In this document: in pieces, positions 1-64,000 of the stretch
Layout of the letters: every line of letters starts with the position of its first letter
Numbering within the stretch: the stretch's first letter is position 1
Origin: Ziziphus jujuba
Taxonomy: Eukaryota; Streptophyta; Magnoliopsida; Rosales; Rhamnaceae
Direction: 5' to 3'
Assembly (NCBI RefSeq): GCF_031755915.1
Contig: NC_083379.1
Coordinates: 46,942,001-47,006,000, forward strand
Length of the DNA: 64,000 nucleotides
Notes under the pieces: model-generated
What the model saw: the letters and a program-made list of their open reading frames with translations, nothing else
Database searches by the model: none
What the model was told of the DNA's origin: nothing
Program-made: the position numbers and the translations under genes

Positions 1-457
1 ACATTTTCACTTGTTATTTAAAGTTGAAAGAATATCAACTGTTTAATACTTAGAAAAAATACCCAAAAATATAAATTTATTCCCTAATGGGCGACCCATA
101 ATAGTGTATACGTCGCCTTATATCAATAAAATATTTTCCGAAATATTTAAACATTTTCATTTGTTATTTAAATTTGAAAGAAAATCAACTGTTACATACT
201 TAAAAAAACGCAAAAAAAAAAAAAATGTTACACTAATAGGCGACGCATAATTGTGTTTATTCAGCGACTCTAAGTCTTATGCGTCGTGTGTTTTTGTTTC
301 TCGCGACTTCTCGACGACAACTTTTTTTTTATGCGTCGTCGATTGGTCGAATTTTTACTGACGTATTAACCTCAGAATCGCGGTTTTATTTTTTTAGACG
401 CATTTATCTCGTAGCGTCGCTAATAATGTGTCGCTAGAGCTTATTTTTCGTGTAGTG
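1..457. mobile_element. Terminal part of a CACTA (En/Spm-like) DNA transposon
   Basis: Read on the minus strand, the segment starts at 457 with CACTACACGAAAAATAAGC, the typical terminal inverted repeat of plant CACTA elements. Inside it are many copies, in both directions, of a subterminal motif close to GCGACGCATAA (about 91-101, 239-250, 278-287, 331-340), which is how transposase-binding subterminal repeats look in this superfamily. The outer part is also a direct tandem repeat with a period of about 150 bp (units starting at 1 and 151). The rest of the element, its other end and any transposase lie outside the window, so the 3-bp target duplication cannot be checked. Confidence 0.7.
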
Positions 458-535
458 ACTCCTTTTCATTTTTTGATTCCTTAAACTTTTTGTAACATTC
501 GTCAGAGCATTTTCCAAGGCATTTAAAATCTACAA

Positions 536-540
<5 letters not shown>

Positions 541-574
<34 letters not shown>
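541..574. repeat. Poly(A) tract, 34 bp
   Basis: This is an uninterrupted run of A just outside the CACTA end and just downstream of the small minus-strand ORF. It may be the tail of an old retroposed sequence or simple slippage. Nothing else supports a retroposon here. Confidence 0.6.
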
Positions 575-577
<3 letters not shown>

Positions 578-578
578 G

Positions 579-707
579 TCATAGTGTATGAAGCGAAGAA
601 AGAAGATCGTTAGAGGGAGGAGGGACTTTATAGGGATCACCACCTGCTTCCACCATTACTATAACCTCAACTGATGTTATCGTTGTTAACACCAAAACTA
701 TCCCCAT
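579..707 (-). CDS. Candidate small secreted peptide, 42 aa
   Basis: A minus-strand ORF runs from ATG at 707 to TGA at 581-579. The first 25 or so residues are hydrophobic (MGIVLVLTT...), then comes EAGGDPYKVPPPSNDLL and a short tail. This layout (leader, Glu-Ala, short Pro-containing peptide) resembles the plus-strand peptide genes further right. A TATA-like ATATAAG lies about 45 bp upstream at 752-758. A degenerate paralogue is at 2700-2840. I do not recognise the family. It is too short to be sure it is coding, and it could equally be a relic exon. Confidence 0.3.
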   Translation of the reverse strand: MGIVLVLTTITSVEVIVMVEAGGDPYKVPPPSNDLLSSLHTL

Positions 708-2491
708 TGAAATTTTCTCCACTCTTTTCTTCTTTATTGTATGGACGGCTCTTATATTTCCATGTAGTGATATGCATGATGATCATATATCTAAATAGAG
801 GAAATTAAGAAAAAAAAATAATTAATTTTTTGAGATGATAATCTTTTATGAAAATGAAGTGATCAGTATGAGAGAACGTACACCAAAAAATATCATTTCC
901 CATTTGTATGTTGGCTTTTAGAGACATATATGCATGCTACAAGACACATTAATTTAACTGCAGCACTACTGTATTGTTGGCTAACCTCTATATATATATA
1001 AGTTTATATTAAGGTTGGGTATTATGGTAACAAAAAAATAATAATAAATAATCAAAAGGTTGGTTATATATATTTCTAACTTGTAAGCTAAGCAACATGG
1101 TTACATTATATTGTTGAATTGATCAAATTGACATTAGACATATTGTTAATTACCATATTAATTGAAATGGAAGAGCCATTAATAATTGATAATATATTAA
1201 TATTATCTTTTATTGGAATACACAATGTAATATATATCTTTTACGGAATCAATAATATAAATGAAATAAATATGAACATGTGTAATAATTGTTAGTGTAT
1301 ATATCCACGTACCGTATGTATATGAAACATGTTTAGTTTTAAATTAAGAAAGTACTATTTGGATCGGCAGCAATAAAAATATGAAATAAAAAAATTAAAA
1401 AAAAACTAAAAATATGAAATAAAATAATATAAAATAAAAAGTTCAGAATCATAACCAGCCCTAAAAAAAAAAAAGAGGGTGTGTGTTCATGATTAACTAA
1501 TTTTACCCTTCTTTTTTTTTTTTTTGGTTAGTTCAGGCTCTTTTTTCAAGATTCCATATTCCTCTTGCTTTGCAGGCTCGTACGTTCTCAATTTGCTTTT
1601 GCAGGGAAATAGTGTCTAGTAGAGGCAGGCTGTCTAGCTACGGATGGGCATTAATAATATCCATGTCTCTATGGCATGTGGACATTGCTTGTCTATAGGT
1701 TCAGTTAATTTGCATGCACAAATTATTTTTCTTTTTTTTGATAACTAAAAAATGAGTTTTTTTAGTAGGTAGCATTGGTTTAAAAGATGGTAAACTAGTA
1801 CATCACTGTACGGCTATTCCAATTTCATTCCTTACAGTGTATAATGGCACATAAAGCCCACACTAAAGCTCTTAGTGGGGCTGCTAGGACTCAAACCCAC
1901 AGTTTATGCAAGGAGGAGTGATGGGAAGTCAGCTCATACCATTTGCTTATTTTTCTTCTCAGTTACTACGAATTGCAACAAATATTGTGCAGATTGGAAA
2001 TTAAAATTTTTATAACAAACTTATTATTATTATTATTATTTGCTTGTTGCTCTGGATGGTTTTTTAGTGAATTAATTAGATGGGTGTTTTGGTCTTTCCA
2101 ATTGTTAATTTTGAGTCTAATTACCTACTTCATGTTAAAAATGGGACATAATGTGAAAGCAAATTAACTAAATAATATATAAAGAATAAAGAGATAACTC
2201 GAACAACAAATATTCGATCATCTCATACAATTAATTAATACAATTTTTGTTATGAAAGCATTCGATACCTGATCAACTAGGAAAAACACAATAATCCTGT
2301 CTGTCGGTTTCTAATCAACTTCAACAATAAACTAAAATTAATTAACGGGGAAGAACTATTTAGACGTTTAGGCTAGGCTAGTAATTTTTTCTTGTAGCTG
2401 CCATCCCGGTGTTCGAACGTCCTGCTTTTATCTGCACTTGCCTCGATCACAAAAATGAAGGTAAATCATGAGCTACTGAACCAAGCACATG

Positions 2492-2522
<31 letters not shown>

Positions 2523-4087
2523 TTTTTCTATATATTTAGATGTGTTTCTATATATTTAGGGGTCCCAAGTGGCTGCAATCTACGATACAAGTGAGTAAGC
2601 ATTGACTTGTGTTCATAGGACTTCTTCTGTGACGAACATAGCAATCTTCTGCACAATCTTTATAGCACGTATATCTAAATGTAGCCAATTCCTTTTTTTT
2701 TTGGTCTGTTTGTTTCTGAAGGAGGAGAGAATATCAGATTTTGAGAGGGAGGATTTATTACTATTGTATCAGCTCCAGCTGCTTCCACTTTCCATTACTA
2801 ATAAAACCTTGACGATCATTAACATATTGAAGATATTCATCCGCTCCACAACTGGGTTTTTTTTTTTTTTTTGGGTAAATTAAATTTCTTTATCCAAATC
2901 CAGGGTTAATTTAAGGTGATTTGAAATTTGACTACTTTTTAATTTTTGGTGATAAAACAGTTGTTAATTTATTTTTAATTTAGTATGTGTTTCCTTTCAT
3001 TAAACAAAAAGTTGATTAACCAACTAACAATATATATACGCTTTCTGCTCTGTTAATCGACTGAAGGGTCGCCACCAATCGAGTTTAATTTGGTACCGCA
3101 CATATTATTCTATTTTCTTAATTCCTTCATACATACAATTAATTTTGTGAGGTAAATATTTTAGGTGTGAGAGCAGATAATATATTTAGTTAATTAACTC
3201 TTTTTTTTTTTTTTTCACTTTCATGGTACATCTGAAAAGATTTCTTCAAAAACAAAAAACCATACATCTGAAAAGATGTTTTTACCACGTAATAAACTTT
3301 CAAGTTAATCAATCATTAATTTCAACAAATGAGATTGGAAGCCAAAGAAAAAAAAAAAAACAAAAAAATCAACAAAGTAGATGTAACCACCTCCACCTCC
3401 AAAAGCAGCAACACCACCGTCAGCAAATCTGCAACGCTTGTTGTCCCGCCCACTAGGTTGGGGACAGGGGATATCATATTTTAATTCGCTCATGCAAATT
3501 TAGATTTCAAGTTCCTTTTATAATATTATCTATCAATTAAACTAGTTTCAATAATTTGTACTTAATATGTAACTTACCTAAATTTATGTAAGTAGTCGTG
3601 CATGCGGTTGAATTATATGTTATATTATAAATAATTTTGCGCCCCGTGCAAATCTTTCGTTTCCTTTTGTTTTGTTTTTTTTTTATTTTTTATTTTTTAT
3701 TTTTTTTGGGCTCCAGTACTCTCCTTCTACACGAGAAATTTTACTTTAATTTTACTTATTGAAAGGGAAAAAAAAAAAATTTCTTATTACGGTAATTTGA
3801 AATTTTAAAATTTTGTTCTTCTTACTGTGAAATGTGGTTGGCTTATCGGAAAAATAAAACCAAACAAAAACAGGCGACAAACAACAGAAATTCTTTATTA
3901 AAATCTTTTTTGTTTCAAATAGTACTCCACGTTAGTCCCCGGTAACCCAGCTGTAAGCTTCTGGAACTTTTTATCTTTAATCTATGGTCAGCTGGTTTGT
4001 TAGCTTGCTTGTCAAACTGGCCTTTTCATAAAAAATAAAAAAATAAAAATCTATGGCCGCATTGACAGTAATACTGCAACAAGTACA
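708..4087. other. Intergenic, AT-rich, no convincing gene
   Basis: The stretch holds many homopolymer and TA runs (for example a TA microsatellite near 2495-2521) and one peptide-gene relic (2700-2840, listed separately). A box-B-like GGACTCAAACCC at 1887-1898 (reverse GGGTTTGAGTCC) hints at an old minus-strand tRNA-derived SINE between about 1810 and 1930, and a similar GTTCGAACGTCC lies near 2414. No ORF here has codon structure or homology that I recognise. Confidence 0.5.
2700..2840 (-). pseudogene. Degenerate paralogue of the 579-707 small peptide ORF
   Basis: Read on the minus strand from ATG at 2840, the bases align with the 707-579 ORF: shared stretches include AGGTT.TA.TAGTAATGG, GTGGAAGCAG and TCCTCCCTCT. 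The reading frame hits a stop after the leader. In the next frame it continues as GAD....NPPSQNLI, which parallels GGDPYKVPPPSNDLL in the other copy. This looks like a duplicated peptide gene broken by a frameshift. Confidence 0.35.
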
Positions 4088-4097
4088 TACATTATTA

Positions 4098-5695
4098 GAA
4101 TGGTCAGGTCGGAGCTGATTAATATAATACGGTTCAAAAATATGTAAAAAATTGGATCATTGGATTCAGATGATTTTACTCGGATGATTCATAGTATAAT
4201 GAAGCTCACGTGCTAAAAATTGTCAAAAATTACCATTCGTACCGAGCTTTTTTCTCCTTTTTTTTCTTTTATCTTCTGATATCCATTCGCACCATCCTTC
4301 TTCTCCTTTTGTACTCTTCTCCTCTTATTTCCATTTGCATCCTCCTTTTCTCCTATAATACTTTTTGCCTCTGCTTCCACCATCATCTCCAACTCACGTA
4401 AGCCGTTCTAACCCATCATACCAAACTCAAACTTACCCAAAAAAAAAAAAAATACTAAAAAATTAGAAAAAAATTACAAAAGAATTACTCAAAAAAATAT
4501 CAAAAAAAATTTCAATAAAACTTTTATTTCTTTTTGCTCCTCTACTAAACAACCGCATAAACTCTCTCTCTCTTTGTATTTCTCTTTCTCTCTCTTAAAA
4601 TTCCATAAAATAATTTACCAAAAAAATTTTAAAAAAATTGTATAAGCAGACGCTTCTGTTGATAACAGCATGGGCTTTGACCCTTTTTAATTTTTTTTTT
4701 TTATCTTTGATATTTTTTTATATAGTGATCTCTCGTAAGTAATTTTAAGAGAGAGAAAGAGAAATACAGACATAGACAAAGAAGGAGTTTGCACCGTTGT
4801 TTAGTAGAGAAAACAAAAAAAAAATAAAAGGTCAAAAGAGAAGGGGGGGAAAGAGAGGGGACCCACATTCTTTTTAAAAATATCATTCATTTGTCAATAC
4901 CAATTGTCCCACGTGGGTTCTTCTCTCTCTCCCTGTTCTCTCTCCACGCGACGCTTCTGAATTTCAAAAGTGTTGGCTTTGGTAAATTTTTAAATTTTTT
5001 TATTTTTTTATTTTTTTTGTTTTTCTTAATTCTTTTGTAAAAGTAGAGAGAAAGAGAGAGTGGGACCACAACGGATAATAGGTCAAAGACAAAAAAAAAA
5101 AATTAAAAAGGTCAAAGCCGACGTTGTTATCAACAAAAGCGTCGGCTTATATACAATTTTTTTTTTAATTTTTGTTACTTTTTTGGATAAATTTTTTTAT
5201 AGAATTTTAAGAGAGAGGAAGAGAAATAGAGAGAGAGAGTTTGCACGGTTGTTTCGTAGAAGAGCAAAAAGAAATAAAAATTTTATTGAAATTTTTAAAA
5301 TTTTTTTGAGTAATTCTTTTCTACTTTTTTTTGTAATTTTTTTCTTCTTCTTTTTTTTTTTTTGGTAAGTTTGAGTTTGGTACGATGCATTAAAACGGCT
5401 TGCGTGCGAGCTGGAGATGGTGGTGCGAGCCGAAGATGATGATGGAAGCAAAGGAAAAAATCACTATAGGATAAGAGGAAGGTATGAATGGGAATAAGAG
5501 GAAAAGAGAGATGGTGCGAATGGGTATCAGAGGAGAAAAAGGCTCGGTGCAAATGCTAATTTTTGGCAATTTTTAGCACGTGACTTCTTTATAATTTGAT
5601 CCATCCGAGTAAAATCAATTGAATCTAATGGTTCAATTTTTTTTTATGTTTTTGGTCTGTAATATATTGATCAGGTTCAAACCATAGAAAGACTC
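4098..5695. mobile_element. Foldback Mutator-like element (non-autonomous MULE)
   Basis: The left (about 4098-4700) and right (about 5110-5695) arms are long inverted repeats of each other. Matching landmarks are the motif TCACGTGCTAAAAATTG at the outer ends, the run ACCAAACTCAAACTTACC, and a CT-rich block ending in TCTTAAAATTC. The element is flanked by an exact 10-bp direct repeat TACATTATTA (4088-4097 and 5696-5705), the target-site size of Mutator-like elements. The interior is low-complexity and carries no transposase, so it could move only with enzyme from another copy. The arms have diverged by many substitutions and indels. Confidence 0.75.
5117..5146. repeat. Imperfect palindrome inside the foldback element
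   Basis: GCCGACG and CGTCGGC face each other across a loop containing TTGTTATCAACAAAA. A diverged version of the same unit occurs in the other arm near 4650-4680. It is probably part of the inverted-repeat structure of the MULE and not a separate gene. Confidence 0.45.
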
Positions 5696-6160
5696 TACAT
5701 TATTATATGCAAAATCAAATTCACAAGATTACAATATATACTTTATGATGAAAAAAGAAAAAAATAGTTTAGGGGTTTAGGAACATGTGGGAATTGGAAG
5801 GGACAGAACCACAATATTTATTTTGGGGAGCCATTAGGTAGAAGGAAACAAAATAAAGAAATAAAATATATGTATTTTTAATAATATTATTATTTCGAAA
5901 TATAATTTTTTTAAAGAACAAAAAATCAGTAAAAGAAATTATATAACTAAAGTAAAATGTAACATGAAGGAAATGGGTAAAAGAAAACAAAATTCGAGAT
6001 TTTTTTTTTCCTTTTGAACTAATATTAATATTTCAACAAAATATTTTTATGTGATTACCAAAGAAAATTTGATTTTAAGTGAATTTAATTATTAAATTAA
6101 TTATTACATAGATGACATTATGAAGAATATGTAAAAGGTTACACTTAGAGGTATATAAAA

Positions 6161-6332
6161 AGAATAATGTTATTTGTCACTAAGTGGTGACTGTCACCAC
6201 CCTACGTGGCAGTAGATCCATGTATATATATGGATAAAAAAAATTTACATGGTAGTGGATCCCATGTATATATAAAAATTATTTTAATATTTGACCTATC
6301 GCCATGTAGAATGGTGACATATAGCAATACTC
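6161..6332. mobile_element. MITE-like element with imperfect terminal inverted repeats
   Basis: The left end AGAATAATGTTATTTGTCAC matches the reverse of the right end GAGTATTGCTATATGTCAC at about 15 of 19 positions, and the similarity continues into CTACGTGGC versus CTACATGGC. The flanks carry an 8-bp direct repeat ATATAAAA (6153-6160 and 6333-6340), which fits hAT-type insertion. It is 172 bp long with no coding capacity. Confidence 0.55.
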
Positions 6333-7271
6333 ATATAAAAATGAAACAGAAAAGCATACTAAAAGCAAAATCAAAATTTTAGATGTGAATGATAAAACAA
6401 ATTAATAAAAATTCTAAGAAACTCTTATGGTAAATATTAATTAAAACTATTTTTATCTGAAACATTTATTAAAACTAATTCTAAAACTTAAGTATTAAAT
6501 ACATTTACAACTTATTATTGAGAAAACCATATGGAATTATTAATTGAGTTTATTATATAATTAAACTATTAATTAAATTAACTCCATTTTTAGAAAAGAA
6601 ATGGATATTTATAATTTGAATTAGAAGTTATACAGTAATAACCGATTAGATGAGCCTCTGTTTGGTATTTGGTATTTAGTATGAGGGCCAAATTTCTATT
6701 TTCATTAACTCTAATTAAGAGTACTTTATTAAGGAAAAAAAAATTAAAAATGAGAACGATTGGGGACAGTGGCCACCTCAGGCCTAAGCATATAGGTACG
6801 TCACTGGGGATTGGTATATATTCCCTCTAAGAAAAGACTAAAGAGACTGCGCCACTTCCACTGTATAATTGAGAACAACGATGATTGCTCTCTACTCACT
6901 TGGTTGAGACTTTGACGCTGAGAGATCCCATTAATTTTGTCTCCAATGAAGAGGACGAAAAAGTGTTCGGCAAAAGGGGAACATCAAAGTATGTTTAATT
7001 TGTCTCCTTCTTGCACCAAACAAAGGGAAATTATTCCTTAAAGATAAGCGAAACTATAGTAGTTTGAGACTTTCCAATTGGTAAACACTTTTTGGTGATA
7101 ATTTTTAAATTTTGAATTCAAAATCTAAGTAATAAATCTACATCTAGTAATAAGTCTTTCTCCTAAATTGTTCATAAACTAAAAGAGAAGAACAAAAACA
7201 ATTATTTCATACATTAATCATTTTACTAATTCTACGTATTTATATAATTGATATCTATATAATAAATTTAA

Positions 7272-7666
7272 AATCATTTCCAATGACAAATGCCATTTTA
7301 TCATTTTTGTTTTTAAAATTTGGCATTAGTATCTGAGTTCTTCGATGCAAAATACTGATACTGATGACAACTTAACACTGACAAATACTAAAAGAACAAT
7401 GCCAAATTTTGAATTATATTTAATTGAATTTGTCTTTCTCTTATGATAGGGTCAACTACTATAAAATGAGACTGTTAAATTTTTAATTACTTTTATATTA
7501 CTTTTACTAATTAGACTGCCTCAAAATGGCAATGGCGAATTTATGCCATACTCCGCACCAACTTTGGTATTAAATTTTGGCACTCCCTATTAGAGAAGCC
7601 AAAATACAGAATAATGCAAAATTATGGCAACGGTATTGCCCATATGGCATGCCATTGGACATGCCC
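7272..7666. mobile_element. MITE-like element, possibly PIF/Harbinger type
   Basis: The left end CATTTCCAATGACAAATGCCAT and the reverse of the right end GGGCATGTCCAATGGCATGC share the core TCCAATG and a following GCCAT. Both ends are next to TAA (7269-7271 and 7667-7669), a target size and sequence typical of Harbinger-like MITEs. Internal repeats of TTTGGCA and TGCCA in both directions strengthen the foldback look. The terminal repeats are imperfect, so the exact ends are uncertain. Confidence 0.4.
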
Positions 7667-8688
7667 TAAATACATACTCAATATTTTGCTTAATTAATCA
7701 TGCTTGCCTGTTTTGACTCTGTTCTTATATGTGAAGCCTCTTAAAAAGACAAATTTACAGAGCAACTTGGCGTTAATGTTTTAATTAGTTATATATTTAT
7801 GAAAAGAAGTTGACAAATTTAGTTAATAGATATGAAAAACAGTAGTAATAACATATATATATATATATATATTTTTTTTTTTGGGTAATAACAGTAGTAA
7901 TAATACGTCAGTGTTTCTAGACATGCACTTGTATAATTTTCTAAATTGACATGTTCTTTGCCAAACTTTTCACTTTCCTCGATTGACAACGTGAATTAAA
8001 TTAGGTATAAAGTCGTGATACAGCCACTGTGTAATATTTAACATAGTTAATTAGTGGATGATTAACCCTCGTCACATGTTTTTAACAATTTAATTTATAG
8101 GTAGAAATATAAATGAGGAAAAACACATTTTTAATTTTTTATTTTGTATTGAAGAGAAAAAACATTGAAATTGAATTAGAGGGTCACGTTGGAAAAATTA
8201 AAATGGAATTTTATGTAGAGTTCTCGGAAAATATTTAAATTAACAAAAGGAAAAAGTTAACCACCCATTTTTTTATATATCATAAAAAATTGGTCCACGT
8301 GCATTTTTTTTTATATTTTTTTTTTGGCTTTTGGGAAGGACCATATACATAAATTAAGACGGTCGACGATATAGACCCATGTGAACATGATTTTATATTT
8401 TAGTTGACCCAAACTTTTAGCAAAACTAATTAAATTTTTATTCACAAAGGTTAGTAATCATCCGCGAAAGGCAAAGCTTTAATGTGGTCGAAACGAGAGA
8501 ACTTGGTCGTTTTAAATTCTGGTACTGGTGGCTGCTGGGGACCAGAAGACTTGGTACACCAACACTAAAATTCAAAGTTCGCATATTAGTCATTATATTA
8601 CATACATATTTTCCTATCGATGCATAGTATACCTTCACCTAAAACAAGCAATAACTAATCAGGACTAGTTCATCTATTTTTTTTACGT

Positions 8689-8697
8689 CTATAAATA
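8689..8697 (+). promoter_or_regulatory. TATA box of the peptide gene at 8795
   Basis: CTATAAATA lies about 100 bp before the chosen ATG. Transcription would begin near 8720, which leaves a leader of about 70 bases. A similar TATAAATAA precedes the related gene at 19826. Confidence 0.6.
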
Positions 8698-8794
8698 CAT
8701 TCCATGTTCTCAACTCTGTCTCATGATTAATCAAACGCATGCTCTCACGTATAGCAACCTAGCCAGATACAGTACTCCTCCAACTACTCCAATC

Positions 8795-9304
8795 ATGAAA
8801 GTTAACGTTTCCCACTCTTTCTTCTTGCTTTTCTTTGCTTTTCTTTCTGTCCAAGCTAGAATCATACCTGGTAATCCCGCAGTGAATCCAGGTGTTAATA
8901 TTAATTCTAATAAGATAAGCATGATATTAAGACATGCATTTGGAAGACCATCGCCAAGCCCTCCACCATCTCCATCTTCATCTACATCTCCCATTCATTC
9001 AGCATTTTCGACCCCTTGTGCCGCGCCCTCATATGATCAGAACAAACTCATGAGCCACTTAACACAAATACTACTTCCTCATTCCCGAAGCGGCTCGTCA
9101 TCGGTATTAATGCATCCGGTAATGGAGAAACTACTTACGGCTGATGATCATGGTGGGATAGTAATCGCCTCTCCTCCTTGTTCGACGGAGAATTTTCTCG
9201 AAAAGCCAACTCCAAGCCCACCTCCGCCACCTCGGGGATCAACACCACCGTCTAATAGATTTATAAGCATGATAAGTGATAACGGAAGGAGCTCTTCGTC
9301 TTGA
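8795..9304 (+). CDS. Secreted proline-rich peptide precursor (unassigned family), 169 aa
   Basis: A single-exon ORF. I chose the ATG at 8795 and not the in-frame one at 8723, because 8795 begins a clean signal peptide (hydrophobic residues 8-19, cleavage after VQA at about 21) and aligns with the start of the paralogue at 19826 (both read MKVN). After the leader come a first proline block RPSPSPPPSP (51-60), a middle region with a single Cys pair, and a second block [10 protein letters not shown] (138-147). A short motif, SNKISMI / SNRFISMI, occurs before the first block and after the second. The Ser-Pro-Pro runs would suit prolyl hydroxylation and arabinosylation in the secretory pathway. 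Its place in the cluster suggests a signalling or wall-associated peptide, but I do not recognise the family. Unlike its relatives it has no intron. Confidence 0.6.
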   Translation: MKVNVSHSFFLLFFAFLSVQARIIPGNPAVNPGVNINSNKISMILRHAFGRPSPSPPPSPSSSTSPIHSAFSTPCAAPSYDQNKLMSHLTQILLPHSRSGSSSVLMHPVMEKLLTADDHGGIVIASPPCSTENFLEKPTPSPPPPPRGSTPPSNRFISMISDNGRSSSS

Positions 9305-9322
9305 TTAATAAATGTTTGTAGC

Positions 9323-9354
<32 letters not shown>

Positions 9355-10382
9355 GATATATAGCTAGAAACCTGATAATTAGAAAATATTTGTAAGAAAA
9401 TTTTTATTATTATTGTTCTTTTTATCTGAAATGAAGGGATTCCAGCCTTGACTATTAATGTTAAGATAAGATCATTGAGAATGTATACAAGAAATCTAAA
9501 TCCAAATTAAACAATGCATGCATAATAGTTTTAACACTTTGTTTCCCTATTATTAATCTCCTCTAATTGTGCTTTCAGTACTCGTACGTCCGTTTCAAAT
9601 TATATATCTACATTAAGTATTAATATGTTCGAAAGCACTAAAGCTTGGATCCAATGCCAAGCTCGCCTTGATTAGATCCATGGGAAATTTTTAAATGGAA
9701 GATAGGAAAATGACTCTGGTCGCAAACCTTATTATACTTCATATTATTCGTTAGTCCGAGCTAACATTTCAATTCCATGCCAAGCTGGCAGGATCTTCAG
9801 TGCGGACTGTATTTGACTATTTACTAAAAATATTCAAAAATACAAATTAGCCTTATGATCGAAATCAGGTGAACTACAATATAACGGTCAACGTTTATTT
9901 ATTTATTTATTTATTCTATTTTCATTAGATTAGATTTTAGAGGAAACCACGCGGAATCATTGATTTTGACATATGGTATGAAAAAAAGTATGACCATTGA
10001 GCAAAGACGAAGCCTTCTAACTGAGAAAATTAATCAGCTTGGACCATGGTCTCCGTAATATATCACTGTGGTATTAAAGCCCGTGATCTAAAAGTGGCAT
10101 GATCCACAGTCCATGTTAGCTTAATTATTTATTAGAAAGCAGTATTTAGAGCTTAATTAATTTGTTTGAGAGCGGAAAACATAAAGGCAGCGAATGCATC
10201 GTCAATATCCATCCAATGATCTGCGGTTTTGCATTGGATTGGATTGCCAAAATTTTATAAACATTTTCTAAGCTTTTTAATCATTTATTATATTTAAAAA
10301 TTAGGCAACAACCTTAATCTGCAAACTATTTCTTTTATATTTTATATTCCATCACTACAAAAGAATGAAAAATGTAAAAAAC

Positions 10383-10417
<35 letters not shown>

Positions 10418-10776
10418 TTCATCATCTAAAGCTTAAACTATTGGACGAAAAATAATAATTCAAATTGAAACCAAAACCAAACATAGTTTAAAATTTCAGA
10501 AAAAAATGTTAATTCAATTAGCAAAGTGCATGTAAAACTGCATACATTTTGAATGGAAGAGAAGCATGGATTAGTAGTTGGGCAATGTGGGGTGGTAGCC
10601 ATGCATGTGACATTTGAACAACAATGCATCTACAAAAATTCACAAGAGACTAAAAAGTTTTGATCCCAATAATTAGCTATATATATGGTTCAGAGTTTGT
10701 ATGTATATTATATTATATACTTTTTCCTATAAATAAGAAAGTTCTGAATTCCTTTTTGATGATCAAAATAAACTCT
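9305..10776. other. Intergenic, no gene seen
   Basis: AT-rich sequence with a TA run just after the stop codon (9333-9353) and an AAT microsatellite (about 10383-10415). ATCACTACAAAAGAA at 10351 is vaguely CACTA-like but has no partner. I see no supported gene. Confidence 0.5.
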
Positions 10777-10962
10777 ATGGGAGGTAGATCCATGAAGAAG
10801 ATTAATGGCTACACGTCCACCGGTACCCTGTTTCATATATATCTCATTATTTTTCTTGCTACTTCCCCAACCTCTCCGTTGGTAGAAGCAAGAGTATTAC
10901 AAGGTACGTAGCATGATATTAATATGCAATATTACTCTTTTTATATTTAATCACATATACAT

Positions 10963-11006
<44 letters not shown>

Positions 11007-11222
11007 TTTCTGAATTGAGGATCTAACAACATGTTGTTTTGCTATTGCACTGTAGGGTCGCAAAGCAACCTATTTACGAGGATTGATGGATATTATGCTG
11101 GCCGCCCCGAGACACCACCGCCACCACCTCCAGGAGTGGCACCAGCACCCCACACCTCATCTACATTCATCCAACAGAGTTCTATCTCTTTCTACTCTCC
11201 CACCTATGCATCGACTCGTTGA
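10777..11222 (+). CDS. Secreted peptide precursor with Pro-rich tail, 97 aa, two exons
   Basis: Exon 1 is 10777-10903 and exon 2 is 11056-11222. The intron has GTACGT at the donor and CTGTAG at the acceptor and interrupts a Gly codon (phase 1). The start at 10777 could also be the in-frame ATG at 10792. The leader is strongly hydrophobic (LFHIYLIIFLATS) and ends at VEAR. The mature part reads SNLFTRIDGYYAGRPETPP and then a run of six prolines. It is a clear paralogue of the gene at 14628: same intron position and phase, same leader ending in VEAR, and a shared pattern of basic residue, (I/V)D-x-Y, then poly-Pro. Asp next to Tyr followed by prolines is how tyrosine-sulfated plant peptides such as PSY and CIF look, so a hormone role is possible, but this is inference. 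Confidence 0.6.
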
Positions 11223-11960
11223 ACATGCAGATAATTAATATTAACTGTGCACCGTCCAATTATGATTAAAGTATAATAAATTGATCTCTTAAATCTGTTG
11301 TACTGGACCTACCGGTGCTGTAATTAAGTGATCAATTAGTACTACAGCATTGAACAATTGCTTTTCAATATTCCTCTTAACTTTTTATTTTCAAACTCCT
11401 GATCACTGTATTATGGAAATAATGAGCTTGCCATCGAGATGTTTGCTTCAAATAATTCACTCAGTTTGTAATTTTGTTTTAATAGTTAATTAGTATTTGT
11501 GCACGTATTTCCTTTGCTACATGTAGCATTTTTATCTGAACCAATCTTTTGAACATTAAAATTAATTTGACAGTAGTTTCATTGAAATTAATTTTCCAAA
11601 AATTTTAGAATTGATTAAACAATCGATGGATATTCCTATTAAATAATGTTTCATATACGCATCCAATTTTACTTCAATTTTTTGGTGCTAGCTACTTAGC
11701 TAGCCTACTTCCACAATCTCTGATCTTTTGCTTGAAAAAACACATTTCCAAGGTACAATTTTTTGGTGCTGGTAATTGACCCTGGAGGCAAGAGGTAATG
11801 GTGAAAATCGATTAATATATGTAATGAAAAATCAAAAGCTAAAAAGGTTATTTATTATCAAGAACAATAAATTATGCAAACATTTAGAACAAAAATATAT
11901 ATATCTTAAAAATATCCAAGTTATGCGCATCTTTTATTTGTTTTGTAAAGGAAAAAGTTA
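11223..11960. other. 3' flank and intergenic, no gene seen
   Basis: This probably includes the 3'UTR of the peptide gene (AATAAA at about 11274). An ORF at 11776-11961 has no recognisable features. Confidence 0.4.
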
Positions 11961-13796
11961 GATCAAACGGTAAAACATTGGCTAAAAATTAAGAGACGGA
12001 AGAATATTTTATATGATAAATGTTTAAAAAAAAAAAAAACAAACAAAAAAAGTGTTTTGACTTTAAGGAAATTGTGTGGTTTGGTATATTCCCACCGACG
12101 AAAGACTGAAGAAGCTCTGCCAATTTATAATTTATAATTGAGAGACTTGACAGGGAGTTCATGATGACCAATTATTGGTGCATAATTTTTTTGGCTGAAA
12201 AACTATGTACGACAGGTTGGTTTTGCAGTTATGAAGAGCATAAAGGAAATCGTTAGAGATATGTTAAGCAAGTAGTTCGTTTAATTAATTATACATATCT
12301 AATGCTCTTAATTAAGCTTGATTTGAGTTTTTGCTTAATAAAGCTTGCCCTGCTAACTTAATTAAGGTGTTCCTATATCCAGACCCTCTTTAAAAATAAA
12401 AAATTACAAAACAAACTCAGACCTTATGTATATAGTTCTGTCAAGAAAAATAAAGTAGAACTCGGACATTAATTAGTATCTTAATCACATGTTAAAAAAG
12501 TTAAGAAAATTAAGTGAAAAGAGACGAAAAAATAGTACAAAAATAACAATATGAAGTTTTCAAAATTGAAATAATCTTGATCTTAATTAATTTTCCTGTA
12601 TATATATCTACCTGTCGAGCTTTTCATCTGTATTGTCAACGGCGGTCTTTTAACTCGTTTGATCAGATCCTTGAGACTACATTATGACTGAACCATTCCC
12701 TATTGATTATACATTTAATTTTACTGAGTAAAACTTTTTTTCAGTTTTTGTTGGAAGAAAAATATTATAAATTCAATTCGTTGGTGCATACTGAAATTGA
12801 TAAAGTGACATTTTTTGTTACTTGTACTCTAACAGCTCTATCTCATAACTAAAATTCAAAGCATTGAACTTCAGATTATTAATTATTATTAAATAAAGCC
12901 TTTTTTCCCTCTCTTTTTTAATCATTTGCACCTTTTTCAAGATGGACTAATTAATTTAATGATTAGGATTAGAATTTTTCACAAAATTAGGGAAATTAGG
13001 ATTAGAATTTCTCACAAAATTAAGGAAACTGACAAAAATGAATCACATAATTTTTCGTTGATAAAAAATTGTTCCTCTCGGAAAGCCCTTTTGCGGCAAA
13101 ATATAATATGGATCCCATATGTGAACATACACACTCATGGTGGTTGACCTAAACTTATGTTATTAAACTTATATATATTTAGTACAAGTGCTTAAATCAT
13201 CGACATATAAGTCCATGATTATGGTTTTTCAGCGCCAAAAAAAAAAAAAAATGTCCAAGATTATGGTTGGAACAAAGACGACTAGGACTGGATGTATGCT
13301 TCCGGTGACAATATTTGTTTTGATGTGTTGACTGATAACCATTCTTTAACAGACGCAACACGTTCTTTAACAGAGGCAACAGAAGCACGTGATGATAAGA
13401 CACAAAGTGATAACCTTCATCCAAGAAATGATAGACTTGCTGTACAGCTAACAGTAAAGAGTTAAAATGGTAAGTTCCATCATCTGTAACTTCATCAATC
13501 ATCTATAACCTTTTGTAGCCTCACATGGCCATGTAAACGTTGTAACTGGTTTGTAAACAGTATGTGAAGTATCTGTATTAATTAAAGGTTATTTGTTTAC
13601 CTTTCTTCATCATGAATTTCCGCATTTACCTCGACGTAAAATAAGTAATTAAACCGTACCAGTTCGTGTCTGTAAATAAATATTCAGTTTGCTCAACCTT
13701 TTGTGTCATAAATATCGTAGCAAAGTAAGCAAATAAGGCTTGAATACTATTGCTAGTCCACTAATCATGATGAAAGTTATGATAGTTAACATTTAA
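11961..13796. repeat. Segmental duplication copy A (pairs with 18037-19852)
   Basis: The two blocks align along their length. Shared landmarks are TATATGATAA followed by an A-run, GACTTTAAGGAA, TATAATTGAGAGAC, TTGGCTGAAAAACTA, GAGCATAAAGGAAATC, TAATTTTCCTGT, GAATTTCTCACAAAATTAAG, and TTCAGTTTGCTCAACC just before a peptide-gene ATG. The block therefore carries an upstream region plus the first codons of a gene. In this copy the gene is truncated (see 13767). Confidence 0.7.
13767..13796 (+). pseudogene. Truncated start of a peptide gene (copy A)
   Basis: After a promoter-like stretch that matches the one before 19826, an ATG opens ten codons reading MMKVMIVNI and then TAA. The intact copy at 19826 reads MKKFMKVNI and continues into its signal peptide. 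Similarity stops right after GTTAACATT. The TATA equivalent at about 13670 has changed from TATAAATAA to TGTAAATAA. The gene body is lost. Confidence 0.6.
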
Positions 13797-14627
13797 GCGC
13801 ATGTTATAGTAAATACTAACTTTTTATTGATAAAAAATAAATGTTGACTATTTTTTATTACAAATGTTAACTTTTTTTAACAAAATAAATAGATAATAAC
13901 TTTAATGTACTATAAAAATTAGGTTATTAATGGGATCTATATATAAATATAAAAAAAAAATTATTACTAAGCCAAAATGGTTCCCATAGAAACATTCTAG
14001 TGGTTTTGCCACCACTTTTTCTTATAAACTCAAGTTGGGATTTCAAATCCTCCATCCAATTACGATGATGATGATGATAATAATAATTACTATAATTGAT
14101 CTCAAAATGTTTATTCACCTATTTTATTAATGTATATGTGTTCATTGGGGAGTGATGTAAAATAGTTAAAATTCTTTTTAACAAAAATATAAAATTCCTT
14201 TCTTAACTCATGTGTTTGGTCAAAAAGAAATGCTTTGTAATGATTTTAGCTTTTATAAGATCACCTATTTGGTTAGAAAAATATTATTTATCATATTTAG
14301 TATGAAATTCAATAAAATTCACATAGAATATGATAATTTAATTGATGATCTAGAAAAAATTTGTTTTTCATATTAAATTTTTAGTAAACAAATTAATATA
14401 ATAATTAAATATTTATTATACCATGGATTTCTCTAATGCTCATTAACAGTACAAATATCAAATCAAACTCATTTGGTTATTATGAGGAAAAAAAAAAAAA
14501 GTTATTTAGATTATTAGATTCCTACGTACGTAATCATTTCCATACATGGCTGAAGTAAGTGTATGCATCTAAAGCCTTTAAAAATCACGAAGGCTTGTTG
14601 AAAACCCCAAATGATATCTATCTGCAG
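13797..14627. other. Intergenic, no gene seen
   Basis: AT-rich sequence between the truncated copy and the next peptide gene. No clear TATA box or repeat boundary could be set. The last 70 bases are probably the leader of the gene at 14628. Confidence 0.4.
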
Positions 14628-14993
14628 ATGAAGATGAATCACAAGTCAACCAGCACCCTGTTTCTTCTCTATCTCATCACTTTTCTTGCTACTTCCTCAA
14701 CCTCTGCACCGGTGGAGGCAAGAGATTTTTATCAAGGTATTTAATCAATAATAATAATATCATCGTACGTATAGCTTATCTCCTTGAAAGGATCAGTATG
14801 TTTTGCACCTAGTTCGTCCATATATAATTAATTATTTTATGTTCTAATTACTTTAATCTTTAGTTTCGTCCATATATAATTAATTATTTTATGTTCTAAT
14901 TACTTTAATCTTTAGTCCATCAGATAGATCTGGAGATCTGTATACAATTATATATTGTTTTGCTTAAATAATGTCTGAATTAAGGTTTTTATT

Positions 14994-15029
<36 letters not shown>

Positions 15030-15512
15030 CTGTGTGTATAATTAACAATTTATCACATTAGAATATTTTGATTTTATAAAAAGTAAAAATATAATATATA
15101 TCAACCATGATAAATTCATCATTTATATTTTATTTTGACTTAGTTAAACTATGTTTTAAATTTATGAAGTAGTTCATAAAATTGGTATATCTTGATCTAA
15201 TAATTAGTGATATAATAAAGTAGTTTATAAGTTCTAAGAAGTTTATTAATTTGTAATGGCTACGTACTTTGGATTTATATGATTCTGTGCTGATATTTAT
15301 TAATTACATGTTGTTTTCGATACTTTACTTTCTGATTATATATATATATATATATATGGTCAGAAAGCAAGTTATATGCGAAGGTGGATAATTATGGAGC
15401 CCCACCACCTCCAAAACCAGCTATATATACCACCGAAGCCCAGCAACGGATCCGAGAGATCTCCTCCTCCTTCTCCTCCTGCTATCTACACCGGCCTCCA
15501 GCTGCCAGCTGA
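14628..15512 (+). CDS. Secreted peptide precursor with Pro-rich motif, 85 aa, two exons
   Basis: Exon 1 is 14628-14736 and exon 2 is 15364-15512. The phase-1 intron (GTATTT...GTCAG) is at the same place as in the paralogue at 10777. The leader (TLFLLYLITFLATSSTS) is nearly the same as in that gene and ends at VEAR. The mature part reads KLYAKVDNYGAPPPPKPAI and ends with a Ser-rich stretch holding one Cys. The D-N-Y-G-A-P-P-P-P core is reminiscent of sulfated and hydroxylated peptide hormones (Asp before Tyr, then prolines), but no named family fits well. The exon 2 acceptor was chosen because it keeps the shared reading frame. An in-frame ATG two codons later is an equally good start. Confidence 0.6.
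14813..14915. repeat. 52-bp tandem duplication in the intron
   Basis: Two back-to-back copies starting TTCGTCCATATATAATTAAT (14813 and 14865) appear identical, which suggests a recent event. It lies inside the intron of the 14628 gene, 76 bp after the donor site. Confidence 0.8.
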
Positions 15513-15957
15513 ATATGCAGTCAACATTAATTAATATTATTTCAAGCATGGCAAATTTAAGATCTTTTATCACTTAAATATTTAGGATGCTTTTTGTTTT
15601 AATTTCTTCTTGCTCATCTCGCTATTTAGAATGTTTTATCACATAATGTGGGTGGGTCGCAATATTTGTCTTTAGGGAGCACGGTACTCCTGCAGTACTG
15701 AAATTTACTCCTGCACGCCAGCCATGCATTATGATGAGAATCACTATTCACCAAATTCATATATTTACTCCTCCTATATAATATATTATGCTGTGTTTGG
15801 GCATCGTGAGATATTATACTATATATTTTGATTTTTGTTAAAATAAACATATACAAATATATATATATATATATATATTTATAATTTATTATTATTCATG
15901 TAGCTTTTATAATAATTTAATTAAGAACATTTATCCATTGTATGAAGAAATAGAGCC

Positions 15958-15989
<32 letters not shown>

Positions 15990-16309
15990 CGAAAACGAAA
16001 ACGAAAACGAAAGGGGGAAAAAAGACAATGGTAGAGAGGGAAAACGGAAGCATCAGCTTAAAAAAAACACAAAAATCATGGAAGCAGCTTCCACCAAAAA
16101 TAGGAAAAAAAAAAAAAAAAAAAAAAACTTTTTTTTTTTTCAGCTTAAAATCTAGTACCAACCTTTTGCTTTATATTAGTTATACCAGATCGACCATATA
16201 AAACAGAGTTGATCAGATTTGACCGTATTGAGTTGTACGGAACATATGTATCACCAAACTTACTATTTCATACATTCCAACCTTCTTACACCGCGTGCCA
16301 AACAAGCCC
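15513..16309. other. Intergenic, low complexity
   Basis: It holds TA runs, a long A tract followed by (CGAAAA)n at about 15962-16014, and another A/T tract at 16104-16140. The ORFs in this part are poly-Lys or poly-Phe artefacts of these tracts. Confidence 0.5.
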
Positions 16310-18036
16310 TCACGGCATTATTGGAACTTCGTGGGTGGTGCTTTATGATGAAAAGTAAACCAAAACAGCATCTTTTGGCTCAAAGGAATATCTGTAAGAA
16401 CTGTTCCGCGTGCCAATAATTGAAAGGGTCTCATTTCTGGTGAATTTCTTTGCATCAAAAACCTATTACGTACATCTAGCAAACAAAAAAAAAAAAAAAA
16501 CCTATTACGTACGACCGCAAATGATTTGAAGTCTCGCACTTCCTTTTTCTGTTTCTCCCTTTGGCTTTTTCATCTTTTTCTTTTTGTATTCGTTTTCAAT
16601 ACATTATGGCAGTGCTCTCTAAAATGTGGGAAAAGACATCTCTGGACGTTTTAGGCGTGATGTTTTTAAATAATTAACAAAGGTTATAAAAAAATAGTCA
16701 AAGTTGTGTTGACCGTTTAATACGTTCCTAAGCGCTAAAAAGTATAAATTTTCTTGTTCAAAATTTTTTATTTCTAAAATTATTTTTTAAAAAATATTAA
16801 AAAATAATTTATAAAAAATTAAAAAACAAAAAATATTGTTAAAAAATAAATAAAATTTTAAGATTAAATTTTTTTTCATAAACAAAAAAAATAAAAATAT
16901 AATGTATAAGGTGAGAAAGTTATTCTTGACTGATAAAGGAAAGTTGTTTTTTATTGAATAAGAAACTAATATTTATATACATGTACAGTTGGTGTAGATG
17001 ACTACAAATGAGTAATGATAAAAACTATTTACAACAGATAAGGGAATCTTGAAGATAGACTCACGTGAACTACTAATCTCTATCATAAGGACTAAGGAAT
17101 TAGGGAGAAAATTTAACCCAAAAGAAAAAGAAAAAATGAAATAAAATAAAGAAATTCTCAAGTTGAAATTAGAAAGCCTGAGGAAAATGATTTTGTATCG
17201 GATGGCACGGAAGATAAGTAGGAAGGAAATATAGATATTGAATTGAAGTCCGATAAAAAATTAGATAAGAGTTAGATTATGGTAATAACTAAAGTATGTA
17301 TTAATCTATAAATTATTAGGTATTTATAGGTTTGTAATATATATATTTTGAAACTAATTTGTTTTTGGAAAATTAGAAAACATGAATTTTCATAAATCTA
17401 TTATAATCGATTACATGCTAATTCATGTTTATTGCACATATAAGGTAATATAGATTTTATATATACTTTGACATTTAAAATATAAATTATTTTATTTATT
17501 TAGTAGTCTTATAATAATTCAAATAATAATATAATTATAAAATGCCTTTTTAAATTTAGGCACACCTAGGCTTCTAAGACTTAAAACTTGATCTTATCGC
17601 TTTGCAATGCCTTACGCCTTTTAAAACACTGCATTATAGTGAACATGCTTTAGTACATGCAGGACACATTTGCTTATAGTGTTATGGGATGAGATACTTA
17701 AGCTTAAGGTATGCAAATAGAAATTTATTTCCAAAAACACATTTCAGCTCTAATAGGAAACAAAAACAGTTTTTTTTCCACTGTTCTGGACCATGTTCAA
17801 TTTGATGTTACTGTTCCCTCTTCGATGGATCCCCGGATGAAAACTGAGTTGGGTTAACATTTCCTAACGATTTTGCCACCTGTTGGTTGAGGAAAATAAA
17901 CTCACTAAGTTAACAGAAGAACTTTCTGATTGATTACCAAATCCCCCGTTTTTAATCAACTTTGCAATATGAAAATAATCTTTAAAAACAGAGAAAATAA
18001 ATAAAATTTTGAAAAACAAAAAATCCAATTTCTTGG
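16310..18036. repeat. Segmental duplication (pairs with 34795-35480)
   Basis: Both ends of this block match the distant copy: AAGTAAACCAAAACAGCATC at 16354 (copy: AGTAAACCAAAACAACATC at 34838), and at 17676-18010 shared runs such as GAAATTTATTTCCAAAAACA, GATGTTACTGTTCCC and GAGTTGGGTTAACATTTCC. The distant copy lacks about 1 kb in the middle. No coding sequence is seen in either. Confidence 0.65.
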
Positions 18037-19852
18037 CATCAAACCGCAAAACATTTTCTAAAACTTAAGAAACGGAAGATATATTATATGATAAGTGTTA
18101 AAAAAAAAAAAAAAAAAGTCTTTCTGACTTTAAGGAACATGTGGGATTTGGTATGTTTCCATAGAAAAAAAAAAAAAAAATCATGTGGTGTTTGGGCCAT
18201 CTATTTTTACATTATCGTTCTATAAATTTCTAACATTTAACAAAAATTATTAATACAATATAAAATGATCAATGTAATTTAATGTCTTGGATTTTTTATT
18301 ATAAATTTTATAACATGTTAAAAGATTTACGAAAGGACCATATAAAATTAAATGGTTCAGAGACCATAAATATTTTTCAGACTAAAAATCTCTACCAATT
18401 TATAATTGAGAGACATGAGAGGGACTTCATGACCAAATGGTGCTTAATTTTTTTTGGCTGAAAAACTACGATAGGACTGCTTGGTTTTGTAGTTGTTAAG
18501 AGCATAAAGGAAATCCTTACAGATATATGTTAAGCAAGTAGTTCGTTTAATTATACATGTCTAATGCTTTTAATTAAGCTGGATTTGATTTTTCGCTTAA
18601 TAAAGCTTGTCCTGTTGCCTTAATTTATGTGTTCCTACCTCCAAACCTTCTTTGAAAATAAAAAATTAAAAAACAAACTCAGACCTTATATAGTTCTGTC
18701 AAGAAAAATAAAATAAAACTCGAACATTAATTAGTGTCTTAATCACATGTTAAACTAAGTTAAGAAAATTAAGTCAAAAGAGAAGACAGAATAGAAAGAA
18801 TAATAACAATCTGAAGTTTTCAAATTTGAATTGATCTTGATCTTAATTAATTTTCCTGTCTATATATATATATATATATATATATCTACTTGCCAAGCTT
18901 TCCATATGAAGTGCGAAAGGCGGTCTTTTAACGCGTTTAATCAGATCCTTGAGACTACATTAACCGAACCATTCCGTGTTGATTATTACATGTTTTTAAC
19001 AATTATTTTAATGAGGAAACTTTTTTTAGTTCGTGTTGAAAGGAAAAAAAATTAAAAATTCAATTAGTGGGTGCATACTGAAGTTGATAAAAGTGACATT
19101 TTTTATTACTTTTACTCCAACATCTCTCTCATATCATAAAATTCAAAGCACTAAACTTCAGATTACTGTTATTATTTCGTACCAAAAAAAAAAAAAAATT
19201 ATTGTTATTATTAAATAAAGTCTTTTTCTTTTTCCTATTTTTTTAATCGTGTGCACCTTTTTCAAGATGGACTAATCAATTAATTTAATGGACTAGGATT
19301 GAGAATTTCTCACAAAATTAAGGAAACTGACAAAAATGGATCACATAATTTTTTGTTGTTAAAAAATTGGTCCCCTCGGAAGGGCAAAATGTAATATCGA
19401 TCCCATAGGTGAACATACACACTCACAGTGGTTGTCCAAAACTTACATCTTTTTTAAACTTTTATTCAGTAACAATAAAAAGATATTTTAACATATATAA
19501 ACTTTTAAAGTTTTTTTTTTTTTTTTTGAGCCCTTTTTGTGCCTAAATGTACAAGTGCTTAAAACATCGACATAAGTCCGAGATTATGGTTGGTGCAAAG
19601 ACGGCTTGGACTGGGTGTTTGCTTCTCGTGACAAATATTTTTTTTTTGAAGAGTTGACCTTGACCCAAAATGAGTAATTAAACTTACCAGTTCGTGTCTA
19701 TAAATAAATATTCAGTTTGCTCAACCTTTTGTGTCATAAGTGTTTGCAAGTATTTCAAGGGGAAAAAAAAAAAGTGTTTGCAAGTAAGCAAACAAGGTTG
19801 GAATACGATTACTACTCCACTAGTCATGAAGAAATTTATGAAAGTTAACATT
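18037..19852. repeat. Segmental duplication copy B (pairs with 11961-13796)
   Basis: This is the partner of copy A, and it includes the promoter and first codons of the gene at 19826. Here the gene continues into a full signal peptide. Copy B adds a TA run near 18860 and a T tract near 19510. Confidence 0.7.
19699..19708 (+). promoter_or_regulatory. TATA box of the peptide gene at 19826
   Basis: TATAAATAAA lies 118-127 bases before the ATG, inside a stretch conserved with copy A (TTCGTGTCTATAAATAAATA). Confidence 0.55.
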
Positions 19853-22800
19853 CATTGTCTCTTGCTTCTCTTTGCTTTTCTTCCGGTACTTGTAATTTCC
19901 GTTCAAGCAAGAATCTTACCAGGTATTAGTTAACGTCTTCTCCTCGGCTTTATAGTTAATATATTATCCTAAAAAAGATTGTAAATCATTTATGCAAACT
20001 CTGCATATATTTTCTTAATTAAAAGAGAAAAATATATTTGCTCTCTTTTCCTATTTGTTAGAGTTTGTGACCTGAATTCTTGTTGACCCGACCCGAAAAG
20101 CTCGCGGTGCGACCCATTTGGTGAAACTAAATTTTGGAGAAAAATTTGGGGCTCTGTGGTGGAAGCGGAGGTCTCGGGCCGATAGGCCCGAGACCGTAGC
20201 CCACCACTGAGCCCGATGGGTTAAGAAGGTATCGCGCAGTCAGGCTCACCTTTTGTACCAATCTTTCGATATTGGATTTGTTCTCCCTGCCCGTGGTTTT
20301 TCCCGTCAAGGGTTTCCACGTTAATTTTGTGTTTGTTCTTCGCTTTCTTTGTTTCCGTTGCTATTTGTTTTTCTCCCAATTCCGTAACAAGTGGTATCAG
20401 AGCCGCATCGATCTATTTGGGAATTTTTTTTTTTTTCGATCATGGCAACAAAGTTCGACATTGAGAAATTTGAGCGCAACATGAGTTTCTCCATGTGGCA
20501 AGTCAAGATGAAGGCGATTTTGACACAGAACGGTTTACACAAGGCGTTGGTTGGCAAGGAGCAGATGCCGTCTTCGTGGGATGCCGAAAAGAAAGCCGAG
20601 GTTGATGAGCGTGCCCTATCCACCATTCAGCTATGCTTGTCCAATGAAGTTTTGAGGGAGGTCCTTGATCAGAAGACAACAAAGGACTTATGGGACAAGT
20701 TGGAATCTTTGTACATCACAAAGAATCTCACAACGAAACTGATTGCGAAGCACCGTCTATACACCCTTTCTATGGTTGAAGGTACATCTATTAAAACACA
20801 CATAGATGATTTTTCTACTATTTTGTTGGATCTGGCAAACATGGATATTAAATATGATGATGAAGATCAGGCCCTAATGCTACTGCGTTCCTTACCTCCA
20901 TCGTATAAAAATTTTAGGGAGACTTTGATTTATAGTAATAAAACCCTAAAATTGGAGGATGTGAAAGCTTCTTTATATTCTAAGGAGTTGTTTGATAAGG
21001 AGTTGACCAGCAGTTCGGATAACAATAATTTTGGGAGTTCCGGAGGAGAGGGTCTGATTGTTAGAGGTAGAACATCATCTAAAGATCAAAATAACAATGG
21101 TGGTAGTCAGCCAAGATCGAAGTCAAGGTTCAGAAACCTTATTTGTCACTACTGTAAGAAAAAGGGGCACATCAAAACTGAATGTCGTAAGCTTCAGAAT
21201 AAAAATAATGAAAAGAGTAAGGAACATGCCGAAGCCAGTGTCGCACATGAGGAAATTGAAGATGGAGATGTTTATTCAGTGACTGAGGATAGTTCGGGCA
21301 AGCAGGGATGGATTTTGGATTCAGCCTGTTCGTTTCACATCTGTCTCCATAGGGATTGGTTCTCTTCTTATGTTCCGGTGGATAAAGGTGTTGTGCTGAT
21401 GGGAGATGATCATCCTTGCTGTGTCATCGGCATTGGAACTGTAAGGGTGAAGATGCATGATGGAATTATCAGAACACTATCTGAGGTACGTCACGTTCCA
21501 GATATGTCTAAAAATTTAATTTCTTTATCTGCTTTGGACAAGTCTGGTTGTTCTTTTGCTGGTGGAGGTGGAGTTTTGAGGGTTCTGAAGGGTGCTTTGG
21601 TGGTGATGAAAGCTAGCCTGGTTGGTACATTATACAGGCTACAGGGTTCTGTGGTAATGGGGTCGGCTGCTGTTTCAGTGTCCATGTCAGATTCGGATGT
21701 TACTCGTTTGTGGCATATGAGATTGGGCCATATGAGTGAGAAAGGTTTGGCGATGTTGAGCAAACGGAGTTTGCTTGGCGATCGGAGTATCTCGAAGTTG
21801 GAGTTTTGTGAACATTGTGTGTTTGGAAAGCAGAAGAGAGTTAGCTTCAGTATTGGAATTCACAAAACCAAAGGTACTCTAGACTACATTCATTCAGATC
21901 TTTGGGGACCCGCACGTACTGCTTCTAAGGGTGGTGGCAGATATATGTTGACCTTCATTGATGATTTCTCCAGGAAGGTCTGGGTATATTTTTTGAAGCA
22001 CAAGAATGACGTATTTGCTATCTTCAAGCAATGGAAAGCTTTGGTAGAGAAGCAGACGGAAAGAAGGGTGAAGCGCCTTCGTACAGATAATGGATTGGAG
22101 TTCTGTGATGGTGTTTTCAATGAGTTTTGTAGAAACTAAGGGATCGTTAGACATCTCACAGTTAGAGGAACTCCGCAGCAAAATGGTGTGGCTGAGCGGA
22201 TGAACAGAACTCTTATGGAGAAAGTCCGATGCATGCTGTCGAATTCTGGGTTAGCACAGGAATTTTGGGCAGAAGCAGCTGCTACAGCTTGCTACTTGGT
22301 GAATCGTTCTCCATCGGCAGCAATCGATTGCAAGACTCCTGAAGAGGTATGGTCTGGAAAACCTGCTAATTATCTAGATTTGAAGGTATTTGGATGCCCT
22401 GCCTATGTTCATGTTAATGATGGTAAGCTTGAGCCTAGATCGAAGAAGGGCATATTTCTTGGTTACCCGCAGGGTGTAAAAGGATATAGAGTTTGGCTTC
22501 CTGATCCAAAGTCATCTAAGGTTGTGATTAGCAGGGATGTTGTGTTTGATGAGATGGCAATGCTGCATCCGAAAAAGGAGCTCGTTGTTTCAGACAGTGT
22601 GCCAAAGCAGGTGGAGTTTAGAGTGGAGGAAGTAAGTACTTCACAGAATGGTTCAGTTTCAGGCCCATTTGAGACACCCACTCATGTGGAAGAAGAGAGA
22701 ATTGAGGAGGTGCAGGAGCATTCGATTGCCAAGGATAGACCTCGCAGGGAGATCAAGAAGCCCTCTAGTTTAGCAGACTATGTCACTTTTGCTTGTGTTG

Positions 22801-25800
22801 CAGCACAGGAGATCGAGAGTCCCAGTGATCCTTGCAACTATCATGAAGCCATTTCATGTGAGGATTCTGCAAAGTGGTTAATTGCTATGCAGGAAGAGGT
22901 GGAGTCGCTTCATAAGAACCACACTTGGGAGTTAGCATTACCTCCAGAGGGTAAGAAGATTGTGGGATGCAAGTGGGTCTACAAAAAGAAAGAAGGCATC
23001 CCTGGTGTTGAAGATGCGAGGTACAAAGCACGTTTAGTAGCGAAGGGGTATTCACAGGTACAGGGAGTTGATTTTAATGATATATTTTCCCCTGTCGTTA
23101 AACATACTTCTATTCGTGCTTTGTTAGCGCTAGTTGCTATGCATGATTTAGAGTTGGAGCAACTAGATGTGAAGACCGCTTTCTTGCATGGTGAGCTTGA
23201 GGAGACAATTTATATGCAGCAACCCGAAGGTTTCGAGGTTGAAGGAAAAGAGGATCATGTGTGTTTGTTGAAAAGGTCCTTGTATGGTTTGAAGCAATCC
23301 CCTCGTCAGTGGTACAAGTGGTTTGATGGGTTTATGTTTAGCCATGGCTATTCTAGAAGCCAATATGATAGCTGTGTGTATTTTAGGAAGTTGGAAGATG
23401 GCTCATTTATCTATTTGTTGCTTTATGTTGATGATATGCTGATAGTGGCCAAGAAGAAATCCGATATCAACAGATTGAAAGCAGAATTGAGTGGTGAATT
23501 TGAGATGAAAGATTTGGGAGTGGCAAAAAAGATTCTTGGTATGGAGATTGAGAGAGATAGATCTGCAGGTAAACTTTTCTTGACTCAAAGATCTTTTGTT
23601 GAGAAAGTTCTGGAGCGTTTTGGAATGAAGAACGCTAAACCTGTAAGTACTCCATTAGCTACTCATTTTAGATTGTCTGCTGATATGTCACCACAGTCGG
23701 ATAGAGATATTGAGTATATGTCACATGTTCCTTATTCTAGTGCTGTTGGTAGTTTGATGTATGCTATGGTGTGTACCCGTCCTGACATTGCACATGCTGT
23801 TAGTGTTGTGAGCCGGTATATGGCTAATCCTGGCAAACAACACTGGCAAGCTGTCAAGTGGATTCTAAGGTACTTGAGAGGCACTACTAACACTTGTTTA
23901 GAGTTTGGTGGAAGTAAGGAGGGTGTACGTGGATATGTTGATGTAGATTTTGCTGGGGACCTTGATAGAAGGAGGTCCACTACTGGTTATGTATTTACTC
24001 TTGGAGATACTTCTATCAGTTGGAAGTCTGTTTTGCAAGCAACAGTTGCACTATCAACTACAGAAGCTGAATATATGGCTATAGCTGAAGCGGTGAAAGA
24101 AGCTATTTGGTTAAGGGCGTTGATAGGTGAGTTGAGCTCTGAGCAGGAGAGTACGGTTATCAATTGTGATAGTCAGAGTGCTATCTATCTCACTAAGGAT
24201 CAGATGTTTCACGAGAGGACAAAACATATAGATGTTCGGTATCATTTTGTACGTGATGTTATTGCTCGTGGAGATATTGTTGTCAGCAAGGTGAGTACTC
24301 ATGATAATCCTGCTGACATGATGACCAAGGCACTTCCAGTAGCCAAGTTTGAGCATTGCTTGAACTTGGTTGGTGTTTGTTGTTGAGCTTTGCCTTTAGG
24401 GGCTTTTGTGGAAGAGGATGGCAACTTTTATCGAAGATTGGAGTTTTGTATGTTTTTCATTCCTTATATGGAATTCGTGTCAAGGTGGAGATTGTTAGAG
24501 TTTGTGACCCGAATTCTTGTTGACCCGACCCGAAAAGCTCGCGGTGCGACCCATTTGGTGAAACTAAATTTTGGAGAAAAATTTGGGGCTCTGTGGTGGA
24601 AGCGGAGGTCTTGGGCCGATAGGTCCGAGACCGTACAAATCTTTCGCTATTGGATTTGCTTCTCCCTGCCCGTGGTTTTTCCCGTCAAGGGTTTCCACGT
24701 AAACTGTGTGTTTGTTCTTCGCTTTCTTTGTTTCCGTTGCTATTTGTTTTTCTCCCAATTACGTAACACTATTATATCCACAGAATAGTTAGATAACTAT
24801 TAGTTCTATATGTACGTCTTTGAAACTTTTGCTTTATTAGTCTTTGTTTAAAAGCTCGTCCAAAAGCCTAAATCATTTCTAGCTAGAGAAATGTCCAAAA
24901 AGTTTCAAAAGCTATTTTGGAATCGTTAAGGCTAAAAGTACGTAGCATTTTAGAAGCATGCTTATAAACATATATGTAAGATCTAGTAATTTGCAAGGCA
25001 TATATGTATAGATATAAGGTCCAGCTAGTTGAAAGGCATACATATATGCACGCAAAAACTCATTTTCATTTTTCTATTATTTCAAAATAAATAAATAAAA
25101 ATAAAATGATACCGTTCTCAAAACTCAACTTTGTCAGAACTTATGAAAAATTGATTTTATTCCTTTTCCAATCGATTCTTTATGCATATATATATTGTTA
25201 CGGAATTGGGAGAAAAATAAATAGCAACGGAAACAAAGAAAACGAAGAACAAACACAGGACTTACGTGGAAACCCTTGACGGGAAAAAACCACGGGCAGG
25301 GAGAAGCAAATCCAATATCGAAAGATTGGTATAAAGGTGAGAAAAACTGCGCTATACCCTAAAACCCCAATTACAGCCGCAAAACCCCAAAAGAATAAGA
25401 AATATATATACGGAAGAAACCCTAAAATTGAACAGGTCCGTACCCGACGGGGGTGCGGCCCGAGACCGTAGCCCACCACTGAGCCCCAAATTTTTCTCCA
25501 AAATTAGTTTCACCAAATGGGTCGCACCGCGAGCTTTTCGGGTCGGGTCATCAAGAATTCGGATCACTAACTCTAACATATATATATATATATATATTGT
25601 TAGTAATTACTTAATTCAGACTAATTAATTATGTCATAAGATTATATATCTCTGATCTATCTTTAATTACTTCTATTTCCAAAGACAATGAGTTGAGCAT
25701 GATAAGGAAAAGTGTTCATGGAGGAACACCCCCGAGCCCATCTCCACCTCCAACTACGACTCCATCAACAATAATTTTTATTACTCCTCGTGATTCAGTT

Positions 25801-25989
25801 GTGAATTATAAACTGATGGTCCGGTTGATTGAAACAAATGACGTTGCTCATGATCATGATCGATATTACAAAGGCGAGTCATCATGCAAAACAGCACCCA
25901 AGCCAAGTCCACCTCCGCCTCCACGGAAAAGACCACCCATTACTCCAGTTTTATCATCGCCTTCCAATATGTATATTGCTTCCTCTTAA
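19826..25989 (+). CDS. Secreted proline-rich peptide precursor split by a Copia insertion, 133 aa
   Basis: Exon 1 is 19826-19922 and exon 2 is 25685-25989. The phase-1 intron (AG|GTATTA...AAAG) is 5762 bp, of which about 5.1 kb is a Copia element and a solo LTR. Without them it would be about 650 bp, like the 627-bp intron at 14737. The leader is hydrophobic ([18 protein letters not shown]) with ARILP after it. Exon 2 gives a first proline block PPSPSPPP (48-55), an acidic/His middle region with D-R-Y-Y, one Cys, and a second block [13 protein letters not shown] (105-117). It is the closest relative of the gene at 8795: same leader end, same two proline blocks, same SMI motif before block one. 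Function unknown. Both splice sites are intact, so it may still be expressed if the long intron is spliced. Confidence 0.6.
20056..20389 (+). repeat. 5' LTR of the Copia element, 334 bp
   Basis: TG...CA ends. Compared with the 3' LTR it has roughly nine substitutions by eye and an extra segment of about 60 bp after GGCCCGAGACCGTA. Confidence 0.9.
20392..20404 (+). other. Primer-binding site (initiator tRNA-Met type)
   Basis: TGGTATCAGAGCC begins two bases after the 5' LTR and is the standard complement of the 3' end of plant initiator tRNA-Met used by Copia elements. Confidence 0.9.
20442..24386 (+). pseudogene. Copia gag-pol polyprotein with one in-frame stop
   Basis: Begins at the ATG at 20442 ([17 protein letters not shown]). 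Domains in order: gag (UBN2-type) to about 21080; zinc knuckle [14 protein letters not shown] at 21144-21185; aspartic protease around [12 protein letters not shown] at about 21309-21345; GAG-pre-integrase [10 protein letters not shown] at about 21710; integrase core with D-L-W-G-P, then DNG, in about 21890-22300; reverse transcriptase with [12 protein letters not shown] and YVDDM at about 22890-23600; RNase H to about 24330, ending at a normal stop at 24384-24386. A TAA codon at 22137-22139 interrupts the integrase core, and the frame is otherwise open on both sides. No frameshift is seen. The stop would separate gag-protease from reverse transcriptase. Confidence 0.92.
24482..24491 (+). other. 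Polypurine tract
   Basis: AAGGTGGAGA lies directly before the 3' LTR, where plus-strand DNA synthesis is primed. Confidence 0.75.
24493..24768 (+). repeat. 3' LTR of the Copia element, 276 bp, internally deleted
   Basis: Same ends as the 5' LTR, but about 60 bp are missing right after GACCGTA. The joint falls between two copies of GTA(C), so a short-homology deletion is likely. The lost part lies in the middle of the LTR. Confidence 0.9.
24774..25190. other. Residual intron sequence between two insertions
   Basis: Host intron DNA of the 19826 gene, AT-rich, with GCAAGGCATATATGTA and GAAAGGCATACATATATG forming a short diverged direct repeat near 24993 and 25033. Nothing else is seen. Confidence 0.5.
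25196..25578 (-). mobile_element. Solo LTR of the same Copia family, opposite orientation
   Basis: On the minus strand it reads from TGTTAGAGTTAGTGATCC to CCCAATTCCGTAACA, matching the LTRs at 20056 and 24493 at both ends and in the blocks GGGTCGCACCGCGAG and GGTTTCCACG. It is 383 bp and carries a middle region absent or different in the other two LTRs, so it belongs to a longer subfamily. TATAT flanks both sides (25191-25195, 25579-25583). This fits a target duplication, but the surrounding TA repeat makes it weak evidence. No internal region remains. Confidence 0.88.
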
Positions 25990-26167
25990 TGTTGAAATTC
26001 ATATAATTAAAGTAAAAGTAAGGGGGTGCAAGAATAGAATAATTCCATGATTTTCTCCGTGTTTTTGTACTTCTTCAGGGTTTGATATTTATACAAATAT
26101 AACACTACTTTGATAAGAAGAAAAAACTTATACCTATCGTTTAAACACCCTTACATTTAGCCTTACC

Positions 26168-26256
26168 AAGCGAAGTCCACCTCCGCCTCTTTGGAGAGTA
26201 CCATCCCCTAATCCAGTTTCGTAATTATAGTCTCCTAATATGTGTATAGCTTCCTC
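26168..26256 (+). pseudogene. Duplicated 3' tail of the peptide gene
   Basis: AAGCGAAGTCCACCTCCGCC and the following ACCATCCCCTAATCCAGTTTC, then TATGTGTATAGCTTCCTCT, match the last 90 bases of the gene ending at 25989 (AAGCCAAGTCCACCTCCGCC ... ATGTATATTGCTTCCTCT). It has no start, leader or first proline block and contains an in-frame break, so it is a remnant of a tandem duplication. Confidence 0.65.
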
Positions 26257-26442
26257 TATATATAACACAATGACTTGAAGATGAGCAGATTTGATCATTT
26301 ACAACAGTTAGATTATTATATATCATATCAAATCTATCACATTAATACATATAATCCAATGGTTCTAAATAATTGAACTTATTATACCCTCAACTTAAAA
26401 ATAGTTGGTTTTGCTAAGTAAACCACTTACACTTATGGTTAA

Positions 26443-27014
26443 AGGTCATGTTTTATAAATGATTAAAAAAGAAAAAAAAATTAAAAGTTGGGAATATCCT
26501 CAATAAAAGAAAAAAAAACTTAAAAGTTGATATTATTCTCAATTGAATATCATTCTATAATATAGATATACTTGATTGTTATGTTGTTAGAAATTTCTAA
26601 ATCAAAATAAAACATTTTCACATGTAAAGATTTTTTATCCATTTTCATTTCAGTATTTCAAATTTACGATCTTTTATGTATAGATGTGAATGATTTATCA
26701 ATTGAATCCAACTTATTTAACTATGATTAATTCAATTGGAAATTAATTTTATCAATTATTGTGTTTTATTTTTTTCAATTTCAGTCAGCTTGATGAGATA
26801 TATTCATTGATTCTCACATGTGAGACCAAAAAGGAAAAGTTAAAGATTTATCCCAAAAAAAAAAAAAAAAAGTTAAAGCAAACGAATCAACCTTCAATAA
26901 CAGTGATTAGGAGGTTATGTCTTATAAATAATAAAAGAGAAAAAAATTTAAAAGTTGAGAATATCCTCAATAAAAGAAAAAAGTTAAAAGTCAACATTTT
27001 CAATTGAATACCAT

Positions 27015-27049
<35 letters not shown>

Positions 27050-27390
27050 GCCCGAAAAATATGCTGTCAGAAATTTCTAAATCAAAATGAAACACTTCCA
27101 CATGTAAGGATTTATGATCTCTTCCCACCTCAATGTCTTAAATCTATAATCCTTCATATGTAAATATGAGTGATTTATTAAACAGCCAAACTCACTTAAC
27201 TATGATAATTCAATTCGAAATTAGTTTTATCAATTATTGTTTTTTATTTTTTCAATTATACTTACCTTGATGGGATATATATCCGTTGATTCTCATGTGT
27301 GAAGACCAAAAAGGAAAAGTAAAAGATTTATCAAAAGAAAATAAAAAAAGGAAAAGTTAAAGCAAACGAATCCACTTTCAATAACAGTGA
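26443..27390. repeat. Tandem duplication, two units of about 470 bp
   Basis: Unit 1 (about 26443-26907) and unit 2 (about 26911-27390) share TCCTCAATAAAAGAAAAAA, AGAAATTTCTAAATCAAAAT, TTTTATCAATTATTG, GACCAAAAAGGAAAAGT and CTTTCAATAACAGTGA in the same order. Unit 2 gained a TA microsatellite at about 27018-27045. No gene is seen in either unit. Confidence 0.75.
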
Positions 27391-28559
27391 ACTTTCTCTT
27401 TTGGCTCGACTTTTAAATTAAAGAGAGGGCTGGGTAATTTTTTTCTTTTTTGGCTAAATAACTGGTTTTCATTAGAAACGCCAAAAGTGGCGCCCTACTC
27501 AAGCAGAGCCCAAGAGGCTTCTTTCTTGGTTCAAACAAGTCAGAAACTCGGGGGAAATACAAAAAGGGTCCTAGGAACCAGAAATACACATCTCGGCTCC
27601 CCATTGACAGTTTGACACACAACATGGGCTACTTTTATTAGACTACTAGGTTAATGTGTAACAGTGTAGTTATATGTGTGTGTGTATATATATATATATA
27701 TATACTCACACCTCCCAAAACAATTACTTTATATAAGATAAAGTAAAAATTTTTTATTTATTAGTGTTAATTAATAAACATAATTTTTAATAAATAATAT
27801 AAAATCACATGTATATTTATTGGAAATTATTAGTTTAAAATATTTTTTGGATTGAAGATGATAATCAAAAATTTATTTTCAAAATATTTATTTGTTGATC
27901 CACATTGGCATTGTATTTAATTTTTAAAATTACATAACTAATATTATGGAGGAATAAAATCAAAATTAAAAAGCAATATTTTTTTTTAATTTACCAAAAA
28001 CAAAAGCTCATTTCAATCAATACAATTTTAGTAGAGAAATATCAATTCCATAAGAAAATAATGAAAGTATGTAATACTGAAATTTAAATAAAATATATAT
28101 ATAACTTAATTAGTTGCTGTTTTAAAAAAAAAAAAAAAATCATTGCTGTCTTGTGTGATGTGTGCTATTGAGAGGTCAAAACGAGCCAAAAAAAAAGGCT
28201 AAAAAAGGAAAGACAAGGTAAATATAAAACCATAGATTTTAACCTTGCAAAGATATAAAATTATAAACTACCGATTTTAACTTTTTTTATATGCCATTGA
28301 AATCAAAATTAAAAAGTTAATTATATAATTTTAGAAAAACCTAAAAGTTTTAGGCAATTACAACATAATGCTTTATATATATATATATATATGTATGTAT
28401 ATATATAGCTTGTCCATAAAATTAAATATATAAAAAGCCATACTGTATTAGTGTGATTTCCAAATCATTGGTTAGAAATTCTGTATTTAATAAAAATGAA
28501 ATACTTATTTTATCTTTGGCATACAATCATAAAAAGAAACAAAAAAAAAAGGTAAACAG
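27391..28559. other. Intergenic, no supported gene
   Basis: AT-rich sequence with TA runs at 27686-27703 and 28374-28392. A GC-richer patch at 27470-27620 (CCCAAGAGGCTTCTTTCTTG) stands out from its surroundings and could be a scrap of a LINE or other retroelement, but I cannot identify it. Confidence 0.4.
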
Positions 28560-28843
28560 CAGTTTTTTATCGTTTTAAACAATAAAATATGATCAAATCA
28601 AAATGATCTGAAGAGTACTTCTCATTTATGTTATATTATATTATAGACTAAAGATATGTTATATATAATATTCAAAGCTTTGAAAAAAACTTTTGTTTTG
28701 TTTTATTTTTTTTTTGTAAGGAAAAACATATTATCTTAATAATAATAATAATTATTATTATTATTATTATTTATTTCTTTGCTTTCACACTCGCGAATCA
28801 AAACCACATCTCTCACATGCTTTGACCGCTTAAAAACCTTTTC

Positions 28844-28881
<38 letters not shown>

Positions 28882-29605
28882 ATGGCTAATGGCTACCCAC
28901 ACTGATCTTTTTGAGTGCGAACGGTAAGTAGAAAGAGAAAAAAAACAAAAAAGGCTCGAGAGAGAGAGAGAGAGAGAGAGAGACCAACCCATGCCCCTTT
29001 CTTTTCTTTTCCTTTTATTCTATGTCTCTCATTTTTTACTTTCTTTCTTCTCTACCTTCTCTTCCACAAAAACAAACCCTAATACACAGATATAGTAAAA
29101 GAAAAGGAAGGAAAAAGAAAGCCCTCCCCTTAAGAGGGTTTTGGTTTTTAGCTTTCATTTCTTTTAAATTTTCTATCTCTGCAAAACCCCATCAAAGAAC
29201 TTCATGATCCGTGGGTTTTTTATTCTCATATCTTTCATGCTCAAAGACAAATCCAAAAGCAATCCAAACACTACTGTCCTCGTTGTTGTAGATCAGTGAA
29301 GCCTTTAAAGACCCCATGGGTTTTGGTACTTTCTGAAGAAAAAAGCAAAAAAGGGTAAATTTGGATATATAAAATTGTAAAATAAAAAAATAAAAAAAAG
29401 GGGAAAAGAAAATGCAAAACGCACGAGAAGAAGCCATTTTTTACCCTTTAAACAGTAAAACATGACCGAAACTGGGAGCACTTCTCATTTATATTATAGC
29501 CTATAGGACTTAGGTTTGGCCCACGTGCGTTGCACGTGTATTCTGATACATTTATATCATAAGCTATAGGACTTAGGTTTGGCCCACGTGCGTTGCACAT
29601 GTACT
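28560..29605. other. Gene-leader-like segment between Helitron-like repeat ends
   Basis: A repeat containing AAACAGTAAAACATGACC and CACTTCTCATTTATATTATAG (29448-29494) recurs in diverged form at about 28570-28650 and 34391-34441. On the minus strand these begin like TCTATAATATAA / TCTATACTATAA, similar to Helitron 5' ends. Right of the 29448 copy, a 65-bp unit is duplicated (GGACTTAGGTTTGGCCCACG at 29507 and 29569). It contains the perfect hairpin CACGTGC-GTT-GCACGTG (29521-29537), which resembles a Helitron 3' hairpin. Between the repeats (28780-29440) lies a CT/GA-rich, mRNA-leader-like stretch with only tiny ORFs. A captured gene fragment is possible but not proven. Confidence 0.35.
28848..28983. 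repeat. Facing (CT)n and (GA)n microsatellites
   Basis: (CT)n at about 28848-28880 and (GA)n at about 28958-28983 are complementary and about 77 bp apart, so a transcript could form a long hairpin. Both arms are simple repeats and probably slippage products. Confidence 0.7.
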
Positions 29606-29805
29606 ACTATTTAGTAGAGTTAAATACGAAAGAATAAACCGTTATTAAACAATAATCTTTGACTTGGAAGAGAGAACTAAGTTTTAAAATAAACATATAA
29701 ATCATAATAATTTTTTATTCATATTCTTCTATTAAATTTGTTTACAAGATATAGAAAAATTGGAAATGTAGTTAAACAATACACAGCCATTTGCAGAGCA
29801 ACCAT

Positions 29806-32713
29806 TGTAACACCCCGTCCCGAACCATGTCGGAATTTTTACACGTTAATCGAGGTTGACTGTTGACCGTTGACCAAAGGGGTCAAAAGTTGACTTTTTG
29901 ACTCGGTTGGAATTCTAGGTTGACTGAGGTACCGTTACGGAGTACACGTTGGCACAAGTTCGTAGACTGGTAGCACGTCGAAAACGGAGCTACGATTTGA
30001 AAGTTATGAGCAAAACAAGTTGAGGTCCAAACTGTCCAAGGGGTGCCAGAGTTGACTTTTTATTCATGCAAGGTTGAGCGTTGACTCATGCATAGTTGTG
30101 AAGTGCTCATTGATATGAGTTCGTAGACTAGCGGCACGTCCGATTTGGACATGTGGTTTGAAAGTTATGGACATGTAGAGTTTTTCAAATATCGTATTAT
30201 TTTAATATTATTTTTTTTAAACGCGTAACGAGGTGTCACGTGTGACTTAATGAAGGTGACCATGTGTCACCATAGTGAAATGCCACATGTCAGCCATGTT
30301 TAAAAATCAAATTATTTTTATTATTATTTTAAATAATAATAATATTATTATTTAATTATTTTTATATATTTTATTTTATTTATTTTTTTCTTTTCCTTTC
30401 CTTTTTCTTTTCTTTTTCTTTTTCTTTCTTTTCCCCACGGGGGAAAACACCTGTTTTTTTTTTCTTTCTTTTCCTTTTCTTTTCTTTTTTTTTTTTCCCT
30501 TCTTCTTCCCCGAGCCGACGAAAACAGATAAAACGCACAGTTTTTTTTTCTCCCACCGACCGTCCCTCTCTCTCACCATGTTTAACTTTTCCGGCCACCC
30601 ATTCACTACACGCGCCGGCCACCGTCCAAGCCCACACGCCGGCGAGCTCACCAGCCAAATTTGGCTGCCGGCAGGCCAGCGACGCGCCCAGATCGGGCCG
30701 GCGAAGTCGCGGCGACTGGTTAACTTTTTCCGGCGATTTTGCCGTATTCCGGCCAGCCCAGTCCGAATTAAGCCTCCTCTCCCCCTATTTTGAGTCCTCT
30801 GAGTTCAAATATGGCCTCCAATCCCAAAAATTCGAAGCGGTTTGCGAGATACGAGGAATTGAAAACCGGCCGAAGCTTTCCGGCCAAATTCCGGCCACCT
30901 CCGGCGGAATTGGGGTCGATGGAGACCGGATTTGTAATCCTCGTCGCTCAAGCTTCGATTCGGTACATCATTCACCTATTTTGGTTAACGTTTGTGTTTG
31001 ACCCCCCGAGTACCGGGTATTATTTACCCGATTAAAATATTAATTTATTTGACTGTCTGTGAATTTTGTTCTAGGAGCACGGGTGAGTCATGGAATTGAT
31101 CCCATAGTGGATCGTGGTTTAATTGCGTGCTCCAGGTGAGTGACCCACCTTCAAATTAATTTTGGGAGTTTAATTGGTGAATATATTATGTGTGATTTAA
31201 ATATTTGGAATTTAATTTCTATGTGCCAAATATTTATTCGATTTATTGTGGAATTAATTGTGAATTTATTGGATTTAAGAAAAGGTGCATTTTACAAATT
31301 TATGCCATATGAAATTATTTTATGGATTTGAGAATTTTGGAATTCTTGTGGTTTTAACATTAAATCGGGCATGATTTGATTTTCAAATATTTCAAGGAAA
31401 ATATTTGCTTATGTTGGTGATTTCAATTTTTATAAAATATGCCCATGGAATATTATGAGATTTAATTATTATATTTCGAGAAATTATTTATGCTATTGGG
31501 AAAATGTGAATATTTGAATTGGTGGATTTGGGAGTTGGTGGATTTGAAAATCATGGAATTTATGGTATTGATTATAAAGAAATTGTGGAGAATTTCCCGG
31601 GTTCAAGCGGATGGAATATACCCGCTGTGTTTATGCAAAGGTGTGAGTTTTGTTATATAAATTCAATATGCAGATTTTATGATTTTTAGATGCACTGTGT
31701 ACGTACTGGTGTTCTGTTTATATGTGATATGGTTAGTGTGCACACGGTTATGATTAGCGCGCAGGTGGATGTGAGTAGCGTGCAGGTGATATTATGAGGT
31801 TGTCCTGTGGTTGCCATCGGATGAGGGTGGCCACCCCCCATGGCCGGGACACCAGGTTAGCAGCGGCGCAGTGGGACGCCACGCGACCGTATGCCGGTTT
31901 CTCTCTATAACCTCCTGTCTGGCGGTACCTCGGGACGCTGGGTACTGTTGGTGCCACTGGTATATAGTGGGTGCATCAAATGATTTTCAGAACTGGGTTT
32001 TAAAAAATAAAATGTTTTAAAGCTGTATTGGAATTTAAAATATAATTATTACTGTTTTGGTATTTATCTGATGTCTTGGTTTTCGAGGAATACAATTAAG
32101 GGGTTTTGTGAAAAGGTTTTAAAAGTGGAACTTTTCCAACTGAGAGAATTGTAAGGGTTTTGAGAAAAATTATTATTTCCAATTAATTATTATTTATCTA
32201 CATTATTACTGTGATATTATATTGTATAGTAGATAGGGTCACTCACTGAGATGATTAGCATCTCACACTCTTAAATTCCGTTCCCCTAGGTCCAGGTTGG
32301 AGACGTTGACCGTCCGGGGCGAACCCAACGTCTTAGTTCGTTGCCGAAGGTTCAAGAAGTTTTTCTTCCCTTTTTCCTCTCGACCTTGTATTACTTCTTA
32401 TCTGTCATTTTATAAATTCCACATTTAATTGTATAATGCTCTGTATACTATATTAGACGTGTAGTTGTTATTTATGCACTGGGTTGCTGCTGTTTTTATT
32501 TTTGAAGTGCTGAAAATTGTGGAATCAATTTGTAGTTGTGGGAGGAATAAGGGGATGAACTTAGGAGTGTGTTTTCAGTGCAGGTAAATTTTTGGTTAGT
32601 CCTACCCTTAGGGGAGGTGCTGCCGGATTTTCCGTTGGAAGGTTCGATGGTATTTTCCTGGGATCAGGGCTTGTCTAAGGTTCCGGGGAAGGAATTCTGG
32701 ACGAGTCCTGACA
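29806..32713. mobile_element. Solo LTR, 2.9 kb, Ty3/gypsy type
   Basis: The segment begins TGTAACACCCCGTCCCGAAC and ends GACGAGTCCTGACA. It is flanked on both sides by ACCAT (29801-29805 and 32714-32718), a perfect 5-bp target duplication. There is no gag-pol inside. The long LTR, the TGTAACACCCCG start and blocks such as GGTGAGTGACCCACC (31135) and GGTCACTCACTGAGATG (32228) are familiar from large chromovirus (Tekay/Del-like) LTRs in eudicots, which is my basis for the gypsy call. A CT/T-rich stretch at 30380-30530 and a GC-rich stretch at 30580-30960 create spurious ORFs. Confidence 0.75.
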
Positions 32714-33975
32714 ACCATCCTCTAGCTATAAAAATAACAAGACAATATTCCAATGCTTTACTATGGGTCTGTAAAGTTACAGCTGTTTAAATTTTTCATA
32801 AGAAAGCACAATGTGTCTTCGAATATTTTTGTATATATCTCTTTTCATTATTTCTTTCCTACTAAACAAATACATGCAACAATAATGAAATAAAATTATA
32901 AAACATAGCATTAAATACATAATAAGAGCATGATGTTATCGTTCATATATTCTTTTAAATGATCCGAACATTATCAATAAAAGGAGAATTTGATCCACTT
33001 TAAAACTGGACAAATATGATAAAAATAAAGGTATATAAAAAGCATAAACTTCAATATCTTCATTCTATGCCTCCTTCCCCTTATGCTTCCTTCCCCTTCT
33101 TGTCTGTTTTACCATCAGAAGTATTTTTTAACAAATAAGTCAGATATGGGTACAGATAATTTACTGTGTTTACCCCACCTTGTTCTACTACTACCTTCTC
33201 TTTCTTACACAACCCTCCATTAAATATCTCTCTATCTTGGTTTTTCGTGTTCCGCTTCAACTTTTCTTAAATCCTGTTATTTCTCTCCCTCTCTTTCTCT
33301 CTCTCACATTCCAAGAACACCCAGCTAAAGTCCTTGAGAAAGAGGGCGAAGAAGGAACAAACAAAGAAAAAAAAAAAAAAAGAGCTTCATTTAAGCACTT
33401 TGAGATCTGTGTTTTGTGAATTTAGTGTTAGGTTGCAGTTTTTTCTTCTATTTTTCTGCTTCTCCTGCGATTTTCTTGAGGTAAGGATATTTTTATAGAC
33501 TGGGTTTTGGTTGTTTTGTTAGTGGGTTGGAGATCTAGAAGTGAAAAAAACAAAAAAAAAAAAAGGTAGTAGATTAAGTAAAGTAAAGCTCGCACTAGGG
33601 TTGAATCTTTGTGTGTATGTTCCAAGAACTCTAGAGGATTCACCTCCTTCTTCCATTGATTCAGCTGAGAGATTGTCCTGATGCTGCTCTGCTTTCGCCG
33701 GTTAACTGGGCTATGGGTTTGTCTAGGCCCACTATGCCAATCCCATCTTCACAGGGCTTGAAGCTCTCTAAAAGTGTAAGCAAATCATCCAAGTTTTTTT
33801 TTTTTTTTTTTGGACTTTTTTTTATTTGGGGTGGGGATGGGGATTCGGTGAGAAGCTGGAACAGAGAATAGAGAGAAAGAGAAAGAGAAAGGGATAGGGA
33901 GCTTCTTCAAAGACAAAGAGATACAAGGTTTCATAAATTGAGTGAAAAAATAAAAAAAATACAAATGAAGCTGAC
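32714..33975. other. Intergenic; CT-rich leader-like stretch and exon-like scraps
   Basis: From 33060 to 33490 the sequence is pyrimidine-rich and looks like a 5'UTR followed by a donor-like GAG|GTAAGG at about 33479. From 33610 to 33775 the base composition is exon-like (DCPDAALLSPVNWAMGLSR in one frame), but the frame is broken upstream and ends in a T tract at 33795. No complete gene can be built. Confidence 0.35.
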
Positions 33976-34078
33976 TTAGCTGTAGCCGTGAGGAATGAAG
34001 TAAGAGTTGGTGCATTCTTCTTGGATGGCCGTTCTTCCTCCTCCTCTTTGTTTCTGTTGCTTCTTAACATCTTCATCA
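33976..34078 (-). pseudogene. Orphan terminal-exon-like fragment
   Basis: On the minus strand, after an acceptor-like GGATACAG (34086-34079), an open frame of 33 codons (DEDVKKQQKQRGGG ... TNSYFIPHGYS) ends at TAA (33978-33976). The codon content looks genuine and the surrounding DNA does not. I see no upstream exon within reach that belongs to it, and I do not recognise the protein. A repeat shared with 29448 lies about 300 bp away, so capture by a mobile element is one explanation. Confidence 0.3.
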
Positions 34079-34794
34079 CTGTATCCGAGTTTAACTCTGA
34101 TAATTTCTTGAAGTTTCAGCTTCACACCTTAAGAAGTAAATCAAAATAATCCCAAAGTATACATTTTCCATCATAAGAATCAATGCAACCCATATCCTAG
34201 AACATTTTGTCCTTAACTTTGCAGAATCCTTCCCATACGCAAATACGCCTTCTCTGCAAAACATTTTACCCTCTAACACTACACCAATATTTTCTATCAT
34301 AGTTACATATCTACCAGTACAGATTGTCCCGTGACACATGGAAAACAAATTGGCAAAACGTATGTAGGAGCGTCATTTTTGACCCAAAATAAACAGTAAA
34401 AAATGACCAAAAGCCACTTCTCTTCTCGTTTATAGTATAGACAAAAGATATATATTTGAAGATTTGCTATTTTATCACTGGATGATAAACACAAATTGAT
34501 CATCAATAGAACCAATGTTGATTTGGAATATTAAATGGTTGTATTTAATGTTTATATTATTTTTTAACTAATAATCTTATATAGGAAAATGAATCCCCTA
34601 TTAATAGCCTATTAAATTAACACGTTAGCATACATAATCCATTGGTAATTGACCACCAACAGTGATAGCATTTTTCATATATTTGACTGCTCAAAGTAGA
34701 AATTTTGTAAAGTGTAGATTTTGTATGAAATACCACGGAGGTATTCAATCCCAACTTACTCTGCTTGGACCTTGACTCTATAATATCTAACGTT

Positions 34795-35480
34795 TTATTG
34801 GTTAACTGGAACTTAGTGGGCAGTACTTTTCGATGAGCAGTAAACCAAAACAACATCTTTTGGTTTAAGGAAATATCTGTACGTAAGAATTGTTCCGCAT
34901 GCCAATAGTTGATAAGGTCTCATAATGTTTATATGGTGAATATTTCACTGTCTCAAAACTATTACTTATGACTACAGATAATTTGAAATTTCACACTTTT
35001 TCTTTTTTCTTTTTTTTTTTTCTTTTTTTTTCTGTTTCTTGATTTTGATTTTTCATCTTTTTGTTTTCGTTATCCATACATTATGGCGAACATGCATGAC
35101 ATAATTGCATATAATGTTATGGGATGGGATACTTAAACATAGAGTATATAAGTAGAAATTTATTTCCAAAAACAGATTTCAAACTCTATTAGGAAACAAA
35201 AAACAGATTTTCCACTGTTCCACACCTCGTTCGATTTGATGTTACTGTTCCCTTTTCGATATGTTCCCGGACGAAAACCGAGTTGGGTTAACATTTCCTC
35301 GCAATTTTTCCACCTATTACTCACCTAGTTAACAGAATCACTTTCTGTTAGATATTTTTTGACAGATTACCAAAGCCTCCAGTTTTAATCAACTTGTACT
35401 GCTCAAATAATTTTTTTAAAAGCAGAGAAAATAAATAAATAAGTTTTTTTATAACCAAAAAAAAAAAAAAAATCCACTTT
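34795..35480. repeat. Segmental duplication (pairs with 16310-18036)
   Basis: Matches the two ends of the block at 16310-18036 (TTCCGCATGCCAATAGTTGA, GAAATTTATTTCCAAAAACA, GATGTTACTGTTCCC). It lacks about 1 kb found in the middle of the other copy. No gene is seen. Confidence 0.65.
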
Positions 35481-35953
35481 CGTGGCTGGGATTTTGAGAA
35501 GGAAATTGGTTATCTCATAGCATCCCAAGAGATTTCCATTTAATAATTATCAAAATTCAAAATGATTATGTTAAAAATAAAAATAAAAGAACAAAATAAT
35601 TAAAAAAAATTCTGATAAAAAACCCAAATAAAAAAGAAACATAATAATAAATATTTATTGAAAAAATAAAAATATAAAAAATATTATTGAAAAAGATTTT
35701 AAAATTTTTTAAATATAAATATATTTTTATTATATAAAAAATATTCTTTATTTTTAAAGAATCCATTTGATGCTCTCGCCAGTTTCATTTCCTTCCACGC
35801 TCAGCCCGCAATATTTTAGTTCCAAGGGCCATATGAGAGTGTCACAATGGGCCCTCTATCAGCCCGTTCCTAGTTTGGTCCGAATATAATTTTATTGAAA
35901 AACAAATATTTGTTTAATTCTGGAGGGATAGGATTATGAGCGAAAATTGAAAC
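35481..35953. promoter_or_regulatory. Promoter region of the PIG-F gene
   Basis: An AT-rich stretch changes at about 35770 to GC-richer DNA with TGGGCC (35849-35854) and CAGCCCGTT (35861), site-II-like motifs common in housekeeping plant promoters. No clear TATA box is seen. Confidence 0.4.
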
Positions 35954-36671
35954 ATGAAGAAGAAAAAGCAGCAGAAGGCCAAGAGAGAAGCGAAAGGGTC
36001 AGCAGCATCAGTATGTGCTGCAGAGGCGTTTGGTATCCATCTGATCTGCGGGCTTGGATTGGCAGTCGCCTTCTGGGCGGCTCGTAATTTTTACTCCATC
36101 AATCTCATCTCAAATCCTTCTCTCACCCTCCGTCTGATCTGGGTACTTTTTTTTTTTTTTTTTTTTTCCTTTGACTTCATTCCTGTTTACCCTCCCTTCC
36201 ATTTCTTTAAGAATTTTTTTTTTGTATTTATTTATTTATTTCTCAATTTTAAGGTGATTGAGTGTCCGATTGTGATCCTTCTTTACAGTCATTATCGACG
36301 GAACCGTCAAAAATGCTCCGTAAGTTTCCGCTTTTCTTGTTCTGTTTGGTTGGTGGAGATGTGGAGAGGAAAATCTGCAATTAATTTTTTTTTTTAAATA
36401 TATATTTTTGAAATAGTTTTAAATTTTCGTTTTCCCAGCAACTGAAAAAATTTTAATCGTCTATTTTCTTACGGTTACTGATAATTTTTTTTTTTTTTTT
36501 TTTTGGGTGGTTTGATGTCACTCTTAAGTACTTGAAAGCCGTTGGGCGTGGCTTAATGGGACTCCCCGTTGGTTAGTTCACACCTTCACTCTTTCTTCTA
36601 CTCTGCTTTATAGATTTTTATTGTTGTTTTTTATTTCTTATTTACATGTCTTTGCAAATTTATCTCTCTCT

Positions 36672-36722
<51 letters not shown>

Positions 36723-38125
36723 GTATATTTTGTATTGCACGGTATATGTTCGATAGAAAGTCTAAACTTTCCATGTTACCTCCCTTTAGGTTTTAAATTG
36801 ATTTGTTAAAAAATTATTATTGAAATGAGAAAAAAGAGAGAAAGGTAGAGAAATTTGAGCTTTTGCTGCTAATACTATATAATTCTGTTTTAGATATTCA
36901 TGAAAGAGTTGCATGCTTGAAGATTCAATATTGCATGTGAAATTTGCTGCATTTTTTTGTCATGGACTGCTTCGGTGCTTCATGATTATCGAAACTTGCA
37001 TGGAAACTTCTTATAGGGGACTAAATCTTATGGTATGCTAAGTTTCCACTCTTTCGTTTTGCAATGTGTTAATAGAGTATAATAATTTGTTTGCCTTGTA
37101 ACCTGTAGGGGCTCTGGTAAATGCTTTCGGAGCAATAGCATTGGGTGCGCCTGTTGGCATCAAGTATGTGAATTGAGGGCTAATTTTTCATTATCATGCT
37201 TCTGAAAATTCAAGCCGCAGTTGAGATGAATGGGAATACATTCCTGCTTGTATATAATCCACTTTCCTTTCTGGATCACTACCTTTGTATGCGTTTACGA
37301 TACATTTGATGTAAGCTTAGTGAAGTGATCATGGTGGGTAACATTTTCTTTTATGATGGACTCATGTAAGTTTTGAAATGGCCATTCAATCTCAACTGTG
37401 ACTAATGTTTTCAGAAGCATAACCGAAAATGTATTTCGCTCATCTATGATAAAACAAATATCATAGTTTTTGCTGTTACTTCTAGTTTTTTATAAAGTTG
37501 TCTTTATATTACAAGCATGTTATAATTTTGCCTTTCTCTTTCGGATACAGGTATTTACCAAAGACCATTAATTGGTCTCTTATGATGTCACTGTTCACCG
37601 TAAGTATCCAAGAGTTAACTTACCTGCTCTACTATATTTATAGTTTGGATTTTCAGAATATTTTGGAAAACAAGTTCTACAATTTTCAAGAAATCTCAGT
37701 TTCCCTGTGTTGGCTATGCTATGCCTCTTATTCATTTTACAACTTACGTTCTGGCAGGTTGTGCCTGCCACTTCTGTTTTTGGTTCGTCATGGGCAGATT
37801 GGCAACGCATATTTGCCCATACAAAGTAAGTCCCCTACCATTTCTTTCTTTTTTGTTGTCTTGTCCAGTCATGACGAATGCTTAAAGGTTTCGTCTTCTA
37901 TTGGTATATGGGTTATATCTCCTTCACAATAAAAAACTCAATTTCACTTTAGGAATTGTGATACCATTATTGTGTCCACAAAGTGCTGACTTAATAGAAG
38001 TACATTTACTTGCAGGCCAATTGAACCTATAGATTATATGATTTGTATACCTGCACATGGAGCTATTATTGGAGCTTGGTTTGGGGCTTGGCCAATGCCA
38101 CTTGACTGGGAAAGGCCGTGGCAGG

Positions 38126-38158
<33 letters not shown>

Positions 38159-38394
38159 TTTTTTTTTTTTCCTTTTTGTTCCTAATTACAAGTTTTGTAT
38201 CCCAGTTAATTTTGTATCTTTATGTGAAACTTCTTCATTCTCTTATTTGCTGCTAGTGATGCATTTCCACGATTATGCAGGAATGGCCTATATGTGTGAC
38301 TTATGGAGTCATTGCTGGATACCTGGTTGCAATGGTGGCATCATCTGGCTTTGTACTGTTGCGCGGTACATCACAACGTGTCAAAGGAGATTAA
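35954..38394 (+). CDS. PIGF: PIG-F, GPI-anchor biosynthesis protein, 230 aa, eight exons
   Basis: PIG-F is an ER membrane protein that partners and stabilises the ethanolamine-phosphate transferases (PIG-O, GPI7/PIG-G) in GPI-anchor assembly. Exons: 35954-36142, 36254-36319, 36529-36571, 37109-37163, 37551-37599, 37758-37825, 38016-38124, 38281-38394. All introns are GT-AG, and the joined frame of 693 bases is open throughout. Family hallmarks: a basic N-terminus, hydrophobic helices, GALVNAFGAIALGAP, then KTINWSLMMSLFTVVP, WADWQRIFAH, and near the C-terminus PAHGAIIGAWFGAWPMPLDW with RPWQEWPICVTYG. The last motif is the most diagnostic part. Length is normal for the family. The protein ends soon after a final hydrophobic segment, with no ER-retrieval signal that I recognise. 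Confidence 0.92.
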
Positions 38395-39195
38395 CGAGCA
38401 GGATGCCTTATTTGTATTATTTCAATTGACAAGTTCATATGTACCCTTTTGTCATTTTCTTTTCCTTCATTTAACAATTTTTTTTTTTTTTTTTGGGGGG
38501 GGGGGGGGGGGCGGCATGTATTGGAATTGGAACATTGTTCACTGTCTTGAGTCTTCATTCAGTGAATATACCTTCTTGCTCCACAATTTTTTAGTGTGTT
38601 ATCGATTTATATTTCCTTCCAAAGAAGGCAATATGCTTATAATTATTGTGGCTACTCTATATTCTCATTTCTCACCCAACCTTTATGTCCTTTTTTTTTT
38701 TTTTTTTTTTTTTTAATGCCCTTTTGCCCTGTGAAATGCTTATCGTCGTTTTATCAATACTTTTTATGTTTACGAAATCTATACTTGTAACCATCCAGCC
38801 GAGTCGAAACTACCAAGTCGGGAAGTGGGGACCGCACGTGCATATGGGCTTCCTTCCTGTGGTCCTGCGCTGCTGGAAAATTGTTTGCGTTTATAGCACG
38901 CCACGTACGTACCCTCACGGCTATTTTCGTCATTACATCTACGAAAGTAGGTTCATAAATGGTGCGGAATTTACGGATACGCCCTTGAACGGGGAATGGC
39001 GTGGCGTGCGACGATAGGTAAACCGAAGGTGACATTCTAGCGTTAGCGCCTCCTAGTCAGCAAAGACCTCAGGCGGCAAAGGGATCCCAAGGGGCTCACA
39101 CGTGGGGCCTTGGTCAGACTTTGGAGCCGAAGTGGATCCCACACCGAACCCTTTAAAATCTCACGCACAGCCCTAAAAGCGCCAAAAACCCCAAA
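38395..39195. other. 3' flank of PIG-F and promoter of the RING gene
   Basis: Contains the 3'UTR of PIG-F, a T17-G17 tract and a second T run at 38692-38714. A GC-richer promoter segment from 38790 has a G-box CACGTG at 38835-38840 and an ACACGTGG at 39098. A CT-repeat leader follows at about 39211-39238. Confidence 0.45.
38478..38511. repeat. T17-G17 tract
   Basis: Seventeen T followed by seventeen G with no break. The G run is long enough for G-quadruplex formation and is also a place where sequencing length errors are likely. Confidence 0.8.
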
Positions 39196-39909
39196 TTCTT
39201 CCACACTTCTTTATCTCTCTCTCTCTCTCTCTCTCTCGCTCAGCACCCCCCACTGGTAAGAATCTTTTCGAAAATTTACAATTCCTTCTCCGTTCATCTT
39301 TGTTTCGATTATTTTCTCAGCAGTTGTTGAATCGTTTTGATTAATTGATTTTGAAAATTACTTTCTTTATTTGCAATTTGAAATCTAGATTCTTGTGTTT
39401 TTCACTCAGTCTACATTTTATTTTCTTTTTTTTTTTTTTTCGTATGATATTTATATGTATTCCATTTCATGTCTGGATAGTTCGAGGCTTCGGTTATTAT
39501 CTGCATCAATCTGCCTTTTCCTGATTGTTTGGATTCTCCAATATTTGTATCACGTTAGGATTTTTTTATTTTTTATTTTTATTTTTTTGGCCATTGGGAT
39601 GATTATATTCTTCGTTGATCGTTTTGAAATATTGTGCTGTACTTGTATCTTATGGACTTTATTGGGTTTTGGGTATTTGAAATGGGTTTTATTATGCTGG
39701 TCATCTTTCTTGGGATTTTAGCCATGTTTATCTAATGCTGAGGCAATGCGCTAGTTTAAAAATCTTAAAGCTGTGAATCTTCAAGATCGTGAATAATATG
39801 AAATTTTAATTGATATTGTAATTTCTTTATTTATGTCTCCATCTTTATCCAAGTTTCTCTTCTCTGTATATGTTAGTGACTTTCTGACATTATTATTCAG
39901 AGCGTTCAA

Positions 39910-41788
39910 ATGATGGCAAATGACAATTTCAAGCATGAAGATAAGCCACCTGGCTCTTCTTCCCCACTTCAATGGAGTGAACTTGGATTCCCTTTTATAA
40001 GGAACGAATCTTTTAACTCTTCTGGAGTTGTCAATGCTGCTGGGGCTAATAATCCCACTTGCTCATCAATACCATTTTCCCCTCTTCCTTCTGGTGAGAT
40101 AGGCTTAACACCTCAATATTACAGAACAGGAATGCCACCTACTAGTGTTAATTTGATCACTGATGTTACTCATTTCAATCAATCTTCCAATCCAAATTAT
40201 GTCCACGAAGCTTTATATGGGAACGATAACAATCCAGATACTGATGTTTCTCATTTCAGTCAATCTTACAATCCAAAGTATGTCCACGAAGCTTTGTATG
40301 GGAAAGATAACAATCCAGATATTGCTTTTCCACGATTGGAAGGGGATATGACTCCATTGTATCAATACCACACTCCCAGTTTTCCTGTGGCTGCTAGTAA
40401 TGTGATAAATGCTGCCTCCCATGTCAATAGTCCTCAGACTCCACATTTGAATAATCAAATTTTTACAATGAGAGGTAATTCAGCTCCAAACTTACAGATG
40501 GTTATGCAGAATAGAGAAGTAAACAGTAGTCATGTTGGCAGGCCTTGGATACTTAGAAATGTTGCAAACTCTGGTGGTATCACACCTGTGTCATGCCATA
40601 CCCTAGATAATGATGAAATTGGGATGAATATTAATACCATGATTAGTGCAGCTCGATCCAGTTATCCAGAAGAACTCGATGGGAGTTTCCTAACCCTTGG
40701 AATTGGAAGTAATACAGAGGCTATATCTAATTCTAATTTTTCTGGAAGAAATGTTGGAGGTAGTAATGAGAGGGCTATCCTTCCTCAACCAAATACCTTC
40801 CATGGTCAAATTCTTAACCAAGGTTCTTTGAATCCTGGTCTTAACATGGCTGGTTTTCAAAACAACGTGGATGGATGTTACATGCTACCAGGCAATGAAG
40901 ATGATTGGTACTTTCCTAACGATGATCAAAAAGGTGTATATGGTATCGATTCAGGATCAATTTGTAACCCATCTTGTATTATACAAATGCCACACGTTGA
41001 TGAGCCACGTCACTATTCTATGGCAAGCAACAAAAACCTAGGTCTTGGAAATGGAGGAAACAAAAGTACGGGATTTGCAGGTCCAGATCCCATTAATGTC
41101 TTTAAAGGTTACTCAACTTTGTCTTCGGTACCAATAGAAGGCAATCAAGTTGGGCTTCCTGATTCTAGACAGAGTCAGGCAATTGGATTGCCATTAACCT
41201 CTTCACCATGTAGGAAGAGTTCTCGACAAGTGTATGACCAGCCACAAAATCATTCCATGGTTTCTCCTCCTATTGGGGTCACAGGAAGCACTTCTCTGAA
41301 GGATCAGCTTGGTGAGTATTGTATACTTCATTGCCCCTCTTATCTCCTTGTATTGTTATCAGCGTCTGTGTAAGCATGGAATAACTTTAATGTTTTAAAG
41401 TTTCTTTTAGATTGATATTTGTTGCATTGGTACAGCAGGATGAAGGACGAATGCTTGTGAATTTTTCTTTTTTAGTTTAACTTTTGAAGTTAATGGGAAA
41501 GGTTTGTATAATTGCTATATAAAAAAACATGTTCATGGAATTGGTGGAGCTGACAAAGGATGAAAAAATAGATGAGTTCTAGGAAAAGATATAATCAGAA
41601 ATGATCATTAGGTTGGTAACAATTGAGAATTGAATGTATAGGTTGACAGGAGAATTGGTTAGCTAAATGTAATAATGAAGATTTCTGCTATATTATATAC
41701 TGCTAATGAAAAAATAATGAAGAACCTAGAATTTCTGCTATATATATTATATACTGCTAATTATCATTAACATGGTTTCATTTGTTTA

Positions 41789-41829
<41 letters not shown>

Positions 41830-43520
41830 TGCATTAAAAACCGAACATAATGAAGGATGGGCTAAAATGATGTTGGCAACACTGATGATCAGTAATTTTA
41901 AGCCTTTTTTTTTTTTTTGTCCCCTATCATCTTTTAGATGTTAGCTGATATAGGTTTCTTTTTCTTCCTCCTTTTTTCTTCTTTGGATCTGAAAAAGTTG
42001 GAAAACTAGTATTTTGTCCTGGACACATCATTGCTTGCTTCGCAGATCACTGAGCAAGTCATCTTATTTATTAATATGGGTAACTTTGTAATGCATTTGG
42101 ATGACTGCTTGCAGGTAGTTCTAGTCGACCTCAAGTTATTGTTCCTTCTCGATCTTCTAGGAACCCTGTTGGAGCTGTGACATCTGGTAGTTACTGTGCA
42201 AAACTATTTGCATGCTGAATGTGAGTTCTGTATACTCATGCAATTGTTGTTATGGCTTTCTGATTTTCAGGACAAGAAATTCTGGGTGCAAAGGTGACTA
42301 GGACTTCTCAGACATCTAATGCTTTTACTGGATCCTCTCTTAAGAGGGGTTCATTACAACCTTCTCTTGCGACTTATCGGGGCCATCCTAAAAAAACTAG
42401 GACTCCTGCTTCATCCTTCCCAATTATGTCCCCGAGTCCTACATCCCTCCCAAATATTTCTGAGACTGCTCTCACAGCCATAGCCCCTGCTGCTTTATCT
42501 CTCCCACACCATTCCCAAAGTGATATATCACTCCCAGACCCACCTCAGACTGCCTCAGTTCTCCCACCCCAACCTCAGACTGCATCACCATTCCCACCAC
42601 AGCCCTCGAATTCTCCACCACTCCCATCCCAACCTTGGAACTCCCCACCACTCCCACCCCATTCCTGGAAATCCCGTCCACTTGTACCCCAGCCTCTGGC
42701 CACTTCATCTTGCCCACCTCAAGCCCGGACTGCTCCAACAAAACGACTCCAACAACGGACTGCTTCTCCTCGCCCACCCCTACAGACCTCATCACGGACT
42801 GCTCCAGCTGTTCATATAAAATGGCAAGGTATTCTTTAATCTTGTTTACATTTAGCTTTCGTTTCATTAAGATTTGTCTTATATTATCAGAAAGCCCACT
42901 AATTTTATGTTTTACCATTTTCTCTATTTTTGTGATATGGTTTTTTATTTGATTATATTGACAATCTGATCTCTGTGCTCTGGCTATTATTCTATATATT
43001 GCTTGGGAATATATGTTTATAGGTTGGTTTATGGATTCTAACTCCATGTCTTGTTGTCCCCCACTTTTTGCTGATCCAACATCCTTTGTTAACCCTTATT
43101 GCACGTTGACATAGATAGTTTTTCGAGGCTGATCATGTCTAGAAAATCACTTTCCTGATAACTTTGTTGATAGGCTTAGCTAGATACCTGCAATGCTGGG
43201 TTGCAGCCTTGCAGCTAAAGTCACTAAAGCTTATAATTCCTATGAGAAATGTGTATTTTTAAGTGGTGTATGTTTGTATTGATGACTTTCCTCTTACAGG
43301 TTTCAATCATGCCCCTCAACCAGTTGGGCAGAAATGTTTCTTATGCAAGAGGGATCTTTCATATACAGCAGAAGGCCCTGTTTACATCCCCACTGTTCCA
43401 CCGCCTGTTGCCATTCTACCATGTCGGCACACCTTTCACGATCATTGCTTGCAGCTCATCACCCCTCAGGACCAAGTTAAAAATCCTCCATGCATTCCTT
43501 GTGCCATGGGTGAGAGTTAA
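39910..43520 (+). CDS. RING-H2 finger protein with long disordered N-terminus, 750 aa
   Basis: Exons: 39910-41311, 42115-42186, 42271-42828, 43300-43520, all GT-AG and phase 1. A 5'UTR intron from about 39256 to 39901 (CTG|GTAAGA...TTCAG) precedes the start. Two ATGs in a row (39910, 39913) open the frame. The C-terminus has a RING: C690-x2-C693, C719-x-H721-x2-H724-x2-C727, C742-x2-C745, which is the C3H2C3 pattern of E3 ubiquitin ligases. Residues 1-490 are Asn/Ser-rich with no known fold and include a 27-residue tandem repeat. Residues about 540-670 are Pro/Ser/Gln-rich with a loose 11-residue repeat and basic TKR/KKTR patches. A ubiquitin-ligase role follows from the RING. Substrate and location are unknown. 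Confidence 0.82.
40159..40320 (+). repeat. In-frame 81-bp tandem repeat in the RING gene
   Basis: Two units (40159-40239, 40240-40320) each encode TDV(T/S)HF(N/S)QS.NP.YVHEALYG.DNNPD. They differ at several bases, including silent ones, so the duplication is not brand new and both units seem kept. Confidence 0.9.
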
Positions 43521-44700
43521 ATCCAGCTATGCCTGCTCATTATGCAAATTCGTAAACTTGATTTTTGATATCCAAATTTTGTCAGTTTTAGTTAAGAATG
43601 AAGAAGGGGGAAAAGTAATGAAATTCGTAGAACATTCAGTGAATGATGAAGGTGAAATTTGTTAATTGTATATATGGCTGGGAAGGTGATTTTACATAGG
43701 CTGTCAAAAAAAAGTGTATATAGTAGTAAACACTCATTTTGATCAAAATGATATGCCTCTCTTCTGGAAAAGTTCATAATCAAAGTTGCTACTTATCTTC
43801 GTGGTATCATTATCACTAAATGCTATCCAGTACATGATCATAATCAGAAACTTACATTGCAAAACGCAGATTATCAATAAAAAGATACTTGTGATTCCAA
43901 CACAAAAAAATGACTTGGGAAAAGAAATTCTGGAAGGACAAGCAGTTTTATTTATTCATTTATTTATCAGAACAATGATGATATTTTATTGGGTTTTTTT
44001 TTTTGGGGGGGAAAATAACCACTGTCGGGATCAAAACTTGAAAAATAGCAGAAACTTTTTTTTTTTCAAAATGCTAGCTAATTTTTAACATATTCAGGCC
44101 AAAATGCACTTCATTATCCCAAAAAAATCGATTTTGTTTTTTTTCCCATCAAATTTAACATTTTCCTATAGTTAATTGGTGGAAAATAGCATAAAATTAG
44201 TAAAAACTGATAAAAAATAGTAGTTCCTTTTCGCCAATTTTCTTATGATTTTATTGGTTTTTGCAAATTTACATATCTACAAAATTTTTCCTTTCCACGA
44301 GGTTAGAATTCCAAGAAAAATGCTATCCAGAAAACGGATATGCTCTTTAAGGCAACGTCGCAAGCCTGTAGGCTGTTTTCCTTTTTTTTTTAACTTTTTT
44401 TTTTTTTTTAATCCAAATATTTCAACCTGAGATTTATGGGAGGATCTGAAAAACAAAAACGACAACAAAAAAACATGTAAAACCCATAAAACAGTAAAAA
44501 AATAAAAATAGTGAATGAACAAAATAATTCGTCTTAAAAATTGTGCAAGTGAATTAGCAGAGGACCCACAATAGAAAGCAAACAGACAAGTGTTAGCCTA
44601 AAAATTTCCACCAGGACGCCAAATCTGAACCGTCCAAAAAACTGAGATGGTCCCATCATGGTGATGATTGCTAGTACCCCAACATTTTAGCTTCTTCCCT
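43521..44700. other. Intergenic between RING and HDR1-like genes
   Basis: 3' flank of the RING gene, then AT-rich DNA with mononucleotide runs (T9G7 near 44000, T runs near 44384-44410). From 44600 the sequence becomes promoter- and leader-like for the next gene. No ORF of interest. Confidence 0.45.
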
Positions 44701-44872
44701 TGTAGGTGAGAAGTGAACAAACCGAAGAACAAGAAGGAAGAAACAAACTCAACCCCAAAACCAGCAAAGCCAAAGCCTCTCTCTTTATCATCTCCTTCTT
44801 TGATGTTGAATTCTTGGAATTGATTAAGGTGGGGTGTGCAGCTTTTTTTGTATTTCTGCTAATTTCTCTTCC

Positions 44873-47800
44873 ATGGAAAAACAGAACACCAATAGGAGAA
44901 AAGTTGATGGGGCTTTAGGAGGTTTCTCTCCGGTGACTTCCACTCGGATTGATTGGAAATCTCGCAAGAGATCAGGTAGTATCAGAATTATTTCTTTCTT
45001 TCACTTTCTTTGTCTTTAGCCACTTGCATGAGAAAATTTGACTTGGGTTTTTCTATATATAGTTCCATGCTTTTTAGCATTTTTAGTGACAAGCCCACCA
45101 ATTCATGTATGGAAATCTTATTTCGTTTTATGTATTTTTGGAAGATCTTTCGATCTTTTACAAATTCGAAGACATTTTCTTTGAAGATTCTTCTGGTTAA
45201 ATTATACCATATACCCATCTCTTAATTGATGTTCTAAATTTCTACTTGTCATCTTTCTTTTAAATCTTTCAAATATTCAACAATTATAAGAGAGAAAATA
45301 AAAAATAAAAATTAAGAAGTAATCTTTTTGTTTATAGATAGATTCCACCATAACATATAAAATCCTCCATATCTTAACCATGAAGCTTTTTCTTTCATGG
45401 TTAAGAGATCAACAGGGAAGAGAGAGAGAGAGAGAGAGAGAGAACAGTATTAGGACATGCTGACTTTACTCGTACGTTATTTAACGTGCGACGGTTGGCT
45501 TACCAATCGCTCTTTCCCTCGCATTATTATATTTACTTTTTTTACATTTCATTTTTCATTTTCTGTTTTATTTTATTATTAATTTTTATTTTTTTTATTT
45601 TATTATTTTTTTATGTTTGGAGATGCCCCTTTTTGCCATGTGGAAGATGTTTTTTTTATTGACAGAAATGTAAATAAAATCGATTGCTGAAACGTGTTCT
45701 TAGTCATGGGATTGGTTACAGGTCTTTGATTCATTTGGCTTCCTAATATTTTAATGGATTTATTTGGTCATAGTGGTCATGATTATTTTATTTGTTTAGC
45801 CTTTTCTGACCATATTTCAATATGCCATTTCCATAACAACGTAATTATCTCCAAACGAAAAGAAATTTCAAACTATTTTTATCAGCCAAAATAAATAAAT
45901 AAATTAATAAACACTTAATTGGCCCTATTAATAAGGACTTTAAATTATTCTACAATAGAATATGAAGTTTCCGAGATCTGTTATTATAAGCTCATAACGT
46001 TGAGTATATAGATCAACGTGGTTTGGGTGCAGCACCAACTACGCTTCAAGCATGTACCCGAACATAGTTGACTCATGCATCTGTTCTGCTGAAGTATTTG
46101 TTGGAACTTGAAAATTTAATCATAATCTCTTATTATATTTAACAGCAAGTCCATTGCATATTTGGTGATTATATAACAGAATTTACAAAACTTTATTTTT
46201 GAGAAAGAAAAAAAAAATGTTTTCCTATATTTGAAATATTTCTGGCTACGAAAGATATATCGATTTTAAATCCGATTAATATATATGTTATCCTTTGAAT
46301 ATGATGGAATGTTAATTCCTACGGTAACTCAGGTGGTTAGGGTTAGAGACTCTGCTTCACAAAGCGTTTGTCTTAGCTTAGATATAATCCCCTTAAGAGT
46401 ATAGGTACATGGTTCTACTCAATGGGACCAGCTAACATGTTGATTAGGTTATAATTTTGGTCTCTCTTTTTTTCTTTTTTATATTTGGTCTAGGTCAGAT
46501 TTGTTTATATGTTTTAAAGGCGTAATAGATGAGTAAATATTGATGTTGGCACCTTCATTAGCAATGCAAATCAATGGAAAGAGACATAAGAATCCCAACA
46601 ATATTATTATATTTGAAATTGTTGCTGGTAATTGGTTGTTGTACTCCAGAAGAGACCCTGCAACTACCCTGATTTGTTGTCATTATCCTTGTCCCATTCT
46701 AGTTTTTCAAGGTGATTTTACACACCCGGTGGCTTCTAAATGTAAAACCGTTTTTCTTTTTTATGCATTTTTTTTTTTTATAAATGTTTTTGGTTAGTTT
46801 CTTTGTTGTTGTTTAATTAGCAGTTTGGTTGGTAGGGGATGGATTGGACACCCTCTCCATTCCCTAACCCTCTATCTTTTCACTTTTTTCCTTGTAAAGT
46901 TATAGGCATGGAGACCTTTCATTTGAAAGATAATTAACCTTACAACCAGGTCTGCACCGGCAAGATTTCCATTTGGTAGTGTACTTGATTATGCTAATTG
47001 TCACCAACAATTCTGAATACTGTTATATCAATTTTTTTTAGGCTTATTTATGTCAATACCAAAAAAGTTAGCAAAATAACGCTTGCAATTTTGATGGATT
47101 GATATAGTTTAATAAGCTTTATGCATTAATCATGACGGCTGTATTTGCATTTGTGCGCATTCTATGCAACTACCATTTCATGGTTTCTGCAATAAGTGCA
47201 AAATGTGTACACCATGTTCTGCTTCTGTCGGTGATGTTTTTTTCTACCCTCATCATTATGTAAATTGGCTGCATTTGACAACACCATGGCACAAGAATTA
47301 TAACTTGTTTCCAACAGCTAGCGGGAGAAATATAGACAAGGTAACAGAAGAAACTGGTAATGAAATGCTCAGCTCAGAGGAGAAATCTCCAGCCGAGGAG
47401 AAGATGCTGGACCCAAATGCAGAACTTCCTGTTCTTTCTGAGCGTCGGAAAGCTCTCTTTGAACCATTGGAACCTATTAATGGTCAGCGACTATCAGCCG
47501 AATCCTTACTCCCTCCACCTGACTTCGACTCTGCCAGCTATCCCCGTGGATGGCTAATTGGTAAGAAGCGAAAGCTAGTTAATGTTGATGTTGTTGAGAG
47601 TATGCGAAGGATTGCCGTACAGGAAATGAACAGAAAGGTGATATTTCCTGTAACTGTTAAATCAAACGTTCTGCCAAATTAAGAAGATATGGTATTCAAG
47701 TGAAACTGGTTGGTTATTTTTTGTAGGATAGAGAAATCAATGGGCTAAATGAGCAACTGGAAGAGGATTCGCGGTGCCTTGAACACCTACAACTCCAGCT

Positions 47801-47930
47801 TCTGCAAGAGCGGAGCAAACGAGCGGAGGTGGAGAGGGAAAATGCGATGCTGCATGAGCAGATCAATATGCTTATGAGCATGTTGCAAGAAAACGATGAA
47901 GCGGGGGACGAAGGCCCAGATCAACCATAG
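44873..47930 (+). CDS. HDR1: HEADING DATE REPRESSOR 1-like coiled-coil protein, 208 aa, three exons
   Basis: Exons: 44873-44975, 47318-47637, 47727-47930. Introns are GT-AG, and the first is 2.3 kb long. Recognisable blocks: [17 protein letters not shown] at the start, [15 protein letters not shown] and [17 protein letters not shown] in the middle, then [19 protein letters not shown] with a KKRK nuclear-signal-like patch, and a heptad-rich coiled coil (about 125-200) ending in acidic residues. This layout is that of the plant-only HDR1 family. In rice HDR1 works with the SnRK1-type kinase OsK4 and delays flowering in long days through Hd1 and Ehd1. That role is established only for rice, and a flowering role here is inference. 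Length is close to the family norm. Confidence 0.78.
46323..46420 (+). other. Possible tRNA-derived SINE in the HDR1 intron
   Basis: GGTAACTCAGGTGGTTAGGG resembles a pol III box A. GGTTCTACTC about 70 bases further on weakly resembles box B. No tail or target duplication could be set, so this is only a suggestion. Confidence 0.2.
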
Positions 47931-48816
47931 TTATTTGTTCATGTATTTGTGTATATGTTTTGTTTATTCTTTTATAGATTTGTTGGGGTGAGTTAGAGGT
48001 GACCATAATTGCATATACATCACAGTCAAGTCTTATTAGTTTTAGTTTGTTGGTGCTACCAGTATCAGTACCAGTGACTTGAATTTGCTTGATATTTTTC
48101 ACACTTTGCAAAAGAGTCGCAAATCTTATATATATATATATATATATATTTTAAGTATATATTCGACCTTTTTGTGTTCGTTATTGCCTCTTGACATGCA
48201 AGAAATGCTAATTACTTAAGATGGTGGATGCCACGGGAAAGGAATAAAAATGCCACCCTTTACAATTCACAGAATTTCACTATGTGAATGGTTTCTTGAC
48301 TTCAGTAAGTAATTTGTTGAAATCAGTATGTCATATGATGGACTATGCTAAATGCATTCCTATTGTTCACCCGAATAATACCAATACAGGAAATATGTTA
48401 TTAACAATAATGACGAAATGTACGCATTGGATGGTGCTTGGCGAACTTGAGGCTAACTATTCTAAATGCCACTTTGCGTTCATAATGATTGAAGTAAAAA
48501 GAATTCCCCCACAATAAAAGTTTATAGGATCAAGCAAAATGCTCTATTCCTTTGTTAAAGACGGTACGCTAGAATATTTACGCATAGTATTAGTAGCATA
48601 AAACGCACTAAAGACACTATACACTAAACGAGCTTCCAATTGCGAACATTTTTCGACTCTAAACCGAGATATAAACTTCTTACTCCCCAGAGCTTTACAT
48701 TCATTTGGTAACAAACTACAACCATGTTATATATTCACAGATCAAAACAGGGATACGTGATTTCTGAACCTATGCTTTTTACAGGATTCGTCAAGGTTGG
48801 TGGCTGAAGATGATTA
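47931..48816. other. Convergent 3' flanks of HDR1-like and TRF2/HOY1-like genes
   Basis: The two genes converge here. Only 3'UTR-like sequence and a TA run at 48128-48149 are seen. The ORF at 48284-48517 has no support. Confidence 0.5.
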
Positions 48817-51547
48817 CTATCTTGCTTGATTATCAGAATCTTGGGCCAAGTTGAAGAAGAACTGTGGTAGAGATGCTATCCTAGGAAGAGTCAGAAGGAG
48901 CTCTCCAAATGAGTCCTTCCTTGACATGGCCTGAGCCTGCTTGCAATCAGCAGAAACATCATTGGATTCCCTCATTGACGAAGGAAAGCCCGGTGTAGCC
49001 TTGCTTCCTGATGCATAATTGAAATTACTTTTGCTCGTTTCTCCAGTGCCATTTCCACCTAAACTGTCATCGTTTTTTCCTTGCAAGTTTTGTGCCACGG
49101 AAGGATCTTTCTGCAGCAAGCAACAAAGGGAATTGACTCTTGACATGAGGGACTTCTCGTCTGAGGCCATTGCATTCTGAGAGTCATTAAACAAGTACTG
49201 AGCAATCTCCTCCAGCATGTCTTTACGCTGCTGCTGCTGCTTTCCGTCAAACAGGGAATTGCCAGATGTCATCTTTTCAGAAATGCAATTTCCAATGTGG
49301 TTCACTAGATCACTCATTGACACTGAGGGATGAAGTCCAGGCACTTTGATTTGATCCCAATTGCTGAGCAACTTTGAGTTCACGGCTTCAAAGCTCTTGA
49401 TTTCTTCAATCGCATGGGCATCCATAACTAATGAAAGAAACATGTTTAGATGGAGAAAAAAATGCTGCGTAGAGTTTATGATAAGAGATAAGAAAACAAA
49501 AGACCCCTCGATGGTTCAACAAACATCCTAATTCTATAAACAATGAACCATATCCATTACTGTTTTTATTCCCAGGTTCAAATTTTTACCTGAGCTAGGC
49601 GAAGGAATATCCTGGGAATAATTTTCAGGAGCTCTACCAGACAACTCTTGTTCATTCTTTGAGGATGACTGAGCAGCCAATGGTGATATAGCATCCTGCA
49701 AACCAAGAAAAACAGATCCATCTTCTCCTTTCTTATGAAATCCATGGCTAAACTCATTTGGGTCATTGATTGTCGTAACTCTGGATTCAAAATATGGTGA
49801 ATCTAACACAATTTCTGGCTGTTGACTCAAAAAGTTGATACGAGGATCACATTGAACAAGTTTTTCAAAATGCTTCCCCAATAAGCCTTGCGGACACTGC
49901 AGAAAATGTCGCCTATGGCAGTAAAAGGGATCAGATAACCATCATATAATTACAATTCAAACAGTATGATAGAAAATTCATAACCACTAGCATACTTGAT
50001 AAGTTGGAAGCTGCCATATCAAATCATATTTAACTTCAAATATTATGACAACTATTACAAGGAAAGAAGCAAATGGTTGTGTGAAAAACTGGGGTCAAAG
50101 CCCTTTTACCGATAATTAGATCAAGAGTATTACCTGTGTATACTAGCTTGTCCTCCAGTAAAATCCGATGTTGCCTGCCATAAGGTGTGTTTTCTGGGTT
50201 GTGGATTGGTTTCCCTAAAGAAAAGGGGCTGTCTAGCCAACTAAACCATGCAGGAAACCGATATATCATCATAATTGGATCAATAATAACAACAATACCG
50301 GCAACGACAAAAGGAGAGAGTAAATTACCACAACATTCAAAGTCCCCGGAGCATCATCTGGATAGGTTGCGTTGAGTGCCACAATGTCTGACCACTGAAT
50401 TTCTATCTTGTTCTTAAGACTACCATCAAGAACTTCCCATACAAGTTTATGCTTTGCAAAGTAACATTTTGCCACTAAATCTCCTTCATGCTTTGACTTA
50501 TACTGCAATCAATAGCAGTTCATGACATCAAGCCCAATGTACAATAAACAAAATTTATTGCAGATAATCAATTGAATTTGAACATTTAAGCTCATAAGAA
50601 TTTACAATATACCTCCCAACTCCCTATCTGTAGAATTGAGGCTGGGAAATTCGAAGCCTTAAGCTTGTCCATAGCACTTGTATTACCACTTCCCTTGTGA
50701 CTTTTCTTGCCTAGAGTATCCAATTTCGCTGCATTCCCTCGAGAGAGCTTCATTTGGATCAAGTCCAAAAGGGATGGACTCTTTTTGAGACGCAAGCCTA
50801 GCGGGCTTGGCTCATCAAGTGGATTATACTCTGTTGGCAGGACTGCCGTAGCATCAGAACTCAACTGCTAGCAGAAAGCAAAGTCATCAGTATCTGTTAA
50901 TCAACTCTTAACTACAAAACAAATAACGAAAGTCCAAGAAAACAATAAAATGCAAACTCTAGAAAATCCCTGCTTGATAAATTAAAGGAAAATGCAAAAT
51001 AAATCAAAAATTCAGGTAACGGGATCAAAGAAATATCTAAAAGGAAAAAGCCCATCATACTTTTAACAATAGCAAACAAACACTATCAAGTCGAGCTGTG
51101 AAAGAATTATTCCCTGTTTGGCTGCAGAGAAACCCTATAAAACCGAAACAAATTGAATTTTTTTCCCAAAAATAAAAAATAAATTAAAAAAATCAAGTTC
51201 ACCGGTTAACGGCTTTGGTCATATCCTTTCAAAACGAAAGCAATAATAAACTTTTCCTCTGCTTTCTCAGAAACCAAACGTGTTGTCAATCATGCTCAAA
51301 TAAAAATTTGAAGGCCAAAAGAAAATATTTAACAACAAACAGAAAGGAAAATAATTTTAAAAATTGTAATTGCGGTCAATAGAATCAAGAACTGGAATTA
51401 AACCTGAGAAAAAGAGTCAAGCTTGGGTCGCTTTTGAAGGGGTCCGAGTTTAATCTCCGGCGATTCCTCGACCTCCAACTTGACCGCCATCGTTTTGTTA
51501 TCCTTGGCCTCCGACCCGACCATCCCCAAACTCATCAACTGAACCAT
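48817..51547 (-). CDS. TRF2/HOY1-like PH-domain protein, 537 aa, six exons
   Basis: Exons in reading order (minus strand): 51547-51404, 50867-50613, 50502-50329, 50240-50134, 49912-49590, 49427-48817. All introns are GT-AG, and the 1614-base frame is open. The N-terminus has an acidic/basic lead (KLEVEESPEIKLGPLQKRPK). Then follows the plant TRF2/HOY1 PH-like domain (about 65-227): YNPLDEPSPLGLRLKKSPSL, GDLVAKCYFAKHKLVWEVL, IEIQWSDIVAL, LARQPLFFRETNPQPRKHTL and WQATSDFTGGQAS. The region after it (RHFLQCPQGLLGKHFEKLVQ) is also typical. The C-terminal half is Ser/Gln/Asn-rich. Annotated as a transcription-factor-like family, though its biochemistry is poorly known. Several ATGs crowd the start (51547, 51535, 51523). 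I took the first. Confidence 0.85.
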
Positions 51548-51765
51548 AAGACTCCGACGACTCAGTAGCAGAGAATCAACAGGCGCGAGACACTCGGAAC
51601 GGGGACCGCGTCACTGAGCTAAATCGGCGAGTTGTCGAATTTCGTAAAACGGCTTTGAGCTTCCCTTCCTTTTTTTCGGAGCTCTGCAAGACTACAAACG
51701 AAGATGAAAAGCTGAGCTGTCTATTATCCTCTTTTAAAAGAAACGAGTCCGAGCGTGGAGACGAT

Positions 51766-51810
51766 CACGTGTGGTTACACGTGACACGTGCCCTATAGAA
51801 TCGCCACGTG
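51766..51810. promoter_or_regulatory. Cluster of four perfect G-boxes
   Basis: CACGTG occurs at 51766-51771, 51778-51783, 51785-51790 and 51805-51810. Flanks such as TACACGTGAC and GCCACGTGTT fit ABRE and bZIP/bHLH binding sites. The cluster lies about 220-265 bp upstream of the first ATG of the minus-strand TRF2/HOY1-like gene and is probably part of its promoter, which suggests light or abscisic-acid control. Confidence 0.75.
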
Positions 51811-51993
51811 TTCACACTCGAGCAGCTAGAGCGAAGCTTCTCAACGACGGAGGTACAAGTACCGAACTGCCCTTGGTTCCTAGGAATGATGTCCCTAATG
51901 GAGGGCGGTAAACTTGTCCTCACGGATTTGGTTGGACGCGAGTCTACGACGTCGCTGGTTTGGATTTGGAAGTTTACGCCTGGAAGGGAAAGT

Positions 51994-52009
51994 CACGTGC
52001 GTGCACGTG
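51994..52009. promoter_or_regulatory. Two further G-boxes
   Basis: CACGTG at 51994-51999 and 52004-52009, ten bases apart, about 185 bp beyond the main cluster. Part of the same promoter-distal region. Confidence 0.6.
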
Positions 52010-54781
52010 CAGGGATGGATTTGGTTTGGTTTGGATAAAAATGCATGGTGGGACCCAGTTCGCGAAGATTCTGACTTTCTACTTGTTTGGTGGCTGGGCA
52101 ACGAGAAAGTTCTGTGATTGGTTGGGAGGGGGGTGACGGTACGTGGAGTGTTTGGACACGTAAGACTACAATTCAATGGATTGGTCTACGTGTCCTTGTG
52201 GATAAACTTCGCTCACACCGCATTTTGTCTTATTTTGTCGACCTCCTTTTTCTTTTTCTTTTTATAGCGTATAATTCGCTATAAATTGGATTTTATCAAA
52301 GCTACAATTGAATATATAATTTCTTTTTGAACCACAATTGAATATTAATTATCTCTTGGATTATTTAATTTCATATAAAAAAGTTAAAAAGAATTTTTAT
52401 TTTTGACCTTTTCCTTTTTCTTTTTCAATATCGTGAAGTAATGTCCACTTTCTTTATGAATTATCAAGCCAACCGATAAAACTATGCTTGTCAATTTTTA
52501 TTCTATGGATAAAATCCAAGATTGAGGTGAGTCAAATTACGGATTTAAAAAAAAGTCCTACTTTTCAAAATCGGATAATTTTATCCATTAAGGGAATATA
52601 GCCATCGTTGGTTAGATTGGTAAAGTCCTATTTCTATACTCCTCTCGAGGACAATATGTCTTACTCTCTAATTGCTATCACATTCCAATCATTAATTCAC
52701 ACATCATCTCAATTCCATCAGAATTAATACCTGTTGATTAATTTCTATAAATAATTTTGTTTTCACATATTCGGTTCGTATTTCTATTTATGTTTTGGGG
52801 TCTCTTACTAGAAAGGACAACCACCATATAAAACAAAGGCCATAAAGATAGCGATAGTTTTAGCTCCTATTCTTTGTATATTATGTATTTGTACTGTATT
52901 CCCAAATTAACCTTAGTATTATCCCATTAGGATATCTCATATTTTAGTTATCAAAGTTTCTAACTTTCGTATCTTAGAGTTCAAATAATAAAGTTTAAAG
53001 TTAGAGGCCCAATGCTTTTTTACAGTTTATATTTTTCCACCACTTAAATATTGGAGGCATGTGATTTAATGATAGAAAACGCTTCAAATATAAAACTACA
53101 AACTCATACTTTCTCAAAACTGATGTCCATTAATGGTTATTTTCTTATGGACTTAAAACTATCTAAATTGTGGGTCTTAAAAATTAATAAGTTGCCTCCA
53201 GAAGATGTTCACAGATCACAATGGCTTTATGAGCTGTAATTGACACCCAACAATATCAATACCTTTAACGTATGAACCGAAACTAATTATCAATACAAAT
53301 AGAAACAGAAAGTAGGTCTCCTTTAAAACATGTACAGAGATTTAGATTGATAAAAACCTCTCGAGAATTATACTCTCTTTGCCATTGGACTACTACCTAA
53401 CCATTTATAATTATTATTTTTCCACTTGACGCAGAAGAAGACGGCAGAGTGGAATAAAGAATTAAATATCCAAAACTTTTAGATTTTTTATTTTTTTGTT
53501 CTTTTCCCTCTTTTTTTGACCCCAAAATTTGTCCAATCACTAGCCACTTGAGATATCCATCATCCATGAACAGAAAGGCAAGTCTGTCGAGTACATGTGC
53601 TGGGCCTCTAGCGCCATTACATAGTTTAGGCCCACACTGGGGCATGGAGGCCCATTGGAATTTATGGCTTAGTCTGTCATTCTCACGTAACATTTACGTA
53701 ACCAAAATGTTGTGATTTTTTTTTTTTCTTGTTTTTTCTGTTTTTCGGGAACAGAAAATGCATTTTCGTTCGTACTGTTGATCAGCAGAATCCTTCATCA
53801 TTTTTTTAACTTTTATTAATTGAAAACTTTCCCAACCAACCGATGATTTCTTTCAAGATAGGCCACGAATTTTAACAACAGGTTCTTTTTTTTTTAAAAA
53901 TTATTATTATTATTATTATTATTATTACAGATTGAATAAAGTTCCGGATTTGGTTTTGAATACAGTAAGGTGGTAATATTTTATCGATGATAATTCACCG
54001 GGAATTATCAGTACAGAGCTACAGACTTAGATATTATTATACAAATATTAATATTTAAAAAATAATATTAGTAAGATGACAATACTGTAGCCAGAAACTG
54101 TGTGAGAATCTGTAAGGGTTGAATTGTATAAGTATATATGCTTGCCAGTTGCCACAAACCACAAAAGATGGGCTTAAAGAGGACGAAAGCTATGATTTTA
54201 TATGGTCTGGTATCTAAAGTAGATAATTATAATAATTATATGCACCCAAGAAACATAACGTGAATGCTTCACCTATTACCCAAAAAAAAAGCAAAACCGT
54301 GCATTCTTCTTTTTTTTTTTTTCCTATTTTTTTTATTAAGGCTAATTCTATTATATTACATCCTCAAGTTCATAAAGTTTATGTAAATAATTTTGTATTG
54401 GGTCACAGTTCAAAAAATAATTAACTGATTGTTAATCACAATTAATTTATTTTAAGTGTATTTGACAAAAAAATACATATACATTGAAAAAAGAAAAAAG
54501 AAAAGTAGAAAATAGTAGCTTGTTCCTCTATTCCACTGTATATCACTAGCCTCCTTCTCATATTCTGTTTTTTTATAGGAATGACAGCTGATTCCTTGAA
54601 GCGTGAGTCCTTATCTCTGAAACCACAATGGAACCAATGAAAATCATTGTTAATCACAAGTTCTTTCATATTCCCATCTCAGTCCCACTTCCAAACAGGC
54701 CTCTTATTTTCTTTATTTTTATGTTTTTTTAATTTCTTTCCCGGTTTATAATGTGCACGTGAAACCCCAATAATTCCTCAT
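52010..54781. other. Intergenic, no supported gene
   Basis: GC-richer DNA up to 52200 (promoter-distal to the TRF2/HOY1-like gene), then AT-rich sequence with an (ATT)n at about 53902-53930. GGCCCAC and GGCCCATTGG (53631, 53650) are site-II-like but stand alone. The last 150 bases before 54982, with TTTATAATG at 54745 and a CT-rich leader, form the promoter of the protease gene. Confidence 0.45.
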
Positions 54782-54981
54782 GCAATGGTGGGGTCCTAAA
54801 GCCAGCCCCTCCTCTTTTGTTCTCATACCAAACTCCAACTCCCAAGAATCTCCAAAAGCACGCACTCTCTCTCACAGGCGCACAAAATCACAGTTGGTTT
54901 CTTCTTCTCCATATATCTTTTTCTTTTTCTCTTCTTTGCAATATCCTTTTTCTCTCATAGCTTTCTTCATCATCCTCAACA

Positions 54982-56923
54982 ATGGTGGATGCAAAACCTG
55001 TTTTGTTGTTGGTTTTCTCCTTGTTTCTTCTTTGCCTCCTCAGTATAACAAATGGGGTTCAGTGTTTCTCGGAGAAGAAGGTGGTCCTTAGCCTCAAAGA
55101 ATTTCAATGGAAGCAAAATGGTGAAGCCCCAAGTTGCCTCTCCCAGAAATCAAGTGAGTGTATTAAAAGAAAAAAAAAGAAAAAGAAAAAGAAAAAAAAC
55201 GCTCGTGATCTTGCTGGTCCTATAAATAGATGACCATGGCTAATTATCAGCTTTATTTTATTCTCAGTTTTGGGATCTGTTAATCAGCTACAACTACGTT
55301 CTTTTTCTTTTTAGGAAAAAATGAACCTGCTTTAATGCTTTATGTAAACATACTAATATGGTCCACACTCTTCATCAAAAGGAGCTGAGGGAGAAAACCC
55401 CACCATTTTGATAAAGCTTTCTTGGCTTTACTTCGTTTCTTACGTTAATAAAAATGGTCATATTTTGCATAATTAACTTTGAGGTCAACTGTAATTGGTC
55501 AATGCAATCCACCAGAGAAATAATATAGTACAATTCCCTATATTATCAAAATTTTTGGAGAACATTATTTTCCGTTACATATTTTAAGTCCCTTGAGGTA
55601 TAACATTCTCTTTTTTCATTTTTATTTTTATTTTTAGGAAGGTTAAAAGGTACAACCATATTAGAAATGACTCATAGAGATTACTGTTCCGGGAAGAAGA
55701 TTAAAGACTGGAACAAGAAACTTCAAACACGATTAATTCTGGATGATGTACATGTTCGGTCACTGCAATCCCAATTGAGGAACAGGGTTCATTTAGCTGC
55801 TGATGAATCCAAAGTCGAAATCCCATTAACTTCCGGAGTTAAACTCCAAACTCTAAACTACATTGTGACAGTGGAACTGGGTGGTAAGAACATGTCGGTT
55901 ATTGTAGATACTGGCAGTGATTTGACATGGATTCAATGCAAACCATGCAGATTATGTTACAATCAACAAGAGCCTCTATTCAACCCCTCTTCTTCTCCTT
56001 CATACCAATCGGTTCCTTGTAATTCTTCAAGCTGTCAATCCCTGGGGTTTGCCACTGGTAATTCTGGTGATTGTGGTGGAAATCCTCCGACCTGTATCTA
56101 TGCTGTTAGCTATGGGGATGGCTCTTATACTCGTGGTGATCTTGGCCGAGAGACTCTCAATCTTGGAGCTTCTTCACCTACGGTGAAGGATTTTGTATTT
56201 GGATGTGGCAGGGATAATAAAGGTCTGTTTGGTGGAGCTTCAGGTTTAATGGGTTTGGCCAAAAGTGACCTCTCGGTGGTTTCTCAAACTTCCTCTATAT
56301 ATGGAGGAATTTTCTCATATTGTTTGCCTTCAACTGAGACAGGGTCATCTGGTTCTTTAGTCATGGGTGGTGATTCTTCAGCTTATAAGAATTTGACGCC
56401 AATTTCTTACACTAAATTGGTTTCAAACCCAGAACTACCAACTTTCTATTTTCTCAATCTAACTGGAATTAGTGTTGGTGGGATGGCTTTAGAATCTTCA
56501 AGTAGTAGTGTTTCAGCAAATAAAGGTGGAATTTTGATTGATTCTGGGACTGTTATTACAAGGCTAGCTCCATCCATTTACAAGGCTTTCAAGGCAGAGT
56601 TTGTGAAACAGTTCTCTGGGTATCCTACAGCACCTGGGTTTTCAATATTGGACACGTGTTTCAATCTCAGTGGATACCAAGAAGTGAATATTCCTACAGT
56701 GACTATGCACTTTGATGGAAACGCTGAGCTAAATGTTGATGTAACTGGGATTTTTTACATGGTAAAAACTGATGCTTCTCAAGTTTGTTTGGCTGTGGCA
56801 AGTCTTTCTTTTGAAAATGAGTTTGGTATTATTGGGAATTATCAGCAGAAGAACCAAAGGGTTATCTATGATATTAAAGATTCTAAGCTGGGATTTGCAG
56901 GAGAACCTTGCAATTTCGAATAA
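54982..56923 (+). CDS. Secreted A1-family aspartyl protease, 485 aa, two exons
   Basis: Exon 1 is 54982-55153 and exon 2 is 55638-56923, with a GTGAG...TTTAG intron. Residues 1-26 are a signal peptide (LLLVFSLFLLCLLSITNG). A propeptide follows with EMTHRDYCSGKK and a helix around RSLQSQLRNR. The two catalytic motifs are DTGSD (Asp148) and DSGTV (Asp359). A Cys-rich nepenthesin-type insert follows the first motif (CKPCRLCYNQ, VPCNSSSCQS, GDCGG). VSYGDGSYTRGDLGRETL, FVFGCGRDNKGLFGG, and the end GIIGNYQQKNQRVIYD fit the group around Arabidopsis At5g10770. It should act as an extracellular or vacuolar peptidase. The substrate is unknown. Confidence 0.92.
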
Positions 56924-59021
56924 TTATAAGGTATTGACAGGACAGGAATATATAATATAGGAATGTTCTGGTAATTGGAAGCAAAAATTAAGCCAAGCAA
57001 TCCATTTGGCTACAAATTGAATATTTTCAAGCAACATTGTGTTCCCAGTTCATAAATCACATAACAACGGTGATTGTTTTAACAATTGGGAGTGTTTATT
57101 TTCTACTTTTTGTTTGTGTAATAAAATTACTTTCATTTTCCTGCTGCCAAGGCAAGTTGGATTGTATATATGTTGATTTTTTTATCTGCAAAATTTGTGT
57201 GCGATCACTATATATACATAAGCAAGTACCAAATTAGCAATTTACCAAAAAATGTACCAAATTAGCCAAATCTGTCAGAAACAAGAAAAAGTTAGCACAC
57301 GTTAATTTTTTTAAGTTATGATCTATTTGATGGTTTGATGGTTTTGAAATCAAATTAATTGGGATCAATAATAAATTTATTTGTTTTCAATCATAAGGGT
57401 TATTTAGAATTTGTCAAGTTGAGTTGGTATAATTTTTTATGGGGCCGGGAGAATGGGGACCTAATAAAACAGTACATATATATATCAATTTTATTTTATT
57501 TTTACGAAGATTACAATATATTATAAATTAAAGGAAAATAGAGATTTCACCTCCTATAGGTTGAAAGGTGTGTCCTTGCCAGGTCTATGAACACACATTA
57601 TGTTGTTTTGTATTTACATAATATGCAGATTTTTCTTGAATAATTGTCAGGAAAATTCAGCAAATGACCAATTAACCGAAACATAAAGTAAAATGTAACA
57701 CAAATATGTATATATATTCTTATGCAACAATAATATCCATGGTAAAATCTATTTTCTGTTGGAAGAACAAAATGAAAGAAATGCAATCATTCTCTATTTA
57801 ACATCAGTTAAACATGAAGAAAAATAATAATGCTAAAGTTGTTAAAATATTTATTAAATGATATGATAAATGATGTGGTAATATTTAATTAATTTATTTT
57901 TTTATCCACTTATTCATGTTTAAATTATATGAATAAGTTAATTCATATGCATTTTTTGTTAATATTTTTATACCAATAACATTGGTGTATAAAAAAACCA
58001 TCCAATAATAATTATGTAGCAAAGAAAAACTGAAAAAGGAAATTGTATTCGGCAAGGTCCCACTTCCTTTAAATTTAACATTTAAAAAGTTAAAAACTGA
58101 AAATTATATTATTTAGTGTTTGTTTGACAAAGTTTTTTTGGGCCAAAAACTATGCTTGAACATTTAAATTTTTTTTTATTAAAAAATAAAGATGTTTGGT
58201 AAGAGTCAACAAGCACTTATCGACAAAAAAATAATTTTTTAAAACTGTTTTAAAGGAGTTCAAATTTTGCTTTTTGAAAAAAAAAAAACTTTTTTTATTT
58301 AGCTTGTATGGAATTCAATGAGCATTTAATACAATTTAACGAAAATATAATATAATTTTTTTATTTACAACTAACATTTATAAGCTTTTTAATAATTTTT
58401 TTTTTCAAAAAGAATTATTATACAAAACTATATATGCTAAAACTCTACTTTTATCAATTATACCAAAACAACCTTTAATGATATGAATTTTATTAATTTT
58501 GTTGTAATTGGCTTCACTACTACAAAAAAATACAAATTACATTTTTAGTATTAAATTTGATATCAAATATGCAATTGATATTTTTTGTAACGTTGCATTG
58601 AAAAACACAAAAAATACATCTATACTATATTAAAGCATTGCATTTTGCCCAATGCTTTTACATGGTAATGATATGTGAAATTTAATTACTAAATATTTGT
58701 TGGGATAAAAATTAATTACTAAATTAAGATAGGACTGACAGAGAAAATATAAAATAATGATTGCAATATGTAATATTTGATTTTTTTCTATCGGCATAAT
58801 TAAGATAAATATGAAAAATTAAAACAGTAAATATTCGGTTCTCAAATCAAAATATAGCTAAGTCATTAGTGGTGGTTATTATAATTCTACATTTCAGTAG
58901 ATCTAATATTTATATGATTTATATATATATTTATCTATATAAAATTTACTATTATATAGATTGTTTTTATTTTTATATATTTATCTGTATGAGATTTACT
59001 GTTATATAAATTATTTGTATT

Positions 59022-59055
<34 letters not shown>

Positions 59056-59300
59056 TGAACATACTGTTATATTGGCATGTAGAATGATAATCCGTTAGCA
59101 CCCGGTAACAAACATCATTTTTTTTTTAGAAAAATTATTATATTTTTAAACTTCCACGAGGACCCTCGAAAAAACTGTTTAAATGCTTGATAATTAAACG
59201 AGGATAATTCCGTCAAACAAATGTAAAAGAGATATTTAGTTCGTGGAGCCCACCAGATTCAGCGCTGCACAAAACGCACAAGCACAGAGTGTCACAGCCC
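56924..59300. other. Intergenic, 3' flank of the protease, repeat scraps
   Basis: The 3'UTR extends perhaps to 57240. Further right are AT-rich DNA, a TA microsatellite (59029-59055), a possible Helitron 5' end (58619) and GTGTTTGTTTGACAAAG...ACCAAAACAACC (58118-58472), the look of a hAT-type MITE without clear ends. From 59200 the base composition turns into the nucleolin promoter. Confidence 0.45.
58619..58634 (+). mobile_element. Possible Helitron 5' terminus
   Basis: A|TCTATACTATATTAAA is very close to the conserved 5' end of plant Helitrons and is preceded by A as expected for insertion between A and T. I found no convincing CTRR 3' end with a hairpin before the nucleolin gene, so the element may be truncated. 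Confidence 0.35.
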
Positions 59301-59312
59301 ACCACCCCCATC

Positions 59313-59406
59313 AAACCCTAACCCTCCCCACCGAGTGATACCATATAAATAAGCATCGATACCCTCCTCCCCCTCACTCTTACAGCAACCCGCCCAAAAC
59401 CCTAAA
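59313..59406 (+). promoter_or_regulatory. Telo-boxes and TATA box of the nucleolin gene
   Basis: AAACCCTAA at 59313-59321 and AAAACCCTAAA at 59396-59406 are telo-boxes, which are typical of plant ribosomal-protein and nucleolin genes. ATATAAATA at 59343-59351 lies between them and about 155 bp before the ATG. Confidence 0.7.
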
Positions 59407-59501
59407 CCTCCAGGGTTTTGCAGAGCTGCATAAAACTTGCCTCTTTATTTTCCTTCCAATTTTCTCTTCGAAATCGCAGTGTACAATCTAAGGTCATTCT
59501 A

Positions 59502-62500
59502 ATGGGCAAGTCAAGCAAGAAATCGGCCTCTAAAGTACCCTTTTTTTTTTTTTTTCGTTTCTTTCACTGAACGGTTTCATATTGTGTTTTTATGGTCTTT
59601 TGTTTTTTAATATCGTATTTGGTTTTCGTTTTTGATGCAGGTTGAGGCAGCTCCTGCTGCAGTTCCTCCAGCTAAGTCTGCCAAGAAAGGTTGCGTGCTT
59701 TCCTATGTACTTAGTTTTTTTTTTTCTGTCCCTTTTTTGTTTGATGATGTTCGCCACTCTGTTTCCCCTTTAAGTTTTTGTTCTTAGGAAACCTTTTTGA
59801 TTGTTCTGAAGTTCAAAAAGTTTTGTTTTTTTATTTTTTCGTTTTTATTTTTGTATTGTTAAAGTTTTGAATTTTTTTTTTTATTAACTGTCTTACGAGT
59901 TTCTTTGTATTTCCTATATTGTGAGAGGATAAAAACTTCGTTCCTAGCACATTCATAACACAACTGCATTCTTAGTTATGGGTCAGTTTTAATTGTTTTT
60001 TGGTATATGGATGTCGAACCGTGGAAAACTTGTAGAACGGGGCTGGATTAAAATAGGAAATCTTGTCGTATTTTACATTTTGTTGTAAGTTATGTGTTTT
60101 GAATTAATCTTATGTATAAGTGTCTTCTAACTGTTGACTTGCCCAAAAAAACAAAAAAAAAAAAAAGGTAAAAGAGAAGCTGAGGATAAGTTAATTAAGG
60201 TTGTGGATGTAAAGAAGCAGAAGAGAGATGAGAGTTTAGAGCAAGCTGCTCAAAAAAAGAAGATTGAAACGAAGACAAAGAAGAAAAAAGATGAGTCTAC
60301 TTCTGATGAGTCTGATGAAACTTCATCCGAGTCTGAGGAAGAGAAGGTGAAGTATTTTTTATTATCAAATGAATCAGTATTTTTGTTTTTAATAATTCAG
60401 GGGATTAAAAACCCCGTTTGAATCCATTTCGCAAAGTCTTACTGAATCTGCATTGTTCCTTGAAGACTTGTCCATGGCCTTTCAAGATATCCCGAGCTTT
60501 TGCTTTCATTCGTGGACATCTTGTTCCAGTTTATTCTGATGAGTTTGCTTCTTATTTATGGCATTGTCTCAGAAAAAGAAGATTAAGTCAAAGACACAGA
60601 AGAAGATTAAATCAAAGATACAGAAGAAGAAAGAAAAGTCTAGTTCTGAGGAGTCTGATGAAACTTCATCTGAGTCTGAGGAAGAGGTGAAGTTTATGGA
60701 TTATTAATTAATATCTGTAATTAGTGTTCTTTTATGTTTGGGAGTTCTGCTATGATTTGTAGGTTCTTCATTATATGCCCATGAAATGTTTAGGGATTAA
60801 AAATTAGGTTGTGACAATATCAATGTTTTTTTTTTTTTTTTAAGTTAATCTATTTGTTTTGTACTTGAAGATCTTAATTGTGAAAATGTTGCTGAAATTT
60901 ATTTTTTTTATTATAAAATGAAGCTAGTATATTTTTTTAAAAAAAAATAATTGTGTGGATTAAAAACACCCTTTAATCCATTTCGCAAAGTCTTGCTGAA
61001 TCTGCATTGTCAAGACTTGTCCATGGCCTTTCAAGATATCCTGTCCTTTGCTTTTCAATGTGGACATCATATGCCAGTCTTATTTTGACGGGTTTGCTTC
61101 TTATTTATGTCAGTCTCAGAAAAAGAAGATTGAGACAAAGATACAGACGAGAAAAGAATTGTCTAGTTCTGAGGAGTCTGATGAATCTTCATCTGAGTCT
61201 GAGGAAGAGAAGGTGAAGTTTATGGGTTATTAGATAATATTAGTAATTAGTGTTCTTTATGTTTGGGAGTTCTGGCTATGATTTGTAGGTTCTTCACTAT
61301 ATACACATGAAATTGTTTAGCGATTGAAATTAGGCCTTGACCATATTAATTTTTTTTTTAAGTTAATTGTTGTGTTTTGTACCTAAGATCATATTTGTGA
61401 AAATGTTGCTGGAATTTATTTTTTATTATAAAATGAAGCTAGTATTTTATTTTATTTTATTTTATTTTTTTTATAAAATAATTGTGGGGGTTAAAAAAGC
61501 CATTTAAACCTATTTCTCAAAGATTTGCTGAATCTGCATTGTCTCATGGAGACTTGTCCATGCCTTCTGTGATATCCTTTGCTTTTGCTTTCATATGTGG
61601 ACGTCATGTCCAGTCTATTCCGACCTGTTTGATTCTTATTTATGGCCTTGTCTCAGTGAATAAGTAATTCAGAAGTATTGAAGGAGCAGCTGCCATGGTT
61701 TTATTTCTCTAGGTTATGTACCATAGTCTAATTTCGGAAATATCTTGTCTTGCATTTATTCCAGAAGCCTGCCGCCAAGCCTGGAATTGTTCCAAAGAAA
61801 CCTATTATTTCAAATGGAGTATCATCTAGTAACCCTGATTCCTCCGATGCTTCGGATGATGATGAATCTGAGGAGGTTGATGTAAGTATACAGTTTGCAT
61901 TATTGTGTGAGTTTACCAAATGCCTAATACTCATTGGCTATCTTACATAATTAATCTATAGGTAATAGATTTTGTTAAACTTATTTTACTGTAGAAACCT
62001 GATGCCAAAGCTACAGTTCCTGCAAAAAAGAACTCTGTTTCTTCTAAAAATGGTACTAATGATTCTTCAGATGATAGCTCCTCAGAGGATGAACCTGTGA
62101 GTACTAAAAATACTATTTATAGTTTACTTATGCAATGAGCTGTTATGTAATTGCTTATATTGGTACTAAAAATACTATTTATAGTTTACTTGTGCAATGC
62201 ATTAGTATTGAGCTGTTATGTAATTGCTTATATTGTTTATTAAGGAAGCTGAAGCAGATAATTTATCTTTGTGCAGCAGAAGAAAACAACTAAAGTCACC
62301 ACCCAACCAAAAAAGTTACCTGCAACTGCTGCCAAGAATGGATCTGCAGCTACTCCCAAAAGTGTAGGGACGTCCAGTGATAGTTCAGAATCAGATGATT
62401 CAGATTCAGATTCAGATGATGAAAAGGTTTGTATGTTTCTTATGCTTCACTCCCTCCTTCCTTTGTGGGTTTCATTTGCATCTGAAGTTGTTGGTTTCCT

Positions 62501-64000
62501 CCTACATTCGATATTTTCTTTGTTTAGCAGCTCTGGTACTGACCTATTCTGTGCAATATTATGATAATAGAAACCTGCTGTCAAAGTTGCTGATGGTGTT
62601 AAGAAATCAGCTTCTGGTGCAAAGAAAGAGGAATTGTCTGAAAGTTCATCAGAAACTGAATCTTCAGAAGATGAGGCAAATGAAGTTGCTCCCTTTTATT
62701 GTTGTGGCCTTTCTAGTCTAGTTATTTTACTATATTAACTTTTCTATCTTGTTCCAGGAGAGTTCTGAGGAAGAATCTGAGCCTCAATTGAAAAAACCAA
62801 AACTTACAGTACGTCTTCTACATTGCGAAATTACATAATTCATTTTCTAACCTTGTATTGTCTCTAATGGTATTCTTGTGCCATTGACTATGCCTGTTAA
62901 GGTATCAAATGCTGTAAAACCAAGTGTAAAAGCTGTGAAAAAGGAAACCAGCAGTGAAAGTTCGGATGATGAAGAAAGTTCTGATGAAGAAGAAACTAAA
63001 AAAGTAAAACTTACAGTACATCTTCTATATTGCCAAATTACTTTGCATGTTCCATAATTCTTTTCCTAATCTTCTATTGCCTCTAATTGTCTTCTTGTGC
63101 CATTGATTATGTCTATCAAGGTATCGAATGCTGTAAAACCAAGTGTAAAAGCTGTTAGAAAGGAAAGCAGCAGTGAAGGTTCTGATGATGAAGAAAGCTC
63201 TGGTGACAGTTCGGATGAAAAGCCATCAAAGGTACAAAAAGTCAAGGTGAGAAGGATGCAATGTTTTAAAAGAAGTGTGTAATTTTGTTATGAAAGTCTA
63301 TTAATCCTTGTTTCTATTATTTCAGCCTTCTAAAGCTTCAAAGCAAAGCAGCAGTGATTCGGAATCAGAGAGTGAGTCTTCTGAGGAAGAAGATGAGGAA
63401 GCAACTTTAAAAGCTCCAAACAAAAATGTAAGGGCCATATGGAATAGGGATTTTGTAGAATGACACTAAATGTATCATGAAACTTAACAAGCTATCAGGA
63501 TTATTGCCTTTAACAATTCAATTGACTCGTTTGGCTAAGTAATAGAAAAAATAATTGATGATGGCCCATCATTTGCCAGCTGAATTCTGCATGTGTTTTT
63601 ATAGTCATATAAGCCAATGTTTTTTTACTTGTTACAGGCTAATGACGTTGAAATGGTAGATGCCTTTTCATCTGAGAAGAAAGCTGTAATTTGCCATTTT
63701 TCTCTCTTTACCTTCCTTAAAGAACCTTTTCTTTCCCCAAAAAACATTGTCTTTGATTTAGGCTGATTCACTGATTTAGTTTTACTGTCTTTTTGGTTCA
63801 GCCAAAAACACCTGTTACGCCTAAAACCACTTCAACCACTTCTTCGAAGACATTGTTTGTAGGCAACCTGTCATTTAACATTGAACAAGCTGATGTGTAA
63901 GTATATTATACTGTGGCTATTAATGCAATTTTCAAGGTCACTTCCATCTAATAAAATTATCTGCAGGAAAAATTTCTTTAAAGATGCTGGTGAAGTTGTT
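59502..64000 (+). CDS. Nucleolin-like protein, N-terminal acidic region and start of first RRM (partial)
   Basis: Nucleolin acts in the nucleolus in rDNA chromatin control and pre-rRNA processing. Exons: 59502-59534, 59641-59689, 60168-60346, 60573-60686, 61120-61212, 61765-61881, 61995-62096, 62277-62426, 62571-62675, 62758-62808, 62902-63015, 63121-63246, 63326-63427, 63638-63685, 63802-63896, and 63967 to the window edge. They join in one frame of 504 codons. The protein starts MGKSSKKSASKVE, then alternates Lys-rich patches with Ser/Asp/Glu runs (CK2-type sites, e.g. SDSSESDDSDSDSDDEK), and enters the first RRM at KTLFVGNLSFNIEQADV (RNP2). Further RRMs and the GAR tail must lie beyond 64000. 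The intron after 62675 seems to begin with GC (GAG|GCAAAT). A GT donor nine bases on would also keep the frame. Exon 8 could start at 62280 (NAGNAG). Confidence 0.88.
60401..61720 (+). repeat. Three tandem intron-exon units in nucleolin
   Basis: Units begin at about 60401, 60957 and 61488 with GGATTAAAAA(C)ACC-like sequence, followed by ATTTCGCAAAGTCTT.CTGAATCTG and GACTTGTCCATGGCC, then an acceptor TGTCTCAG. Units 1 and 2 go on into exons 4 and 5 (KKKI.(S/T)K.Q...SSSEESDE.SSESEEE). Unit 3 has the acceptor but reads TGAATAAGTAA after it, so its exon is dead. The second half of exon 3 is a further copy of the coding part. Confidence 0.85.
62800..63190 (+). repeat. Tandem duplication of nucleolin exon 11/12 units
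   Basis: AAACTTACAGTAC.TCTTCTA, CTTGTGCCATTGA.TATG and GCTGTAAAACCAAGTGTAAA occur twice in order, about 210 bp apart (62801 and 63008). The copies gave rise to exons 11 and 12, both in frame and both encoding VSNAVKPSVKAV(K/R)KE.SSE. Confidence 0.85.

What the first reader, a model, noticed from the sequence alone, without database searches (positions are those of the whole stretch)
8795..25989. Cluster of unassigned secreted proline-rich peptide genes
Four complete and several broken genes share a hydrophobic leader ending in (V)QAR or VEAR. A phase-1 intron follows right after the leader in three of the four, then a short mature part with Pro runs. They form two subtypes: 10777 with 14628, and 8795 with 19826. 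I cannot place them in a named family, and short lineage-specific peptide families are often missed by annotation. They could be hydroxyproline-containing signalling peptides.
Basis: partly seen in the sequence, partly recalled or inferred. Interest (0 to 1): 0.75.

Follow-up and report, generated by a model that had tools for sequence, protein, structure and literature searches.

The report
HypSys-like peptide gene cluster in Rosales
A plant chromosome stretch carries a small cluster of genes whose products look like precursors of hydroxyproline-rich systemins, wound and defence peptide hormones that reviews describe only from the nightshade and morning-glory families, which would push the origin of this hormone family far back in flowering-plant history.

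Summary
Four open genes lie at 8795-9304, 10777-11222, 14628-15512 and 19826-25989, plus fragments. They share a leader ending in QAR/EAR; three have a phase-1 intron just after it. The last gene's 5.8-kb intron holds a copia element and a solo LTR. The family can be placed. A profile of the longer proteins (B1, B2) finds an unnamed Rhamnella protein (E 3e-18) and a Prunus protein mislabelled formin-like (E 6e-3). These Rosales proteins match Solanaceae preproHypSys, precursors of hydroxyproline-rich systemin: a Solanaceae-only profile scores four Prunus proteins 36-40 bits (highest block shuffle, 200 each: 15.9), and profile-profile comparison gives probability 96%, E 2.7e-9, above 200 of 200 scrambles of two kinds, also without leaders. 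The shared plan is leader, ARx[LIF], pro-region, YGR-like motif, PPxP/SSPP blocks. The window genes reach Solanaceae only through Prunus: direct scores are weak, the leader carries much of B2's score, and A2 is placed only by kinship with A1. Best reading: a tandem cluster of HypSys-type precursors in a Rosales-like plant, a family that the reviews seen confine to Solanaceae and Convolvulaceae. Expression, processing, hydroxylation and activity are untested.

The parts
8795..9304 (+). Gene B1, single exon, 169 aa precursor: leader ending SVQAR (residues 1-22), then two proline blocks
   Evidence: relatives
8942..8998 (+). B1 proline block 1, GRPSPSPPPSPSSSTSPIH, aligned with the first HypSys position (YGR..PPPSPSSSPPTH in Prunus)
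   Evidence: alignment; profile; coordinates worked out by hand from the model
9203..9259 (+). B1 proline block 2, [19 protein letters not shown]
   Evidence: alignment; coordinates by hand
10777..10903 (+). Gene A1 exon 1: leader ending LVEAR and the start of the pro-region
10904..11055 (+). A1 intron, 152 nt, phase 1, GT..AG
11056..11222 (+). Gene A1 exon 2: mature part with one proline block (AGRPETPPPPPPGVAPAPH at 11097-11153)
14628..14736 (+). Gene A2 exon 1: leader ending PVEAR
14737..15363 (+). A2 intron, 627 nt, phase 1, GT..AG
15364..15512 (+). Gene A2 exon 2: mature part with one short proline block (YGAPPPPKPAIYTTEAQQR at 15393-15449)
19826..19922 (+). Gene B2 exon 1: leader ending SVQAR
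19923..25684 (+). B2 intron, 5762 nt, phase 1, holding a copia element and a solo LTR
20056..24768 (+). Copia-type LTR retrotransposon inside the B2 intron (LTRs 20056-20389 and 24493-24768, target-site repeat CTATT); its reading frame is interrupted
   Evidence: copia class inferred from reading the polyprotein ORFs, no family scan run
25196..25578 (-). Solo LTR of a related element inside the B2 intron
25685..25989 (+). Gene B2 exon 2: mature part with two proline blocks ([18 protein letters not shown] at 25717-25770; [18 protein letters not shown] at 25894-25947)
13767..13796 (+). Broken B-type copy: nine codons then a stop, behind a duplicated B2-type upstream region
26168..26257 (+). Broken copy of the B2 C-terminal block
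   Evidence: tblastn E 0.041; blastn 76% over 92 columns
3387..3446 (+). Possible remnant of a proline block; weak
   Evidence: tblastn E 0.004 with B1

Best explanation
The cluster encodes precursors of the hydroxyproline-rich systemin (HypSys) type. Each precursor would enter the secretory pathway by its leader, cut before the R of EAR/QAR. The proline blocks behind the G[RGA] motif would be hydroxylated and glycosylated on contiguous and Ser-Pro prolines. One (A type) or two (B type) glycopeptides of about 15-20 residues would be released in the cell wall as a wound or defence signal. Supported here: gene anatomy, and homology of the Rosales family (Rhamnella, Prunus, B1, B2, with A1 weaker) to Solanaceae preproHypSys. 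Inferred: expression, cleavage sites, hydroxylation, glycosylation, receptor binding and defence role.
For: A profile of B1, B2 and Rhamnella scores four Prunus proteins 43-49 bits; highest shuffle with the leader kept 30.2 (200 each). A Solanaceae-only HypSys profile scores the same four Prunus proteins 36-40 bits; highest block shuffle 15.9; with leaders removed 18.6-22.5 against at most 14.6 (300 each). hhalign Rosales vs Solanaceae: probability 96.2, E 2.7e-9, aligned over QARIL..YGR..PPSPxSSxPT. Nulls, observed/highest, 0 of 200 reached each time: column permutation 61.8/18.8, leaders removed 39.1/16.3; five-column blocks 50.3/41.2, leaders removed 38.4/26.8. Profile of Prunus plus Solanaceae without Rhamnella or window proteins: B1 21.5 bits (0 of 1000 block shuffles reach it), A1 16.1 (0 of 1000), B2 20.8 (4 of 1000). 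With the mixed query, 23 of 7977 scored candidates passed E<=10: 16 Solanaceae, 5 Rosales, 2 without a name. Among 2808 stop-to-stop pieces of the window the Solanaceae-only profile ranks A2 exon 2, A1 exon 2, B2 exon 2 and B1 at 1, 3, 4 and 6 (B1 tied with the fifth; scores only 5.5-9.0 bits).
Against: Direct comparison is weak. Solanaceae-only profile: B1 5.8 and B2 7.6 bits, reached by 6 and 2 of 200 block shuffles, A2 by 9. The profile of B1, B2 and Rhamnella scores the 17 sequences of the Solanaceae set only -10.7 to 11.3 bits, and 1 of 17 (P0017) stays above all 200 shuffles of each of the three kinds. With leaders removed, the Solanaceae profile does not tell B1, B2 and Rhamnella from block shuffles (81, 36 and 34 of 300), and the Rosales profile beats all 300 block shuffles for only 3 of 16 Solanaceae sequences. 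Against the Prunus+Rhamnella profile B2 scores 43.6 bits but still 37.4 with its mature part reversed, so the leader carries most of it; B1 does not behave so (34.7 against -3.1). A2 is within chance in most block-shuffle tests (239, 49 and 444 of 1000). The A-type search found no relative. Proline-rich sequence inflates similarity. The distribution found is patchy: Prunus and Rhamnella only, and the known sweet potato HypSys was not among the hits. B2 has HGG where Prunus has YGR. No transcript or peptide evidence. A survey of 11 species that included peach names HypSys only in tobacco in the passages I saw (PMC6668560).
Confidence: 0.7

Rival explanations
1. A lineage-specific secreted proline-rich signalling peptide family of Rosales that resembles HypSys by convergence: leader plus SPPP blocks arose independently.
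For: Direct window-to-Solanaceae scores are weak; with leaders removed the window B proteins do not beat block shuffles; proline blocks evolve easily; SCOOP2 is reported to carry a PPSPX motif too (PMC8591736 passage).
Against: Prunus proteins match Solanaceae precursors above composition-matched shuffles, with leaders removed too (18.6-22.5 bits vs highest 14.6, 300 each; hhalign). The order AR-x-L, pro-region, YGR, proline block, S-rich P block is shared.
Confidence: 0.2
2. Small structural cell-wall proteins (extensin or HRGP fragments) rather than hormones.
For: Proline is 13-19% of the mature parts, with SPPP and PPPPP runs.
Against: Only one or two proline blocks per protein and no long SPPPP array; no relevant Pfam match for the window proteins; none of the 23 hits is named an extensin (what the other scored candidates were was not shown).
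Confidence: 0.06
3. Decaying genes without function: relics of a tandem family broken up by transposons. This does not exclude HypSys ancestry.
For: Broken copies; the B2 intron swollen by a copia element and a solo LTR; no annotated counterpart of the window proteins among the search hits.
Against: Four frames open, three with GT..AG phase-1 introns; dN below dS in both pairs; B1/B2 conserved in Rhamnella.
Confidence: 0.12

Closest known systems
HypSys, hydroxyproline-rich systemin precursors (Nicotiana, Solanum, Petunia; sweet potato)
   Same: Secretory leader ending mostly in A[EQ]AR with leucine two residues on, short pro-region, YGR, then blocks with PPSP/PPPP and SSPP; one to several blocks per precursor
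   Different: B type and Prunus have R-I-[LI]-[PS] rather than R-T-L-L-E after the leader (A1 RVLQ, A2 RDFY); window precursors are 85-169 aa with one or two blocks, the Solanaceae hits 145-278 aa; direct similarity of the window proteins is weak; gene structure of Solanaceae HypSys could not be compared
Rhamnella rubrinervis FNV43_RR07085 and Prunus 'formin-like protein 14' proteins
   Same: Leader, pro-region and proline blocks; E 3e-18 and 5.6e-3 from the window profile
   Different: Unnamed or misnamed in databases; the longer Prunus proteins carry more proline blocks
SCOOP peptides
   Same: Secreted small precursors; some carry PPSPX (PMC8591736 passage)
   Different: Orthologues reported only in Brassicaceae (same paper, passages); the recalled SxS..GxG pattern is absent from the four proteins
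Systemin
   Same: Similar size and function to HypSys (passages)
   Different: Precursor without a leader and no sequence similarity to HypSys (passages)

Membership tests
HypSys precursor | N-terminal secretory leader | tested here: met
   Hydrophobic 15-residue maximum 1.7-3.0 (Kyte-Doolittle) before EAR/QAR in 4 of 4; no dedicated signal-peptide predictor was available
HypSys precursor | Sequence homology to known preproHypSys (Rosales family; B1, B2, A1 within it) | tested here: met
   Met for the Rosales family as a whole, carried by the Prunus proteins; for B1, B2 and A1 only through Prunus, direct scores being weak
HypSys precursor | Sequence homology to known preproHypSys, gene A2 alone | tested here: inconclusive
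   239, 49 and 444 of 1000 block shuffles reach its score in three profiles; linked to A1 by leader, intron and 51% identity
HypSys precursor | PPSPX motif in the proline block | tested here: inconclusive
   PPSP present in B1 and B2, absent in A1 and A2, which have PPPP runs
HypSys precursor | More than one peptide block per precursor | tested here: inconclusive
   Two in B1 and B2, one in A1 and A2
HypSys precursor | Hydroxylated and glycosylated mature peptides of 15-20 aa | not testable with these tools
   Needs peptidomics
HypSys precursor | Wound/jasmonate induction, alkalinisation and defence activity | not testable with these tools
   Needs experiments
CEP, PIP, IDA, CLE, SCOOP, PSK | Core motif of the mature peptide | tested here: not met
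   None of the patterns tried, written from recall, occurs in the four proteins
Extensin/HRGP (Pfam) | Pfam match | tested here: not met
   Only one sub-threshold, irrelevant match in four proteins; three Solanaceae HypSys tested have none either, so this is weak evidence

The most novel reading that the evidence does not exclude
HypSys is not an invention of Solanales: the precursor family was present before rosids and asterids split, survives in Rosales as tandem clusters, and has a second, single-peptide branch (A type) with its own proline block.
Probability: 0.55. Interest if true: 0.75.

Novelty: new member of a known kind. Interest (0 to 1): 0.6.

Why it matters
HypSys is described as a peptide family of Solanaceae and Convolvulaceae (passages in PMC11371470, and PMC8591736; table in PMC11756074), with its receptor listed as unknown (tables in PMC8591736, and PMC4621407). 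Orthologues in rosids would date the family to before the rosid-asterid split. They would offer Prunus and other Rosales as systems for testing wound signalling, and allow a receptor search by comparing which lineages kept or lost the peptide. They would also correct entries such as 'formin-like protein 14' in Prunus.

Tried and rejected
Pfam scans of the four window proteins gave nothing useful; three Solanaceae HypSys and the Rhamnella and Prunus proteins have no Pfam match either. The A-type pair searched alone found no relative among 171 candidates. Pairwise BLASTP of the Rhamnella and Prunus proteins against tomato HypSys was weak (E 0.095 and 0.034 per comparison), so profiles with shuffled controls were used. 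Other secreted peptide families were dropped on motif absence, using motifs from recall. No fold prediction was run: short proline-rich precursors are expected to be disordered. Copy number in the whole genome could not be had. The species was not identified; 'Rosales-like' is inferred from the best hits.

Rows dropped or mixed: the 23 hits come from a profile that contained both groups, so that search is not itself evidence of homology between them. P0012 (source without a name, Prunus-like) was left out of all profiles. P0020 (source without a name, Solanaceae-like) was kept in the Solanaceae set. P0021 (lacks a leader) was left out of A7 and of the leader-free and hhalign sets but kept in the full-length HMMs. 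Prunus sequences are close relatives of one another, so four matches are not four independent ones. Nine paper searches were seen as capped listings (6-30 rows each) of an open-access library that lacks most subscription journals; passages only were read in eight papers.
Full report
What is there. Reading the region and modelling splice sites confirms four open genes. B1 (8795-9304) is one exon. A1 (10777-10903, 11056-11222), A2 (14628-14736, 15364-15512) and B2 (19826-19922, 25685-25989) each have one phase-1 GT..AG intron three or four residues behind a leader that ends in VEAR or VQAR. Proteins are 169, 97, 85 and 133 aa. B1, A1 and B2 have a TATAAAT 105, 49 and 127 nt before the ATG; A2 has none by the pattern used. 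The B2 intron is 5762 nt long because a copia-type element (20056-24768, target-site repeat CTATT) and an inverted solo LTR (25196-25578) lie in it. The upstream DNA of B2 has a diverged duplicate (roughly 11962-13793 against 18038-19852, 73-89% identity in five pieces) that ends in a copy stopping after nine codons. A B2 tail copy lies at 26168-26257, and a weak remnant near 3387.

Relatives. The profile of B2 and B1 was scored on 7958 candidates (the tool's capped list) out of 5.8 billion clustered proteins; two passed E 0.01. They are a 139-aa hypothetical protein of Rhamnella rubrinervis (E 3.1e-18, 42% identity over 80%) and a 185-aa Prunus mume protein labelled formin-like protein 14 (E 5.6e-3). 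The Prunus protein has several blocks such as YGRKPPSPPPSPSSSPPTHH and RSRSPPPSPKPAPSHGEL. The A1+A2 profile found none among 171 candidates.

Placing it. The order AR-I-L, pro-region, YGR, proline block recalled HypSys precursors. A MAFFT alignment of Rhamnella, Prunus, tomato and tobacco precursors (the last two typed from recall) puts A-R-x-L, Y-G-R and several prolines in invariant columns. The first tobacco peptide, RGANLPPPSPASSPPSKE, is printed in a table of PMC10741408 (passage) and lies in the database protein P0004. A search with the alignment returned 23 of 7977 scored candidates at E<=10: 16 Solanaceae proteins, several of them named hydroxyproline-rich systemin, 5 Rosales proteins and 2 without a name. 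Because that profile mixes both groups, homology was tested with separate profiles.

Tests that support it. A Solanaceae-only HMM scores the four Prunus proteins 36.0-40.3 bits (block shuffles at most 15.9), Rhamnella 13.6 (at most 6.9) and A1 11.5 (block shuffles at most 10.0, plain mature shuffles 11.0). The HMM of B1, B2, Rhamnella and Prunus scores the 17 sequences of the Solanaceae set 0.3-23.9 bits, tobacco HypSys A highest; 11 of 17 are never reached in 200 block shuffles, five are reached 1-3 times, and one Petunia protein (P0023) 16 times. Profile-profile comparison gives probability 96.2 and E 2.7e-9 over 41 columns. Against 200 column permutations the score is 61.8 versus at most 18.8, and with leaders removed 39.1 versus 16.3. 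Against 200 permutations of five-column blocks, on alignments stripped of gappy columns, it is 50.3 versus 41.2, and 38.4 versus 26.8 with leaders removed. With a profile of Prunus and Solanaceae only, B1 scores 21.5 (0 of 1000 block shuffles), A1 16.1 (0 of 1000), B2 20.8 (4 of 1000) and A2 11.8 (49 of 1000); with Rhamnella added B1 28.2, B2 30.8 and A1 18.1 (0 of 1000 each) and A2 9.3 (239 of 1000). Among 2808 stop-to-stop pieces of the window the Solanaceae-only HMM ranks A2 exon 2, A1 exon 2, B2 exon 2 and B1 first, third, fourth and sixth, at low scores of 5.5-9.0 bits.

Tests that do not. The Solanaceae-only HMM gives A2 11.3, B2 7.6 and B1 5.8 bits, reached by 9, 2 and 6 of 200 block shuffles. 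The HMM of B1, B2 and Rhamnella, without Prunus, scores the Solanaceae set -10.7 to 11.3; only 1 of 17 (P0017) stays above all shuffles of all three kinds. With leaders removed, the Solanaceae HMM does not separate B1, B2 and Rhamnella from block shuffles (81, 36 and 34 of 300), nor A2 (25 of 300); A1 is reached by 2 of 300. The leader-free Rosales HMM beats all 300 block shuffles for 3 of 16 Solanaceae sequences. Against the Prunus+Rhamnella profile, B2 keeps 37.4 of 43.6 bits when its mature part is reversed, A1 is reached by 4 and A2 by 444 of 1000 block shuffles. So the window family is tied to HypSys through Prunus, not directly, and part of the tie is the leader.

How it would work. By analogy with HypSys, the leader is cut before the R of [QE]AR. 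In the tomato precursor as I recalled it, the pro-region lengths 24, 4, 25 and 16 of Table 1 in PMC11371470 (passage) fit a cut at that place, counted by hand, if the peptides are 20, 18 and 15 aa as in PMC4621407 (passage); Table 1 itself prints 18, 15 and 15. The proline blocks would be hydroxylated and glycosylated in the secretory pathway, and 15-20 residue peptides would be freed in the wall and sensed as a wound signal. The HypSys receptor is listed as unknown and its proteases as unidentified. All of this is inference for the present genes.

Known or new. Reviews state that HypSys was identified in Solanaceae and Convolvulaceae (PMC11371470 passage; PMC8591736 passage). A 2025 table lists only Ipomoea, Nicotiana, Solanum and Petunia (PMC11756074 passage). 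A survey of 11 species including peach and poplar, by BLAST with a 1e-9 cut-off, names HypSys only in tobacco in the passages I saw (PMC6668560; its figure not seen). In nine paper searches no listed title or abstract start reports HypSys from Rosales; the lists were capped and the library lacks most subscription journals. The protein distribution is a lower bound: the tool finds only relatives sharing exact five-residue words, and the sweet potato HypSys was not among the hits either.

Verdict. They are best described as a cluster of HypSys-type precursors in a Rosales-like plant: B1 and B2 supported through Prunus, A1 moderately, and A2 by its kinship with A1.

Noticed in passing
20056-24768: Copia-type LTR retrotransposon with CTATT target-site repeats; LTRs 95-98% alike over the aligned parts, one with a deletion; polyprotein frame interrupted near 22139.
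   Followed up: partly
25196-25578: Inverted solo LTR of a related element, about 0.4 kb from the copia element, also in the B2 intron.
   Followed up: partly
11962-13793 and 18038-19852: Diverged duplicate of about 1.8 kb carrying the B2 upstream region; the first copy ends in a truncated gene.
   Followed up: partly
4395-5406: Long imperfect inverted repeats (arms 68-87 nt, 72-85% complementary), possibly a foldback or MITE-like element.
   Followed up: no
29806-32713: Stretch from TGTAACACCCC to CCTGACA, seemingly flanked by ACCAT repeats (read by eye), perhaps a large LTR or other non-coding element.
   Followed up: no
55667-56923: Open reading frame for a pepsin-like aspartyl protease of the TAXi type.
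   Followed up: no
P0002 and P0003 (database proteins, no window coordinates): Prunus proteins labelled 'formin-like protein 14' in public records look like HypSys-type precursors; the label is probably an artefact of proline runs.
   Followed up: yes
8871-8914: In B1 the place of the intron is taken by an open 44-nt stretch that begins GT and ends AG (read by eye), too short for a normal plant intron; B1 may have lost or shortened the intron.
   Followed up: no
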